Translations under genes and position numbers: made by a program
Notes under the pieces: generated by a model
Seen by the model: only the letters and a program-made list of their open reading frames with translations
Told to the model about the DNA's origin: nothing
The model's database searches: none
Shown here: positions 1 through 64,000 of the stretch, piece after piece
How positions within the stretch are numbered: the stretch's first letter is position 1
Layout of the letters: the number at the start of each line of letters is the position of its first letter
DNA from: Craspedostauros australis
Taxonomy: Eukaryota > Bacillariophyta > Bacillariophyceae > Mastogloiales > Achnanthaceae
Assembly (NCBI GenBank): GCA_026770025.1
Contig: JAMXDE010000029.1
Coordinates: forward strand, 124,001-188,000
Direction of reading: 5' to 3'
DNA: 64,000 nt

Positions 1-917
1 ATATTGGCATCTATGTCGGCGCGGATCTCGGGTGATTCCATCAAATATTCCATCACGTCCTTGCACCCAGACTCACACGCCACATGGAAAGGCGTGTCAC
101 CGTGGTTGTTTGGCTTGTTGATGATAGAATCGACGTCGATTTGTCTTGATTGCACCAAGTACTCGAGCGCCTGGCTATGTTGTTGTGCTTGGCAAGCATA
201 ATGGACCAGCGTGTTGCCATCGTTGTCTTCCGTAGTGGTATCGATCTGGTCAGATTCCATCAAGCACGCAACAGTAGCTCGATCGCCGTGCTTGCAAACG
301 AGATGAAATGGTGTCGCCCCAGTTTTGGTCCGAATGTTGACATCCACATCGAATCGGTCACTCTCCACTAGGCACCTCACGAGATCGTTTCTTCCAATCC
401 GGCATGTAGACAGTAATACTGTCTCTCCGTGAACATCTTGAATGGCGGCATTGATGTTGATTCCATCAGAGACTACCAAGTACTCAAATGTATCTCGATC
501 CAAGCGCCAGCATGCAGCATGGAGCGGTGTCCTTCTCGTGTAATCTTGGATGCTGGCATCAACGCCGATTCGGTCGGACTCCACCAAGTACTTGATGATA
601 TCTCCACGCCCGAGCTTGCACGCAATGTAGAATGGCGTTTCCCCCTTCCAGTTCCGGGCGTTAGCATCGATTTCGATTTGGTCAGACTCCACCAAGTATC
701 TGACGATGTCTATGTTCTCACCCGCGCACGCATAATGGAGCGGCGTGTTGCGACGAAAAGAAGCCATAGTGGAAGGGACCACCCTTTCGCACCCTTCAAC
801 GAGGGCTTGAACCGCTTGCAGGTTCCCTCGAATACAAGCACTCGAAAACTGCTTCATCCATTTGAAAGTGAACACGTCGCTGCTTCTCGATTGGAAAGTA
901 TAGTATTTTGAACCCAT
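1..917 (-). CDS. Ankyrin-repeat protein, 3' end beyond window
   Basis: The minus strand reads open from an ATG at 917-915 to the window edge, about 305 residues with no stop. After a roughly 45-residue leader come seven ankyrin repeats of 33-40 residues with the usual TPLHxAC and VxYLVESD signatures (for example NTPLHYACAG and GETPFYIACKLGRGD). Ankyrin repeats form protein-binding solenoids; nothing here tells the partner or location. The repeats are unusually alike at the VESD helix, which suggests expansion by internal duplication. A later in-frame ATG at 857 is an alternative start. The C-terminus lies off the window, so a second domain cannot be excluded. Ankyrin assignment is secure; gene boundaries are inferred. 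Confidence 0.85.
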   Translation of the reverse strand, partial: MGSKYYTFQSRSSDVFTFKWMKQFSSACIRGNLQAVQALVEGCERVVPSTMASFRRNTPLHYACAGENIDIVRYLVESDQIEIDANARNWKGETPFYIACKLGRGDIIKYLVESDRIGVDASIQDYTRRTPLHAACWRLDRDTFEYLVVSDGININAAIQDVHGETVLLSTCRIGRNDLVRCLVESDRFDVDVNIRTKTGATPFHLVCKHGDRATVACLMESDQIDTTTEDNDGNTLVHYACQAQQHSQALEYLVQSRQIDVDSIINKPNNHGDTPFHVACESGCKDVMEYLMESPEIRADIDAN

Positions 918-1869
918 TCCAACGCAGAGCGAAGAATCCACACAAACACACACGAATAATACCAATAGAGGGTAGGATGAGTGAGATGGATGAAACCAAA
1001 GCGATGCAACACTTCACATCATTTGTATGAGCAAACCAACTGGCTACCACACATCCCACATCGGGCCCATGCGCCAGCGCGCATGCCATAACCACAGCAA
1101 CTTACGACATCTCCTGGTTGTTCGACGAGGCCACCGTTCTGCTACGACTTGTGGCAGTGGTGGACGTTGATGGAGAATGGAAGACCGGAAGCAAGTTGTT
1201 TCGATGTTGATGGCCTGTGATCCGTTGCTTCGAGCGTGGAAATATGATGAGTGAAGGAAAGATTCGTGCACAGTGTGATGCACAGCGTAGCGTAACGCAG
1301 TGTGTTTTTCAATGCAATAGGTGTGGATGCCGCCTTTCTCGGATGCCAGAGGGCGAAGCGGATGCGATCAGCGCTTTTGATGCAAGGATCGGTCGCAAGT
1401 TTGCCATGTGTCACAGAGGTCGCTGAGGAGCGCGTTTTGTATTACATGGGTGATATAATTTGGCCAACTGGAACTTTGTCCTCTTTGTTGATGTGTCGTT
1501 TCCTTTGCCCTTTGTGCTGTTGTGGTGTGGTATGTGCTCTCACTTGGATCGGCGCCTGGCTGCCCTTTCGTCTTTGTTTCTGTTTCTGCACCACGAGTTG
1601 GGAGCCTTCTTGTTGTTTGTGACACACGATTCAAGAATCGAGAAATGCAACACACCAAACAAGATCGGAAAGGAACAAGCAGGACAGTGGGCAAATCTTG
1701 GATCGTCTGACACCCACCAACGGGACGAATCAAGTGCCGGATGAAGTGGACATTCTAAGCTTGTAGAGTATGGTATCTGCATCTCCATTTGCGTACCGTA
1801 TCTTAATTTAGGTTAGACCGCTTGTTTCTGTCATGGCCCATCTACGCTGCCATCGGCGTGGATACCTGC
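918..1869. other. Intergenic, no gene seen
   Basis: About 950 bp between the SEC31 stop and the ankyrin start. Only short overlapping open frames on both strands, none resembling a known protein. It should hold the SEC31 3' end signals and the ankyrin promoter, but no specific site could be picked out. Confidence 0.5.
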
Positions 1870-4800
1870 TCAAGTTCGGAATTTCTTTGTTGAGAGCTGG
1901 AGCAGAGCCTTGATGCCCTTCAACCAATCCTTGTGCTCCTTCCAGTCGGTGTTGACCAGGCCAGTTTGGATTGCCTGCGCGTTCTTCCAATCATATGTCT
2001 GGATGGTCGTCGTCATCGTCATCATCTTGCCAGCCACGTCCTCTGGCACGTCGCCGCGGGCAAGACGCTTCAGGAACACAGCGACGCCCTTTTCGGCTTC
2101 GGCGAGCTGCCTCTTGTCGCCGGCAGCGAGCTGCGTCTGCTTCAGCGCATCGATAAGACTGAGCAACGTATCCTGCATGGGGATGTAATCCTCAGCAAGC
2201 TGGCCGATGCGATCGAGATCGAGCGTTCCGGACACAGGTGGCTTCTCCACTGCGGCAACTCTTGCCGTTCCTGGCCGGGATGTGTTGGAGTACGGGTTGC
2301 TGGTACCGACGTTGCCGTACTGATGCGCGAGTTCGGGATGCGATGCGGATGTCACAAAGCCGTCGCCGTACTTGGAGGCCATCGTCCGTTGAGTCGACGA
2401 CGCGGCCGTAGGCTGAGCTCCTGGTTGTTGATGTTGCTGCTGCTGTTGATAGGCAGATGGATCCATTTGTTGCACAGCAGGCTCAGGGGCTGCGACGGGT
2501 GCTGGCGCCGGCGCTGGGGAAGCCTGTGGTCGTTCCCACGTTGTCTCACCGGTTGTTTGATTGGCATAGTACGTGCCTCCTGTGGTAGGGTCCTGGTACG
2601 CGACCCAACCAGCTGGCAAGGCATCGGATACTGTCGGCGCATTGCTTTGCTGGGTTGCTTGCGCTGCAGCACTTGCGGCCACGGTCTGCTGGTAGGCCTG
2701 CTGTTGCGCTTGCGCTTGTGCCTGCGCTTGCTGTTGTTGCTGCATCTGCTGTTGTTGCTGCTGCTCGTACTGCCTTTGCGCCTCTTGTTGCGCCTTCTGC
2801 TGTGCGATGATCTGCTGCTTCTGAATCGTTGGCTGCCGGCTCTTCTTGATGTCTGCCATCATGAACGGGAACTCCGGAGGGTTTCCACCCATGGCGGCGA
2901 GGCACGCAGGACTGGCGCGACTGCGGTACAATCGGTCGCGCAGGATCTTGCTGTCTTCGCTGTCACCACGGCTGTACTTTGCGGCAGTTTCCAGTAGACC
3001 CTGCTCGGAAAGCTTCTCAGAGTAGTACGCAAACAGCTCGGCATCTTCAGCGCTGAGCACGGCGGATGAACCCACGGCCTGCAGGAAGATGGAGACTTTA
3101 GTGATGAATTTGTGCAATGCCAGCAAATCACGTGATCCCTTCATCGCGTTTGCCTCGGCAAGCTGCTGCCTCCAAAATGCGACTGCGCGGTCGAGGCTTA
3201 GCGCGCACATGAAGCACAGAGATGCGTTCTGCGTGTTGCCGGCCTTTTCGAGCAAGTCACCCAAGGCGACGCAGAGCTCTGGGAATTCCTCCGACTTGCT
3301 GTACGTCGACAGGATGGCCAACGTCTCCTTCCACTTCGCCAGGTCCGACTTTTCGATGAGCTCCGCCAGCTGGCTGTGGATGATGGCGCTGACGATGGAG
3401 AGGTACGGACGCTTCACAGCCTCGCGCTCAAAGTAACGAGCCTGCGTCTTGGTCCAGAGATCGCCGCCACCGCAGGATGCCAGAACGAGCGCATCGGCCA
3501 GGTTGCCGGTTTCGAAGCAGCAATCAACCGCCGCTTCGAAGTTGCCCACGAGCAGAGCCTTCTTCACGGCTTCTTTCGCTGCTTCCGACATTCCGGCTGC
3601 CTTGGAATCCTCCAGCGACATCTTCGCAACTCCGTTGGTGGTTGCGTCCTCCTTGAATTTGTCTGCGGCATCAGCGATGGAGGCAGGATCAAATCCGAGA
3701 TGCCCCAGCAGTTGCTGACGCGCGTTCGTCTCGAAAATGACCTGCATGAATCCCCAAATGTCGGCATCGCACGGGTTGGATGACCTGCTGGCCTCCTTCT
3801 TGCAGAAATCGATGGGAGTGGTCGCTGCCATCTCCGCCTCGAATGCTTTGGAGATAGTGGCGAGCTGCGGCTGCTCCACGACGGTCTGGCATCGCACGAT
3901 CTTATCAAGGGAACCGCACGACACGACGGCACCGCCGAACCCGCACGAAACGCTGCTGCTGGGCCTCATCCATTTTGGTGGTCGTCCGCACTGTGATGCC
4001 AAGGCAAGAATGGAATGCGCCTGGACCTTTCTGTCGAGGGAGCAGGTGGATGCGACGCCACGCTTGATTGGAGACCATTGGACATCGTACCGTCTCTGCT
4101 GCGACGACGCCAATCCGCTGGCACCGAAAAGCTCCGAGCTGGATGCGTTGCCTGCAGCATCCTGCCCCGATGGCGTGTCGTTGGGTACCTCCGTGATGGG
4201 CTTCAGTGTGTACAAATCCCAAAGGATCGTTCGGTTGTCCTTGCCGCACCTGTTGTTAGAAATGAACGTGGGGGATTGTGTGAGAGAGCGTGCGGGGGAA
4301 AGAAATAGAGTAGATGCAAGAGGTGCAAAAGAGACAGTAGCAGCGATGTGAGTTCGTGTTGAAGAGATGCTCACGCTGATACTGAGGCAAGTCGAGAAAG
4401 AGGAAAGTGGCAACAGCCAAGAGTTGGCCGTGTTGAACTTACGAAAGAAGGAGATGGTCGTCGTGCGGACACCAGTCCATGCTGAGAATGCCCTGCTGAT
4501 GTCCCTTGAGCGTGGCAAGAGGCATGCTGGTGGAGGCGCGCAGATCCCACAGCTTGATGACCGGGTTGCGGTCATCGCCGATTGCCGTGAGCAGATGGAG
4601 GCCTTGGCTGGGGTTCCAGGCAACGTCGGACACGGCGTGTCCCGTCGACTCGCGCAACTCGCACCACGCCTTCCTGCCCTTGAGGTCCCACACCGCCACT
4701 GTACCATCGCCGGATGAACTGGCGACGATGTGCGCCACCTGCGTGTTCCACGACAGGGATGTGATCTGCGCTGATTGCGATTTGTCCGCGGCTGGCGCGG

Positions 4801-5557
4801 ATATGACTGGCTTGTCCAGGTTCTGCAGGTTGGCGATGAGGACCTTTCCGTCGCTACCACCGGTGGCCAAGAGAGTTGGGTCCAACGAATTGAAGCTGAG
4901 CGCCTTGACGGGTCCCGAGCCGTGGTTGTTGTACGATGCCACGATGGAGGGTTGGTTGGACAAGACCCCGTTTGGATTCCACACGTGGATGGAGCCGTTC
5001 TCCATACCGCCGGCAATGAGTCCCTTGTCGTATTTGGCGCTGCCTGCAGTGGTGGTTGGCTTGCCCCAACCAAGGCTGGCGAAGCGGCTCGTGCATTTGA
5101 CGGACCCCAGCAGCTTTGGTCCCTCCTTGGACTGCGCCAGGTTGAGATCGTAGAGATCCAGCTCCCCTCCGGTGTCATCGAAGCCGCCGCCGCCCGAGTC
5201 CTGTTAGCACGGCGTTTGTTTGGTATTCGGAGTTGGCATGTGCGTTGGGATGTGTATCATTTGTGCCATTGGATGATTTGGTGAATGGAGATGCAAGCGA
5301 GTTGAGAATGAGCTGTGCATGAATGGAGCATGGGCACAATGGCATAATGTGGCAACAGATAGTCAACCAGATGATGAACTCGACGATGAACTCGACGATG
5401 AACTCGACAATGAAGGGAATGATGGAGCGACAGGCACTTGTGCCAATGCCGCATCTCAACGTACCTTTGTTCCCAACGCAATGACATCGGCATGGCCCTG
5501 GACTGGGCACCAGGCAGTCGTCGCGCTGCGATCCTCAATCTGCGTGATCTTCGTCAT
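1870..5557 (-). CDS. SEC31: SEC31, COPII outer coat subunit, with WW domain
   Basis: Three exons, 5557-5465, 5200-4443 and 4249-1870, joining in frame to about 1,076 residues. Exon 1 begins MTKITQIEDRSATTAWCP, the typical SEC31 start. Residues 1 to about 390 are WD40 repeats, with the family hallmark DNRTILWD just after intron 2. Next come the alpha-solenoid (about 430-745, including NARQQLLGHLGFDP), a Gln-rich linker (about 757-817), a WW domain (about 826-858, GWVAYQDP...TTWERP) and a C-terminal SRA1-like helical domain (about 955-1,076). SEC31 pairs with SEC13 to build the outer cage of ER-to-Golgi COPII vesicles. The long uninterrupted frame through intron 2 is fortuitous upstream of 4249. 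The WW domain is unusual for this family. Confidence 0.93.
4250..4442 (-). other. SEC31 intron 2
   Basis: 193-nt intron starting GTAAGT and ending CTAACAACAG, again with the CTAAC motif within a few bases of the AG. Removing it gives the conserved WD40 stretch HLLLSCGKDNRTILWD; without splicing the WD40 frame stops at once. Confidence 0.9.
5201..5464 (-). other. SEC31 intron 1
   Basis: 264-nt intron in phase 0, starting GTACGT and ending GCTAACAG. The branch-point-like CTAAC lies directly against the terminal AG. A 12-bp unit (GATGAACTCGAC on the plus strand) is repeated about 3.5 times near 5368-5410. Splicing here joins exon 1 to the WD40 frame and gives a normal SEC31 N-terminus. Confidence 0.85.
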
Positions 5558-5991
5558 TGTTGCTTTGCTTCTCTGTGACTCTGCTGCGAGTAGCCTGCTC
5601 CTTTGCTACGTTGCTGCTTTGTTGCTTCGTGGTTGCAGTGCGAGCTATGATTCCACACCTCTGCTTCGTTGTGTAGATGGTTACTCGGCAACAGATCTCT
5701 CCTCGGTGTCCTTTGCTTTTGCTTTTGCTTTCGCGATTGTGATTGTGATTGTGATTGTGTCTGCCTCTGCGAATGTCGGTGCGAGGCCATTGGCAGTTCG
5801 TGTGGATCTCCTTCGGCGTATTTCGCTGTCGCCCACGCTGTACCGCACACAGCAAAAGACAGTCATTGCCAGCGTCACACGAACTGACCGTTTGAAATGA
5901 CGAGTCACGAATTCCGATGTGTCGCAGATCCAATCACGAATAGGACCTTGCAGACTAGCACGACAGCATAGATGGTAGAACATTCGATGAA
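5558..5991. other. Intergenic, SEC31 upstream region
   Basis: No gene seen. The stretch includes simple repeats (runs of GCTTTT and of GATTGT near 5718-5758). It should contain the SEC31 promoter and the 3' flank of the glycosyltransferase gene. Confidence 0.5.
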
Positions 5992-7795
5992 CATAGAGGA
6001 GAGCAGTGGTATTTGGGATGGGATCTTCAATTGGACGCGTACTCCCTCGCCGCAGGTCCCATGGGGCGCGCTATAGATTCTCTACAGAGCAACAGGCGCA
6101 CTATACGGGAACTATGTATAAAAGCGACAAACGAACGAAGCATGGCTTGCATCCTCAGAACCTTCAATTTCAAAATTGGTCATGCCCAAATTGTTTTGGC
6201 CTTGCCTGTACTCGTATACTCTCGCATCACCGCCAGCGGCAATCGAGGACGGGGTGCTTTTAAGATGCTTGTTATTGTTATTGACTGATGAAGCGGAACC
6301 TTGTGCTTGAAACATCTCCCATCGATCACCCATGGCCTGCTGTGCGGAGAAGCTTGGAGTGAATGCCACCCACACAGCAAACTGTATCCACGACGCCCCC
6401 CGATCAACATTACGGACTGCGTTGCCTGTCTGCCACCTTGAAAAGCAGATTCTTACAAGGTTGCTGCAACCAACTGCGTTCTTCTTCCTGCAAATACCGC
6501 GCAAACACCTTGAACGACGTAGTGTTCAGCTTCGTATACCCATCAGTCTTCTCGTTGTAAGTGAGAGCATATCGATTCATGAAAGCCTCAGTGGTTTTGC
6601 GCGACCCCACCACGCGTAGCGTGCGTCCGTCCAGTCCAACGTAAGTTCCCTCCGCCGGTTTCATCGGTGTCGAGCCTTTCGAGAAGTCACGGACGCCAGC
6701 TCTCATGGCGTCGGGACCAGTGACATGAGGCACGTTCTGTTTCAACACACTACCAACGCCATACAGCCGTTTCAGCACTTGGTGAATGGAGTAATACATG
6801 ATCGGATGCTTGGGCGATGCTGCAACAAAGTACTGAGCGAGCTTCTTGTCACGCGATACAACAGCGTAGGCATCATCCTCCGGTTGGATGGCACCATCTT
6901 GGAAGAACCTCTTTCCTGGAGCGGTGTCCATGTCGGAATATATCCCTCCGTATTCGTACAGCACGAGATACCTCCACAGATCAGCCTTGCCAGCACCGCT
7001 CACAACGCATTCTTGGAAGAAGTGCAGATTGGGGAATTCTGGAAAGAGCTTTCCCAGTAGCCGATCAACTGCTGCTTCATCGTGGAATGCGAAAGAGTGG
7101 CCTTCAAGGTGCCATCTTTGCATGATCCTTTCGAACGCAGGTGTCATGCATGGGAACTTTGCGGTGATGTGGACGATCCTGGGGATCTTGCGTGGGGGGA
7201 GCGTTGCGTTGAGTGTGCCAGTTGCAGAAGTTGGATCGATGAAGGTGCTGTTGATGAAGGTCGTTCCATTCGGGCACATTTCTGGCTTGAAGTTGCTGGT
7301 CATCACCAATTCTTGGAGGGGTATGTGCCGTGTTTCTCGGTTGAGATGGTCTCGAAGTTGCTTGGGCATGGACGTTGCCATTCCTTGTGGTGATGGTGGT
7401 GGTGTATCTCCTCCTCCTCCGGCTACCGCTTCTACTGGCAGTAGCGTCGATGAGCTTGAGCCTGTTTCACTCACAGACCTCTCGTCTGATTCACCCATTC
7501 GAGAATCGATCATTGTCGGGAGGACATCATCAAAATCAGAACGGATGGCCCGATCGGCCTCCCTCACATCTCGGATGAAGAGAATGCATAGAAGCAGGAT
7601 GATGACGATGTTCTTCCCTGCCAGGAACGACGACGACGACAGCGGCGTTGACGGCGATCGTGATGATGATCGCGCCATCTTGCCCTTCTTTGATGTGTTG
7701 GAAATACAATGACTCTGTGCGCTGACCAAGTTCTCCAACTCCCCTCCTCTCCGTAACAGCACCGACGCTTCTTGTGGAATTTTCGCTCTTGTTGG
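5992..7795. repeat. Segmental duplication, copy 1
   Basis: Matches 50807-52706 in the same orientation at high identity, from CATAGAGG to GCTCTTGTTGG. It covers the whole glycosyltransferase gene plus about 420 bp of 3' flank and about 115 bp of 5' flank. Homology stops abruptly at both ends. Copy 1 lacks about 100 bp upstream of the start codon that copy 2 has. Confidence 0.9.
6410..7678 (-). CDS. DXD glycosyltransferase (Gly_transf_sug/OCH1-like), copy 1
   Basis: 422 residues from the ATG at 7678 (MARSSSRSPSTP), the start shared with copy 2; the frame is open 28 codons further upstream but is not conserved there. Topology is type II membrane: a short Ser-rich cytosolic tail, one hydrophobic segment (about 18-35, NIVIILLLCILFI), a low-complexity stem (to about 105), then the catalytic domain. 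That domain holds RIVHIT, KADLWRYLVLYEYGG and the metal/nucleotide-sugar motif DMD (about 249-251), typical of the GT32-like sugar-transferase family. Several Asn-X-Ser/Thr sites (NGT, NST, NAT) suit a lumenal Golgi enzyme. Donor and acceptor sugars cannot be told from sequence. Close paralogue at 51210-52484, distant one at 55167-56471. Confidence 0.88.
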   Translation of the reverse strand: MARSSSRSPSTPLSSSSFLAGKNIVIILLLCILFIRDVREADRAIRSDFDDVLPTMIDSRMGESDERSVSETGSSSSTLLPVEAVAGGGGDTPPPSPQGMATSMPKQLRDHLNRETRHIPLQELVMTSNFKPEMCPNGTTFINSTFIDPTSATGTLNATLPPRKIPRIVHITAKFPCMTPAFERIMQRWHLEGHSFAFHDEAAVDRLLGKLFPEFPNLHFFQECVVSGAGKADLWRYLVLYEYGGIYSDMDTAPGKRFFQDGAIQPEDDAYAVVSRDKKLAQYFVAASPKHPIMYYSIHQVLKRLYGVGSVLKQNVPHVTGPDAMRAGVRDFSKGSTPMKPAEGTYVGLDGRTLRVVGSRKTTEAFMNRYALTYNEKTDGYTKLNTTSFKVFARYLQEEERSWLQQPCKNLLFKVADRQRSP

Positions 7796-8050
7796 GGACT
7801 TATTGAACCCCGCAGTTTGTTCCTCGCGTTCGCATCAGCATCCTTGGTTGCACCCGCCTCATCCGTTGCACGCATTTGCTCCGGAGGCGTGAAAAATGCT
7901 GGTCGCACATTGACAACGCGTGGGAGCAATCACTTCACAGGACACAAGGTTTTTTCGGGACCTTCCTCCGACCCGAAAAAAGCAACAGACGGCCATTTCC
8001 AGAAGCTTTTTTGGGCATGGCCGGCTCGACATGTCGCAGTGTTGGGTTAT

Positions 8051-11000
8051 GACCCGGGTTCAACAGGATCGATGGATATTCCCCGATGATTCCAAATTGC
8101 TGCCTCTTAAACTTCACACATCGATAGCCCTATATGTGAGGACCCTACACAACCCTCAAGACCCCCCCTATCTCCTTTAGTTTATAAGTTATAAGAGGTT
8201 AAAGTTGGGTCATCGCGCCGGCCGGCCAAAAGATTTTCTCGCGATGCTCCGTGGTAAGATATTTAGCGTCTTCTGCGACACCGTTGAGATCGGCGGCAAA
8301 CATGGTGTTTAGATCCCAAACACGTTCAAACCATGGCAGGATCGGTGTTTGGACGTCCCGTCCATGGTGTGCTCGACGTCCCCCCTATGCTGTGTTCGAC
8401 GTCGCACCCATGGTGTGTTGGATGTCTGGTGATGTTCTCCGGACATTCTCCACAAGACTCCTTCCCGCGGCTCGTACGAAAGCAAGACGACCGATCCTGT
8501 TCTTCGTAGCATGTCATGACATTTCTTTTCTGTTCTTCGTGCAAAATTGTCTTGCTTTTCTTTCGAAGAAGCTCCTTCCGGCTCTTTTCGTTTCTTTCGG
8601 CATCCAAAATGGTTTGGTTCGAGTCAGTCGTCGGCGTCAGCCGACCATTGCCATCCGTTGTTCGGACGTTACCCTGTGCTACAGGTTTCGCTGGCGTCAT
8701 CTTCTGTTGTATCATTCGTTAAGTAGAATTGTGTCATTCTGCGTCACATGATGTCGTCGCACCGGCTTCTTCTCCAGAGTGGGAGAATTGTGTGGGGACG
8801 GGCAGACGTATTCGATGGTGGTTTTGTTTGTTTCATCATGGTGGCTTGCTCCTGTTGGCAGTCATCAAGTACCCTACTCCTGTGTGTGTGTGTGTGTGCT
8901 CTCCCCTGCGCACCGCACACAATCACCCCCTTCCTTTCGTCTCCTTCGCGCAAAAGCAGAATGCCAAAGGCACATGCCCTCTTGCGTTTCCATACAGCTC
9001 CGTGAGAGACGGGGGAGACAACACCGAGGTGCGGGTCGCTGTGGAGGGGGTGGCGAGAGACGTCAGTTTGTCGTGGGCGATTCATCCTGTCGTTTACCGC
9101 TGCAGTTCATCGGGCAGCCTCTTGCAGTTGGTCTTTTGCAGACGTCTGCACGTCCCCCTTCAGACAAGAAATGATTCGCTAGTTGACCGGCCTTCGGCAT
9201 CACAATACCATCTCTATATCAACATATCGTAGGTGCGGGACAGGCCAAATCGGGAGGCCATGGACATGCCAGCACCTCGAGTCCGTGCACAGTCCATGTC
9301 TGGAGATGGTCGATGTCGCTCGGAGACTCGGCTGTGGTGGCAAATCCCGAGAGCAGCGTGCCGCACCCCTTGCCTCGGCAGCACGCTGCATTCATGCAAA
9401 ACGTCCGCATCGAACTTGACGTCGCCGTATCTGATGTTGCATCACATCATGCGTCATCAGCATCGGAGTCTTTCACCGCTATCACAACCCCTCATCTCAT
9501 GATGAAGCATCGCAATGGCAGCAGCTTCCGTATCCGTCATGGCAGGCAGCATCAGCAGCAGGAGCACTGCACATCGCATACAGCTACATCCCGTCCACGT
9601 CAGTCTCCGTGCTTGTCTTCATCTCCATGCCTGCGAGCAGCTGCACCAGCAACATGGCTCGTCACATGAGACCGCATGTCTATGGCGCGGAAGTCAGTGT
9701 CCTGGTGCACAATATGGATCAATCGCCCATCCCATGCAGCCGCCTCCGATCGATGTCGGCATCCGGAGTTCATATCGAGCTGCATGCCTTTCCGCGATGG
9801 TGACTGCGGCCCTGGCTCAAATTACAAGACCAAAACGGCCAACAGTGGCTAACCACTGGCCCTCTTTGTCAGCATCGGTGTCCGCATCCAACAACCGCAC
9901 ACCAAAATCAGGACCAGCACGAATGCAACTCCTCTGACGCGTTATCTCGTCGCGTCAATCTTCATGTCTCTGCCCAAGACGCACCAAAGAAGATGCCATC
10001 GAACCCTGCCGCATTTCACCACCTACCATACAACGTTATTATGAGGGCATTGCCCACAGCAACCGCAGCAGCATCGCAGCCCACCGCGTTGGATCGGATG
10101 CAGTCGCCACTATCAACACATCATTTCATGATAGCAGAGCAGACTACGTCGCATCCGATCCATTTGGTCATTCATTCTCAGATACGATCACGCTTGTGTG
10201 CGCCACAATGGAATCACCTTGCGGTTAATCCCTTTGCGGTAGAATCACATCGCAGTCGAATCGCCTTGCCGTCCAACCACCCGCCCATCTGCAGATCGCC
10301 ACACTAACACGCCACTACCCCATTCATTCTTTGAGCCTATTGCATCCGCATCCAGTCAATGGTCACCAGCAGTACCAACACCATCGCGGCCTGTATGATC
10401 TAATCAACCTGACAACCGCACCTGTGTCCATGCCTACCAGCGGCCTCCCACGCATCGTGGATAGCGCACACCGCCTCCATGCCTGTGCGCATACCCCTAT
10501 TCATCTTCTTCTTTTCGAATACGAACCGCAACGGCAGCAAGCAAATGAAAAGAAACACGGCCGGTTGCGATGCACAGCACCAAAGCGATCGCATATCCAA
10601 CTGCCACCGCAACATACCTACTAATGCACTGTGATTTCTGTTTCTCCCTCGGCATCGCATCCCTTCTGTCGCTACGTGCGGAGGCGTGTACGTTTGCAAC
10701 AGCATCGGCAGTGGCAGTGAGACACCCACATCGACGACAACCGATCCACTCCGCGCCAAAGTTTGGGACCGTATCCGTTCGCGGTATCGACGCGGCCCAT
10801 TGCATCGTGAGACGTCGACGGTTGAGTTGATGGTGACAGCACTACCTGCATCAACAGGATCATTCACAGGTAAGTATAGAAATAAAACCCATCTTTGATG
10901 CACGGACTTGTTCTCTGAACAATGCTGGTAAATGATGGAAACACTTCATTGCAACAGCTAATTCAACCACACGTACGTACGTATAATACTGTAGTATATC

Positions 11001-12047
11001 CTAGTATATTCAATTATCTTCTATTATGCTCTATTCTATCGTATCAGTAGTTCCGTCTGATTCCTGTTGAACTGCAACAACAGCCACGAGAGTTTTTCAT
11101 CCAACTGCGCGATCCTGTTGTGCTTTGCGGACGGCAATCACGAGAACAACTCCAAACCAGCAACAGCAAACCCCTGGTGATGCCATACAAAACGCACTAA
11201 TACATACCGATACGATACACCATCTCATTTGAACCATAAACTGAGCGTATCATGTGAATGCTGGACTTTTGACGAGAGTGAACGTCGCACTTTAATCAAC
11301 ATTATTTGTATTGCCATTTCGGTCCGTACGACTACGTGTTGTGATGTCCAAAAACTCTAGGGGACACCCCCGCTTCATGGTCCATGATCATGCCCATCCC
11401 CGTCACATCCATCGTATCCGAGCATCCTATCGCTCTGAACGCTTTCGTATCCATCGGCTGGGCATGTATTGTGCCAGGTTTGCTCATTGTTCTCTCTCCA
11501 GCTTGCGATATGTGGAAATCTGGAGTTTCGACACCAGGCGAAAAACTCCGGTCCTCTGTCATGCAATCTGTTAGGGTTAGGGTTAGTACTAGGGTTAGGT
11601 TGGGGTTAGTACTGGGGTTAGGTTAGGGTTAGGGGGCTTGGGGTTCGGGATGCCACCACCAGGCAACATCAAATGAGCAGCGCACCGCTGTTCCGGAAGC
11701 CGAGCAAGTCGTGGAAACCATGGGCGCCAATTCTGCAACGGACAATGACATGTCGTGTTGGACTAGCTTCCCACTTTTTCAAACACTGATTGTCGAACGG
11801 GAACCCCAATCTTTCCCGAAATCCACGCTCAAAAGTATCAAAACAGTGACGTCTGTACGTCGCCTCCAAATTAGTTGTAGCCTTACCTCAAAACTAAAAT
11901 TAAAATAACTTCTGAACTAAAGGAGATAGGGGGGGGTCTTGAGGGTTGTGTAGGGTCCTCACATATAGGGCTATCGATGTGTGAAGTTTAAGAGGCAGCA
12001 ATTTGGAATCATCGGGGAATATCCATCGATCCTGTTGAACCCGGGTC
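8051..12047 (+). mobile_element. DNA transposon-like TIR element 1 (GACCC ends, TTAT duplication)
   Basis: 3,997 bp bounded by inverted repeats of about 130 bp (8051-8180 and 11917-12047), outermost GACCCGGGTTCAACAGG and its complement. TTAT flanks both ends (8047-8050 and 12048-12051), taken as the target duplication. It is nearly identical to 12071-16063. Open frames inside are all under 170 codons and resemble no transposase, so the element is probably non-autonomous. It includes a TG dinucleotide run (about 8881-8898), a composition shift near 10970-11045, and telomere-like repeats near the right end. The short TTAW duplication recalls TTAA-targeting superfamilies (piggyBac, Kolobok, Sola3), but the termini do not decide among them. 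The 370 bp between the glycosyltransferase start and this element holds no gene. Confidence 0.85.
11571..11635 (+). repeat. Interstitial telomere-like repeats in element 1
   Basis: About 65 bp of degenerate TTAGGG units (TTAGGG, TTAGGTTGGGG, TTAGTACTAGGG) about 280 bp inside the right inverted repeat. Present at the same place in element 2, so it is part of the transposon, not a chromosome end. Confidence 0.85.
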
Positions 12048-12070
12048 TTATGGATTGCCGGTAAGATTAA
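12048..12070. other. 23-bp spacer between TIR elements 1 and 2
   Basis: Begins TTAT (duplication of element 1) and ends TTAA (duplication of element 2). Because each element keeps its own flanking tetranucleotide on both sides, the pair looks like two separate insertions, not one tandem duplication. Confidence 0.8.
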
Positions 12071-15000
12071 GACCCGGGTTCAACAGGATCGATGGATATT
12101 CCCCGATGATTCCATATTGCTGCCGCTTAAACTTCACACATCGATAGCCCTATATGTGAGGACCCTACACAACCCTCAAGACCCCCCCTATCTCCTTTAG
12201 TTTATAAGTTATAAGAGGTTAAAGTTGGGTCATCGCGCCGGCCGGCCAAAAGATTTTCTCGCGATGCTCCGTGGTAAGATATTTAGCGTCTTCTGCGACA
12301 CCGTTGAGATCGGCGGCAAACATGGTGTTTAGATCCCAAACACGTTCAAACCATGGCAGGATCGGTGTTTGGATGTCCCGTCCATGGTGTGCTCGACGTC
12401 CCCCCTATCCTGTGTTCGACGTCGCACCCATGGTGTGTTGGATGTCTGGTGATGTTCTCCAGACATTCTCCACAAGACTCCTTCCCGCGGCTCGTACGAA
12501 AGCAAGACGACCGATCCTGTTCTTCGTAGCATGTCATGACATTTCTTTTCTGTTCTTCGTGCAAAATTGTCTTGCTTTTCTTTCGAAGAAGCTCCTTCCG
12601 GTTCTTTTCGTTTCTTTCGGCATCCAAAATGGTTTGGTTCGATTCAGTCGTCGGCGTCAGCCGACCATTGCCATCCGTTGTTCGGACGTTACCCTGTGCT
12701 ACAGGTTTCGCTGGCGTCATCTTCTGTTGTATCGTTCGTTAAGTATAATTGTGTCATTCTGCGTCACATGATGTCGTCGCACCGGCTTCTTCTCCAGAGT
12801 GGGAGAATTGTGTGGGGACGGGCAGACGTATTCGATGGTGGTTTTGTTTGTTTCATCATGGTGGCTTGCTCCTGTTGGCAGTCATCAAGTACCCTACTCC
12901 TGTGTGTGTGTGTGCTCTCCCCTGCGCACCGCACACAATCACCCCCTTCCTTTCGTCTCCTTCGCGCAAAAGCAGAATGCCAAAGGCACATGCCCTCTTG
13001 CGTTTCCATACAGCTCCGTGAGAGACGGGGGAGACAACACCGAGGTGCGGGTGGCTGTGGAGGGGGTGGCGAGAGACATCAGTTTGTCGTGGGCGATTCA
13101 TCCTGTCGTTTACCGCTGCAGTTCATCGGGCAGCCTCTTGCAGTTGGTTTTTTGCAGACGTCTGCACGTCCCCCTTCAGACGAGAAATGATTCGCTAGTT
13201 GACCGGCCTTCGGCATCACAATTCCATCTCTATATCAACATATCGTATGTGCGGGACAGGCCAAATCGGGAGGCCATGGACATGCCAGCACCTCGAGTCC
13301 GTGCACAGTCCATGTCTGGAGATGGTCGATGTCGCTCGGAGACTCGGCCGTGGTGGCAAATCCCGAGAGCAGCGTGCCGCACCCCTTGCCTCGGCAGCAC
13401 GCTGCATTCATGCAAAACGTCCGCATCGAACTTGACGTCGCCGTATCTGATGTTGCATCACATCATACGTCATCAGCATCGGAGTCTTTCACCGCTATCA
13501 CAACCCCTCATCTCATGATGAAGCATCGCAATGGCAGCAGCTTCCGTATCCGTCATGGCAGGCAGCATCAGCAGCAGGAGCACTGCACATCGCATACAGC
13601 TACATCCCGTCCACGTCAGCCTCCGTGCTTGTCTTCATCTCCATGCCCGCGAGCAGCTGCACCAGCAACATGGCTCGTCACATGAGACCGCATGTCTATG
13701 GTGCGGAAGTCAGTGTCCTGGTGCACAATATGGATCAACCGCCCATCCCATGCAGCCGCCTCCGATCGATGTCGGCATCCGGAGTTCATATCGAGCTGCA
13801 TGCCTTTCCGCGATGGTGACTGCGGCCCTGGCTCAAATTACAAGACCAAAACGGCCAACAGTGGCTAACCACTGGCCCTCTTTGTCAGCATCGGTGTCCG
13901 CATCCAACAACCGCACACCAAAATCAGGACCAGCACGAATGCAACTCCTCTGACGCGTTATCTCGTCGCGTCAATCTTCATGTCTCTGCCCAAGACGCAC
14001 CAAAGAAGATGCCATCGAACCCTGCCGCATTTCACCACCTACCATACAACGTTATTATGAGGGCATTGCCCACAGCAACCGCAGCAGCATCGCAGCCCAC
14101 CGCGTTGGATCGGATGCAGTCGCCACTATCAACACATCATTTCATGATAGCAGAGCAGACTATGTTGCATCCGATCCATTTGGTCATTCATTCTCAGATA
14201 CGATCACGCTTGTGTGCGCCACAATGGAATCACCTTGCGGTTAATCCCTTTGCGGTAGAATCACATCGCAGTCGAATCGCCTTGCCGTCCAACCACCCGC
14301 CCATCTGCAGATCGCCACACTAACACGCCACTACCCCATTCATTCTTTGAGCCTATTGCATCCGCATCCAGTCAATGGTCACCAGCAGTACCAACACCAT
14401 CGCGGCCTGTATGATCTAATCAAACTGACAACCGCACCTGTGTCCATGCCTACCAGCGGCCTCCCACGCATTGTGGATAGCGCACACCGCCTCCATGCCT
14501 GTGCGCATACCCCTATTCATCTTCTTCTTTTCGAATACGAACCGCAACGGCAGCAAGCAAATGAAAAGAAACACGGCCGGTTGCGATGCACAGCACCAAA
14601 GCGATCGCATATCCAACTGCCACCGCAACATACCTACTAATGCACTGTGATTTCTGTTTCTCCCTCGGCATCGCATCCCTTCTGTCGCTACGTGCGGAGG
14701 CGTGTACGTTTGCAACAGCATCGGCAGTGGCAGTGAGACACCCACATCGACGACAACCGATCCACTCTGCGCCAAAGTTTGGGACCGTATCCGTTCGCGG
14801 TATCGACGCGGCCCATTGCATCGTGAGACGTCGACGGTTGAGTTGATGGTGACAGCACTACCTGCATCAACAGGATCATTCACAGGTAAGTATAGAAATA
14901 AAACCCATCTTTGATGCACGGACTTGTTCTCTGAACAACGCTGGTAAATGATGGAAACATTTCATTGCAACAGCTAATTCAACCACACGTACGTACGTAT

Positions 15001-16063
15001 AATACTGTAGTATATCCTAGTATATTCAATTATCTTCTATTATACTCTATTCTATCGTATCAGTAGTTCCGTCTGATTCCTGTTGAACTGCAACAACAGC
15101 CACGAGAGTTTTTCATCCAACTGCGCGATCCTGTTGTGCTTTGCGGACGGCAATCACGAGAACAACTCCAAACCAGCAACAGCAAACCCCTGGTGATGCC
15201 ATACAAAACGCACTAATACATACCGATACGATACACCATCTCATTTGAACCATAAACTGAGCGTATCATGTGAATGCTGGACTTTTGACGAGAGTGAACG
15301 TCGCACTTTAATCAACATTATTTGTATTGCCATTTCGGTCCGTACGACTACGTGTTGTGATGTCCAAAAACTCTAGGGGACACCCCCGCTTCATGGTCCA
15401 TGATCATGCCCATCCCCATCATATCCATCGTATCCGAGCATCCTATCGCTCTGAACGCTTTCGTATCCATCGGCTGGGCATGTATTGTGCCAGGTTTGCT
15501 CATTGTTCTCTCTCCAGCTTGTGATATGTGGAAATCTGGAGTTTCGACACCAGGCAAAAAACTCCGGTCCTCTGTCATGCAATCTGTTAGGGTTAGGGTT
15601 AGTACTAGGGTTAGGTTGGGGTTAGTACTGGGGTTAGGTTAGGGTTAGGGGGCTTGGGGTTCGGGATGCCACCACCAGGCAACATCAAATGAGCAGCGCA
15701 CCGCTGTTCCGGAAGCCGAGCAAGTCGTGGAAACCATGGGCGCCAATTCTGCAACGGACAATGACATGTCGTGTTGGACTAGCTTCCCACTTTTTCAAAC
15801 ACTGATTGTCGAACGGGAACCCCAATCTTTCCCGAAATCCACGCTCAAAAGTATCAAAACAGTGACGTCTGTACGTCGCCTCCAAATTAGTTGTAGCCTT
15901 ACCTCAAAACTAAAATTAAAATAACTTCTGAACTAAAGGAGATAAGGGGGGGTCTTGAGGGTTGTGTAGGGTCCTCACATATAGGGCTATCGATGTGTGA
16001 AGTTTAAGAGGCAGCAATTTGGAATCATCGGGGAATATCCATCGATCCTGTTGAACCCGGGTC
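12071..16063 (+). mobile_element. DNA transposon-like TIR element 2 (GACCC ends, TTAA duplication)
   Basis: 3,993 bp, head to tail with element 1 and differing from it at scattered single bases plus a TG run 4 bp shorter; by eye the two are about 99% alike. Same long inverted repeats (starting 12071, ending 16063). Flanked by TTAA at 12067-12070 and 16064-16067. The longest open frame (12799-13518, 239 codons) is not similar to anything recognised and is broken up in element 1 by the TG-run length change, so it is unlikely to be a real gene. Confidence 0.85.
15587..15651 (+). repeat. Interstitial telomere-like repeats in element 2
   Basis: Same degenerate TTAGGG patch as at 11571-11635, with the same interruptions (AGTACT twice). 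Confidence 0.85.
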
Positions 16064-16203
16064 TTAATGTTTTGGGCTGCGAGAATTCTCTTCTACTATT
16101 ATCCATGGTGATTTCCCCACGGCACTTGGCCTACGACCCCATTCAGGATACGATAGTATACAAATGCGGATTTTTAACATTTTTACTTAAATCATCCTAT
16201 TAT

Positions 16204-19200
16204 GACCCGTGTGAGCGAAAAGCGGTGCGGTCCAGGCAGAATGCATTTTGGCCCAAGCTTGTACGGCCCCTCATAAAAATCAAAACCTATATTTATATAC
16301 TTTATCGTTATGGTAACATGATTCAGGTGTTAGATGGTGAGTCCAGGCCTTAGTTATAAAATTATAAGAGTGGAAATCTACTGTTTTAGAGGCAAAATAC
16401 GGTGCAAGCGGACAGACGTTTCCTTTTTTGGTGATCATGTCACCACACGTGGAACCCATTTCTATCTGATTTTCGCTTTCTTTGTGTTTTGCTTGGTGGG
16501 AAGCTTGATGGAGAACAAGAATGTGTGCTCATTTGAACGTTACGGACGTTAACGAGAGTCGAGACCGCGATGACGTCGTTCTTGTTTTCGTTAAGTACGG
16601 TGTGATGTCACATGTTCCGTGGTGCGTGACATCGCCAAAGCTGCGTATGGTTGGACAGACGTTCGAATTGACGTCTTCATTCCACCTGGTTCAGATCAGA
16701 GCTGATTTTCGCATGTGTTTTGGTTACAGAAGCGTGCGTTTGCCAATCCATCTCGAAGCGCGTGTTTGCGGCGCTGGTTGTTGGGGTGCGAATGCAATCG
16801 ACGGTATTTGAAGTGTGTATGCTCTGTTGCAGCGATGCATTGTGGTCACTCTGAAAGGACAATCGCGATATTATTTTGCTTCGGTTCGATTCTCGCTTTC
16901 TCTTCCTTTTTTGCACCGCACGTTTTTGCTGAGCGATCTCGTATCATACTCTTCTACATTCGTCACAACATCATGTGCGCTGCAGGCTCGACTCGCACCC
17001 TACTATTCTACTCTGTGTGATTTTGATTTTCTGTGTAGAATAGATCTGGATTGTTTGCCAACTGTTATCTTGCCGTACCAACGTAGCACGCACATTCACC
17101 TGCGCTGCTGAATGGGAACGAGTATGATTGTTTCGTGGATTCTTGTTCCTGTGTAGTTTGTGCATGTCCAAGTGATTGCCGACCCCTCTGACTAAGTCAC
17201 GTTGTGATCATTCATGTCAACAAACGACGCAGACCGTACACATCACCACATCCAAAATCACACACTCGCAAGCACAAACATCAACACATTCACCCAAACG
17301 CCCAAACACCCTCAGGAGGGCAGTCCCAACTTCCAAGTGTGAGTAAACCTGAGAGAGAACCAACTGAAGGAAATGCTGATGTCCCAAACTACTCTGCTCT
17401 CCCACCACTATCTGAATGGCCTCTGAATGCATCTACCTACCAACACTTACACTCGGGGGTTACCCGTGGTCACCCAGGCATCCGGAGACTGGAAATAGTG
17501 ACATTCCCTTCCCTCTCAGCAGAGACAAATTCATTGCAGCTCCATCGCGACTCCAACAGCAATCCCTTCAGGGCAATATCCACCATACCCACAAATCCAC
17601 CCATCAAGCGTAGAGACAGCCTACCCATCAACACCAAAAGCCAAATGCAGGAGCCAACCACAAGCAACCAACAAAAGAGTGAATGTCCAGAATACAGAAG
17701 CCAGCAAGACAATGATCCAAACCAGGATGATAACAGAGGCAGCCAGAACTGCATCCATGGCTGTCTTTCCCCACCTTGACCAGGACAACTCATGTGCCCA
17801 ACTCACACATGTTCTCTACCATGGCCAACAAGCTTCTCCCTCTCATGAAGTTGGTGATTCAAGGCCCCATGCTGGGACCTACCCCCTCCCCCCAGCTTCA
17901 CGTTTGTTTTCCTTGCAGCGACCATCCACTGCCTCCAGATTCATCTCATTGATGCCTGTCGCACTAGCACCGCCCTCATCCTTGCCCATTGGTGTCAGCC
18001 TTGCCAACTGCAATGATGGTGGTCTGGTTCTGGTGTCCATGCACAGTCCCATGGCAGCAACACACCAACCCCAAAAATGGAAGCCAACGATGCAAAACAA
18101 ACAACAGCGGACCAAGTCAAGGAAGAGGTGATGGAGGGCATCACTACCAAGCTCTACAATAGTTCACAAGTGCCAAGTTCTGGGACGTTGATCTGAGCAA
18201 TGAGCAAGTCGACAACTTGGTCATTCACATTGTATTCATCCCCAGTTGGTCATCCAAACATTGACCTCTGGGACTCGGTGCTTGCAACTCAAAAAGAGAG
18301 GTCTAAACATGTGCAAACAGGAGAAGGCAACTCAGGTGCCACATTACTGCACACAGCAAAGGGCAGTTATTCATCTGCAAAACCTGATGACCCTTGTCGA
18401 AATGTGTGACATCAGAAATTCCTGATCGTACAGGACTGAACCAGAACAGAGGACAGAAATAGCAAAATCCCCCCTGCTTTCAACATGGCAAGTGTAGGAT
18501 CGATCACTCCTGAGCGTTACAGGAGCACGTTACTGTTGGGACAACGGGGAATTTCAACAGAGAATTGGGTGATGGGTACGTGTAGGCCATGAGTATGTGA
18601 TGCAGGCTAGCAGTGTTGACGGAATTGACAAAGAGGAGGCAGTTGGGATCTCGCTTGCATTCAAAACATCATCATGAATAGTGCTTGCCTAGATCCCTGT
18701 GGTGGGAAAATTGAGCTCTGGAAAGGAGAGCATTGCTTCTAGAGTGTTGATGATGTTGTTGACAATATCCTTCAGGATAGCCTTCAGCATATCCTCCTTG
18801 GTGGCTTTGTCAATGCTGTTGCCACCACTGACATTGCATCCCTTGCTCTTGAGCTGTTGCAGGATAGCCTTGGCCACGTTGAAGGTGTTGAAGGAGGTGG
18901 CGGTATCAATGTTGATCTTGCGGGATGGGAAGGAGAAGGCGGCGATGACGATCTTCTTCTGCTGGTTCTCCTTGCACTTGAGAGTGGCTCACTTCATTCT
19001 GCTCTCAGCACATGGAACACTGCATCTGGTGGCTCTTCCATGTTCTGAAAGGATGCTCCTGCAAAGTGGGAAAATTGGTGAGGTTCATGGTGGTATCAAC
19101 ACCTGGCTTGCACATGATTGTAGCGACAGTTGGTCCAATGCCGGCATATGGACAGAAGTTGGTGTTGATTGAGGCGAAGTAGTTCTTATGAGTAGGCTTG

Positions 19201-22200
19201 TGTGCTGTGTGCTGCGCGAAGTGTGCGGTGTGTTGTGTGCTGCATGACTGTGGTGATGAGGAACTGGAGGTTGTCTGGAAGCCCTGCGATTGTGTATTGC
19301 ATTGCATTTGGTCCCATCAGGATGATGTGGAATGGATGAATAGTATGGATGAAGAGAAAAGGAGAAGGAGAGAATGGGTGTGATTGTGTTGGTGTGCAAG
19401 TATTTGAAGCGCAGCACACAAACTCATGATGGGCAATTGCTACAGTGATGGTGATGGGTTGCTGCGACTGCAGTCGTGCATCAACACTTACCTCCAAGCC
19501 AGCGCATGTACTGGAAGCGCATGACCTCCACGATTGGATGGATGAGAAGACAAGAACTGCATCGAGGTTGGCACAGATCAGCCTGATGATGCAGACGAGG
19601 ATGCCTGGGTCCTTGGCGACATTCTTCATGAACTGCTCGTTGGCATGGCCATTGCAGAGCTCCTCAAGGAGGTACCCTGCGCACTCCACGCACCCCACAA
19701 TCAGGTTCTCAGATAATCCTTTCATGTGTGTGACAGTGGTAGTGGCGTGGAAGGAATGTTATGGACTCTCGAGGACAACACAGGCACAGATGATCTTTGT
19801 GATTTAGCTGCAGCGGGCATCCTTTGGTATGACATGATGGCTTTGACGCATTGATGGTACCATGCATTCCACCATTTCTCACTGGACATGCAGGAGGATT
19901 TGGTTGGTTGTTGATAGCATTGATGGCATTGACGGCAATGACGGCTGTGGGGGACTGGCCAAAGAGCACAGTAGTTGACCATTGCTGCAAAAGATCTTTG
20001 GATGCGAAGAGCGGTCTCGTATGTTTGATTGGCATCTATTGGTGCAGGAGTTTGTCCATTCTGTGTGTTCTGCCATTCGTGGATTTGGTCGTTGTCTGTT
20101 GGTTGATTTGCGCTGCTGAATTGTGGATTTGTTTGTTGTGCGGAGTGATCACTTGTCTGCCCATTCATTTGCGTTCGTTTGTGTTGGTTTGTTCGTGTGT
20201 TTGGGAGCGGTGACAGTTTGGAATGGATTTTGTGGATGGAATTGTAGATTGTACGATGCTCATGCTGTTTGACATTTGAGCCACGCAGAATCTGTAGTGT
20301 GTGCGGGTGCGCATCCGCATCAGACAGCATTCCATGGGATGCCAGAGGAGCAACATCAATTAGAGCACAATGATCAATGAGTGGCATTGATGTAGGTGAT
20401 GACAAATCAAACTGGAACAAGTGATTGTTGCCAAATACTCTGCTGATTTGTTGGTTGCAGCCAACAGAACTCAGTCGGGTGTTCTCTGTTATGTACCCTG
20501 TGGGCTCTGCTCGCTGCCAAATGATGCAGAGTGATCTGTTGATCGTTTTGAGATACTTTGCTGCATGTGCTATGCTCTTTGTTGGGCACTCTGGTGTTGG
20601 GGATTTGTGGTTTCTTGATTGTTGCCACTTACTTTGCAGTATATTCAATGCTTGATCCTTTTCTGCTGCTGGTTGCTTCCTGTTGGATCTTTGCTGTGAA
20701 TTGGGTTGTGGTTGGATGCTCCTCGTTCTGAATGTTCTTCATTGCTTCACTACTGAATGACAAATGCCATGTGGTGGTGCTAACTACTCACCCAGAAGTA
20801 GCTGGTTGAAGCCAGATACTCTTCTTGATAATGAGCTGTGTATGAGTTCATTGGCTGTGGTTGGAAGCCCTCTTGCTGCGTCTGGAAACTGCCTACTACT
20901 TGTTGATCAATGACAATGTTCCCAGATCTTGCTGAATGCAGTCTTCTGATCGATTGGTTATTTCAGGAAGCAGTCTGCGCTCTGAATTCTGTGTGGTGCC
21001 AGTGATTTGTATGTGCATTGGTGTTTGCCGGATGTTGCCTTTCATTCTTTTGACAGGATGCGGTGCTCTCCGTTTGTTGCGACATACGCTGATGATCTGT
21101 ACTCCATGCTGTGCTCTCTGCCCATCAGTTGCTTCCAGCCAGATGCTCTGCTATTGGCCATCAGCTGAATATACAACTTCTGAAGACTACTGTGATGTTC
21201 ATTCCACAGGCTCAATGCTCAGCCATCCACAAGGCTCTGAATGCACCAACTCACAGAGCATTGTTCTTGCCGCTGTGATGTCAGTGTTGTTGAGGCTGCT
21301 GTTGTCCTGATTCACAGCGTTTGCAGCTCGTTGTGCATTGCCAACTGCTTTTCACTGCCCTTTGCCCAGCGACATCATGTAGGATGAGAATTTGGCCTGC
21401 AGTGGGAGTGCAAGGAGATGCAGCTCCAGATCCACCATTGCCCTTCAACCATACTTGTATTCCTTGTGTGTCGGTACAAAGTGTTGACGATGGTTGCTGC
21501 ATCCGCTGACAATGCTGCAGTAGGCGTTGGTGGAGTAGCTTGGTAGATTTCTCCGCTGGTGTGTTCATGAGATGGTGGTGTCTCATGGTCGTCGACGATG
21601 CTGTTGATACTGAACTACGCAGTGTCATTCTGCTCAGCACACACTGAGCATATCTTCGACGGCCACAATGGAGTCGTTGTTAATGATAAGGTTGACCTGC
21701 GGCCCTGGATGACTTGCTGTGCTGGATGCAATTGCGTTGTTGTTCAGTTTCTATTGTTGACGGTGTCGGTGGGACGAATCTGTTGGTCCACCCAACGCCT
21801 CTCACCGAACGATGCGAGTGAATTTGTTGAGTTCGAATGCTTTGCGAGAACCAGATACTGTCTGTCCGTGTACCCGCATACATACGTCATGATAATGAGA
21901 CGAAGTGATTGGACAACGAATGCTGATGATGACGTTTGACAAATGTCAATGATAAAATACGAGAGCCATCGGGAAATTTCAAATTTGAATTGTAAACGTT
22001 CGCATTTCTCAGTAGTCGAAATTGCGTATATTGTTGCCATTCAACATGAGTAACGTTTGATGGGGGTTACGCAAGCCAATATTTAAAATGGCCTCTCCCG
22101 CTTTGAATTTATGGTGACTAAAGGGGTTCCACCATTGCTTCTTCTCCAGCTTACTCACTGCCACCCAGAAGACTACATGTACTTCAATACTTCATAAATG

Positions 22201-22840
22201 ATTTCCTTCAAAGACTTGGGACGATTTCTTCGACAAGGGTTGAATTGGACGACTGAAATCGAACACATGTGAACAAGGACATTCGCCACAGTACAACACG
22301 GCGATGCACGAGACTGAGGATGTCAACCCCATTCTCCATTGTTGCCTCGCTCTTTCAGAAGCTATTGTACTCGATTACCCCCTGTCCATTGGAAGTACCG
22401 CCTTCACCATCATAATCCTGTGCGCAGTGAAACGAGAATGAGGAGGGAAGAGCAGTTGGGGCAGCTGCACATGTTGACACCGCGAGTTGACCGTGTTGTG
22501 AGCACCCAATAATTTTCCGTCTGCCCGTCTGTGCGGAAATCGGCATCAAGTTTTGCCTCCGACCAACGAAAAACAGATTCTCGAACTCGTGAACAAACCA
22601 AAAAGTCATGAGATAGTCCCAAACACAGAAAAAACAACACGACAGATCGCGGGCTCCATTAGAGGTAGCCTGCTCAACTTCATCACCTCATAACTATAAA
22701 GATAAGGCCTCTCTGAAGCTACAATCTCGGATTATTAATCTAAGTATGTTAAAGTGTATGTGAGCCAAGTTTCATCTAAATCGAGGGACCAAAATCAAAG
22801 AATCCTGCCTGGACCGCACCGCTATTGACTCACACGGGTC
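16204..22840. mobile_element. Large TIR element 3 (GACCCGTGTGAG ends, TTAT duplication)
   Basis: 6,637 bp. The left end (GACCCGTGTGAG, then GCGGTGCGGTCCAGGCAG) matches the complement of the right end (about 22804-22840); the inverted repeat is about 37 bp. TTAT flanks both sides (16200-16203 and 22841-22844). The outer five bases GACCC and the TTAT duplication are shared with elements 1 and 2, so all three probably use the same type of transposase. No intact transposase is visible. The interior is mostly short open frames; coding-like fragments on the minus strand at about 18.7-19.7 kb are listed separately. A 308-codon frame at 20648-19722 (minus) is Asn/Gln/His-rich and unrecognised. Confidence 0.75.
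18689..19725 (-). pseudogene. Unrecognised coding-like segment inside element 3
   Basis: Minus-strand fragments have protein-like composition: 19725 to about 19495 (SENLIVGCVECAGYLLEELC, then CIIRLICANLDAVLVF) and about 18985-18689 (KIVIAAFSFPSRKINIDTA, then TKEDMLKAILKDIVNNIINT, ending in a stop). A GAG/GTAAGT junction near 19493 could be a 5' splice site, but the best-looking frame changes several times, which suggests decay. I do not recognise the family. It could be a decayed element protein or a host gene fragment carried inside the element. Confidence 0.3.
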
Positions 22841-22859
22841 TTATGTTGTAGATAGTATA

Positions 22860-23524
22860 TCCATAATGATTTCGGCCTGGTACTGGCCTACGTAGCTTGT
22901 CTCCCCAGGCAAATTGGAGGTGCAATTTGTCTCCACAGGCAAATTGGGGTCCATTTGTCTCCACAGACAAACTGCGACTCAACGGACTAGCCCAAATACG
23001 CTTTACGAGAAGCCGTTTTTTTTTTTCAAACCCTTTTTCGCTGGCCAGGTCGACTCACGACATGCCTCATGTCTTAAATTTATAATAATCGTTGCAGCTG
23101 TGGGAATTGAACAAACAATGATCATGCGTCGTGCTCCACCCTCCTTGTTGTGTTACACCGTTGCCAGGATTTTGGTGTTGTTGTCAGGAGCGTGGTGGAT
23201 GACATCGAAATCAAAAAGTAAAAGCTCATTACCTCAGATCCCATGACGTCAGAAAAGCAAGACAGGCGCACGGAAAGGAACCCCTGAGACATGACCAATG
23301 ACGCCGTGCTGCATCGCGACGTTTTTTTTTTGAAATCGCCAAATAAGTGAGTTACTCGAAGGAGTCAGAAAAAAAAACAACCCACTTTCGGGTTTCGGAC
23401 CGAAATCGGGTTTTTTTTTCTGCAACAAGGGACATCGTGGAGGAACATGGGACTTAAGTAGTACAAGTGGTATTTTCGGCGACCTTCCGTTTGTCTCCAC
23501 AGACATGAAAACCCTCATTATGGA
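22860..23524 (+). mobile_element. MITE-like element Y-a (TCCATAATGA ends, TA site)
   Basis: 665 bp between TA dinucleotides (22858-22859 and 23525-23526), with 10-bp inverted ends TCCATAATGA/TCATTATGGA. Near both ends are copies of an 18-bp motif, TTTGTCTCCACAGGCAAA or close variants. No coding capacity seen. The TA flanks resemble Tc1/mariner-type insertion. Begins only 15 bp after the TTAT of element 3. Confidence 0.75.
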
Positions 23525-24162
23525 TATCCATAATGACGTTTTTCTTGCGTCCGGACGCATTCTCTACGTAGCTTGCGTCCGGACGCAAATTGGGCCAATT
23601 TGCGTGGGGACGCAAATGCAAGCTCGCCGAAAATACCACTTGTACTACTTAAGTCCCATGTTCCTCCACGATGTCCCTTGTTGCAGAAAAAAAAACCCGA
23701 TTTCGGTCCGAAACCCGAAAGTGGGTTGTTTTTTTTCTGACTCCTTCGAGTAACTCACTTATTTGGCGATTTCAAAAAAAAAAACCTCGCGATGCAGCAC
23801 GGCGTCATTGGTCATGTCTCAGGGGTTCCTTTCCGTGCGCCTGACTTGCTTTTCTGACGTCATGGGATCTGAGGTAATGAGCTTTTACTTTTTGATTTCG
23901 ATGTCATCCACCACGCTCCTGGGACACCCGGCAAGTCCATTGCAACGTGCGTCGTTTGACTCATTTGACCAGAGAGATGAATCGAGGCTGTTTAATCGAA
24001 TTAGTCTTGCCTCCACAATCTGTGTCGTTGCATTCGCTGAAAATGACCTATTGATGTCGTACCGTTAAGTATTATATTTAACGAGATCGTCTATTGGTGT
24101 CCAATGACCGCCGTTGTGACTGTAGTTGTTTAAGTCACGAATCCATCTGATGCACAACAGAA

Positions 24163-24356
24163 AGTGCATTTAATGCACTCCAAATGCATTTAATGCACTT
24201 CAATTGCATTTAATGCACTCCATTTGCATTTAATGCACTGCAAATGCATTTAATGCACTCCATTTGCATTTAATGCACTTCAAATGCATTTTTTGAACTC
24301 CAAGTGCATTTAATGCACTGCAAATGCATTTTTTGCACACCAAATGCATTTTTTGG
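24163..24356. repeat. Minisatellite, left end of element Z
   Basis: About ten 20-bp units close to TGCATTTAATGCACTCCAAA. The core TGCATTTAATGCA is almost self-complementary. Confidence 0.9.
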
Positions 24357-24734
24357 TGGAAGCACACAGGTCGCGGGACTCGCTTGAGCTGTTTGTGTGT
24401 GGGTTGGCGATTGGTGTGCAGGCCCCAAGAACAGGATTTTTTGCGAAAAGATAGAGCGAAGTTCAAGAGCCGCGCTCGTTGCCGACACGAGCGCTTGAAC
24501 TGCCGAATCAAGAACTTGAAGACCACGAGCGACGCTGTCCGCCATGGCCACCAATGCCATGTGCAACCATTCGAACCTCTGTGTGTGATTCTCCAACGCC
24601 AAATGGACAACGGACTCGAGTTGTTTGCTGTGTGGACCCAGCGTGAGCACAAGACCCATTCAGGATACGATTGCAACTTCGTTCTGATACAATATTTCAG
24701 CACTGAATTCATTCTGTTATGATTTATTGGGTGT

Positions 24735-25600
24735 GCGTGAAGTTATAGACTCCTGAGCCTTATAGTTACAAAGTTATATTTTTCGCATTAGCCTTTGCCT
24801 AGTAGCGTCAAGCGTGCGGACGGTGGAGGGCAAATGGGGTTCGGAATCGTCAGTCGTGTTTCGACATGCTGTCCAGTCGTGTCTATCATCGACACACTCA
24901 CATTTCACGTGGGTGAGGTGGTTACTTGTAACGAAATGTTGAGGATTGCGTGGTGGCGGTGGGCATGCCGAGGCTGCTGCTTTGTCTGGGCTTTGGATCG
25001 ATGGAACCCAAGTGGAGAAGAATACATAAGGTGGTGAGCGGGTTGCAGGCTCCATGCTACCCACAGTGGGTACACCCCAATTCAACCTTTGCCCTCACCC
25101 TTAACTTGACCTGCATCATGCCTTGTTCTCGGTCTGCTGCTGTTCATGGTCCAGGACGTTCAGCTTCGTCCACATCTCAATCATCACATGCTGCCTTCCC
25201 TCCATGTACCTACTCTATAGTACAGCCTCGTCCTTGCTTCAGGTCTATTCCCTGCCTGTGTGTTTGGACCTCCTCTCTGCTTGTCGTCGCCAATTGCCAT
25301 CATTGGCTTCGAACTGTTGCTCATCTGCTCCACCTCTTTACTTCTTGTTTCAGTGGTATTGAATCCACAAGCACTTGAATCATGATGCAAGAAACAACAA
25401 GGAGAACAACACTACAGTCACCAGTCTCTTTCTGCACCATGCCAACAGCTCAGCAGATGATCATGGCGTCCCATGTCCAAGGGAAACAAAGCAGGTTGTG
25501 CAGGACTTTGTAGAACATTCACCAACTAAGCCAAGTATTATTTAGTATTGTATTTTGTTGTGCATAGCAAAGGATAAGTCACTGCCCTCCATTACATTAC
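24735..25600 (+). repeat. Dispersed repeat R, copy 1 (inside element Z)
   Basis: Matches the complement of about 49095-49919, at roughly 80% by eye. Landmarks are TTTTTCGCATTA at the left, CCTCGTCCTTGCTTCAGGTC in the middle, and AAAGGATAAGTCACTG at the right. Reading frames are not kept between the copies, so it is probably non-coding. Class not identified. Confidence 0.65.
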
Positions 25601-26196
25601 ATAATATTATGTTGTGTACCATTCACACGTGTGGCTGGTGTGGCCGACATGTAGGGATGACACCACCAATGCTTTGCTGCTTGACACAACACCGAGAGGA
25701 GGAAACACCCAAAGGAGCCAAATCACCAACAGCGAGAGCAACCGACATGACGCCCGACCTGTCACAACATCACCATCCACACCATTGAATACAATTTCGG
25801 TCTGTCATCGACCGTCAATGACGTCATGCCTTTTGTCCGCGTTGAGGACAAGCCAGCCAGTATTTGTGTCGTAGACGCTAGCTAAATATGTATGACCCTA
25901 TTTGACAACACGTTACATCACCGTCTAAGAAAGTAGAGTTGTCCGATTATGTATCTTCAGGAAAACATGATGGTACCCAGCATGGGGCTTACAGAAAACA
26001 CAATGGTACCCAGCATGGGGCTTGCAAGAACGGCTGAATTGGCAGCAGGAGAATTGTTCTTGCTCACCACGACCACCTTCCGTTCGCAAACAGTACGTCT
26101 GGCTCATGCAACCACCAGTTTTGCGCCCAGCGGTTGGATGTGGCGAGTTGACGCCAGGAGGATCCATTCACGAATTGTGGACAGCAAAACCGATGA

Positions 26197-26394
26197 AGTG
26201 CATTTAATGCACTTCAAATGCATTTTTTGCACTCCAAATGCATTTAATGCACTCCAATTGCATTTTTTGAACCCCGAATGCATTTAATGCACTCCATTTG
26301 CATTTAATGCACTCCAATTGCATTTAATGCACTTCAAATGCATTTTTTGAACCCCAAATGCATTAAATGCACTCCAAATGCATTAAATGCAAAA
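26197..26394. repeat. Minisatellite, right end of element Z
   Basis: About ten units of the same 20-bp repeat in the same orientation as the left array. Both arrays are followed by a similar tail (GGAAGCA, then GGGACTCG), so the array and its tail were duplicated together. Confidence 0.9.
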
Positions 26395-26956
26395 GGAAGC
26401 AGGTTCGACGGGACTCGATGACACTTCAACCAAACGGAAGCAATGACCAAATTTGTCCGAGTAACACCTAATGATAAAGTAGTAATATCAATGAATCAAT
26501 TGAAGACGTCGCTGCGACATTTGCTTTGTCAACATCTCACAAACAACGAAGAAACACAACAAATGACAAAAAGCACTTTGGAGTCGTACTAGTCGTAAAC
26601 TAAAGTATTTGGTGCACTTGCCGGGTGTCCCTGACAACAACACCAAAATCCTGGCAACGGTGTAACACAACAAGGAGGGTGGAGCACGAATCATGATTAT
26701 TGTTTGTTCAATTACCACAACTGTAGCGATTATTATAGAACTAAGACATGAGTCATGTCGTGAGTCGAGATGGCCAGCGAAAAAGGGTTTGAAAAAAAAC
26801 GGCTTCTCATAAAGCGTATTTGGGCGAGTCCGTTGAGTCGCCGCTTGCGTCCGGACGCAAATTGGCCCAATTTGCGTGGGGACGCAAACTGAGCGTCCAA
26901 TTTGCGTCCGGACGCAAGCTACGTAGGCCAGTACCAGGCCAAAATCATTATGGATA

Positions 26957-28400
26957 TAAAAATGGTCTTCATCCGACCTTTGCTTCCAAAGTTATGCGCC
27001 CTTATCTACCACGCACAACGCCGTGTTATTTTTCCTCCTCAAATTTCGGAAATGGGTCTTGGTTGTTCGTGACTTACTATTTTCGATGGTGTCTTTTCGG
27101 TTAATTACGGTTATATTTTGGCGATACGCACCTCACCAGCATTTCTTCCCATCGCAACGTCACTATCTTGATCTATTCATGATGGGCATTTCATTGCGCT
27201 ATTCTCTGGTTTCCGCAGTTGGTTGTCTTGATTCTCCTGCAGCTTCTTGTGCATGCGAATTGCCTTGTTCGTCACAGGCTACGTGCTTGACCTAGACTGA
27301 TAACTAGCTAGAATATCCTAGTCTCTCAATTGAGTCCAGTCATGTATCTACTGTTACCAGCACTGGATCGAGTCCAGTAACGTCCGTGACTGAGACCAGT
27401 CAGTCGAGTCCAACCATGCGAGACTCGACTCAGTCGTAACTGCGGGGCCAACATATGGAAACATGCCACCACCAAACTTGATGCCAAAACATGGAAGCAA
27501 GTAAATGAGCGACCAGGTGGCGCAGGTTTGGAATTCAGGCGTGGTTCTTGGAACAGGCACGGAGTAAGCAGAGGCGGCATGGCAGAGTGCGCTACTTGTG
27601 GAGTAACGCGAAGTAGAGCAGGTGGAGGCAAGAAGGAAGGAAGGTAATCATAATCTACAATTATCCCTCAATCGTCTGCTGGCATAAGGCAGTGCTCCTC
27701 GTCGCCATCCTGTTTGTCAACAACCCTCCATTGGTATCATCCATGCCATCGACAAAAAATAATCAGGGCGATCTATCCAATTCAACTATCATCTGCGTTT
27801 TTCAACTTGTTCATGAAGATCTACATCAACCATTCCGTTTTTGACGACGGCTACCACAGACAGCACACAAAGGTTCTGCTCCTATTTCATGACGGACATG
27901 GCGTTATCCGTCATGCATTCGATGGCCACGATGATGCTGACAGCGACGGTGGTGTTGATTGGGGCAGCGTTGACATAGACAGCTGTGATGACGCCCAGGA
28001 TAGCGTTGTCAGTGGCTATGGTCGCCACCACGGCAACGAAGGTGGTGGTGCTAGCCACAGCGATGCTGTTGTCAAGGACAATGGTGGTGATGGCAACAAA
28101 GATGGTGATGGGGAAAGCAACCCGAATGATTCTGCCATGGGAGGCGATGGTGATGGCAATGAAGGTAGTATTGGCAAGAAAAACAATGGTGATGATGGCA
28201 GGTGACAGCTTTCTCTGTACTTTTTACCTCTTTACAAATCATATGAGTCAAAGTACTGGTTGGAGATTGTCCTCGGACAACTCACAATAAAAGAACAAGA
28301 GCTCTGACCAGGGCATGCAACAATGGGCCGAAATGTCTCCAGTAGTTACTTGTGCACTTTGACAGATTAAGAGTCGTGGTTTACCAACAAGCTAATCGCC
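26957..28400. other. Gene-free stretch with simple repeats
   Basis: No gene supported. Near 27330-27430 a GAGTCCAGT-type motif recurs several times. A 163-codon plus-strand frame (27714-28205) is a low-complexity Gly/Asp/Asn-rich tail made of degenerate GATGGTGATGGC-like DNA repeats and is probably not a gene. Confidence 0.5.
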
Positions 28401-28418
28401 TTTACAACATCAACCACC

Positions 28419-30260
28419 ATGGCGAGACCGATCAACAACCAAGCTTTGACAGCCGTAACTAAGGAACTTGCTGACCTCGATGACAAAGAAATGGAGTTCA
28501 TCAACAAGCAACTCAGAAGGATCGAACGCGCCATCAAGAGTCCAGATAAAATACATCCAAGCGCTGGCTCTCTCACCAACACTCACCTCGATCAACATTG
28601 AGAACATCCTTTGCATCTTCGCTTTCGCAAAAGAACGGCAAATCGACCAAGCAACCGATTGGGCAGCCATCAACAAGTTCACTACAACGACCGGGTATGA
28701 GGTACCAACCATCGAGACTCCTGTCACCAGCAAGGCAACCCAAATGCGATTGAAACTCGCGATGAAGGAAGCCGCCAATCGTGAACTTGCTGAGGCAACA
28801 AGCCGCGAGGTTGTGGTACACTCACCAAGGCGCCCACTGGAAGTACACCGATCGCCATCAACGCCAACTGGATGGAAGTATGACAAGTTACCCTGCTAGA
28901 GGTGGAGCCATTCAGCGGACTCAACATCGAATGGTACCAGTGGAAGATCAACTTCATCCGCCAGCTGGTCACGACCAGATACGCAGACTACATGCAAGAG
29001 ACACGCCGGGCCCACTACCACAAGGACGTTGACACCCAGTTCTACACAGTGCTCAACTCGAAAACATGCAAAGGACACGCTAACTACATGGTCCTCGCGG
29101 AAAGAGACAGCAGTCATGCAGCCTTCCAGGCTCTCATCTGCACATACAAATCCACTGAGAACAGGGCCGACATTGTGGCAACAGAGGAGGAAAAACTGTC
29201 CAAACTCGTCTACAACGGATCTGGACCGTTCAGCGCGTTCGTCAATGACTTCTCCATGTCTGTTCAGGCAATGGAAAACAACGGAAAGGCAATGAGCGAC
29301 AAGCAGAAGATTGCAAGATTCTTTCGCAACATTCGCGATGAGCGATTCACCAGTACGGTCTCTTGCCTTCAAGAGACAGACGAGTCCTTCAATTGGATCT
29401 GCGAGACTCTCATGAAGCACGACAAGGTCCTCTCCAACGCGGAGATCGACAGATCTCCACAGCGCAATCGACGCGCACACCAGAAGGACAGGCAAACGGA
29501 CCGCAAGCGACCATTTGAATCTACATCCGGGGATCGCAAGAAACCACCGATATACCGACTACCAGACATTATATTCTGTAGCCTTCCCGCCCCCGCACAA
29601 ATGATTGTGGTGGAATCCTCGCGTCACTTCCGCGAGACAGGAGAACTCATCAGCAAGGAGACGTTCAAGCGCAACAAACCTGCTGAGTGCGCGAAGACCC
29701 AGGAGCATCACACTCAGCGCAAATCCAACAAGCGCACCAGATTTGGCAACAAGACCAATCGAACCAAGAAGTATGGACCATGTGACAATGGCTCCTGACA
29801 ACCAATGATGGGCACTTTGTGCCAGCAGTCAGAGGTCGCCATATGCATCAAGGACTAAGACAGTGTGGACTTGACGCAAAAGGCCGCGGAGAGCGGGCCA
29901 GGGCATATGACCCCGGATACGCTACGAGAGTCGCGTCCAAGAAGCGCCGACCCGCATACAGAGCACACGATTCGACGGGCAAGAGTAACGAATAGTAGCC
30001 ATGGCTATATCATTCTAGACTCAGGCGCGGACGGCGACATTGTTCATGATTCTGGATGGGTGGTAGCCCAAAATCACCAGCAGCAGTTCCACCCCAAGTG
30101 GCGACAGTGGACTCGCAAATCGAGACGTTTCCAATGGTTGACGCAGTGGCAGCGTACGAGCCGCCAGAAGGCAGAGTGATCCTCAGCAAGGCATATTACA
30201 TGGCTCTTGACAAGCATCCACAGCAGATGCAGTCGCTGTTCAATACACACCACATGCGCA
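28419..30260 (+). mobile_element. Fossil LTR retrotransposon B, gag-protease part
   Basis: Old, broken element of a Copia-like lineage distinct from A1/A2. It has a Gag-like region (about 28419-29798) and a retropepsin-type aspartate motif region near 30020. It is cut at 30260 by insertion of element A1 and resumes at 38182. Several breaks are apparent. No 5' LTR was identified. Confidence 0.7.
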
Positions 30261-31051
30261 TGTCGAGATGTACATGTGAGTATATGTCAAGATGTACGTG
30301 TATATGTGCATCGTTCACCCGCTATTCTCTCATACGCACTTGGACGGTATAACTATACTCGTGTCGATAGTATACTGTGATTCGTCAGAATTACAGGGGA
30401 AATGGAACACATGAAAAGGGGCAAGATTTCTGGAGGAAATTTGCAAATAACGATTTCTGGGAGAATCAGAAGATCGTCCGTCCATGCATCAATGGTACCA
30501 AGAGAATCTCGAGGTACTTCCCAACTAAACCTCAGATGACGATATCATCTGACAGACTACTGCATCACCAATGGAACGTGACATCTGGAGAACAGAAGGA
30601 CGCCTACTGACGTCGACAGGATGTCAACATGTCACCACGTCGACAGCCGTCTCCAAGTCAGAGCAGGAGGCGAAGATACGATGACCCATGAAGATCATGG
30701 ATACTGAAGGTGAACTTCAAATGGTAAGTACTCATGGAGTAGAAGCCAGTACTGAATGAACGGAGTGTCGAATGCGGAGCACGCATCGAACACGGAGTAT
30801 CGTGTAGCACGAGCACACGATGGTGAGAGAGAGAGAGAGAATACAGAGAGGAGCGAGAGAGGATCTCGCGTACCGACTCATAGTCGGAGACCGAATCTAC
30901 AAAACAGATTGAAGCGCCGAGAGCATCGGGCAAGAGAACGAACGGACACCGAGAGTATCGGAGTAGCCAACTAATGAAATAGCAAACAGACGACTATCAA
31001 CCAACACCATCTTCCACGATCGTAGGTTACCGTGAGCGGAACTTGCCAACA
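30261..31051 (+). repeat. 5' LTR of A1
   Basis: 791 bp, TG...CA ends. Contains a GA microsatellite (about 30821-30840) and a 77-codon open frame (30377-30610) that recurs in all four LTRs of this family. Confidence 0.93.
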
Positions 31052-31133
31052 CGTTTATAAACGATAGATCAAGGCGAGCCCGCGAATCGTATCGTGCGAG
31101 GAAGACGAACATCATTCAAGAGCAGCAGGCTGA

Positions 31134-34100
31134 ATGAGCGAGGAAGAGGAATTGAAAGACATCCTTCTGTCCAATCCGACTATCAAGAGAGAAGAAGGTG
31201 CGAGTGAGACTCCATCACGACAAGAGAAGGAAGCAGCCGCGGCTACTGTCCTATCAAGCGCAGACGCAAGCGCGATCGACGAGACCGAAGAAGAACGGTC
31301 TGCAAGACTACATCGTAAGGAGAAGAGTATTCTCAAGGCGATCAAGCAAGAGGAGACTGGTGTGACGAAGAGCATTCGCACAGCCAAACAGGGTGGGAAA
31401 AGTGAGACACCACCAGGAGGAGAATTTGTGACGAAAACAATCTCCGCGCAACAACAGGCGAAAATCGAAGAATCGGTAACACAGAAACCGACGGAAATCA
31501 AGGGCGCGAGCGCACCAACGACGAAACAACGAACCAACATGGCGACATCAGCCAACATGAACAAGCGACGCATCAAGGCGCCGATGTTCAGTGGTGAACA
31601 GGAAGACTACAGCGCATGGGAGTCCCAAGCAAAGGCATACGCTCGTGCACAGAAGACGAGAGACGTGATGTTGGGCAAGACCAAGGTGCCAACAGTGAGC
31701 GAGATCGCGGCAGCCACCGATGAAGACAAGGAAGCGATGGAGGAGATCTACGAGCTGGGATGCGACTGCTTCAGCGATCTGATCCTCATGATGGATGCAG
31801 AGAAGGGAAAAGGCAAGCAGGCCATCCAGTACATCAACCAATGCATCTCCGACGACTACCCTGAAGGAGACGCACACGGAGCGTGGAACGTTCTCGCGGA
31901 GAAGTTCCGACCATCCGATGCGGTGACGAAGATCAAACTCAAGCGCCAATTCAACAACGAAAAGATGAAGAGAGACACGGACCCCGACATCTACATCACG
32001 CAACTCGAGAGTCTACGATCGCGTCTCCACGATGTCAAGTATGAGATCTCGGACGAGGAAATGATCATGCAGATTCTCAGCACGGTGAGCGTGGAATACA
32101 AAACCCACATCGTGAACTTCCAACACCAACTCACGTTCAATCCGGAACTGGTCACCATCAACACGATCAGAGGAGTACTCCGCACTGCATACGCCACGCA
32201 CAGAGGAGGCAAAGCATACGTCGACGACTTCCAAGACAGTAACACGAAGAGCAACGACACCGGCTTCACAAGCACCGGTAACTTCAAGGGTACTTGTCAC
32301 AACTGTGGCGTGTATGGCCATAGATCCGCCGATTGCCCAGAACGCAAGAAATCGAACAACAAGAAAAACAACAACAACAACAACAAGATGAATGGAAAGC
32401 GCAACAAGGGAAACGGCTTCAAGGGCAAGTGCAACTACTGTGGCATCTTCGGACACCGCGAGGCGGAGTGCCGAAAGAAGAAGTTCAACGAGAAGAAGAA
32501 GGCCGACGAGCAGGCCAACACAGCAACACAAGGACACGACAAGAGCGGACACGAGATGGTACTCTCAGCAAAGGACATGCCGCTCTGCATGTTGGTGTCC
32601 GACAACTACATCGAAGACTCCTTCTTCGATAACTTCGCATGCGTCGGGAGTGACGACGAAGTACAGGATGATGAGATCATCCCGGAGTGGCTCAGCGAGG
32701 AGCCCATCATCCACGAGGTGGATCCAAGACGCGAAGTAAGCTACGAATGCTGCTTCAACGCGCACGACCTGATCGGTTCATACGGCGACGAAGCTGAGAT
32801 GGACGAGGCCAACGATAGCGACATCGAAGAGGCCATGAGCGATGACGACGACGACGCCGACGAGGACGGCGCAGATGAAGACGACGAGGCGAACCGCGAC
32901 GAGTTGCCTCCTCCTCAAGCTGGGAGATACGAGAGAACGGGAACCTTCATCAATCAAGGCGAAACGCGCCGCGCCGCGGCGCCACCTCCTCCAGCGGCGG
33001 GGAACAACAGATCGGGCATCTTCGACGAAGATGACAGCGACGAAACCGAGGATCATCCAGACGACAACTTTAATCCAAACGAGCGTGTCGTCTATCCAGC
33101 GAATATCGACTTCCCAGATATTGAGGATCCCAACAGCGTCGACTACCTCCTCCGTCACAGCACCATCCCGAATGCAACAGCAACAGCATTGATAATCCAA
33201 AAGCAGCTCATCTTTGACGCCGTGATGGAAGCGGGGATGCGAATGTTCCCAGGAACCACACGAGGAGCACTCATGCCAATATGGGTGAACATGATGGGAT
33301 CCATCCTATCCGAGCACTTCGAATCAATCGAAGAGATCCTCGCCAACGCGATCATCATCAACCGCATACTGGAAGGAAACGACTCGGAAACGATCCCAGA
33401 GACGGATCTGCATTACATCCTTGGAGGATGCATGCGCGTGCTCTTACGAGAGCGATCACGCGTCCACCCATACGATCCTGCCACAGGATCTCATCGGAAC
33501 AGTACAATTCCATTGGACTACACGCAACTACCCGATGACATGGATGACGGAGATCATCATCCTCCATACAACGAAGATGGAGTCCACGAAGACGACGACG
33601 ACGGCAGCTTCAACGACGAGATAGCTGCGGCAGCCGTGGAACAACTCCACGAGCTGAGCACCAAGTACAAGGACAAAGTCAACAAGGACACTTGGCTCGC
33701 CGACAGCGGAGCTTTGTGTCACATCGTCAACTCGGACGCCGCTCTCTTCAACGTGCGGCACATCAAGTCCTTCGTCCAAGTGGGAGACAGCACGAAACTG
33801 GACTCTCCCAAGATGGGATCCATTCGCTTGAAAGTCAAGCAACGAAACAACACTGGCCACGTCATCCGGCTCGATGATGTGAAGTACACACCCAAGATGG
33901 CGGTGAACCTTTTCTCCACGAACAAGGCTCTGTACAACGGTTACCAGCTTGGTAACAACGGCATTCTGATGGACATCATCAACGGATCCGGAACGAAGAT
34001 CGTGTTCGATCGAGTTTTCCCCACATCCAACGGATTCATCACGGGAGTGCAGATGCATCCCATCATGCCAACAGACGACGACAAGGCTTGCACAGCCATC

Positions 34101-37100
34101 GTCAAGAATCCATCCAAGGAGATCAGCGCGGTGAACCTGCACCGAATGCTCGGCCACGCGCCACTCGAGACCATGAAGCGAACGGCCGCTCAATATGGAT
34201 GGAAGATTATCGGCGAGATGCCGGTATGTCGCGACTGCGCGATCGCGAACGCAAGAGTGAAGAATATTCCGAAGGCAACCATTCCGAGAGCAACTCGCCG
34301 TGGCGAACGGCTCTTCATTGACATTAGTTACACTAAACACATAAGCTTCGGAGATAAACGCTACTGGACCCTGATCGTGGACGACTGCACGGATCACTGC
34401 TGGAGTTTCTTTCTCAAGAACAAAAGTGATCAACCAGGATACATCAAACGATTCGTCCAGACGATCAAGTCACAGACTGGTGACCAACAGATCATCTTCC
34501 GAGGTGACAACAGCGGAGAGAACAAATCCACGGAGGATATTCTCATCGATGCAGGACTCAACGTGAAATTCGAATACACGGCATCGAACACGCCGCAACA
34601 GAATGGCAGAGTAGAACGCAAGTTCGCGTACCTCTACACCAAAGTCCGCTCCATGCTCAACGGAGCACAGCTTGACGAAGAGTATAGGCATGGCCTGTGG
34701 GCAGCGGCTGCTAGCACTGCTACCGCCATCGCCAACATCACCGTAGCGAAGAACCAGAAGGAGTCACCACATCGACAATTCTTTGGCAACGATCCACCAT
34801 ATGCGGATGCACTCCGCACGTTTGGAGAAGTGGGTGTTGTGAAGACTACCTACGGCGGGATTACCGCCAAGCTCAAGAATAGAGGAGAAGAGATGGTGTT
34901 CATCGGATATGCACACCAACATGCATCAGGGGTCTACAACATGTACAGACCATCGACCAAGTCACTCATCTGTTCACGAGACATCAAGTGGCTCAACCAA
35001 TCATACGGACAGTTCCGTGGCTGGGCACCAGCACCAATCATATCCAATGAAACAGGAACGACGGACGCAGACGGCTTCACAACCATCGGACGGAAGGGAG
35101 CAACGCCAAGGACGGCAACGCGTCAAACATCGGAAGCAAAGAGAGTATCTTTCGCTGATAGCAACAGATACTACATCCTATCAGACAGCGATGATGAGGA
35201 TAATGAGGACGACGGAGTAGTGACTCAACTAATCCGAAATAACGAGGAGGATCGGAGCGAATCCAATCATGAGGATGATGAGATCCTACCATCCGGCGAC
35301 GAAGCCGATGATGACACAGGCGTCACCCCTCCGAACACACCAGCGAGGTCTACACATGACACACCATCCAGATCTCCACCAAGCAAACCAAGCAAGCGTG
35401 ACATAGCTAGAAAGGAGAGGATCCGACGTCACGAAGCACGAGGCAAGAAGGGAGAAGCTAATCCCAAGTCAACTGCAGGGAAGAGTATTCCCAGAGCTCT
35501 GCGCGAGCTCGCAGACTTCAACGAACGAGGTCGAAAGGAAGAAGGCTATGAGAGCGATTCATCATCCAATGAGGCGAGTGACGAACTCAGCGACGAGATG
35601 ATCGACGACTCTAACAACGAAACTACAGATGATGAGGAAATCGAAGACGAAGATGAAGAGATCGAGATCACTCACCATAGCACAACTGGACTATACGGGA
35701 TGAATGCAATCATCACCGAGAGACCAGCGATCGACATCGGATTGTCGATGCAGGACGAGAACAAGGAACCAGAGAAGCACATCGAACCTACAACGTTCGA
35801 CGGAGCCTTCAATCACCCAGATCCTATCCATCGAAAGGGATATCGAGCAGCCATCAAGAAGGAGTTCGACTCCATGGATACACGCAAGGTGTATAGCAAG
35901 ATCAAACGAGACGCCATCCCACGCGGCCGCAGATGCTGCAAGTGCAAATGGGTCTTCAAGCTGAAGCGTGACGGCACACATCGAGCACGGCTCGTTGCAT
36001 GTGGCTATTCACAAGTCGCAGGAGTAGACTTCCAAGAGCATTACTCACCCGTCATCCATGACGTGACCTATCGGGTCATGATGGTGATCATGCTAATCAA
36101 GAAGATGGACTGCGCACTCGTCGATGTCGTAACGGCATTCCTACATGGAGACCTCGACGAGGAGATCTATATGAACTGTCCCAACGGGATGGATCATCAA
36201 CCAGACGAAGCCCTGACCCTACACAAGCCAATCTACGGGCTTGTGCAGAGCGCCAGGCAGTGGTTCAAGATGTTGGTATCGACCCTCAAGAATATCAACT
36301 TCGAACAGAGCGCAGCAGACCCGTGCCTGTTCTACAGGAAGACGAACGAAGGAAGCATGATCGTGGCCATCTACGTGGACGATTGCTTCTGTTGCGGAGA
36401 TTCCAAGGCACTGGAAACCTTCCTGAAGGATATCCAAGGCAGCAAGTTCAAGGTGACAATCGAGCGTGGACTCGGAGACTACCTCAGCTGCAACATTGAA
36501 CTGAACCATGACAAGACTAGAGCGACATTGCGTCAACCACATCTCATCCAACACCTCATCGAAGAGTTCGGAACCAAGGTTGAGAAGATGCAACGCTATG
36601 GGACACCGGGAACCCCGGGTCAAATCATCGTACGACCATCCGAAGATAACGGACTGCAGAAGGTCGGACCGGAAGAACATGCCGAATACCGCCGAGGCGT
36701 CGGTATGCTACTCTTCCTCATCAAGCACTCGCGACCAGATATCGCGAACCCTGTGAGGGAACTCTCCAAGGCATTGATCGGGCCCACCAAGGCCGCAATG
36801 AAGGAGATGTATCGGATCATCAAGTATGTGATAGATACAAAGGACTATGGATTGAAGATCCATCCAGCGCGTCCAGACGACGACGGCTGGGACATGGAGC
36901 TCTTCTGCGATAGCGAATATGCAGGAGACAAGAACACAAGAATCAGCGTAGGGGGATTCATCCTATACCTGTGCAAGGTGCCAATCCTTTGGCGATCCAA
37001 GGCACAGAAGGTCGTCACACTCAGCTCATCCGAAGCAGAATACGTTGCCCTTTCCGAAGCGGCAAAGGAAATCTTCTTCGTCGTACAGCTACTCGAAAGT

Positions 37101-37370
37101 GTGGGCGTCCCAGTGAAGACACCGATCAAGGTCCGTGTGGACAACATCGGAGCGATCTTCATCGCCAAGAACCCATCAACATCCCAACGATCGCGGCACA
37201 TCGACGTGCGCCATCACTACGTGAGGAACATGGTAATCAACAAAACCATCGAAATCATTTTTGTCAAATCCGAGCAGAACACAAGCGACGGATTCACCAA
37301 GAACATCAAGGCCGACTTACAACGTGAACACGAGAAGTCGTACCTTGACATATCGAGAACATTCGAATGA
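31134..37370 (+). CDS. Copia Gag-Pol polyprotein of A1
   Basis: One frame of 2,078 codons. Parts in order: Gag, with two CCHC zinc knuckles (near residues 387 and 432); a very acidic stretch (about 530-840); aspartic protease (near 857); integrase zinc finger (near 1,000) and DDE core (about 1,055-1,170); a Ser/Asp/Glu-rich linker (about 1,330-1,530); reverse transcriptase with YVDD (near 1,747); and RNase H (about 1,920-2,050). Copia polyproteins are usually nearer 1,300-1,500 residues; the excess lies in the two acidic/linker regions. It would make the particle, cleave itself, copy the RNA and integrate the DNA. Confidence 0.95.
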   Translation: MSEEEELKDILLSNPTIKREEGASETPSRQEKEAAAATVLSSADASAIDETEEERSARLHRKEKSILKAIKQEETGVTKSIRTAKQGGKSETPPGGEFVTKTISAQQQAKIEESVTQKPTEIKGASAPTTKQRTNMATSANMNKRRIKAPMFSGEQEDYSAWESQAKAYARAQKTRDVMLGKTKVPTVSEIAAATDEDKEAMEEIYELGCDCFSDLILMMDAEKGKGKQAIQYINQCISDDYPEGDAHGAWNVLAEKFRPSDAVTKIKLKRQFNNEKMKRDTDPDIYITQLESLRSRLHDVKYEISDEEMIMQILSTVSVEYKTHIVNFQHQLTFNPELVTINTIRGVLRTAYATHRGGKAYVDDFQDSNTKSNDTGFTSTGNFKGTCHNCGVYGHRSADCPERKKSNNKKNNNNNNKMNGKRNKGNGFKGKCNYCGIFGHREAECRKKKFNEKKKADEQANTATQGHDKSGHEMVLSAKDMPLCMLVSDNYIEDSFFDNFACVGSDDEVQDDEIIPEWLSEEPIIHEVDPRREVSYECCFNAHDLIGSYGDEAEMDEANDSDIEEAMSDDDDDADEDGADEDDEANRDELPPPQAGRYERTGTFINQGETRRAAAPPPPAAGNNRSGIFDEDDSDETEDHPDDNFNPNERVVYPANIDFPDIEDPNSVDYLLRHSTIPNATATALIIQKQLIFDAVMEAGMRMFPGTTRGALMPIWVNMMGSILSEHFESIEEILANAIIINRILEGNDSETIPETDLHYILGGCMRVLLRERSRVHPYDPATGSHRNSTIPLDYTQLPDDMDDGDHHPPYNEDGVHEDDDDGSFNDEIAAAAVEQLHELSTKYKDKVNKDTWLADSGALCHIVNSDAALFNVRHIKSFVQVGDSTKLDSPKMGSIRLKVKQRNNTGHVIRLDDVKYTPKMAVNLFSTNKALYNGYQLGNNGILMDIINGSGTKIVFDRVFPTSNGFITGVQMHPIMPTDDDKACTAIVKNPSKEISAVNLHRMLGHAPLETMKRTAAQYGWKIIGEMPVCRDCAIANARVKNIPKATIPRATRRGERLFIDISYTKHISFGDKRYWTLIVDDCTDHCWSFFLKNKSDQPGYIKRFVQTIKSQTGDQQIIFRGDNSGENKSTEDILIDAGLNVKFEYTASNTPQQNGRVERKFAYLYTKVRSMLNGAQLDEEYRHGLWAAAASTATAIANITVAKNQKESPHRQFFGNDPPYADALRTFGEVGVVKTTYGGITAKLKNRGEEMVFIGYAHQHASGVYNMYRPSTKSLICSRDIKWLNQSYGQFRGWAPAPIISNETGTTDADGFTTIGRKGATPRTATRQTSEAKRVSFADSNRYYILSDSDDEDNEDDGVVTQLIRNNEEDRSESNHEDDEILPSGDEADDDTGVTPPNTPARSTHDTPSRSPPSKPSKRDIARKERIRRHEARGKKGEANPKSTAGKSIPRALRELADFNERGRKEEGYESDSSSNEASDELSDEMIDDSNNETTDDEEIEDEDEEIEITHHSTTGLYGMNAIITERPAIDIGLSMQDENKEPEKHIEPTTFDGAFNHPDPIHRKGYRAAIKKEFDSMDTRKVYSKIKRDAIPRGRRCCKCKWVFKLKRDGTHRARLVACGYSQVAGVDFQEHYSPVIHDVTYRVMMVIMLIKKMDCALVDVVTAFLHGDLDEEIYMNCPNGMDHQPDEALTLHKPIYGLVQSARQWFKMLVSTLKNINFEQSAADPCLFYRKTNEGSMIVAIYVDDCFCCGDSKALETFLKDIQGSKFKVTIERGLGDYLSCNIELNHDKTRATLRQPHLIQHLIEEFGTKVEKMQRYGTPGTPGQIIVRPSEDNGLQKVGPEEHAEYRRGVGMLLFLIKHSRPDIANPVRELSKALIGPTKAAMKEMYRIIKYVIDTKDYGLKIHPARPDDDGWDMELFCDSEYAGDKNTRISVGGFILYLCKVPILWRSKAQKVVTLSSSEAEYVALSEAAKEIFFVVQLLESVGVPVKTPIKVRVDNIGAIFIAKNPSTSQRSRHIDVRHHYVRNMVINKTIEIIFVKSEQNTSDGFTKNIKADLQREHEKSYLDISRTFE

Positions 37371-37390
37371 CCGAATGCACACAGGAAGGG

Positions 37391-38181
37391 TGTCGAGATG
37401 TACATGTGAGTATATGTCAAGATGTACGTGTATATGTGCATCGTTCACCCGCTATTCTCTCATACGCACTTGGACGGTATAACTATACTCGTGTCGATAG
37501 TATACTGTGATTCGTCAGAATTACAGGGGAAATGGAACACATGAAAAGGGGCAAGATTTCTGGAGGAAATTTGCAAATAACGATTTCTGGGAGAATCAGA
37601 AGATCGTCCGTCCATGCATCAATGGTACCAAGAGAATCTCGAGGTACTTCCCAACTAAACCTCAGATGACGATATCATCTGACAGACTACTGCATCACCA
37701 ATGGAACGTGACATCTGGAGAACAGAAGGACGCCTACTGACGTCGACAGGATGTCAACATGTCACCACGTCGACAGCCGTCTCCAAGTCAGAGCAGGAGG
37801 CGAAGATACGATGACCCATGAAGATCATGGATACTGAAGGTGAACTTCAAATGGTAAGTACTCATGGAGTAGAAGCCAGTACTGAATGAACGGAGTGTCG
37901 AATGCGGAGCACGCATCGAACACGGAGTATCGTGTAGCACGAGCACACGATGGTGAGAGAGAGAGAGAGAATACAGAGAGGAGCGAGAGAGGATCTCGCG
38001 TACCGACTCATAGTCGGAGACCGAATCTACAAAACAGATTGAAGCGCCGAGAGCATCGGGCAAGAGAACGAACGGACACCGAGAGTATCGGAGTGCCAAC
38101 GTAATGAAATAGCAAACAGACGACTATCAACCAACACCATCTTCCACGATCGTAGGTTACCGTGAGCGGAACTTGCCAACA
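37391..38181 (+). repeat. 3' LTR of A1
   Basis: Near-perfect copy of 30261-31051. Preceded by a purine-rich tract (AGGAAGGG), the expected plus-strand priming site. Confidence 0.93.
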
Positions 38182-38891
38182 TGCGCACGTCCGACATCAG
38201 CATCTATGATCGGCTTTGACAATACAACAGGCAGCAACAGATATCGTCTGGCAACATCAGCATCCCGATGGCCAATCACGACAGCGATACCCTGCGCATC
38301 CCAATTCGTAAACCGACAGCTCGCGAGCTAACTCAAACTAAGAATATTACTATATGCGATAGACACAGACGCCTTTGGCGATCCCACACCAGTGTTGACT
38401 TCAACAAGGTCTTCTGGCATCTCCCACAACAGGTGGTCGAGAAAACGAAAGCAGCATCGACGCAACTGGCCGATACTCCCATCGACATGGAGTCAAGACT
38501 CATCCCGAGGCAGTACCGTGCGCAGCGAGCGGGCGCGCTACGGTCACACCGAATCAAGGGAAGAGTGGAAACCGATCCATTCTTCTCCACGGTCCCATCC
38601 ATTTGACACTACAAGTGCTTCCAGCTCTTTGCACACAGCGAGTCCAAATTCATCTGGGCCAAGCCGCTCAGCAGAGAGGCGATGGCGCCAGAGGCGCTCA
38701 CCGATTTCATTGTGCAGGTCAGGGCACCTGACTTAATAATGAGAATAATAACGCACAGATTATCCCCTCACACGAGGGTTGCCTCGAAAGCTTTAACGTC
38801 GCCGGCGTACAGCGAGCCCTGACGGGCCGACTGCGCTCGAACGACCTACCTAGATCTCCCACATCTCAGTCTACCACGGGTTGTCAACTCC
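38182..38891 (+). mobile_element. Fossil retrotransposon B, integrase-like part
   Basis: 710 bp between A1 and A2. It has decayed integrase-like coding in the plus sense, with a conserved-looking core region near 38565-38725. The junction with A1 carries the TGCGCA duplication, so it continues the element interrupted at 30260. Broken, and clearly older than A1 and A2. Confidence 0.6.
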
Positions 38892-39681
38892 TGTTGGCAA
38901 GTTCCGCTCACGGTAACCTACGATCGTGGAAGATGGTGTTGGTTGATAGTCGTCTGTTTGCTATTTCATTAGTTGGCTACTCCGATCCTCTCGGTGTACG
39001 CCGTTCTCTTGCCCAATGCTCTTGGTGCTTCAATCTGTTTTGTAGATTCGGTCTCCGACTATGAGTCGGTACGCAAGATCCTCTCTCGCTCCTCTCTGTA
39101 TTCTCTCTCTCTCTCTCAACATCGTGTGCTCATGCTACACGATACTCCGTGTTCGATGCGTGCTCCGCATTCGACACTCCGTTCATTCAGTACTGGCTTC
39201 TACTCCATGAGTACTTACCATTTGAAGTTCACCTTCAGTATCCATGATCTTCATGGGTCATCGTATCTTCGCCTCCTGCTCTGACTTGGAGACAGCTGTC
39301 AACGTGGTGACATGTTGACATCCTGTCGACGTCAGTAGGCGTCCTTCTGCTCTCCAGATGTCACGTTCCATTGGTGATGCTGCAGTCTGTCAGATGATAT
39401 CATCATCTGAGGTTTAGTTGGGAAGTACCTCGAGATTCTCTTGGTACCATTGATGCATGGACGGACGATCTTCTGATTCTCCCAGAAATCGTTATTTGCA
39501 AATTTCCTCCAGAAATCTTGCCCCTTTTCGTGTGTTCCATTTCCCCTGTAATTCTGACGAATCACAGTATACTATCGACACGAATGTAGTTATACCGTCC
39601 AAGTGCGTATGAGAGAATAGCGGGTGAACGATGCACATATACACGTACACCTTGACGTATACTCACATGTACATCTCGACA
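38892..39681 (-). repeat. 3' LTR of A2
   Basis: 790 bp. The minus-strand reading starts TGTCGAG at 39681 and ends CCAACA at 38892. Preceded on the minus strand by the same purine tract as in A1. Confidence 0.92.
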
Positions 39682-39701
39682 CCCTTCCTGTGTGCATTCG
39701 G

Positions 39702-42700
39702 TCATTCGAATGTTCTCGATGTGTCAAGGTACGACTTCTCGTGTTCACGTTGCAAGTCGGCCTTGATGTTCTTGGTGAATCCGTCGCTTGTGTTCTGCTC
39801 GGATTTGACGAAAATGATTTCGATGGTTTTGTTGATTACCATGTTCCTCACGTAGTGATGGCGCACGTCGATGTGCCGTGATCGTTGGGATGTTGATGGG
39901 TTCTTGGCGATGAAGATCGCTCCGATGTTGTCCACACGGACCTTGATCGGTGTCTTCACTGGGACGCCCACACTTTCGAGTAGCTGCATGACGAAGAAGA
40001 TCTCCTTTGCTGCTTCGGAAAGGGCAACGTATTCTGCTTCGGATGAGCTGAGTGTGACGACCTTCTGTGCCTTGGATCGCCAAAGGATTGGTACCTTGCA
40101 CAGGTATAGGATGAACCCTCCTACGCTGATTCTCGTGTTCTTGTCTCCTGCATATTCGCTATCGCAGAAGAGCTCCATGTCCCAGCCGTCGTCGTCTGGA
40201 CGCGCTGGATGGATCTTTAATCCATAGTCCTTTGTATCGATCACATACTTGATGATCCGATACATCTCCTTCATTGCAGCCTTGGTGGGCCCGATCAATG
40301 CCTTGGAGAGTTCCCTCACAGGGTTCGCGATATCCGGTCGCGAGTGCTTGATGAGGAAGAGTAGCATACCGACGCCTCGGCGGTATTCGGCATGTTCTTC
40401 CGGTCCGACCTTCTGTAGTCCATTATCTTCGGATGGTCGTACGATGATTTGACCCGGGGTTCCCGGTGTCCCATAGCGTTGCATCTTCTCAACCTTGGTT
40501 CCAAACTCTTCGATGAGGTGTCGGATGAGATGTGGTTGACGCAATGTCGCTCTAGTTTTGTCATGGTTCAGTTCGATGTTGCAGCTGAGGTAGTCTCCGA
40601 GTCCGCGCTCGATTGTCACCTTGAACTTGCTGCCTTGGATGTCCTTCAGGAATTTCTCCAGTGCCTTGGAGTCTCTGCAACAGAAGCAATCGTCCACGTA
40701 GATGGCCACGATCATGCTTCCTTCGTTCGTCTTTCTGTAGAACAGGCACGGGTCTGCTGCGCTCTGTTCAAAGTTGATATTCTTGAGGGTCGATACCAAC
40801 ATCTTGAACCATTGCCTGGCGCTCTGCACAAGTCCGTAGATTGGCTTGTGTAGGGTCAGGGCTTCGTCTGGTTGATGATCCATCCCGTTGGGACAGTTCA
40901 TATAGATCTCCTCGTCGAGGTCTCCATGTAGGAATGCCGTTACAACATCGACGAGTGCGCAGTCCATCTTCTTGATCAGCATGATCACCATCATGACCCG
41001 ATAGGTCACGTCATGGATGACGGGTGAATAGTGCTCTTGGAAGTCCACTCCTGCGATTTGTGAATAGCCACATGCGACGAGTCGCGCTCGATGTGTGCCA
41101 TCACGCTTCAGCTTAAAGACCCATTTGCATTTGCAGCATCTGCGGCTGCGTGGGATGGCATCTCGTTTGATCTTGCTGTACACCTTGCGTGTGTCCATGG
41201 AGTCGAACTCCTTCTTGATGGCTGCTCGATATCCCTTCCGATGGATAGGATCTGGGTGATTGAAGGCTCCATCGAATGTTGTAGGTTCGATGTGCTTCTC
41301 TGGTTCCTTGTTCTCGTCCTGCATCGACAATCCGATGTCGATCGCTGGTCTCTCGGTGATGATTGCATTCATCCCGTATAGTCCAGTTGTGCTATGGTGA
41401 GTGATCTCGATCTCTTCATCTTCGTCTTCGATTTCTTCGTCATCTGTAGTTTCGTTGTTGGAATCGTCGATCATCTCGTCGCTGAGTTCGTCACTCGCCT
41501 CATTGGATGATGGATCGCTCTCATAGCCTTCTTCCTTTCGACCTCGTTCGTTGAAGTCTGCGAGCTCACGCAGAGCTCTGGGAATACTCTTCCCTGCAGT
41601 TGACTTGGGATTAGTTTCTCCCTTCCTGCCTCGTGATTCGTGACGTCGGATCCTCTCCTTTCTAGCTATGTCACGCTTGCTTGGTTTGCTCGGTGGAGGT
41701 CTGGATGGTGTGTCATGTATAGACCTCGCTGGTGTGTTCGGAGGGGTGACACCTGTCTCATCATCGGCTTCGTCGCCGGAAGGTAGGATTTCGTCATCCT
41801 CATGATTGGATTCGCTCCGATCCTCCTCGTTATTTCGGATTAGTTGAGTCACTACTCCGTCGTCCTCATTATCCTCATCATCGCTGTCTGATAGGATGTA
41901 GTATCTGTTGCTGTCAGCGAAAGATACTCTCTTTGCTTCCGATGTTTGACGCGTTGCCGTCCTTGGCGTTGCTCCCTTCCGTCCGATGGTTGTGAAGCCG
42001 TCTGCGTCCGTTGTTCCTGTTTCGTTGGATATGTTCGGTGCTGGTGCCCAGCCACGGAACTGTCCGTATGATTGGTTGAGCCACTTGATGTCCCGTGAAC
42101 AGATGAGTGACTTGGTCGATGGTCTGTACATGTTGTAGACCCCTGATGCGTGTTGGTGTGCATATCCGATGAACACCATCTCTTCTCCTCTGTTCTTGAG
42201 TTTGGCGGTGATCCCGCCGTAGGTAGTCTTCACAACACCCACTTCTCCAAACGTGCGGAGTGCATCCGCATATGGTGGATCGTTGCCGAAGAATTGTCGA
42301 TGTGGTGACTCCTTCTGGTTCTTCGCTACGGTGATGTTGGCGATGGCGGTGGCAGTGCTAGCAGCTGCTGCCCACAGGCCATGCCTATACTCTTCGTCGA
42401 GTTGTGCTCCGTTGAGCATGGAGCGGATCTTGGTGTAGAGGTACGCGAACTTGCGTTCCACTCTGCCGTTCTGTTGCGGCGTGTTCGATGCCGTGTATTC
42501 GAATTTCACGTTGAGTCCTGCATCGATGAGAGTATCCTGTGTGGACTTGTTCTCTCCGCTGTTGTCACCTTGGAAGATGATCTGTTGGTCACCAGTCTGT
42601 GACTTGATCGTTTGAACGAATCGTTTGATGTATCCTGGTTGATCACTTTTGTTCTTGAGAAAGAAACTCCAGCAGTGATCCGTGCAGTCGTCCACGATCA

Positions 42701-45700
42701 GGGTCCAGTAGCGTTTATCTCCGAAGCTTATGTGTTTAGTGTAACTAATGTCAATGAAGAGCCGTTCGCCATGGCGAGTTGCTCTCGGAATGGTTGCCTT
42801 CGGAATATTCTTCATTCTTGCATTCGCGACCGCGCAGTCGCGACATACCGGCATCTCGCCGATAATCTTCCATCCATACTGAGCGGCCGTCCGCTTCATG
42901 GTCTCGAGTGACGCGTGGCCGAGCATTCGGTGCAGGTTCACCGCGCTGATCTCCTTGGATGGATTCTTGACAATAGCTGTGTAAGCCTTGTCGTCGTCTG
43001 TCGGCGTGATGGGATGCATCTGCGCTCCCGTGATGAATCCGTTGGATGTGGGGAAGACTCGATCGAACACGATCTTCGTTCCGGATCCGTTGATGATGTC
43101 CATCAGAATGCCGTTGTTACCAAGCTGGTAACCGTTGTACAGAGCCTTGTTCGTGGAGAAAAGGTTCACCGCCATCTTGGGTGTGTACTTCACATCATCG
43201 AGCCGGATGATGTGGCCAGTGTTGTCTCGCTGTTTGACTTTCAAGCGAATGGATCCCATCTTGGGAGAGTCTAGCTTTGTGCTGTCTCCCACTTGGACGA
43301 AGGACTTGATGTGCCGCACGTTGAAGAGAGCGGCGTCCGAGTTGACGATGTGACACGAAGCTCCGCTGTCGGCGAGCCAGGTGTCCTTGTTGACCTTGTC
43401 CTTGTACTTGGTGCTCAGCTCGTGGAGTTGTTCCACGGCTGCCGCAGCTATCTCGTCGTTGAAGCTGCCGTCGTCGTCGTCTTCGTGGACTCCATCTTCG
43501 TTGTATGGATGATGATGGTCTCCGTCATCCATGTCGTCGGGTAGTTGCGCGTAGTCCGATGGAATTGTGTTGCTTTGATGTGATCCTGTGGCTGGATCGT
43601 ATGGGTGGACGCGTGATCGCTCGCGTAAGAGCACGCGCATGCATCCTCCAAGGATGTAATGCAGATCCGTCTCTGGGATCGTTTCTGAGTTGTTCGCTTC
43701 CAGTATGTGGTTAATGATGATCGCATTGACAAGGATCTCTTCGATTGATTTGAAGTGCTCGGATAGGATGGATCCCATCATGTTCACCCATATTGGCATG
43801 AGTGCTCCTCGTGTGGTTCCTGGGAACACTCGCATCCCCGCTTCCATTACGGCGTCAAAGATGAGCTGCTTTTGGATTATCAATGCTGTTGCTGTTGCAT
43901 TCGGGATGGTGCTGTGATGGAGGAGGTAGTCGACGCTGTTGGGATCCTCAATAGGTGGGAAGTCGATGTTCCCTGGGTAGACGACACGCTCGTTTGGATT
44001 GAAGCTGTCGTCTGGATGATTGCCGTCCTCGGATTCGTCGCTGTCATCCTCGTCGAAGATGCCCGATCTGTTGTTCCCCGCCGCTGGAGGAGGCGGCGCC
44101 GCGCTGCGGTTCGTTTCGCCTTGGCTTCGATTAATGAAGGTCCCCGTTCTCTCGTATCTCCCAGCTTGAGGAGGAGGCAACACGTCGCGGTTCACCTCGT
44201 CGTCTTCATCTGCGCCGTCCTCGTTGGCGTCGTCGTCGTCATCGCTCATGGCCTCTTCGATGTCACTATCGTTGGCCTCGTTGTCCATCTCAGCTTCGTC
44301 GCCGTATGAACCGATCAGGTCGTGCGCGTTGAAGCAGCATTCATAGCTCACTTCGCGTCTTGGATCCACCTCGTAGATGATTGGCTCCTCATTGAGCCAC
44401 TCCGGGACGATCTCATCGTCCTGCACTTCGTCGTCACTTCCGACGCACTCGAAGTTATCGAAGAAGGAGTCTTCGATGTAGTCGTCGGACACCAACATGC
44501 AGAGCGGTATGTCTTTCGCTGAGAGTACCATCTCGTGCCCGCTCTTGTCGTGTCCTTCCGTAGCCGCGTTGGCTTGTTCGTTGTTCTTCTTGCTCTCGTT
44601 GAACTTCTTCTTTCGGCACTCCGCCTCGCGATGTCCGAAGATGCCGCAGTAGTTGCACTTGCCCTTGAAGCCGCTTCCTTTGTTGCGCTTTCCATTCATC
44701 TTGTTGTTGTTGTTGTTGTTTTTCTTGTTGTTCGATTTCTTGCGTTCTGGGCAATCGGCGGATCTATGGCCATACACGCCACAGTTGTGACAAGTACCCT
44801 TGAAGTTACCGGTGCTTGTGAAGCCGGTGTCGTTGCTCTTCGTGTTGCTGTCTTGGAAGTCGTCGACGTATGCTTTGCCTCCTCTGTGCGTGGCGTATGC
44901 AGTGCGGAGTACTCCTCTGATCGTGTTGATGGTAACCAGTTCCGGATTGAACGTGAGTTGGTGTTGGAAGTTCACGATGTGAGTTCTGTACTTGTTGCTC
45001 ACCGTGCTGAGGATTTGCATGATGATTTCCTCGTCCGAGATCTTGTACTTGACATCGTGGAGACGCGATCGTAGACTCTCGAGTTGCGTGATGTAGATGT
45101 CGGGGTCCGTGTCTCTCTTCATCTTTTCGTTGTTGAATTGGCGCTTGAGTTTGATCTTCGTCACCGCATCGGATGGTCGGAACTTCTCCGCGAGAACGTT
45201 CCACGCTCCGTGTGCGTCTCCTTCGGGGTAGTCGTCGGAGATGCATTGGTTGATGTACTGGATGGCCTGCTTACCTTTTCCTTTCTCTGCATCCATCATG
45301 AGGATCAGATCGCTGAAGCAGTCGCATCCCAATTCGTAGATCTCCTCCATCGCTTCCTTGGCTTCGCCGGCGGCTGCCGCAATCTCACTCACTGTTGGCA
45401 CCTTGGTCTTGCCCAACATCACGTCTCTCGTCTTCTGTGCACGAGCGTATGCCTTCGCTTGGGACTCCCATGTGCTGTAGTCTTCCTGTTCACCACTGAA
45501 CATCGGCGCCTTGATGCGTCGCTTGTTCATGTTGGCTGATGTCGCCATGTTGATTCGTTGTTTCGTTGTTGGTGCGCTCGCGCCCTTGATTTCCGTCTGT
45601 TTCTGTGTTGTCGATTCTTCGATTTTCGCTTGTTGTTTCGCGAGGGTTGATTTGCTCACAAATTCTCCTCCTGGTGGTGTCTCACTTTTCCCACCCTGTT

Positions 45701-45953
45701 TGGCTGTGCGAATGCTCTTCGTCACACCAGTCTCCTCTTGCTTGATCGCCTTGAGGATCCTCTCCTTCTCGCGATGTTGCCTTGCAGACCGTTCTTCTTC
45801 GGTCTTGTCGATCGCGCTTGCGTCTGCGCCTGATAGGACAGTAACCGCGGCTGCTTCCTTCTCTTGTCGTGGTGGAGTCTCACTCGCACCTTCTTCTATC
45901 TTGATAGTCGGGTTGGACAGAGGGATGTCTCTCAATTCCTCTTCCTTGCTCAT
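39702..45953 (-). CDS. Copia Gag-Pol polyprotein of A2
   Basis: One frame of 2,083 codons, colinear with that of A1 and very similar throughout: two zinc knuckles, acidic stretch, protease, integrase, linker, RT with YVDD, RNase H. Differences cluster in the acidic stretch between Gag and protease, where small in-frame length changes occur. The retention of a full-length frame in two separate insertions shows that the unusually long polyprotein is normal for this family. Confidence 0.95.
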   Translation of the reverse strand: MSKEEELRDIPLSNPTIKIEEGASETPPRQEKEAAAVTVLSGADASAIDKTEEERSARQHREKERILKAIKQEETGVTKSIRTAKQGGKSETPPGGEFVSKSTLAKQQAKIEESTTQKQTEIKGASAPTTKQRINMATSANMNKRRIKAPMFSGEQEDYSTWESQAKAYARAQKTRDVMLGKTKVPTVSEIAAAAGEAKEAMEEIYELGCDCFSDLILMMDAEKGKGKQAIQYINQCISDDYPEGDAHGAWNVLAEKFRPSDAVTKIKLKRQFNNEKMKRDTDPDIYITQLESLRSRLHDVKYKISDEEIIMQILSTVSNKYRTHIVNFQHQLTFNPELVTINTIRGVLRTAYATHRGGKAYVDDFQDSNTKSNDTGFTSTGNFKGTCHNCGVYGHRSADCPERKKSNNKKNNNNNNKMNGKRNKGSGFKGKCNYCGIFGHREAECRKKKFNESKKNNEQANAATEGHDKSGHEMVLSAKDIPLCMLVSDDYIEDSFFDNFECVGSDDEVQDDEIVPEWLNEEPIIYEVDPRREVSYECCFNAHDLIGSYGDEAEMDNEANDSDIEEAMSDDDDDANEDGADEDDEVNRDVLPPPQAGRYERTGTFINRSQGETNRSAAPPPPAAGNNRSGIFDEDDSDESEDGNHPDDSFNPNERVVYPGNIDFPPIEDPNSVDYLLHHSTIPNATATALIIQKQLIFDAVMEAGMRVFPGTTRGALMPIWVNMMGSILSEHFKSIEEILVNAIIINHILEANNSETIPETDLHYILGGCMRVLLRERSRVHPYDPATGSHQSNTIPSDYAQLPDDMDDGDHHHPYNEDGVHEDDDDGSFNDEIAAAAVEQLHELSTKYKDKVNKDTWLADSGASCHIVNSDAALFNVRHIKSFVQVGDSTKLDSPKMGSIRLKVKQRDNTGHIIRLDDVKYTPKMAVNLFSTNKALYNGYQLGNNGILMDIINGSGTKIVFDRVFPTSNGFITGAQMHPITPTDDDKAYTAIVKNPSKEISAVNLHRMLGHASLETMKRTAAQYGWKIIGEMPVCRDCAVANARMKNIPKATIPRATRHGERLFIDISYTKHISFGDKRYWTLIVDDCTDHCWSFFLKNKSDQPGYIKRFVQTIKSQTGDQQIIFQGDNSGENKSTQDTLIDAGLNVKFEYTASNTPQQNGRVERKFAYLYTKIRSMLNGAQLDEEYRHGLWAAAASTATAIANITVAKNQKESPHRQFFGNDPPYADALRTFGEVGVVKTTYGGITAKLKNRGEEMVFIGYAHQHASGVYNMYRPSTKSLICSRDIKWLNQSYGQFRGWAPAPNISNETGTTDADGFTTIGRKGATPRTATRQTSEAKRVSFADSNRYYILSDSDDEDNEDDGVVTQLIRNNEEDRSESNHEDDEILPSGDEADDETGVTPPNTPARSIHDTPSRPPPSKPSKRDIARKERIRRHESRGRKGETNPKSTAGKSIPRALRELADFNERGRKEEGYESDPSSNEASDELSDEMIDDSNNETTDDEEIEDEDEEIEITHHSTTGLYGMNAIITERPAIDIGLSMQDENKEPEKHIEPTTFDGAFNHPDPIHRKGYRAAIKKEFDSMDTRKVYSKIKRDAIPRSRRCCKCKWVFKLKRDGTHRARLVACGYSQIAGVDFQEHYSPVIHDVTYRVMMVIMLIKKMDCALVDVVTAFLHGDLDEEIYMNCPNGMDHQPDEALTLHKPIYGLVQSARQWFKMLVSTLKNINFEQSAADPCLFYRKTNEGSMIVAIYVDDCFCCRDSKALEKFLKDIQGSKFKVTIERGLGDYLSCNIELNHDKTRATLRQPHLIRHLIEEFGTKVEKMQRYGTPGTPGQIIVRPSEDNGLQKVGPEEHAEYRRGVGMLLFLIKHSRPDIANPVRELSKALIGPTKAAMKEMYRIIKYVIDTKDYGLKIHPARPDDDGWDMELFCDSEYAGDKNTRISVGGFILYLCKVPILWRSKAQKVVTLSSSEAEYVALSEAAKEIFFVMQLLESVGVPVKTPIKVRVDNIGAIFIAKNPSTSQRSRHIDVRHHYVRNMVINKTIEIIFVKSEQNTSDGFTKNIKADLQREHEKSYLDTSRTFE

Positions 45954-46035
45954 TCAGCTTGTTGCTCTTGAATGATGTTCGTCTTCCTCGCACGATCCGA
46001 TCCGCGGGCTCGCCCTGATCTATCGTTTATAAACG

Positions 46036-46825
46036 TGTTGGCAAGTTCCGCTCACGGTAACCTACGATCGTGGAAGATGGTGTTGGTTGATAGTCGTCTG
46101 TTTGCTATTTCATTAGTTGGCTACTCCGATCCTCTCGGTGTACGCCGTTCTCTTGCCCAATGCTCTCGGTGCTTCAATCTGTTTTGTAGATTCAGTCTCC
46201 GACTATGAGTCGGTACGCAAGATCCTCTCTCGCTCCTCTCTGTATTCTCTCTCTCTCTCTCAACATCGTGTGCTCATGCTACACGATACTCCGTGTTCGA
46301 TGCGTGCTCCGCATTCGACACTCCGTTCATTCAGTACTGGCTTCTACTCCATGAGTACTTACCATTTGAAGTTCACCTTCAGTATCCATGATCTTCATGG
46401 GTCATTGTATCTTCGCCTCCTGCTCTGACTTGGAGACAGCTGTCAACGTGGTGACATGATGACATCCTGTCGACGTCAGTAGGCGTCCTTCTGCTCTCCA
46501 GATGTCATGTTCCATTGGTGATGCTGCAGTCTGTCAGATGATATCATCATCTGAGGTTTAGTTGGGAAGTACCTCGAGATTCTCTTGGTACCATTGATGC
46601 ATGGACGGACGATCTTCTGATTCTCCCAGAAATCGTTATTTGCAAATTTCCTCCAGAAATCTTGCCCCTTTTCGTGTGTTCCATTTCCCCTGTAATTCTG
46701 ACGAATCACAGTATACTATCGACACGAATGTAGTTATACCGTCCAAGTGCGTATGAGAGAATAGCGGGTGAACGATGCACATATACACGTACATCTTGAC
46801 GTATACTCACATGTACATCTCGACA
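46036..46825 (-). repeat. 5' LTR of A2
   Basis: 790-bp partner of 38892-39681. Followed, on the minus strand, by the same leader as A1 (GTTTATAAACGATAGATC). Confidence 0.92.
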
Positions 46826-48857
46826 ACCTCGACGAGGAGATCTACATGCAATGCCCGAAAGGCATGAAGCATGAAACCGACGAATGTCTGCTGCTCAAGA
46901 AAACCATCTACGGACTCGTGCAGAGTGCAAGACAATGGAATAAGAAGCTCGTCGACATCCTATTCAAACTAGGGTTCAGACAGAGCGAGGTGGACCCATG
47001 CCTGCTGATTCGGAATCAGGAAGGGCAACTGCTTTTAATCGGCACCTATGTGGACGATTGCCTCTGCATAGGAGAGGAGCAGGAGTTGAAAAAGCTCGTG
47101 AAGGATATCCAAGCGGAACGGTTCGGTGTCAAGGTGGAGGAAGATCTTGAAGACTACCTGAGTTGCAAGATCATCTTCAACCACGACAAGACGAACTGTT
47201 GGGTAAACCAACCACACATCCTAAAGAACATCATCGATACGTTCGGAAGCGATGTGGTGAAGCTGCAACGATACGGAACGCCTGGGACACCAGGGCAAGG
47301 CATCCAAAGGCAAAGTGACGCACCCAAAGTGGACAAGCAGCGACACAGCAGATACCGAAGCGGAGTAGGCATGCTACTATACCTGGTGAAACACTCTCGA
47401 CCCGACATCGCCAATGCAGTGCGAGAACTGACCAAGGTGTTGGATGGACCAACGGCCGCAGCATACAAGGAAATGCTTCGAGTCATGAAGTTCGTATGGG
47501 ACACGAGAGAGTATGGACTGAAGATGAAACCAAGTCCACTGACCCAAGATGCATGGAAGATTGCAATATTCACCGACAGCGAATTCGCGGGTGATAAGGA
47601 CAACCGCATCAGCGTAGGAGGGCACATCGTCCTACTACAAGGAGTGCCGATCATATGGAGATCAAAGGCACAACGCAGCGTAACACTCAGCTCAACAGAA
47701 GCAGAATACGTCGCACTGTCAGAAGCAGGGAAAGAAATCCGCTTCGTGACGCAACTGATGAGCGACATCGGATTAAAGATGCACAAGCCCGCGGACGTTA
47801 TGGTCGATAACGTCGGAGCGATCTTCATCGCCTCCAACCCATCGACATCCGCAAGAACAAGGCACATCGACATCCGACATCACTTCATACGTGAACTCGT
47901 CAAAAATGGAGAAGCCATAACCAAATTCGTGCGATCGGAAGACAACATCGCAGACGGCTTCACAAAGAACACCAAAAAGGAGATCTACGACAACCACAAG
48001 AATCACTTCATCCAACTGCGGTCTGCAATGGATTAATGGGAGTAAGGCGAAAGGTGAGAGAGAAGGACGGTGATGATGGATGTTATGTTGTCGATGCGAC
48101 AATGGAAGGGTGTTAGGAATTGAGGGTACGACTTTGCCGGAATACCCGTAATTGCCGCACCTCCCAACATTGTTCGTCACAGCTTTGAATATTATTCATC
48201 ACATGTTCGGAGACTATTTGTCACACCTTTGCATACCATGTCATTATGACTATGACTAAGCATACGGACGCGATTGATACCTGTATAACCGCGAGGAGGA
48301 TAGCCTGTCCTCTGGTAACGTAAGGAAGACACCCACGGCGGATCAGGAGGTCCCGATACCACGCCAACCATGGCAACCATCCAGACGACGACGTCGATCA
48401 GAACAGCATGTCCATGGGCAAGTGACGCACCTTCTTCAGAGGACAGCACATGCCTCTCCTGCGGACAAGAACATCCGCAGGTTTGGAACATCAGAAAGGA
48501 TCAGAATATCCACAGGTTTGGAACATCACCAAAGGTGACATCGATCATGAGACGACGGCGTCATGAGATCAACGATGGAAAACATGAGATAGACAAGCGC
48601 TCAGGACTGCAGATCCCTACCATGCAAGCGTAGACAGCTACGACAATGCAGAGACAAGGAAGCAAGAACAGAGCATGATGAACGAAGAGGGAAGCACCTA
48701 AGAGACAACAGGATGCCCTGTGTCGTTACCGCGACAGATGCCTGTCAAGAAAACGAAATCGGAAGAGAAAGTGAGATTGTGCTCACAGTTCTAAAACGGT
48801 ACAGTTTCTAACAGCAGATTAGAATTTAGTACTAACTATAACCCCGGATTTCCAACA
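46826..48857 (+). mobile_element. Remnant of Copia element C (RT/RNase H and 3' LTR)
   Basis: Starts abruptly at the A2 boundary in the middle of a reverse transcriptase region, runs through the catalytic region (near 47047) and RNase H to a stop at 48036, then a purine tract (GGAAGGG) and a probable LTR. Related to A1/A2 but clearly a different family; by eye a little over half of residues match. The 5' part is missing from this window, so the element is incomplete. Confidence 0.82.
48111..48857 (+). repeat. Probable 3' LTR of Copia element C
   Basis: Directly follows the purine tract. Begins TGTTAGGAAT and ends GGATTTCCAACA (TG...CA, with imperfectly inverted ends). No partner LTR lies in the window, so the boundaries rest on end motifs only. 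Confidence 0.6.
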
Positions 48858-49094
48858 CTGGCCATTGTGAACAAGGCTGTCCCTGGATTTCCCTGTGTGA
48901 GTACACAAATACATACACCTTACATATTACCAGAGAGCCACGAAGAGCGGAGAGCAGGATAGGTGGAGGTCGTCGTGATCCCCTGTGTGTGCATACATAT
49001 TGACTCGATAGCCGTTCTGCCTCGCACCCTACACAAGATAAAAGCAGGTGGCGTAAAAAAGCCTACAGCGCAGGCTGGGCACACACTAATCAGC

Positions 49095-49919
49095 TTAATC
49101 CATGGGTTATATGTATAGTGCAATGGAGCGCAGTGACTTATCCTTTGGTATGTAAAATATATTTTATTGAACACTTAGGTTTGTTTGTAAATACAAAGTC
49201 CTGCTGAACCTGCTTTGCTCTCATGGACATGGGACGCCATGGCCATCTACTGAGCCGTTGGCATGGTGTGGAAAGAGACTGGTGGCGGCAGTGGTTTTAC
49301 TTGTTGTTTCTGGTGTTGTGATGTGAGTGCTTGCAGGTTCACTGACACTGAAACAAGAAGTTGAGAGGAGAGCAGATGAACAACAGCCAGAAGCCAACAA
49401 TGACTGTTCGCGATGACCAGCAGAGAGGAGGTCCAAGCACACAGGCAGGGAATAGACCTGAAGCAAGGACGAGGCTGTACAATTGAGTGGGTACATGGAG
49501 AGAAGGCAATGTGTGCTGAATGGGACGTGGACGAAGCTCAACCTGTTGGGCCATGAACGGTGGCAGAACCGAGAACAAGGCAGTGTGACAGTCTTGGTGG
49601 GGGTCAGGCTTTGGATTACACACCAACCCACAACTCTGGATCTCGGCAACTGATCCACGGCCCAGATGAAGCAGCAACTTCAGCATGCCTACTGCCACTG
49701 CCCAATCCTCGACATTGTTTCGCAACAACCCGCCTCACCCACGCGAAATGTGAGTGTGTCGATGAAGGACACGACTGGACATTGGTCGAAACACGACTGA
49801 GAATTTCGAATCCAAGTTGCCCCTCTACGTTTGCATGCCTCACGTGTCTAGTCGTAGATTAATGCGAAAAATATAAACTTTTTAACTACAAGGCCCAGAA
49901 GCTTGTAACTTCACCCATA
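49095..49919 (-). repeat. Dispersed repeat R, copy 2
   Basis: Inverted copy of 24735-25600, roughly 80% alike, ending where element Y-c is inserted. The 237 bp between the element C LTR and this repeat shows no gene. Confidence 0.65.
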
Positions 49920-50694
49920 TCCATAATGAGGGTTTTCATGTCTGTGGAGACAAACTCTACGTAGCTTGTCTCCACAGGCAAATTGAAGTCTCAATTTGCC
50001 TCCACAGGCAAATCGACCCCCATTTGCCTGTGGAGACAAACGGAAGGTCGCCGAAAATGGCAACGTACTACTTAAGTCCCACATTCCTCCACGATGTCCC
50101 GTGTTGCAGAAAAAAAAAACCGATTTCGGTCCGAAACCCGAAAGTGGGTTGTTTTTTTCTGACTCCTTCGAGTAACTCACTTATTTGGCGATTTCAAAAA
50201 AAAAAACGTCGCGATGCAGCACGGCGTCATTGGTCATGTCTCAGGGGTTCCTTTCCGTGCGCCTGTCTTGCTTTTCTGACGTCATGGGATCTGAGGTAAT
50301 GAGCTTTTACTTTTTGATTTCGATGTCATCCACCACGCTCCTGACAACAACACCAAAATCCTGGCAACGGTGTAACACAACAAGGAGGGTGGAGCACGAC
50401 GCATGATCATTGTTTGTTCAATTCCCACAGCTGCAACGATTATTATAAATTTAAGACATGAGGCATGTCGTGAGTCGACCTGGCCAGCGAAAAAGGGTTT
50501 GAAAAAAAAACGGCTTCTCGTAAAGCGTATTTGGGCTAGTCCGTTGAGTCGCAGTTTGTCTGTGGAGACAAATGGACCCCAATTTGCCTGTGGAGACAAA
50601 TGGACCCCAATTTGCCTGTGGAGACAAATTGCACCTCCAATTTGCCTGGGGAGACAAGCTACGTAGGCCAGTACCAGGCCGAAATCATTATGGA
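49920..50694 (-). mobile_element. MITE-like element Y-c
   Basis: 775 bp between TA dinucleotides (49918-49919 and 50695-50696), ends TCCATAATGA/TCATTATGGA. Same family as Y-a and Y-b, uninterrupted, with the GTCTCCACAGGC version of the subterminal motif several times at each end. It lies at the edge of repeat R copy 2. Confidence 0.8.
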
Positions 50695-50806
50695 TATGGA
50701 TAAGATCGCACGATGGTCTAGATTTTGTTTTTATATGTCATGTTAAATTTTACGAAAATCTGAGTCACGGCTAGGCGCGACTGCACCTTCGTTCACTCAA
50801 GTGGGT

Positions 50807-52706
50807 CATAGAGGAGAGCAGTGGTATTTGGGATGGGATCTTCAATTGGACGCGTACTCCCTCGCCGCAGGTCCCATGGGGCGCGCTATAGATTCTCTAC
50901 AGAGCAACAGGCGCACTATACGGGAATCATGTATAAAAGCGACAAACGAACGAAGCATGGCTTGCATCCTCAGAACCTTCTTCAATTCCAAAATTGGTCA
51001 TGCCCAAATTGTTTTGGCCTTGCCTGTACTCGTATACTCTCGCATCACCGCCAGCGGCAATCGAGGACGGGGTGCTTTTAAGATGCTTGTTATTGTTGTT
51101 GACTGATGAAGCGGAACCTTGTGCTTGAAACATCTCCCATCGATCACCCATGGCCTGCTGTGCGGAGAAGCTTGGAGTGAATTATATCCACGACGCCCCC
51201 CGATCAACATTACGGACTGCGTTGCCTGTCTGCCACCTTGAAAAGCAGATTCTTACAAGGTTGCTGCAACCAACTGCGTTCTTCTTCCTGCAAATACCGC
51301 GCAAACACCTTGAACGACGTAGTGTTCAGCTTCGCATACCCATCAGTCTTCTCGTTGTAAGTGAGAGCATATCGATTCATGAAAGCCTCAGTGGTGTCGC
51401 GCGACCCCACCACGCGTAGCGTGCGTCCGTCCAGTCCAACGTAAGTTCCCTCCGCCGGTTCAATCGGCGTCGAGCCTTGCGAGAAGTCGCTGACGCCAGC
51501 TCGCATGGCGTAGGGACCAGTGACACGAGGCACGTTCTGTTTCAACACACTACCAACGGCAAACAGCCGTTTCAGCACTTGGTGAATGGAGTAATACATG
51601 ATCGGATGCTTGGGCGATGCTGCAACAAAGTACTGAGTGAGCTTCCTGTCACGCGCTACGACAGCGTAGGCATCATCCTCCGGTTGGATGGCACCATCTT
51701 GGAAGAACCTCTTTCCTGGAGCGGTGTCCATGTCGGAATATATCCCTCCGTATTCGTACAGCACGAGATACCTCCACAGATCAGCCTTGCCAGCACCGCT
51801 CACAACGCATTCTCGGAAGAAGTGCAGATTGGGGAATTCTGGAAAGAGCTTTCCCAGTAGCCGATCAACTGCTGCTTCATCGTGGAATGCGAAAGAGTGG
51901 CCTTCAAGGTGCCATCTTTGCATGATCCTTTCGAACGCAGGTGTCATGCATGGGAACTTTGCGGTGATGTGGACGATCCTGGGGATCTTGCGTGGGGGGA
52001 GCGTTGCGTTGAGTGTGTCAGTTGCAGAAGTTGGATCGATGAAGGTGCTGTTGATGAAGGTCGTTCCATTCGGGCACATTTCTGGCTTGAAGTTGCTGGT
52101 CATCACCAATTCTTGGAGGGGTATGTGCCGTGTTTCTCGGTTGAGATGGTCTCGAAGTTGCTTGGGCATGGACGTTGCCATTCCTTGTGGTGATGGTGGT
52201 GGTGTATCTCCTCCTCCTCCGGCTACCGCTTCTACTGGCAGTAGCGTCGATGAGCTTGAGCCTGTTTCACTCACAGACCTCTCGTCTGATTCACCCATTC
52301 GAGAATCGATCATTGTCGGGAGGACGCCATCAAAATCAGAATGGTTGGTCCGATTGGTCTCCCTCACATCTCGGATGAAGAGAATGCATAGAAGCAGAAT
52401 GATGACGATGTTCTTCCCTGCCAGGAACGACGACGACGACGACGACAGCGGCGTTGACGGCGATCGTGATGATGATCGCGCCATCTTGCCCTTCTTTGAT
52501 GTGTTGGAAATACGATGACTCTGTGCGCTGTTGTATTCACCGCCGTCAAGGCAACATCCACATTGGAGATTGCTGTGCGAGTGCTCGCACGAAATCTGTG
52601 GATTGGAGAGCTTGATGACTTGTGCGTTGGCCAAGTCCTCCAACCCCCCTCCAAAGGTCTCCGTCACAGCGCCGGCGCTTCGTTGTGGAATTTCCGCTCT
52701 TGTTGG
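50807..52706. repeat. Segmental duplication, copy 2
   Basis: Partner of 5992-7795, about 45 kb away in the same orientation. Has about 100 bp (about 52531-52630) absent from copy 1, bounded by a short direct repeat (GATGACTCTGTGCGCTG and GATGACTTGTGCGTTGG). Confidence 0.9.
51210..52484 (-). CDS. DXD glycosyltransferase (Gly_transf_sug/OCH1-like), copy 2
   Basis: 424 residues from the ATG at 52484; the open frame extends 149 codons upstream to 52931, but only the MARSSS start is shared with copy 1. Nearly identical to copy 1: membrane anchor near residues 20-37, acidic/Ser-rich stem, KADLWRYLVLYEYGG and DMD motif. Differences are a two-Ser insertion before the anchor, changes just after it (RETNRTNHSDF against READRAIRSDF), and scattered substitutions. 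All catalytic-looking motifs are kept, so both copies may be active. Predicted Golgi type II enzyme; substrate unknown. Confidence 0.88.
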   Translation of the reverse strand: MARSSSRSPSTPLSSSSSSFLAGKNIVIILLLCILFIRDVRETNRTNHSDFDGVLPTMIDSRMGESDERSVSETGSSSSTLLPVEAVAGGGGDTPPPSPQGMATSMPKQLRDHLNRETRHIPLQELVMTSNFKPEMCPNGTTFINSTFIDPTSATDTLNATLPPRKIPRIVHITAKFPCMTPAFERIMQRWHLEGHSFAFHDEAAVDRLLGKLFPEFPNLHFFRECVVSGAGKADLWRYLVLYEYGGIYSDMDTAPGKRFFQDGAIQPEDDAYAVVARDRKLTQYFVAASPKHPIMYYSIHQVLKRLFAVGSVLKQNVPRVTGPYAMRAGVSDFSQGSTPIEPAEGTYVGLDGRTLRVVGSRDTTEAFMNRYALTYNEKTDGYAKLNTTSFKVFARYLQEEERSWLQQPCKNLLFKVADRQRSP

Positions 52707-53092
52707 CGTCATCGTTTTGACACTCGCGGTCGAATTGGTCAGACGCAATATCTCATTCAGTCGTGTTTTCACACTCATGTCACGACTGCACGAGGGTGGC
52801 TGCGCCACCACACAGACTTCGCTTCTGTGCTGTCCAAGCCTTTTGGTGTTGAAGACCTTCGCGTGACACCAGAGCTCTTTGGTGTTCGATGGAACATGAT
52901 CACTCCTTGCACCTCCATGATGACATCTCACATCATGTCACCCATGTGCAGCGCCTGAGTAAGAATTAGATGCAAGAGAGTCAGAGTTGAGAGCCACGAA
53001 CACCAACAGGAAAGGGAGCGCGAGGAGAGGAGGAACGGACCAACCATTCAGCAAGGCAACTCATTCGGAAGGAAAGCATCGATTCGACCATC
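52485..53092. other. Divergent upstream region, glycosyltransferase copy 2 / MFS gene
   Basis: About 600 bp between two divergent starts. The open frame on the minus strand is probably leader sequence, not protein. No specific promoter element identified. Confidence 0.45.
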
Positions 53093-54931
53093 ATGCCATC
53101 ATCCCATGCTCAACCGCCTCCATCGCTTCCATCACATCTGCGCACAGAACAACAATCGAGAACTGTTGCGATGCTATCTGGCACAGCACAACCAGAAGAC
53201 ACACAAGTAGGAGCAGGAGCATCAGAAACATCATCATCAGCAGCAACATCAGCAGCAACATCATCAGCAACATCATCAACAGCAGCAGCGCCGCCCACAT
53301 CCGCGGCGGCGACGGAACCAATTCCGGCGGGCTCGTCGACCACCACAGTCACCATACGCACCACCACCACGCAGTCCACAGCGCTGTTGAAAAACATGTG
53401 TACGAAGCCTCTCCCGTCATGGTACCCACACTATCGCGGAAGGCCTTTGTATCATGGCAACCGTGAGGCGCTGGCATGGGCGCTGGATGGCATCGGCCGC
53501 TCTGTTTCCTTCATTGGATCTGGTGCGTTCCTCGGCACGGCGCTTCTTCGCATTGCCACGGAAGCTGCAGGGTGCGAGACGGAGATCCCGGAAGGCGAGA
53601 ACAAGATTCCAGAATGTCACGGCACTGTTTACGGGATCAAGCCATCTTCGTTGTTGACGACCTACACCATGGTCATCGGCGTGACATCCGCCACGCTACT
53701 GCCCTTGATCGGCGCCATCGTCGATTACACGGACCATCGATTGCTGGTGGGTCGCGTGACGTCCATAATCTTCTGCCTGTTGCTGATTCCGCAGATCTTC
53801 ATCTCGGAAGACACCTGGTTGGCAGTCGCCATCCTTCAGGTCGTCCTATCCCTTGTCGGATGGATGCAAACCTCCATCACGTACGCTTACCTTCCGGAAC
53901 TGTCGCCGGATGACGAGATGCGGATGAATGATTACACCAAGAACTTCACAGTCACGTCGTTCTCCGCGATGGTTGTCTACTTGGGAGCAGTTATTGCGGG
54001 CGTTGCCATCGCAGGATATGGCGACAACGATGTTGTCACCGCAATGGTTGGCATGATCGTTGCCTTCATAGTCAACGTCATCCTCTTGTCCGCAGCTTGG
54101 GGGCCACTCTTCCAACCGAGGCCCACGTTGCATGTGCTGGAGCCAGGGAAGTCCATTTGGACGGCAGGGTTCGTGGAGATTGGCAACACCATGAGCCACA
54201 TTGTCAAGAACCAGCGCGCTCTGAGGTGGTTCTACCTGGCCATCGCATGGTCGGATTCTGCCATACAGGCGCTGGCCACCGTCGCTATCACCTACATGAC
54301 CGACAAGCTGCAGTTCACGGGGCAGGAGAATGGAGTCGCCATACTCTGCATGCTGCTGGGCAGTGTACCGGGCGGCTTTGTCTCGAACAAGGTTACAACC
54401 CGAACGGACCCCTTCCGCTCATCGATCGCTGCGCTGTGTCTCCTCATCACGGTCACGCTGCTCGTCGGCGCTTTCCTCAGCGGACCTGAGCAACAGAACG
54501 AGACATATCTGCTGGCGTTCTTCTGGGGCGTGGGCACCGGGTGGAAATGGACCTGCGATCGTCTGGTGGCGTCGAGCATCATTCCGCCGGGTCGCGACGC
54601 CGAGATGATGGGCTTCTTTCTGTTCAGCGGGCAGGTCCTGTCGTGGATCCCGCCCTTGGTATTCACCGCCATGAACGAGGCTGGTGTGTCGCAGCAAATC
54701 AGCGTGGCGACACTGGCGGTGTATTTCTGCCTGTCGCTGTTGTCATATCTCCTGGCCGGGAAATACGAGACAGCACGGCAGGAGGTGAACAAAGACAGCG
54801 CATTCGCGTCAGCGAGTGTTGTGGCATTGCCGAAGCATGGCATCCAACTCAAACCGTCCAGTGGCGCAGACACTACTGCTGCTGCTGCTGTCGCAACGCT
54901 GGCATCACAGACAAAGCCCAGCGAGATATAG
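53093..54931 (+). CDS. MFS transporter, Atg22-like
   Basis: 612 residues. The first 100 or so are Ser/Ala/Thr-rich and probably disordered. The rest has about 11-12 hydrophobic segments. Features that point to the Atg22-like major facilitator group are DGIGRSVSFIGSGAFLGTAL in the first segment, LIGAIVDYTDHR after segment 3, and late helices around GWKWTCDRLVASSIIPPGRD with AEMMGFFLFSGQ. Fungal Atg22 exports amino acids from the vacuole; whether this protein does so is inference. A possible second start is MLSGTAQ at 53171. It is convergent with glycosyltransferase paralogue 3 (stop to stop 235 bp). Confidence 0.8.
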   Translation: MPSSHAQPPPSLPSHLRTEQQSRTVAMLSGTAQPEDTQVGAGASETSSSAATSAATSSATSSTAAAPPTSAAATEPIPAGSSTTTVTIRTTTTQSTALLKNMCTKPLPSWYPHYRGRPLYHGNREALAWALDGIGRSVSFIGSGAFLGTALLRIATEAAGCETEIPEGENKIPECHGTVYGIKPSSLLTTYTMVIGVTSATLLPLIGAIVDYTDHRLLVGRVTSIIFCLLLIPQIFISEDTWLAVAILQVVLSLVGWMQTSITYAYLPELSPDDEMRMNDYTKNFTVTSFSAMVVYLGAVIAGVAIAGYGDNDVVTAMVGMIVAFIVNVILLSAAWGPLFQPRPTLHVLEPGKSIWTAGFVEIGNTMSHIVKNQRALRWFYLAIAWSDSAIQALATVAITYMTDKLQFTGQENGVAILCMLLGSVPGGFVSNKVTTRTDPFRSSIAALCLLITVTLLVGAFLSGPEQQNETYLLAFFWGVGTGWKWTCDRLVASSIIPPGRDAEMMGFFLFSGQVLSWIPPLVFTAMNEAGVSQQISVATLAVYFCLSLLSYLLAGKYETARQEVNKDSAFASASVVALPKHGIQLKPSSGADTTAAAAVATLASQTKPSEI

Positions 54932-55166
54932 CATGGTGACGCAATCGCGTGAATGATCGCAGTATGGTCGGTCAATGTACATTTTGCAAGTTCTGTTGAG
55001 TAAACTAGAGAATAGAGTAGTAGGTGTTTACGAGTATGTGAGGACCCTGTCTAGAGTACATGTGTATGACGAGTCATGATCCATCATCCTACATCGTCGA
55101 AGAATATCAATAGAGAGAGAGAGACCACTCTTTGCGCCGTCCAAGGTACCTGTGCAACGACTAAGA

Positions 55167-56471
55167 TCAGTGCAGCGGACTTCGTTGGTTTTTGGCGATC
55201 TCGTGCAGCATTACCCTGCAGGACCGCAGCAGCCAATTTGGCTCGTTTTTCGGCACGTGCCTCGTAGGCGCATGAAAGGATGCAACCCCAAGCTCTGCAG
55301 AATCTCGAGCCCTGTCGGCCTGGCCAGGCGAATTGCGCTCGATGAAGCTCTCCGTGGTGCTCTGATTCCCCACCACGCGCATTGTGCGGTTATTGACGCC
55401 CACATGAAGTCCTGCTGTCAATGGAGACAGATCCCCACGTTGCACAAACGACATGGCACCAAGTTGCATGGCCTTCTGGCCAGTGATACTACGTCCGTTC
55501 TGGTGTATCACTGACCTAACCTCGTACAACTGCGCCAATGCTACATGGAGAGAGAAGAACATGATCGGATGGCGCGGCGAGGTTGCGATGAAGTACGGGG
55601 CAAGACACCCTTCCTCTGCCACAACACCATAAGCGTCATCTTGTGGCTGGATGGCACCATCTCCCAAGAAGCTTTCTCCTGGAGCAACGTCCACATCGGC
55701 ATGTATCCCACCGTACTCGTAGAGCACGAGATATTTCCATAGATCGGCCTTCCTGGCACCCTTTGCAAGACATTCTTGGAGAGACTGCAGGCTTGGGAAT
55801 TCTGGGCAGAACTTGCCCAACAATCGATCCACTGCCACTTCATCATGAAATGCGAAGGAGTGGCCTTCAAGGTGCCATCTCTGCATGAACTTGTCCAATG
55901 ACGGCCTCATACATGGTATCCTTGCGGTGATATGGACGATTCTCGGGATCTTGCGTGGTGGAAGCGTTGCGTTCGGCTCGCCCGTTGCAGAAGTTGGATT
56001 AATGAAGGTGCTGTTGATGAAGGTCGTTCCCTCCGGACACATTTCTGCTTTGAAGTTACTGGTCATGACGAGCTCTTGGAGAGGTATGTGGCCAGTTTCT
56101 CGGTTCAAGTGGTCCCTTTGTCGTTGTTGGAAGAAGGGAGCTGCCGTCTCCTGCAGTGGTGGCGGTGATGGCATATCTCCCGCTGCTGCCTTCACCCCAT
56201 TCGTATCCAGCGCACGAGTAGAGATCCGCGATGATTCATCCACGTGAGCATCAGCAGCATCCGCGAATGTACCATTGGAAGCAGGGGTGTCAATCCGATT
56301 CGTATCTCTCGCTTCTCTTGCGAAGATGACGTACAGCAGCAGAATGATGATGATGTTCTTCCTTGACAGAAACGACGGCAATGACAGCATCAGTGCCTGC
56401 ATCAGTCTGCTGTTCTCTCTCGTACTTGCATCGTCATCGTCCATTGTCGTCCTCGTGTTCACTCCTGACAT
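55167..56471 (-). CDS. DXD glycosyltransferase paralogue 3
   Basis: 434 residues, clearly homologous to copies 1 and 2 but diverged. Type II membrane layout: Asp/Ser-rich cytosolic tail, anchor about 38-50 (KNIIIILLLYVIF), variable stem, catalytic domain. The core keeps DHLNRETGHIPLQELVMTSN, RKIPRIVHIT and KADLWKYLVLYEYGG, and the metal motif is DVD (about 259-261) in place of DMD. Its position next to copy 2 suggests an older local duplication, before the recent copying of copy 2 to the SEC31 side or the reverse. Substrate unknown. Confidence 0.87.
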   Translation of the reverse strand: MSGVNTRTTMDDDDASTRENSRLMQALMLSLPSFLSRKNIIIILLLYVIFAREARDTNRIDTPASNGTFADAADAHVDESSRISTRALDTNGVKAAAGDMPSPPPLQETAAPFFQQRQRDHLNRETGHIPLQELVMTSNFKAEMCPEGTTFINSTFINPTSATGEPNATLPPRKIPRIVHITARIPCMRPSLDKFMQRWHLEGHSFAFHDEVAVDRLLGKFCPEFPSLQSLQECLAKGARKADLWKYLVLYEYGGIHADVDVAPGESFLGDGAIQPQDDAYGVVAEEGCLAPYFIATSPRHPIMFFSLHVALAQLYEVRSVIHQNGRSITGQKAMQLGAMSFVQRGDLSPLTAGLHVGVNNRTMRVVGNQSTTESFIERNSPGQADRARDSAELGVASFHAPTRHVPKNEPNWLLRSCRVMLHEIAKNQRSPLH

Positions 56472-57593
56472 TGGGAAATGGAGGGTCAGTCCTCGCAGCG
56501 TGCTCAGTTGATTGTTCAGTTGGTTGGGTGGCTGAAGGTTTGTGCTACGAGTACCTCCTCTTCTGTTCTATTTTGTAATAATATAATATTATTGAATAGC
56601 ACGTGATCACTCTCGATTGCTTTTCTCCTCGCCAGCAACTGTCCCGACATTGGTCTCTCGGAGGCGTGCTCCTTGGCTCTGCTGTTCGGTTCTGTTCGCG
56701 CAAGGGGCATCAACACATGAAACCCAAAATTGAGGCGGCAAATCCGCAAAGATAAATGCGATTACAGGCACGGCACGCTCTGTTGTTGCCGTTCAGCCAT
56801 TCTCAAAAGCTGCGGAGGAACTACCAATTCAGAAAATCAAGTTCGTGTGGAATAGAAAGAAGCACGCCCGACGGACCCTGATAGTATGCCTTTCGAGATA
56901 GCACAGCAGAGTAGTCCACGCCAAAGAGACGTGAGCGTTATTTCCAGTTAATTGGGCGTTAGACAGGGCACCAACAGCTGAATCGTACACAGCACTGCAG
57001 AGGCGACGTGAGAGGTAAATGGCTCGTGCCTTGAGCTCAGGATCAACAGTTTCCCTTCGATTCCATGCCTTTCCCTGCAAGTAGAGTTGGATGCAATACC
57101 ATCTTAGTTGGTGACATGGTTGTCCCCAACTCTTATTCCATAGCTGTTAGTGCCATCTCCTAGTGCCTTGAAAAGCCAGCTGTAACCAACGTTTTTGGTT
57201 CCAGTTGGCTACAATCGGATACAATAAATGGCGTGTAGATCGTGGTACAGTCTCTACGTAAGTCCCGAACAAAACACACCAAGGGGGTCAACAAACACAT
57301 CAAGATCGACGAGATAGTAGTAACAACAAGATAATGTTATTACTTTCCTGGATAGCCCTGTCTCTTAAGTTTACGTAGATGTAAAGAGATATTTGATTGA
57401 GTGTCCACAAAGTCAAGTCTGAGATCGGGAAAAATGGATCCAAAATCTGTAGCCAATTTTTGGGGTCTGACTCTTTGAGGCACTACTTTCGAGGGAGTGT
57501 GTGTGTGCTTCGGGCTCTATCATCAGTAGACCAGTTCTGCCGTTTCTCCTACCGTTGTCGACATATTGCACATGCTGCCATCCAACCTCCTTA
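56472..57593. other. Intergenic, no gene supported
   Basis: About 1.1 kb. One 83-codon minus-strand frame (57080-56829) has ordinary composition but no recognisable similarity and no partner elsewhere in the window. AT-rich patch near 56572-56600. Confidence 0.45.
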
Positions 57594-60059
57594 TTATCTG
57601 TCCTTCGGCATAAACCATACCAATGAGAATCGTTCCCCATCAAACCGATCCGTCCAATGCCTCAGCTTCCATCCGTCGAACTCCAATGGTTTGTACCGGA
57701 TGTCATGCTTGGTGCCTTCCACGAACAGCTCACCATCGTCGTAATCCCCCAAGCCAACGATCATGGACAGGCTCTGTCCTGCGCCGACACCGCTGTCTAC
57801 ATGCGGTGTGAACTGCGCGTTGCAGTTGACTGCGCAATGGGAGGACGGGGGCCGCGGGTCTTCGTCTTGGCTCGAGCCGGCCATTGTGAGGCGATGTCGT
57901 CTTTGATTGGAGAGGCTGCATTCCAATTGGAAAATGAGCTGTGCCAAGTCAGGGAAGATCGAGTTGGCGGTCGGGATGTACGTGAGATGTGGAAAGTCCT
58001 TGATGTTGACGACCGTAAACGATCCGTTGCGATGTGCATCGCCATTTGAGCTACTGCCTCGTGTTGCTGAGAATTCTGCCGAGATTTCCGGTGAGACTTC
58101 TACTGGTTCGTCTGCGGCTGAAGGGCTATCGCGGATGATTGTGGATCTTGCGAGCGATGTATCGGGCCATGAGCCCGTTTGGACGATGTTACGCAGTCGA
58201 GACAGAACTTGTTCGTATTCAAGTGGCGCAGGACTTTTCTTGGCTGCGAGCCGCACATTTGGCATGCTGACTCCATCCAACGCTCTCAATTGGTCTCGGA
58301 TGATCGGTATGATAGTGTCCCGCACGTCATCAATCCAATGGTCGGACTGCAGCATGCGTAGTTCTGTGCGCTGGAGCAAGCGACGCCGTGTCCAACGCTG
58401 TGCATCGATGCTATTTGACATCACATCGCCTGTGACGTTCGAATCAAATAGATGGCGGCCTTTGTTTCTCATTTCTTCAAAATGGAATCGGCAGCCGGCC
58501 ATGTATGTGAATCCTGCAGGAGCCATTGGAGTGGACACAACAAGATTGGGGCTTGTCGCCTTGTCCCAAAAATCAGTCGACAACCAGCCATGCGCCATTG
58601 CTATTGCCGTTCCGACAATTCGTTCGACCTGCTGTGGCAGGAAGTCTTCGCCATTTATCTCAAGAACGGCAACCACTGTGCCTGTATCATTGAGGGAAAT
58701 GAACTCCACGATCCTCGCTCTATCAACGGCCTTCCACACTGGGTCCGTGCTTGGGCTGATCTCACCGCAAAGCGTGGGATCGGCAAAGTTATGCCATGGG
58801 CGACGTTCTCGAAAGCTCAGTGCACCAAACCGCCGTGCCGATAGTCGACGTGAATCCGCTGCTGTCGTCGCTGCCATGTCAGGTGGGTGGCCACCGTTGC
58901 CATTCTCTTCAGGTTCGGCTGTGACGAGACCATCTGCGCAAGAAGCGATCGTGGCATTATCATCCCGCGAACCTGCCGCCAATCGCAAGGCGTCTCTGAA
59001 CTTCCGCAGTGATTCTGGCGATGCGGTGGCCTTTTTGAATTTCTGGCCGGGCAGGATCAGTTCTTCATCGTTGTTCCACCAATCCTCGATCTGCGTGCCG
59101 TTGGGCAGCCAACGCAGAGGCATGAGGTAATGGTACTTGCGTTGCGTACATGCTTGTTCCACGTTGATGTGGTCTTTCAATACTTTGAAGTTGTTGATGC
59201 TGATGGCAATCGCAGCGGTGCTATTGATGATGCCGCCAAAGATATTGAGACGTGACTGCGACGACGATAACGACGATTGTGCTTGGAGCTGCTCAGTCAT
59301 CCGATCAAACACTGCCCGCCATAACGCGGTGTTCATTGCATCGGGCGCAGTGACACTCACGACGAGCACATCCGCACTTGCAGAGTACGTCTGATCCTGT
59401 GACAGGACTCGATGCCGAAGTCTGGCAACGCTGGATTGCGTGCTGCTGACGAACTTGATCTCACGTTGGCAGTCCTCCACAGTGGCATTGAAGTGCGACT
59501 GGGTGAAGTTTTGCAGCGTTGCGACTAACAGCGATTGGATCGATGCTGTTGCTTGCTGCGCGATCGACACAGCTGATGATGTGACCGTTGCGTTGGTTGG
59601 AACGTACCCAAATTCAAATGCAAGGGAATGCTTGACGTAGTTCAGGTCGCCCATGGAAGAGAGAGCGGAGCATTTGAAGTCTGATCGAATGTGCCGGAAC
59701 ATCGCGTTGCGGCTACCAAACGATGAACCGCAGTACTTGCAGACATGGGCTGGACGGCCCGGGTCGACGCTGACGCTCTTGGCTTGGGCCGGTGATGCGA
59801 TCTGTCCGACGGCATCCTCCGCAGGCACGGTTGCGGATCTCAACGGGGTGTCATGGGAGGTGAAAGTCCGGCGGGTGCAAGCCCGATGGGTATGCGATTG
59901 TAGATATCTTATCCAATCTGTTGGTAATGCCGCCACCCTGTTGTTGCAATTGCTGTTGGATGGACGAAAGGCTTCATGCGGAACACAGAACAGGACGCAG
60001 CAAATGAATGCCCAAGCCACGGTGTCTCGAATCCTCCGTCGCCGCACGTGCGCCATCAT
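57594..60059 (-). CDS. Zinc finger - TruA-type pseudouridine synthase - 2OG-Fe(II) oxygenase fusion
   Basis: 821 residues, no introns. Residues 13-30 are hydrophobic (VAWAFICCVLFCVPHEA), then Phe-31, like a signal peptide with the Ala-Phe step of secondary-plastid targeting. A C2H2/C2HC-like finger lies at 107-130 (CKYC...HIRSDFKC). About 138-530 resembles TruA/PUS1: ADVLVVSV, CTQRKYHYLMP (about 304-314), RPWHNFAD (420-427), GEDFLPQQVERIVGTA (470-485). The usual catalytic Asp motif (R-T-D-x-G) is not evident; the likely place reads SSTQSSVARLR (about 205-215). About 686-821 is an oxygenase domain with HVD (753-755), distal His-801 and Arg-810 of GERFSLVWF, so its iron and 2-oxoglutarate residues look intact. 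Substrates of either domain are unknown. Confidence 0.8.
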   Translation of the reverse strand: MMAHVRRRRIRDTVAWAFICCVLFCVPHEAFRPSNSNCNNRVAALPTDWIRYLQSHTHRACTRRTFTSHDTPLRSATVPAEDAVGQIASPAQAKSVSVDPGRPAHVCKYCGSSFGSRNAMFRHIRSDFKCSALSSMGDLNYVKHSLAFEFGYVPTNATVTSSAVSIAQQATASIQSLLVATLQNFTQSHFNATVEDCQREIKFVSSTQSSVARLRHRVLSQDQTYSASADVLVVSVTAPDAMNTALWRAVFDRMTEQLQAQSSLSSSQSRLNIFGGIINSTAAIAISINNFKVLKDHINVEQACTQRKYHYLMPLRWLPNGTQIEDWWNNDEELILPGQKFKKATASPESLRKFRDALRLAAGSRDDNATIASCADGLVTAEPEENGNGGHPPDMAATTAADSRRLSARRFGALSFRERRPWHNFADPTLCGEISPSTDPVWKAVDRARIVEFISLNDTGTVVAVLEINGEDFLPQQVERIVGTAIAMAHGWLSTDFWDKATSPNLVVSTPMAPAGFTYMAGCRFHFEEMRNKGRHLFDSNVTGDVMSNSIDAQRWTRRRLLQRTELRMLQSDHWIDDVRDTIIPIIRDQLRALDGVSMPNVRLAAKKSPAPLEYEQVLSRLRNIVQTGSWPDTSLARSTIIRDSPSAADEPVEVSPEISAEFSATRGSSSNGDAHRNGSFTVVNIKDFPHLTYIPTANSIFPDLAQLIFQLECSLSNQRRHRLTMAGSSQDEDPRPPSSHCAVNCNAQFTPHVDSGVGAGQSLSMIVGLGDYDDGELFVEGTKHDIRYKPLEFDGWKLRHWTDRFDGERFSLVWFMPKDR

Positions 60060-60560
60060 ATCAACTCAGCGCTGATCCTGACGGCAATTGAGAAGATGGA
60101 GAGTGTCATCATCATGCAAGCTCCCCACAACTTCACCCAACTCCGCCAAGTATCGCAAGCTCGCTCTACACCAACACGTACGGGTACTTGTCGACATCAT
60201 GTTCCATGTGCTCATTTTTCTGCATGTTGTTTGGTGTGGATGGTCGTTTTGATGGGAAACGTGAACGGTGAGTCACGGATACATCATTTGTTCAATGTTG
60301 TGTTGATTGGTTGGTTGTGGAGAGATGGCGAAATTGATGGCAGTCACAGATACAGAACAAATGAGATGTGGCTTCGTTTGTTGGATCTTTCAGCGCAACA
60401 CACAACGCCACAAAGACAGATAGGACATCTCATGGCCACATCTCACATCGTACCCACTGTATGATCCGTTTCATGATCAGCAAAGACTCTGCAACTCACA
60501 GCCTCCCAATCTCGTCCCATTTGTAGAGTACTTACGCGTACAGCATCGCGTTCACAAACC
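60060..60560. promoter_or_regulatory. Shared upstream region of divergent TruA-fusion and deoxyhypusine synthase genes
   Basis: 500 bp between start codons on opposite strands. Both genes act, or appear to act, in RNA/translation. No TATA-like box or named site could be fixed. Confidence 0.45.
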
Positions 60561-61970
60561 ATGACCAACAACCCACCACCACCAGCATCGTCGTCAGCGG
60601 CGACGGTAGACGGAACCGTGGATGCGATCGCTTCGACAGGAACGACGCTCGATGCGGCCGTTCCCACCGCGAAGGACACGAACATCCTGGAAGCCAAACC
60701 ATTGGAGGGCGGCAGCAGCGTGAGCGCCAACCCTCACATTCCTTCCGTCTCTGCTTCCGCCGTGCTTGGAGAGAGCGAGTCCATGCCGGAGGGAACGCCG
60801 CAGTGTCGTGGCGTTGACTTTGACAAGATCAATGCCACGGCCGGATCGAAGGACGCCGACGACATGATGGCGCAGGTGATGAAGAGCTTCGCCACGACCG
60901 GCTTCCAGGCCACGAACCTGGGTCTGGCGGTCGAGCAGATTCAGCAGATGCGCAAGTGGCGCCTGTCCGATGTCGAGTGGAAGGAGGGCGTCGACGATCC
61001 CTCCCTGCGATCTCCGGCCATCCGCAAGCGCGTGCGTGCCAGGCTATTTCTGGGATACACGTCCAACCAGATCTCGTGCGGACAGCGCGAAGTCCTGCGG
61101 TTCTTGGTGCAGCATAAGATGGTGGATTGCATCGTGACCACCGCCGGCGGAATCGAAGAAGACATCATCAAGTGCTTCCAGCCGACGTTCATGGGCGACT
61201 TCAAGCTCAGCGGTCGAGAGCTGCGCAAGAAGGGAATCAACCGCATCGGCAACTTGCTGGTTCCCAACAAGAACTACTGCGAATTCGAGGACTGGTTGAC
61301 GCCGTTGATCGAGAAGATGCACTGCGAACAGGATGAGAAGCTCGTCGAGTGGGCAAAGAAAGTGGCGGAGACAAAGAAGGGCGGCAAGGACGACGATGAT
61401 GATCTGCCGGCGCGTTTCGTGTGGACGCCATCCAAATTCATCCACCGCATGGGCAAGGAGATCGATCACCCCGACAGCGTCCTGTACTGGGCGGCCAAGA
61501 ACGACATCCCGATCTTCTGCCCCGCCCTGACGGATGGCAGCGTCGGTGACATGCTGTACTTCCACTCGTACAAGAAGCCAGGCTTCGTGCTGGACATCAA
61601 CGAGGACATCCGGGGCATCAACGATAGGGCCGTGCAGAGCCACGCCACGGGCATGATCATCCTGGGCGGCGGGTTGGTGAAGCACCACTGCTGCAACGCG
61701 AACCTGATGCGCAACGGCGCCGACTTTTCCGTGTACATCAACACGGGCCATGAATTCGATGGCAGCGACAGCGGCGCGTCTCCGGACGAAGCCATCAGCT
61801 GGGGCAAGATCCGCATCACGGCTCGCCCCGTCAAGGTCTCATGCGATGCCACTATCGCGTTTCCGTTGATCGTGAGTCAGACGTTCGCCAAGGACGTCGA
61901 GCAATGGAAGAAGGAGACGGAGGGCTGCGTGTGTTGGGCCGACGAATTGGAGAAGCAAGATGATGCGTAG
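60561..61970 (+). CDS. DHS: Deoxyhypusine synthase
   Basis: 469 residues. Transfers the aminobutyl group of spermidine to a lysine of eIF5A, using NAD, as the first step of hypusine formation in the cytosol. Family blocks are all present: TTGFQATNLG (112-121), FLGYTSNQISCGQRE, VTTAGGIEEDIIK (192-204), NRIGNLLVPN, FCPALTDGSVGDMLYFHSYK, and GGGLVKHHCCNANLMRNGAD, in which Lys-374 matches the lysine that forms the enzyme-imine intermediate. HEFDGSDSGA and DEAISWGK complete the site. Unusual parts are an N-terminal Ala/Ser/Thr-rich extension of about 80 residues and a lysine/aspartate-rich insert (about 265-285, GGKDDDDD) before FVWTPSKF. Intron-free. Confidence 0.97.
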   Translation: MTNNPPPPASSSAATVDGTVDAIASTGTTLDAAVPTAKDTNILEAKPLEGGSSVSANPHIPSVSASAVLGESESMPEGTPQCRGVDFDKINATAGSKDADDMMAQVMKSFATTGFQATNLGLAVEQIQQMRKWRLSDVEWKEGVDDPSLRSPAIRKRVRARLFLGYTSNQISCGQREVLRFLVQHKMVDCIVTTAGGIEEDIIKCFQPTFMGDFKLSGRELRKKGINRIGNLLVPNKNYCEFEDWLTPLIEKMHCEQDEKLVEWAKKVAETKKGGKDDDDDLPARFVWTPSKFIHRMGKEIDHPDSVLYWAAKNDIPIFCPALTDGSVGDMLYFHSYKKPGFVLDINEDIRGINDRAVQSHATGMIILGGGLVKHHCCNANLMRNGADFSVYINTGHEFDGSDSGASPDEAISWGKIRITARPVKVSCDATIAFPLIVSQTFAKDVEQWKKETEGCVCWADELEKQDDA

Positions 61971-62643
61971 AATCACGACAGCGGGACTCTCACGTTGCTT
62001 GATCTCTGCTTCACGTCTGCGTGAATGAGCATCTGTGCGGTTGGGACATGGCGCGGTGTTGCCAGCGGAGAGAGCAAGCCTGTTGGTTCACCAAGACAAC
62101 ACAGCAATGAAGCAGCCCTGAAGTACTAATATGATACATAAGAGTGCTGAAGTCGATTGTTCCAGATTACAGTATTATACAGTGGAGTGCATCCATTCAT
62201 ATCATATCCTCAATGACGAAAGGCAGACTGGAATGGGGATGTGGTGATGGAATTGTCCGACCAAGAACATGGATGTTTGTGGCGCTTCTCGCAAGTATTG
62301 GCACACACAACACGTTCGTTCCGTCTAAGTCGCGGAAAACCAAATATTACATGTATATTACAATTCGACTACATTGATCAAACTCATATGGTAATGTGTT
62401 TGTTGTTTTATTTACCAATATTAGTAAGATATATAAATCACCGCAGAACCCACTTGTGGATTGCGGTACACGCTTGGTGGTTGCTGATTGGTCGCCAACG
62501 CCGCCAAGATCTCATCCCAAGAGGAGCCTTCAAGAGCATTGGCTGATCTGCAATACCATCCAAGTCACACTCGACCACATCATATGTCGGATACATAAGT
62601 TCACACGCAAGTTCATGCAACAGAAAAGAAGGAAGGAAGCAAT
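61971..62643. other. Intergenic, no gene seen
   Basis: About 670 bp between the deoxyhypusine synthase stop and the next start, both plus strand. AT-rich patches near 62127-62180 and 62340-62440. No coding signal. Confidence 0.5.
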
Positions 62644-63387
62644 ATGACGCTCAACGTCGCCGTGGGCTCCAAGAATCCCTGCAAGATCGACGCAGTCCGT
62701 GCTGCCTTGCGAAAGGCCATGGAGGCGGCCGCCAGTGACACCAGCGACGGCGTTGACGATGCCAATAAGGCAGACAATGCTCCATCCAACAAGTCATCCA
62801 TAGCCACGCTCAATCTGCAAGGATTCTCCGTCGAATCCGGCGTGCCGGACCAACCATTCGGTGACGCCGAGACCTGCGAAGGCGCCAAGAACAGGGCGCG
62901 ACGTGCCCACGATGCCTACAAGGAGCAGCATGGCGAGGAACCCGACATGGCGGTCGGTTTGGAGGGTGGTTTGGAGTGGTTCAACTTCCAATTCGTCGAC
63001 AATGATAGCAGCAACAAAAAGGATACGCTTTGGTGCATGGCGTGGATGGCGATCTACGGCAGACGGACGCCCGCGATTCTCCACCACTTCCAATCGAAGG
63101 ACTGCATCGGCGCATCGCAGGACGCAGCAACCGCTGCTGCAAGCGTGCACTGCATATTCGGCACAGCAAAGACGGCGACGTTCCAGCTGCCGACGAAGCT
63201 GGTGGATCTCATTCGGGACGGGATGGAATTGGGCCACGCCGACGACAAAGTGTTCGGCCGGACGAATTCCAAGCATGGCAGCGGGACGGTCGGTGTGTTG
63301 ACCAACAACCTCATCGATCGATCGCACTATTACGAGCATGCGCTTCAGTTGGCTTTAGTTCCGTGGATCCGGCCGGATGTGTATTAA
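62644..63387 (+). CDS. Inosine/xanthosine triphosphatase, YjjX (NTPase_I-T) family
   Basis: 247 residues. The family hydrolyses ITP and XTP to monophosphates and so keeps deaminated purines out of nucleic acids. Diagnostic blocks: VAVGSKNPCKIDAV at the N-terminus (nucleotide-binding SKNPxK), SGVPDQPFGDAETCEGAKNR (64-83), VGLEGGLEW, QLPTKLVDLIRDGMELGHAD, then FGRTNSKHGSGTVGVLTNN and RSHYYEHALQLAL at the end. Bacterial members are about 170-180 residues; the extra length here comes from a low-complexity insert after the first helix (about 28-52, Ala/Ser/Asp/Asn) and an insert near 116-127. Intron-free, with a good fit from the first ATG. Confidence 0.93.
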   Translation: MTLNVAVGSKNPCKIDAVRAALRKAMEAAASDTSDGVDDANKADNAPSNKSSIATLNLQGFSVESGVPDQPFGDAETCEGAKNRARRAHDAYKEQHGEEPDMAVGLEGGLEWFNFQFVDNDSSNKKDTLWCMAWMAIYGRRTPAILHHFQSKDCIGASQDAATAAASVHCIFGTAKTATFQLPTKLVDLIRDGMELGHADDKVFGRTNSKHGSGTVGVLTNNLIDRSHYYEHALQLALVPWIRPDVY

Positions 63388-64000
63388 TATAATACAATGA
63401 TACATTGATACGCTGGTAATATATGGTGTTGTCAGAATTGATCCATGGTGGGACGGGATGGGATGGAAGAAGTTGCTCCACCACGCTTGTGCAATTCAAT
63501 TGAATTCAGTTCCATGACGAAGAGACCTTCGTGGGCTGAACGGAAGGAAGCATGGCGCGAAAGTGGACCATCTCGATCATTCATTCAAACAAAGGAACAG
63601 TAGAAGATCATAGTTTGCAATGCCTCTAGATTCCGTGCTCGGATGTGTGTGTTGATTCATATTATTACATTCTACTCTGGTACTACATGTATTGCGTGGA
63701 CAGACGCACGATGCGCATTGTGATTTTGAGCTTTCTCTCTCTCTGTCGTATTCCCCACGGGCTGTTGCCTAGTGCTCTGTGACCCATGATTGTCGACGAA
63801 GCTTCTTTGCTGTTGTTGTTGTTGTCGCTGCCGTTGTTAATACTCGTATGTTGGCTTTATCTTCGCCCGAAGATCCCGTTGGTCATCGTCGTTGTAAGTT
63901 AATAGCACGTGCAGCAACTGCAATCGACGTTGGCACAATCCGCCGTGATCTCCATCATGGCACGACCATCGCACAATGCGTTGAGCGATCCAGTGAGCTG
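63388..64000. other. Intergenic, no gene seen
   Basis: Downstream flank of the YjjX-family gene to the window edge. Short T/G-rich runs (TTGCTGTTGTTGTTGTTG near 63808) but no coding signal or structured RNA recognised. Confidence 0.45.

Follow-up and report, generated by a model that had tools for sequence, protein, structure and literature searches.

A single gene in the window (the whole 64,000-nucleotide stretch of DNA analyzed here) encodes a protein that joins a zinc finger, a TruA/PUS1-like region and a probable 2-oxoglutarate/iron (2OG-Fe(II)) oxygenase in one chain. We consider, with a probability of roughly 0.45, that this protein is an RNA-directed oxygenase, and that it acts in the plastid, a second copy encoded on contig C72 acting in the cytosol or nucleus. 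In this reading little would be left of the pseudouridine-forming site in the TruA/PUS1-like fold, which would have been kept as a dock for structured RNA, for example tRNA. The C2HC finger would add a nucleic-acid contact, and the C-terminal oxygenase would hydroxylate or demethylate a nearby base.

The protein (P0001) is encoded by one open frame of 821 amino acids on the minus strand (57594..60059, stop codon included), as indicated by the frame list, by codon usage and by the existence of a paralog; all features of the protein given below lie on the same strand. A sequence-only reading of this DNA had reported an uninterrupted 821-residue frame here, which is correct, and the strand is the minus strand; the first frame of the plus strand in the same interval has many stops. 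An antisense frame of 407 amino acids also exists (57907-59130). At the composition of the window the chance of 821 stop-free codons is 4e-17, therefore a frame of this length is not expected by chance. Codon usage was scored with a model built from six host genes in the window, copia-type polyprotein frames being left out. This frame scores 0.162 bit per codon and none of the remaining five frames exceeds 0.081, which is a modest margin; the poorest fit is seen in the first 135 residues (0.023 bit per codon). Upstream, in head-to-head orientation, lies a deoxyhypusine synthase gene, and downstream are a sugar-transferase-like gene, an Atg22-like transporter gene and a second sugar-transferase-like gene. 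As expected for a eukaryote, these neighbors give no hint of function.

The window as a whole contains three Gly_transf_sug (DXD) genes, all on the minus strand (6410-7762, 51210-52931 and 55167-56471). It also contains two inverted copia-type retrotransposon polyproteins that are 95% identical (31134-37370 on the plus strand and 39702-45953 on the minus strand), and a partial reverse transcriptase (46768-48036, plus strand) adjoins this pair.

A protein search of the organism's own genome (74.8 Mb in 90 contigs) found one other gene of the same kind, a 948-codon frame at C72:26647-29490 that probably starts at an ATG 34 codons into the frame. BLAST aligns the two copies strongly only over the oxygenase (E 6.2e-35); the stretches aligned over the finger and the TruA C-terminal subdomain (E 0.05 and 0.14) fall within the same paralog frame and in the same order. 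Identity between the copies is 31% in the finger, 21% in the N-terminal TruA part (residues 136-300 of the window copy), 27% in the TruA C-terminal subdomain and 62% in the oxygenase core. The order of finger, TruA-like region and oxygenase is thus repeated in one diverged, full-length paralog, and because two diverged genes have the same order, chance read-through or a gene-joining artefact is unlikely. This supports the earlier claim of a fusion in one protein and argues against two separate genes. The search of the genome also returned a weak match to the paralog at C8:324840-325085 (E 0.86).

The finger spans residues 104-131 (59667..59750) and was located by Pfam and by alignment to the paralog. 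Its four ligands have the spacing C107-x2-C110-x12-H123-x6-C130, and all of them are paired in the paralog in the full-length alignment. Since three cysteines and one histidine are common to both copies, the Cys/His finger proposed from the letters alone can be assigned to the C2HC type. Pfam C2H2 models fall below cut-off for the finger of either copy, the best value being E 0.0023 for the window copy.

The middle region of the protein is homologous to TruA/PUS1, judging from sequence comparisons that give weak support for single sequences and better support for a profile of the two copies. As single sequences, the two copies match PF01416 at E 0.092 and 0.023, and TIGR00071 at E 3.4e-4 and 0.0067 when whole proteins are used; with the TruA-like region alone the latter values become 5.1e-5 (window copy) and 0.003 (paralog). 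All of these single-sequence scores are under the curated cut-offs (in the window copy, 13.7 bits against 23.3 for PF01416, and 20.4 bits for the whole protein or 23.1 bits for the region against 142.85 for TIGR00071). A two-copy profile of the C-terminal subdomain (residues 401-545; 58425..58859, delimited by profile matches) has eight PDB matches, and the five that rank first (E 6.7e-4 to 0.0071) are all TruA/PUS1 chains. PUS1 entries, largely redundant, make up four of these five, and the sixth match is unrelated (E 0.085). The region was also compared by hhalign with TruA-type enzymes of the same genome. Six of the eight loci fetched were used, and three of them entered the joint alignment. 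The whole region matched at P 5e-5 (probability 67%), and its C-terminal subdomain at P 2e-5 (76%).

We also scanned both copies with motifs built from segments hand-picked in six TruA-type enzymes of the same genome (five of the six for motif III, one being dropped because of its length). Motif II is found at residues 299-315 (..QRKYHYLMPL; 59115..59165), where Y309 is taken as the catalytic Tyr, with a score of 18.2 in the window copy (shuffled maxima 4.6 +/- 2.6) and 12.5 in the paralog (shuffled maxima 5.2); these scores were matched by 0 and 4 of 200 shuffles, respectively. Motif III is found at residues 466-492 (LEINGEDFLPQQVERIVG...; 58584..58664), its register being taken from profile alignments, and scores 30.0 in the window copy and 27.0 in the paralog, with shuffled maxima of -0.9 in both (+/- 3.2 in the window copy) and no match in 200 shuffles of either. 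The N-terminal part of the region (residues 140-320; 59100..59642) is placed by position and motif II only, and in the window copy no profile extends over this half of the fold. INTS5_C has a lower E-value than PF01416 in the middle region of the window copy (E 0.0091 and 0.029, both under cut-off), and this match is absent from the paralog. The identities INTS5_C, N-HEAT_ATR, PHROG and TonB were rejected; their matches are weak and none is common to both copies. With the TruA/PUS1 family (TIGR00071, PF01416) the protein shares the C-terminal subdomain and the context and order of motifs II and III. It differs from that family in having neither motif I nor the motif III Arg, in its long extra stretches and in its fusion to a finger and an oxygenase. 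The TruA/PUS1-like region of the sequence-only reading therefore stands as a matter of homology, at scores short of family thresholds.

The C-terminal domain (residues 611-821; 57597..58229) is probably an oxygenase, judging from its motif and its conservation in the paralog. By motif, both copies carry the HxD...H iron triad and the 2OG-binding Arg: the predicted iron ligands are H753 and D755 (57795..57803) together with the distal H801 (57657..57659), and the predicted 2-oxoglutarate-binding residue is R810 (57630..57632). The distal His is followed by this Arg at a distance of 9 residues, which we take to be the spacing in PHD2 and FTO. The paralog also has a GLGxYxGGEL stretch, GLGDYDDGEL in the window copy, that resembles 2OG-Fe(II) oxygenases. 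The C-terminus is the best-conserved part between the copies (57% identical). Constraint on the protein is strongest in the oxygenase, whose core is 62% identical while identity elsewhere was measured at 19-35%; over residues 740-819 pN is 0.235 against a pS of 0.79, silent sites being saturated.

The C-terminus of the window copy has no Pfam match at E 5, the domain has no PDB profile match at E 10, and AlphaFold models were too poor to use, also for judging a double-stranded beta-helix fold (pLDDT 28 for the full-length protein and 36 for the oxygenase only). The nearest 2OG-Fe(II) oxygenases are those of the TET/JBP type (PF12851), which have the HxD, distal His and Arg seen in both copies, but the Tet_JBP match is not significant and was obtained with a fragment of the paralog only (E 0.22; 11.2 bits against a cut-off of 34.9). 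In a comparison with 19 2OG oxygenases of the same genome (20 of 27 genome matches were fetched and one locus was dropped for a stop), the strand with HxD comes into register, as does the GEL stretch after it, at P 0.054 and probability 1%, which is not significant; a reversed control did less well and aligned 13 columns elsewhere at P 0.21. Since no oxygenase profile is significant, the identity of the domain rests on motif, order and conservation; in the earlier proposal of a C-terminal oxygenase, what holds is the complete HxD/H/R set, kept in the paralog. A Tet_JBP scan of the genome listed neither the window copy nor the paralog, and its sole weak match (C8:1163593-1163760, E 0.28) is a different oxygenase-like frame and was set aside. 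ALKBH1 and ALKBH8 are oxygenases acting on tRNA, and tRNA base oxidation is a role that the present protein may share with them; no AlkB-family profile is found among the Pfam matches of either copy.

Residues 1-34 of the window copy (59958..60059) form a putative bipartite plastid presequence, as suggested by hydropathy and by likeness to light-harvesting N-termini. A basic stretch is followed by a hydrophobic core, with the hydropathy peak beginning at residue 13, and then by ...PHEA-FRPS. The same genome contains 28 light-harvesting protein matches at E <= 1e-30. Among ten of these loci that we fetched, six carry an AAAFAP- or HAFSC-like motif close to the start of their longest frame, and the other four N-termini are not resolved by reading that frame. 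The six include three near-identical copies and a further two with one common presequence. An N-terminal motif of this type directs plastid import in stramenopiles. The N-terminus of the paralog, unlike that of the window copy, is basic and non-hydrophobic, and the two isoforms are likely to reside in different compartments.

TruA-type loci of this genome are also found at C63:125829-126128, C63:135155-135397, C63:260678-260920, C63:269951-270250, C51:6280-6513 and C51:15597-15830. Their scores are nearly equal, as though one diverged TruA-type family had been copied repeatedly. One of them (L007) has kept RTDAGV, and its start, with ACFQPS, resembles a presequence; plastid TruA-like genes may thus have multiplied. 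The genome also contains 88 matches to the silicon-transporter profile (PF03842), 28 of which are free of stops and cover almost all of the profile; others have one or two TGA/TAG codons or are fragments. With its silicon transporters and light-harvesting proteins the organism would be a photosynthetic alga that uses silica, probably a diatom or something closely related. Diatoms have a handful of silicon transporters, and the number of matches here is far above that.

Whether the TruA-like region still makes pseudouridine depends on its catalytic residues. The active site of human PUS1 is reported to be lined by D146, Y201, H292 and R295 (PMC3983220), and D134 of yeast PUS1 is reported to be essential (PMC10631681). 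We infer that R295 and H292 are residues of the HQIR stretch and that Y201 is the first Tyr of motif II. H292 and R295 correspond to Q476 and E479 in the window copy and to Gly and Cys in the paralog; this pairing at the motif III Arg position is found in 27 of 28 alignments. Motif I (GRTDxGVxA) is unrecognizable, with best scores of 5.5 in the window copy and 6.3 in the paralog against shuffled maxima of 7.6 and 7.4 (sd 3.3); the scores of genuine TruA-type enzymes from this genome are 33-49. The pseudouridine-forming site therefore most likely no longer works, as far as the sequence can tell. Of the two ideas in the sequence-only reading, that of a two-step RNA modification is weakened by a motif I at shuffle level and by replacement of the motif III Arg in both copies. 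The other, in which the TruA fold serves only for RNA binding, is the better fit, although a candidate Asp remains. The D146A variant of PUS1 is reported to have no activity and still to bind RNA at ~10-fold lower affinity (PMC3983220), so RNA docking does not require a working TruA site.

The candidate Asp is D222, within a QDQ (residues 221-223; 59391..59399) that may be a remnant of motif I, and together with a Tyr that occupies the motif II position of the paralog in 9 of 28 alignments it makes some weak or altered pseudouridine activity possible. A bifunctional protein, in which an atypical but active TruA-type synthase would use the Asp of QDQ and the oxygenase would modify the same RNA, is in our view quite unlikely. 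The QDQ of one copy is paired with that of the other in the full-length alignment and in 15 of 28 alignments, but the pairing is lost in the other 13; a joint alignment with the real enzymes sets D222 at their catalytic Asp but does not place the QDQ of the paralog there. As motif I, the QDQ window is the best one in the paralog (6.3), where, as in RTD, the Asp is preceded by an Arg at a distance of two residues, and is only the fourth-ranked one in the window copy (2.2), neither being above shuffles. Similarly, Y309 and its motif II context are intact in the window copy, but the best motif II window of the paralog has Asn in place of Tyr (12.5, against 3.3 for an alternative window with Tyr), and Asn occupies the position in 15 of 28 alignments. 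The lost motif III Arg also speaks against such a protein, as does the fact that the genome already has TruA-type enzymes with intact RTDxGV.

The oxygenase half can be read differently as well. It might act on DNA or protein, as TET/JBP- or prolyl-hydroxylase-type enzymes do, the TruA-like fold and the finger making generic nucleic-acid or protein contacts. Tet_JBP is the only oxygenase profile to appear, a zinc finger can bind DNA, and the basic N-terminus of the paralog is possibly nuclear. We nevertheless find this reading doubtful, since the profile match falls short of significance and the window copy lacks it, since those TruA relatives whose function is known have RNA as their substrate, and since the putative plastid presequence suits RNA better than nuclear chromatin. 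Alternatively, the domain may be inactive or no 2OG oxygenase at all, with HxD...H...R arising by coincidence in a conserved domain of unknown fold. The failure of profile searches, the P of 0.054 against the organism's own 2OG oxygenases, the poor oxygenase-only model and the DDGEL of the window copy where the paralog has SGGEL are in line with this, but conservation of all four residues and most of their surroundings in the paralog, and a register of the HxD strand and GEL with real 2OG oxygenases that the reversed control does not reproduce, make it improbable. An RNA-directed oxygenase with a TruA-derived dock remains our preferred reading.

We found no relative of the protein in viral contigs (protein and alignment scans, motif patterns), in prokaryote genome contigs (alignment scan, motif patterns) or in 50,697 phage records searched by tblastn with the C-terminus of the paralog and with the whole paralog; the viral and prokaryote scans rest on short exact peptide or DNA patterns, and the phage search does not. 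Four pattern loci (L028-L031) were rejected as relatives and look like chance matches, because the matched frame has stops nearby and the BLAST alignment there is confined to 12-13 motif residues. A literature search covering titles and abstract openings, with most subscription journals outside its range, yielded no report that we recognized of this fusion, and its novelty is provisional.

Oxygenases need something that chooses their substrate. If the preferred reading is true, a TruA fold that has lost its own site and is kept beside an oxygenase would clearly illustrate how an RNA-modifying enzyme can be reused as a guide, and would point to oxidized RNA bases in algal plastids. More speculatively, and as a rather unlikely extension, a family of algae that use silica may have turned a retired pseudouridine synthase into the part that brings a TET-like oxygenase to tRNA or rRNA. 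One isoform would be in the plastid and one outside it, and in these RNAs a hydroxylated or formylated pyrimidine that has not been described would be made.
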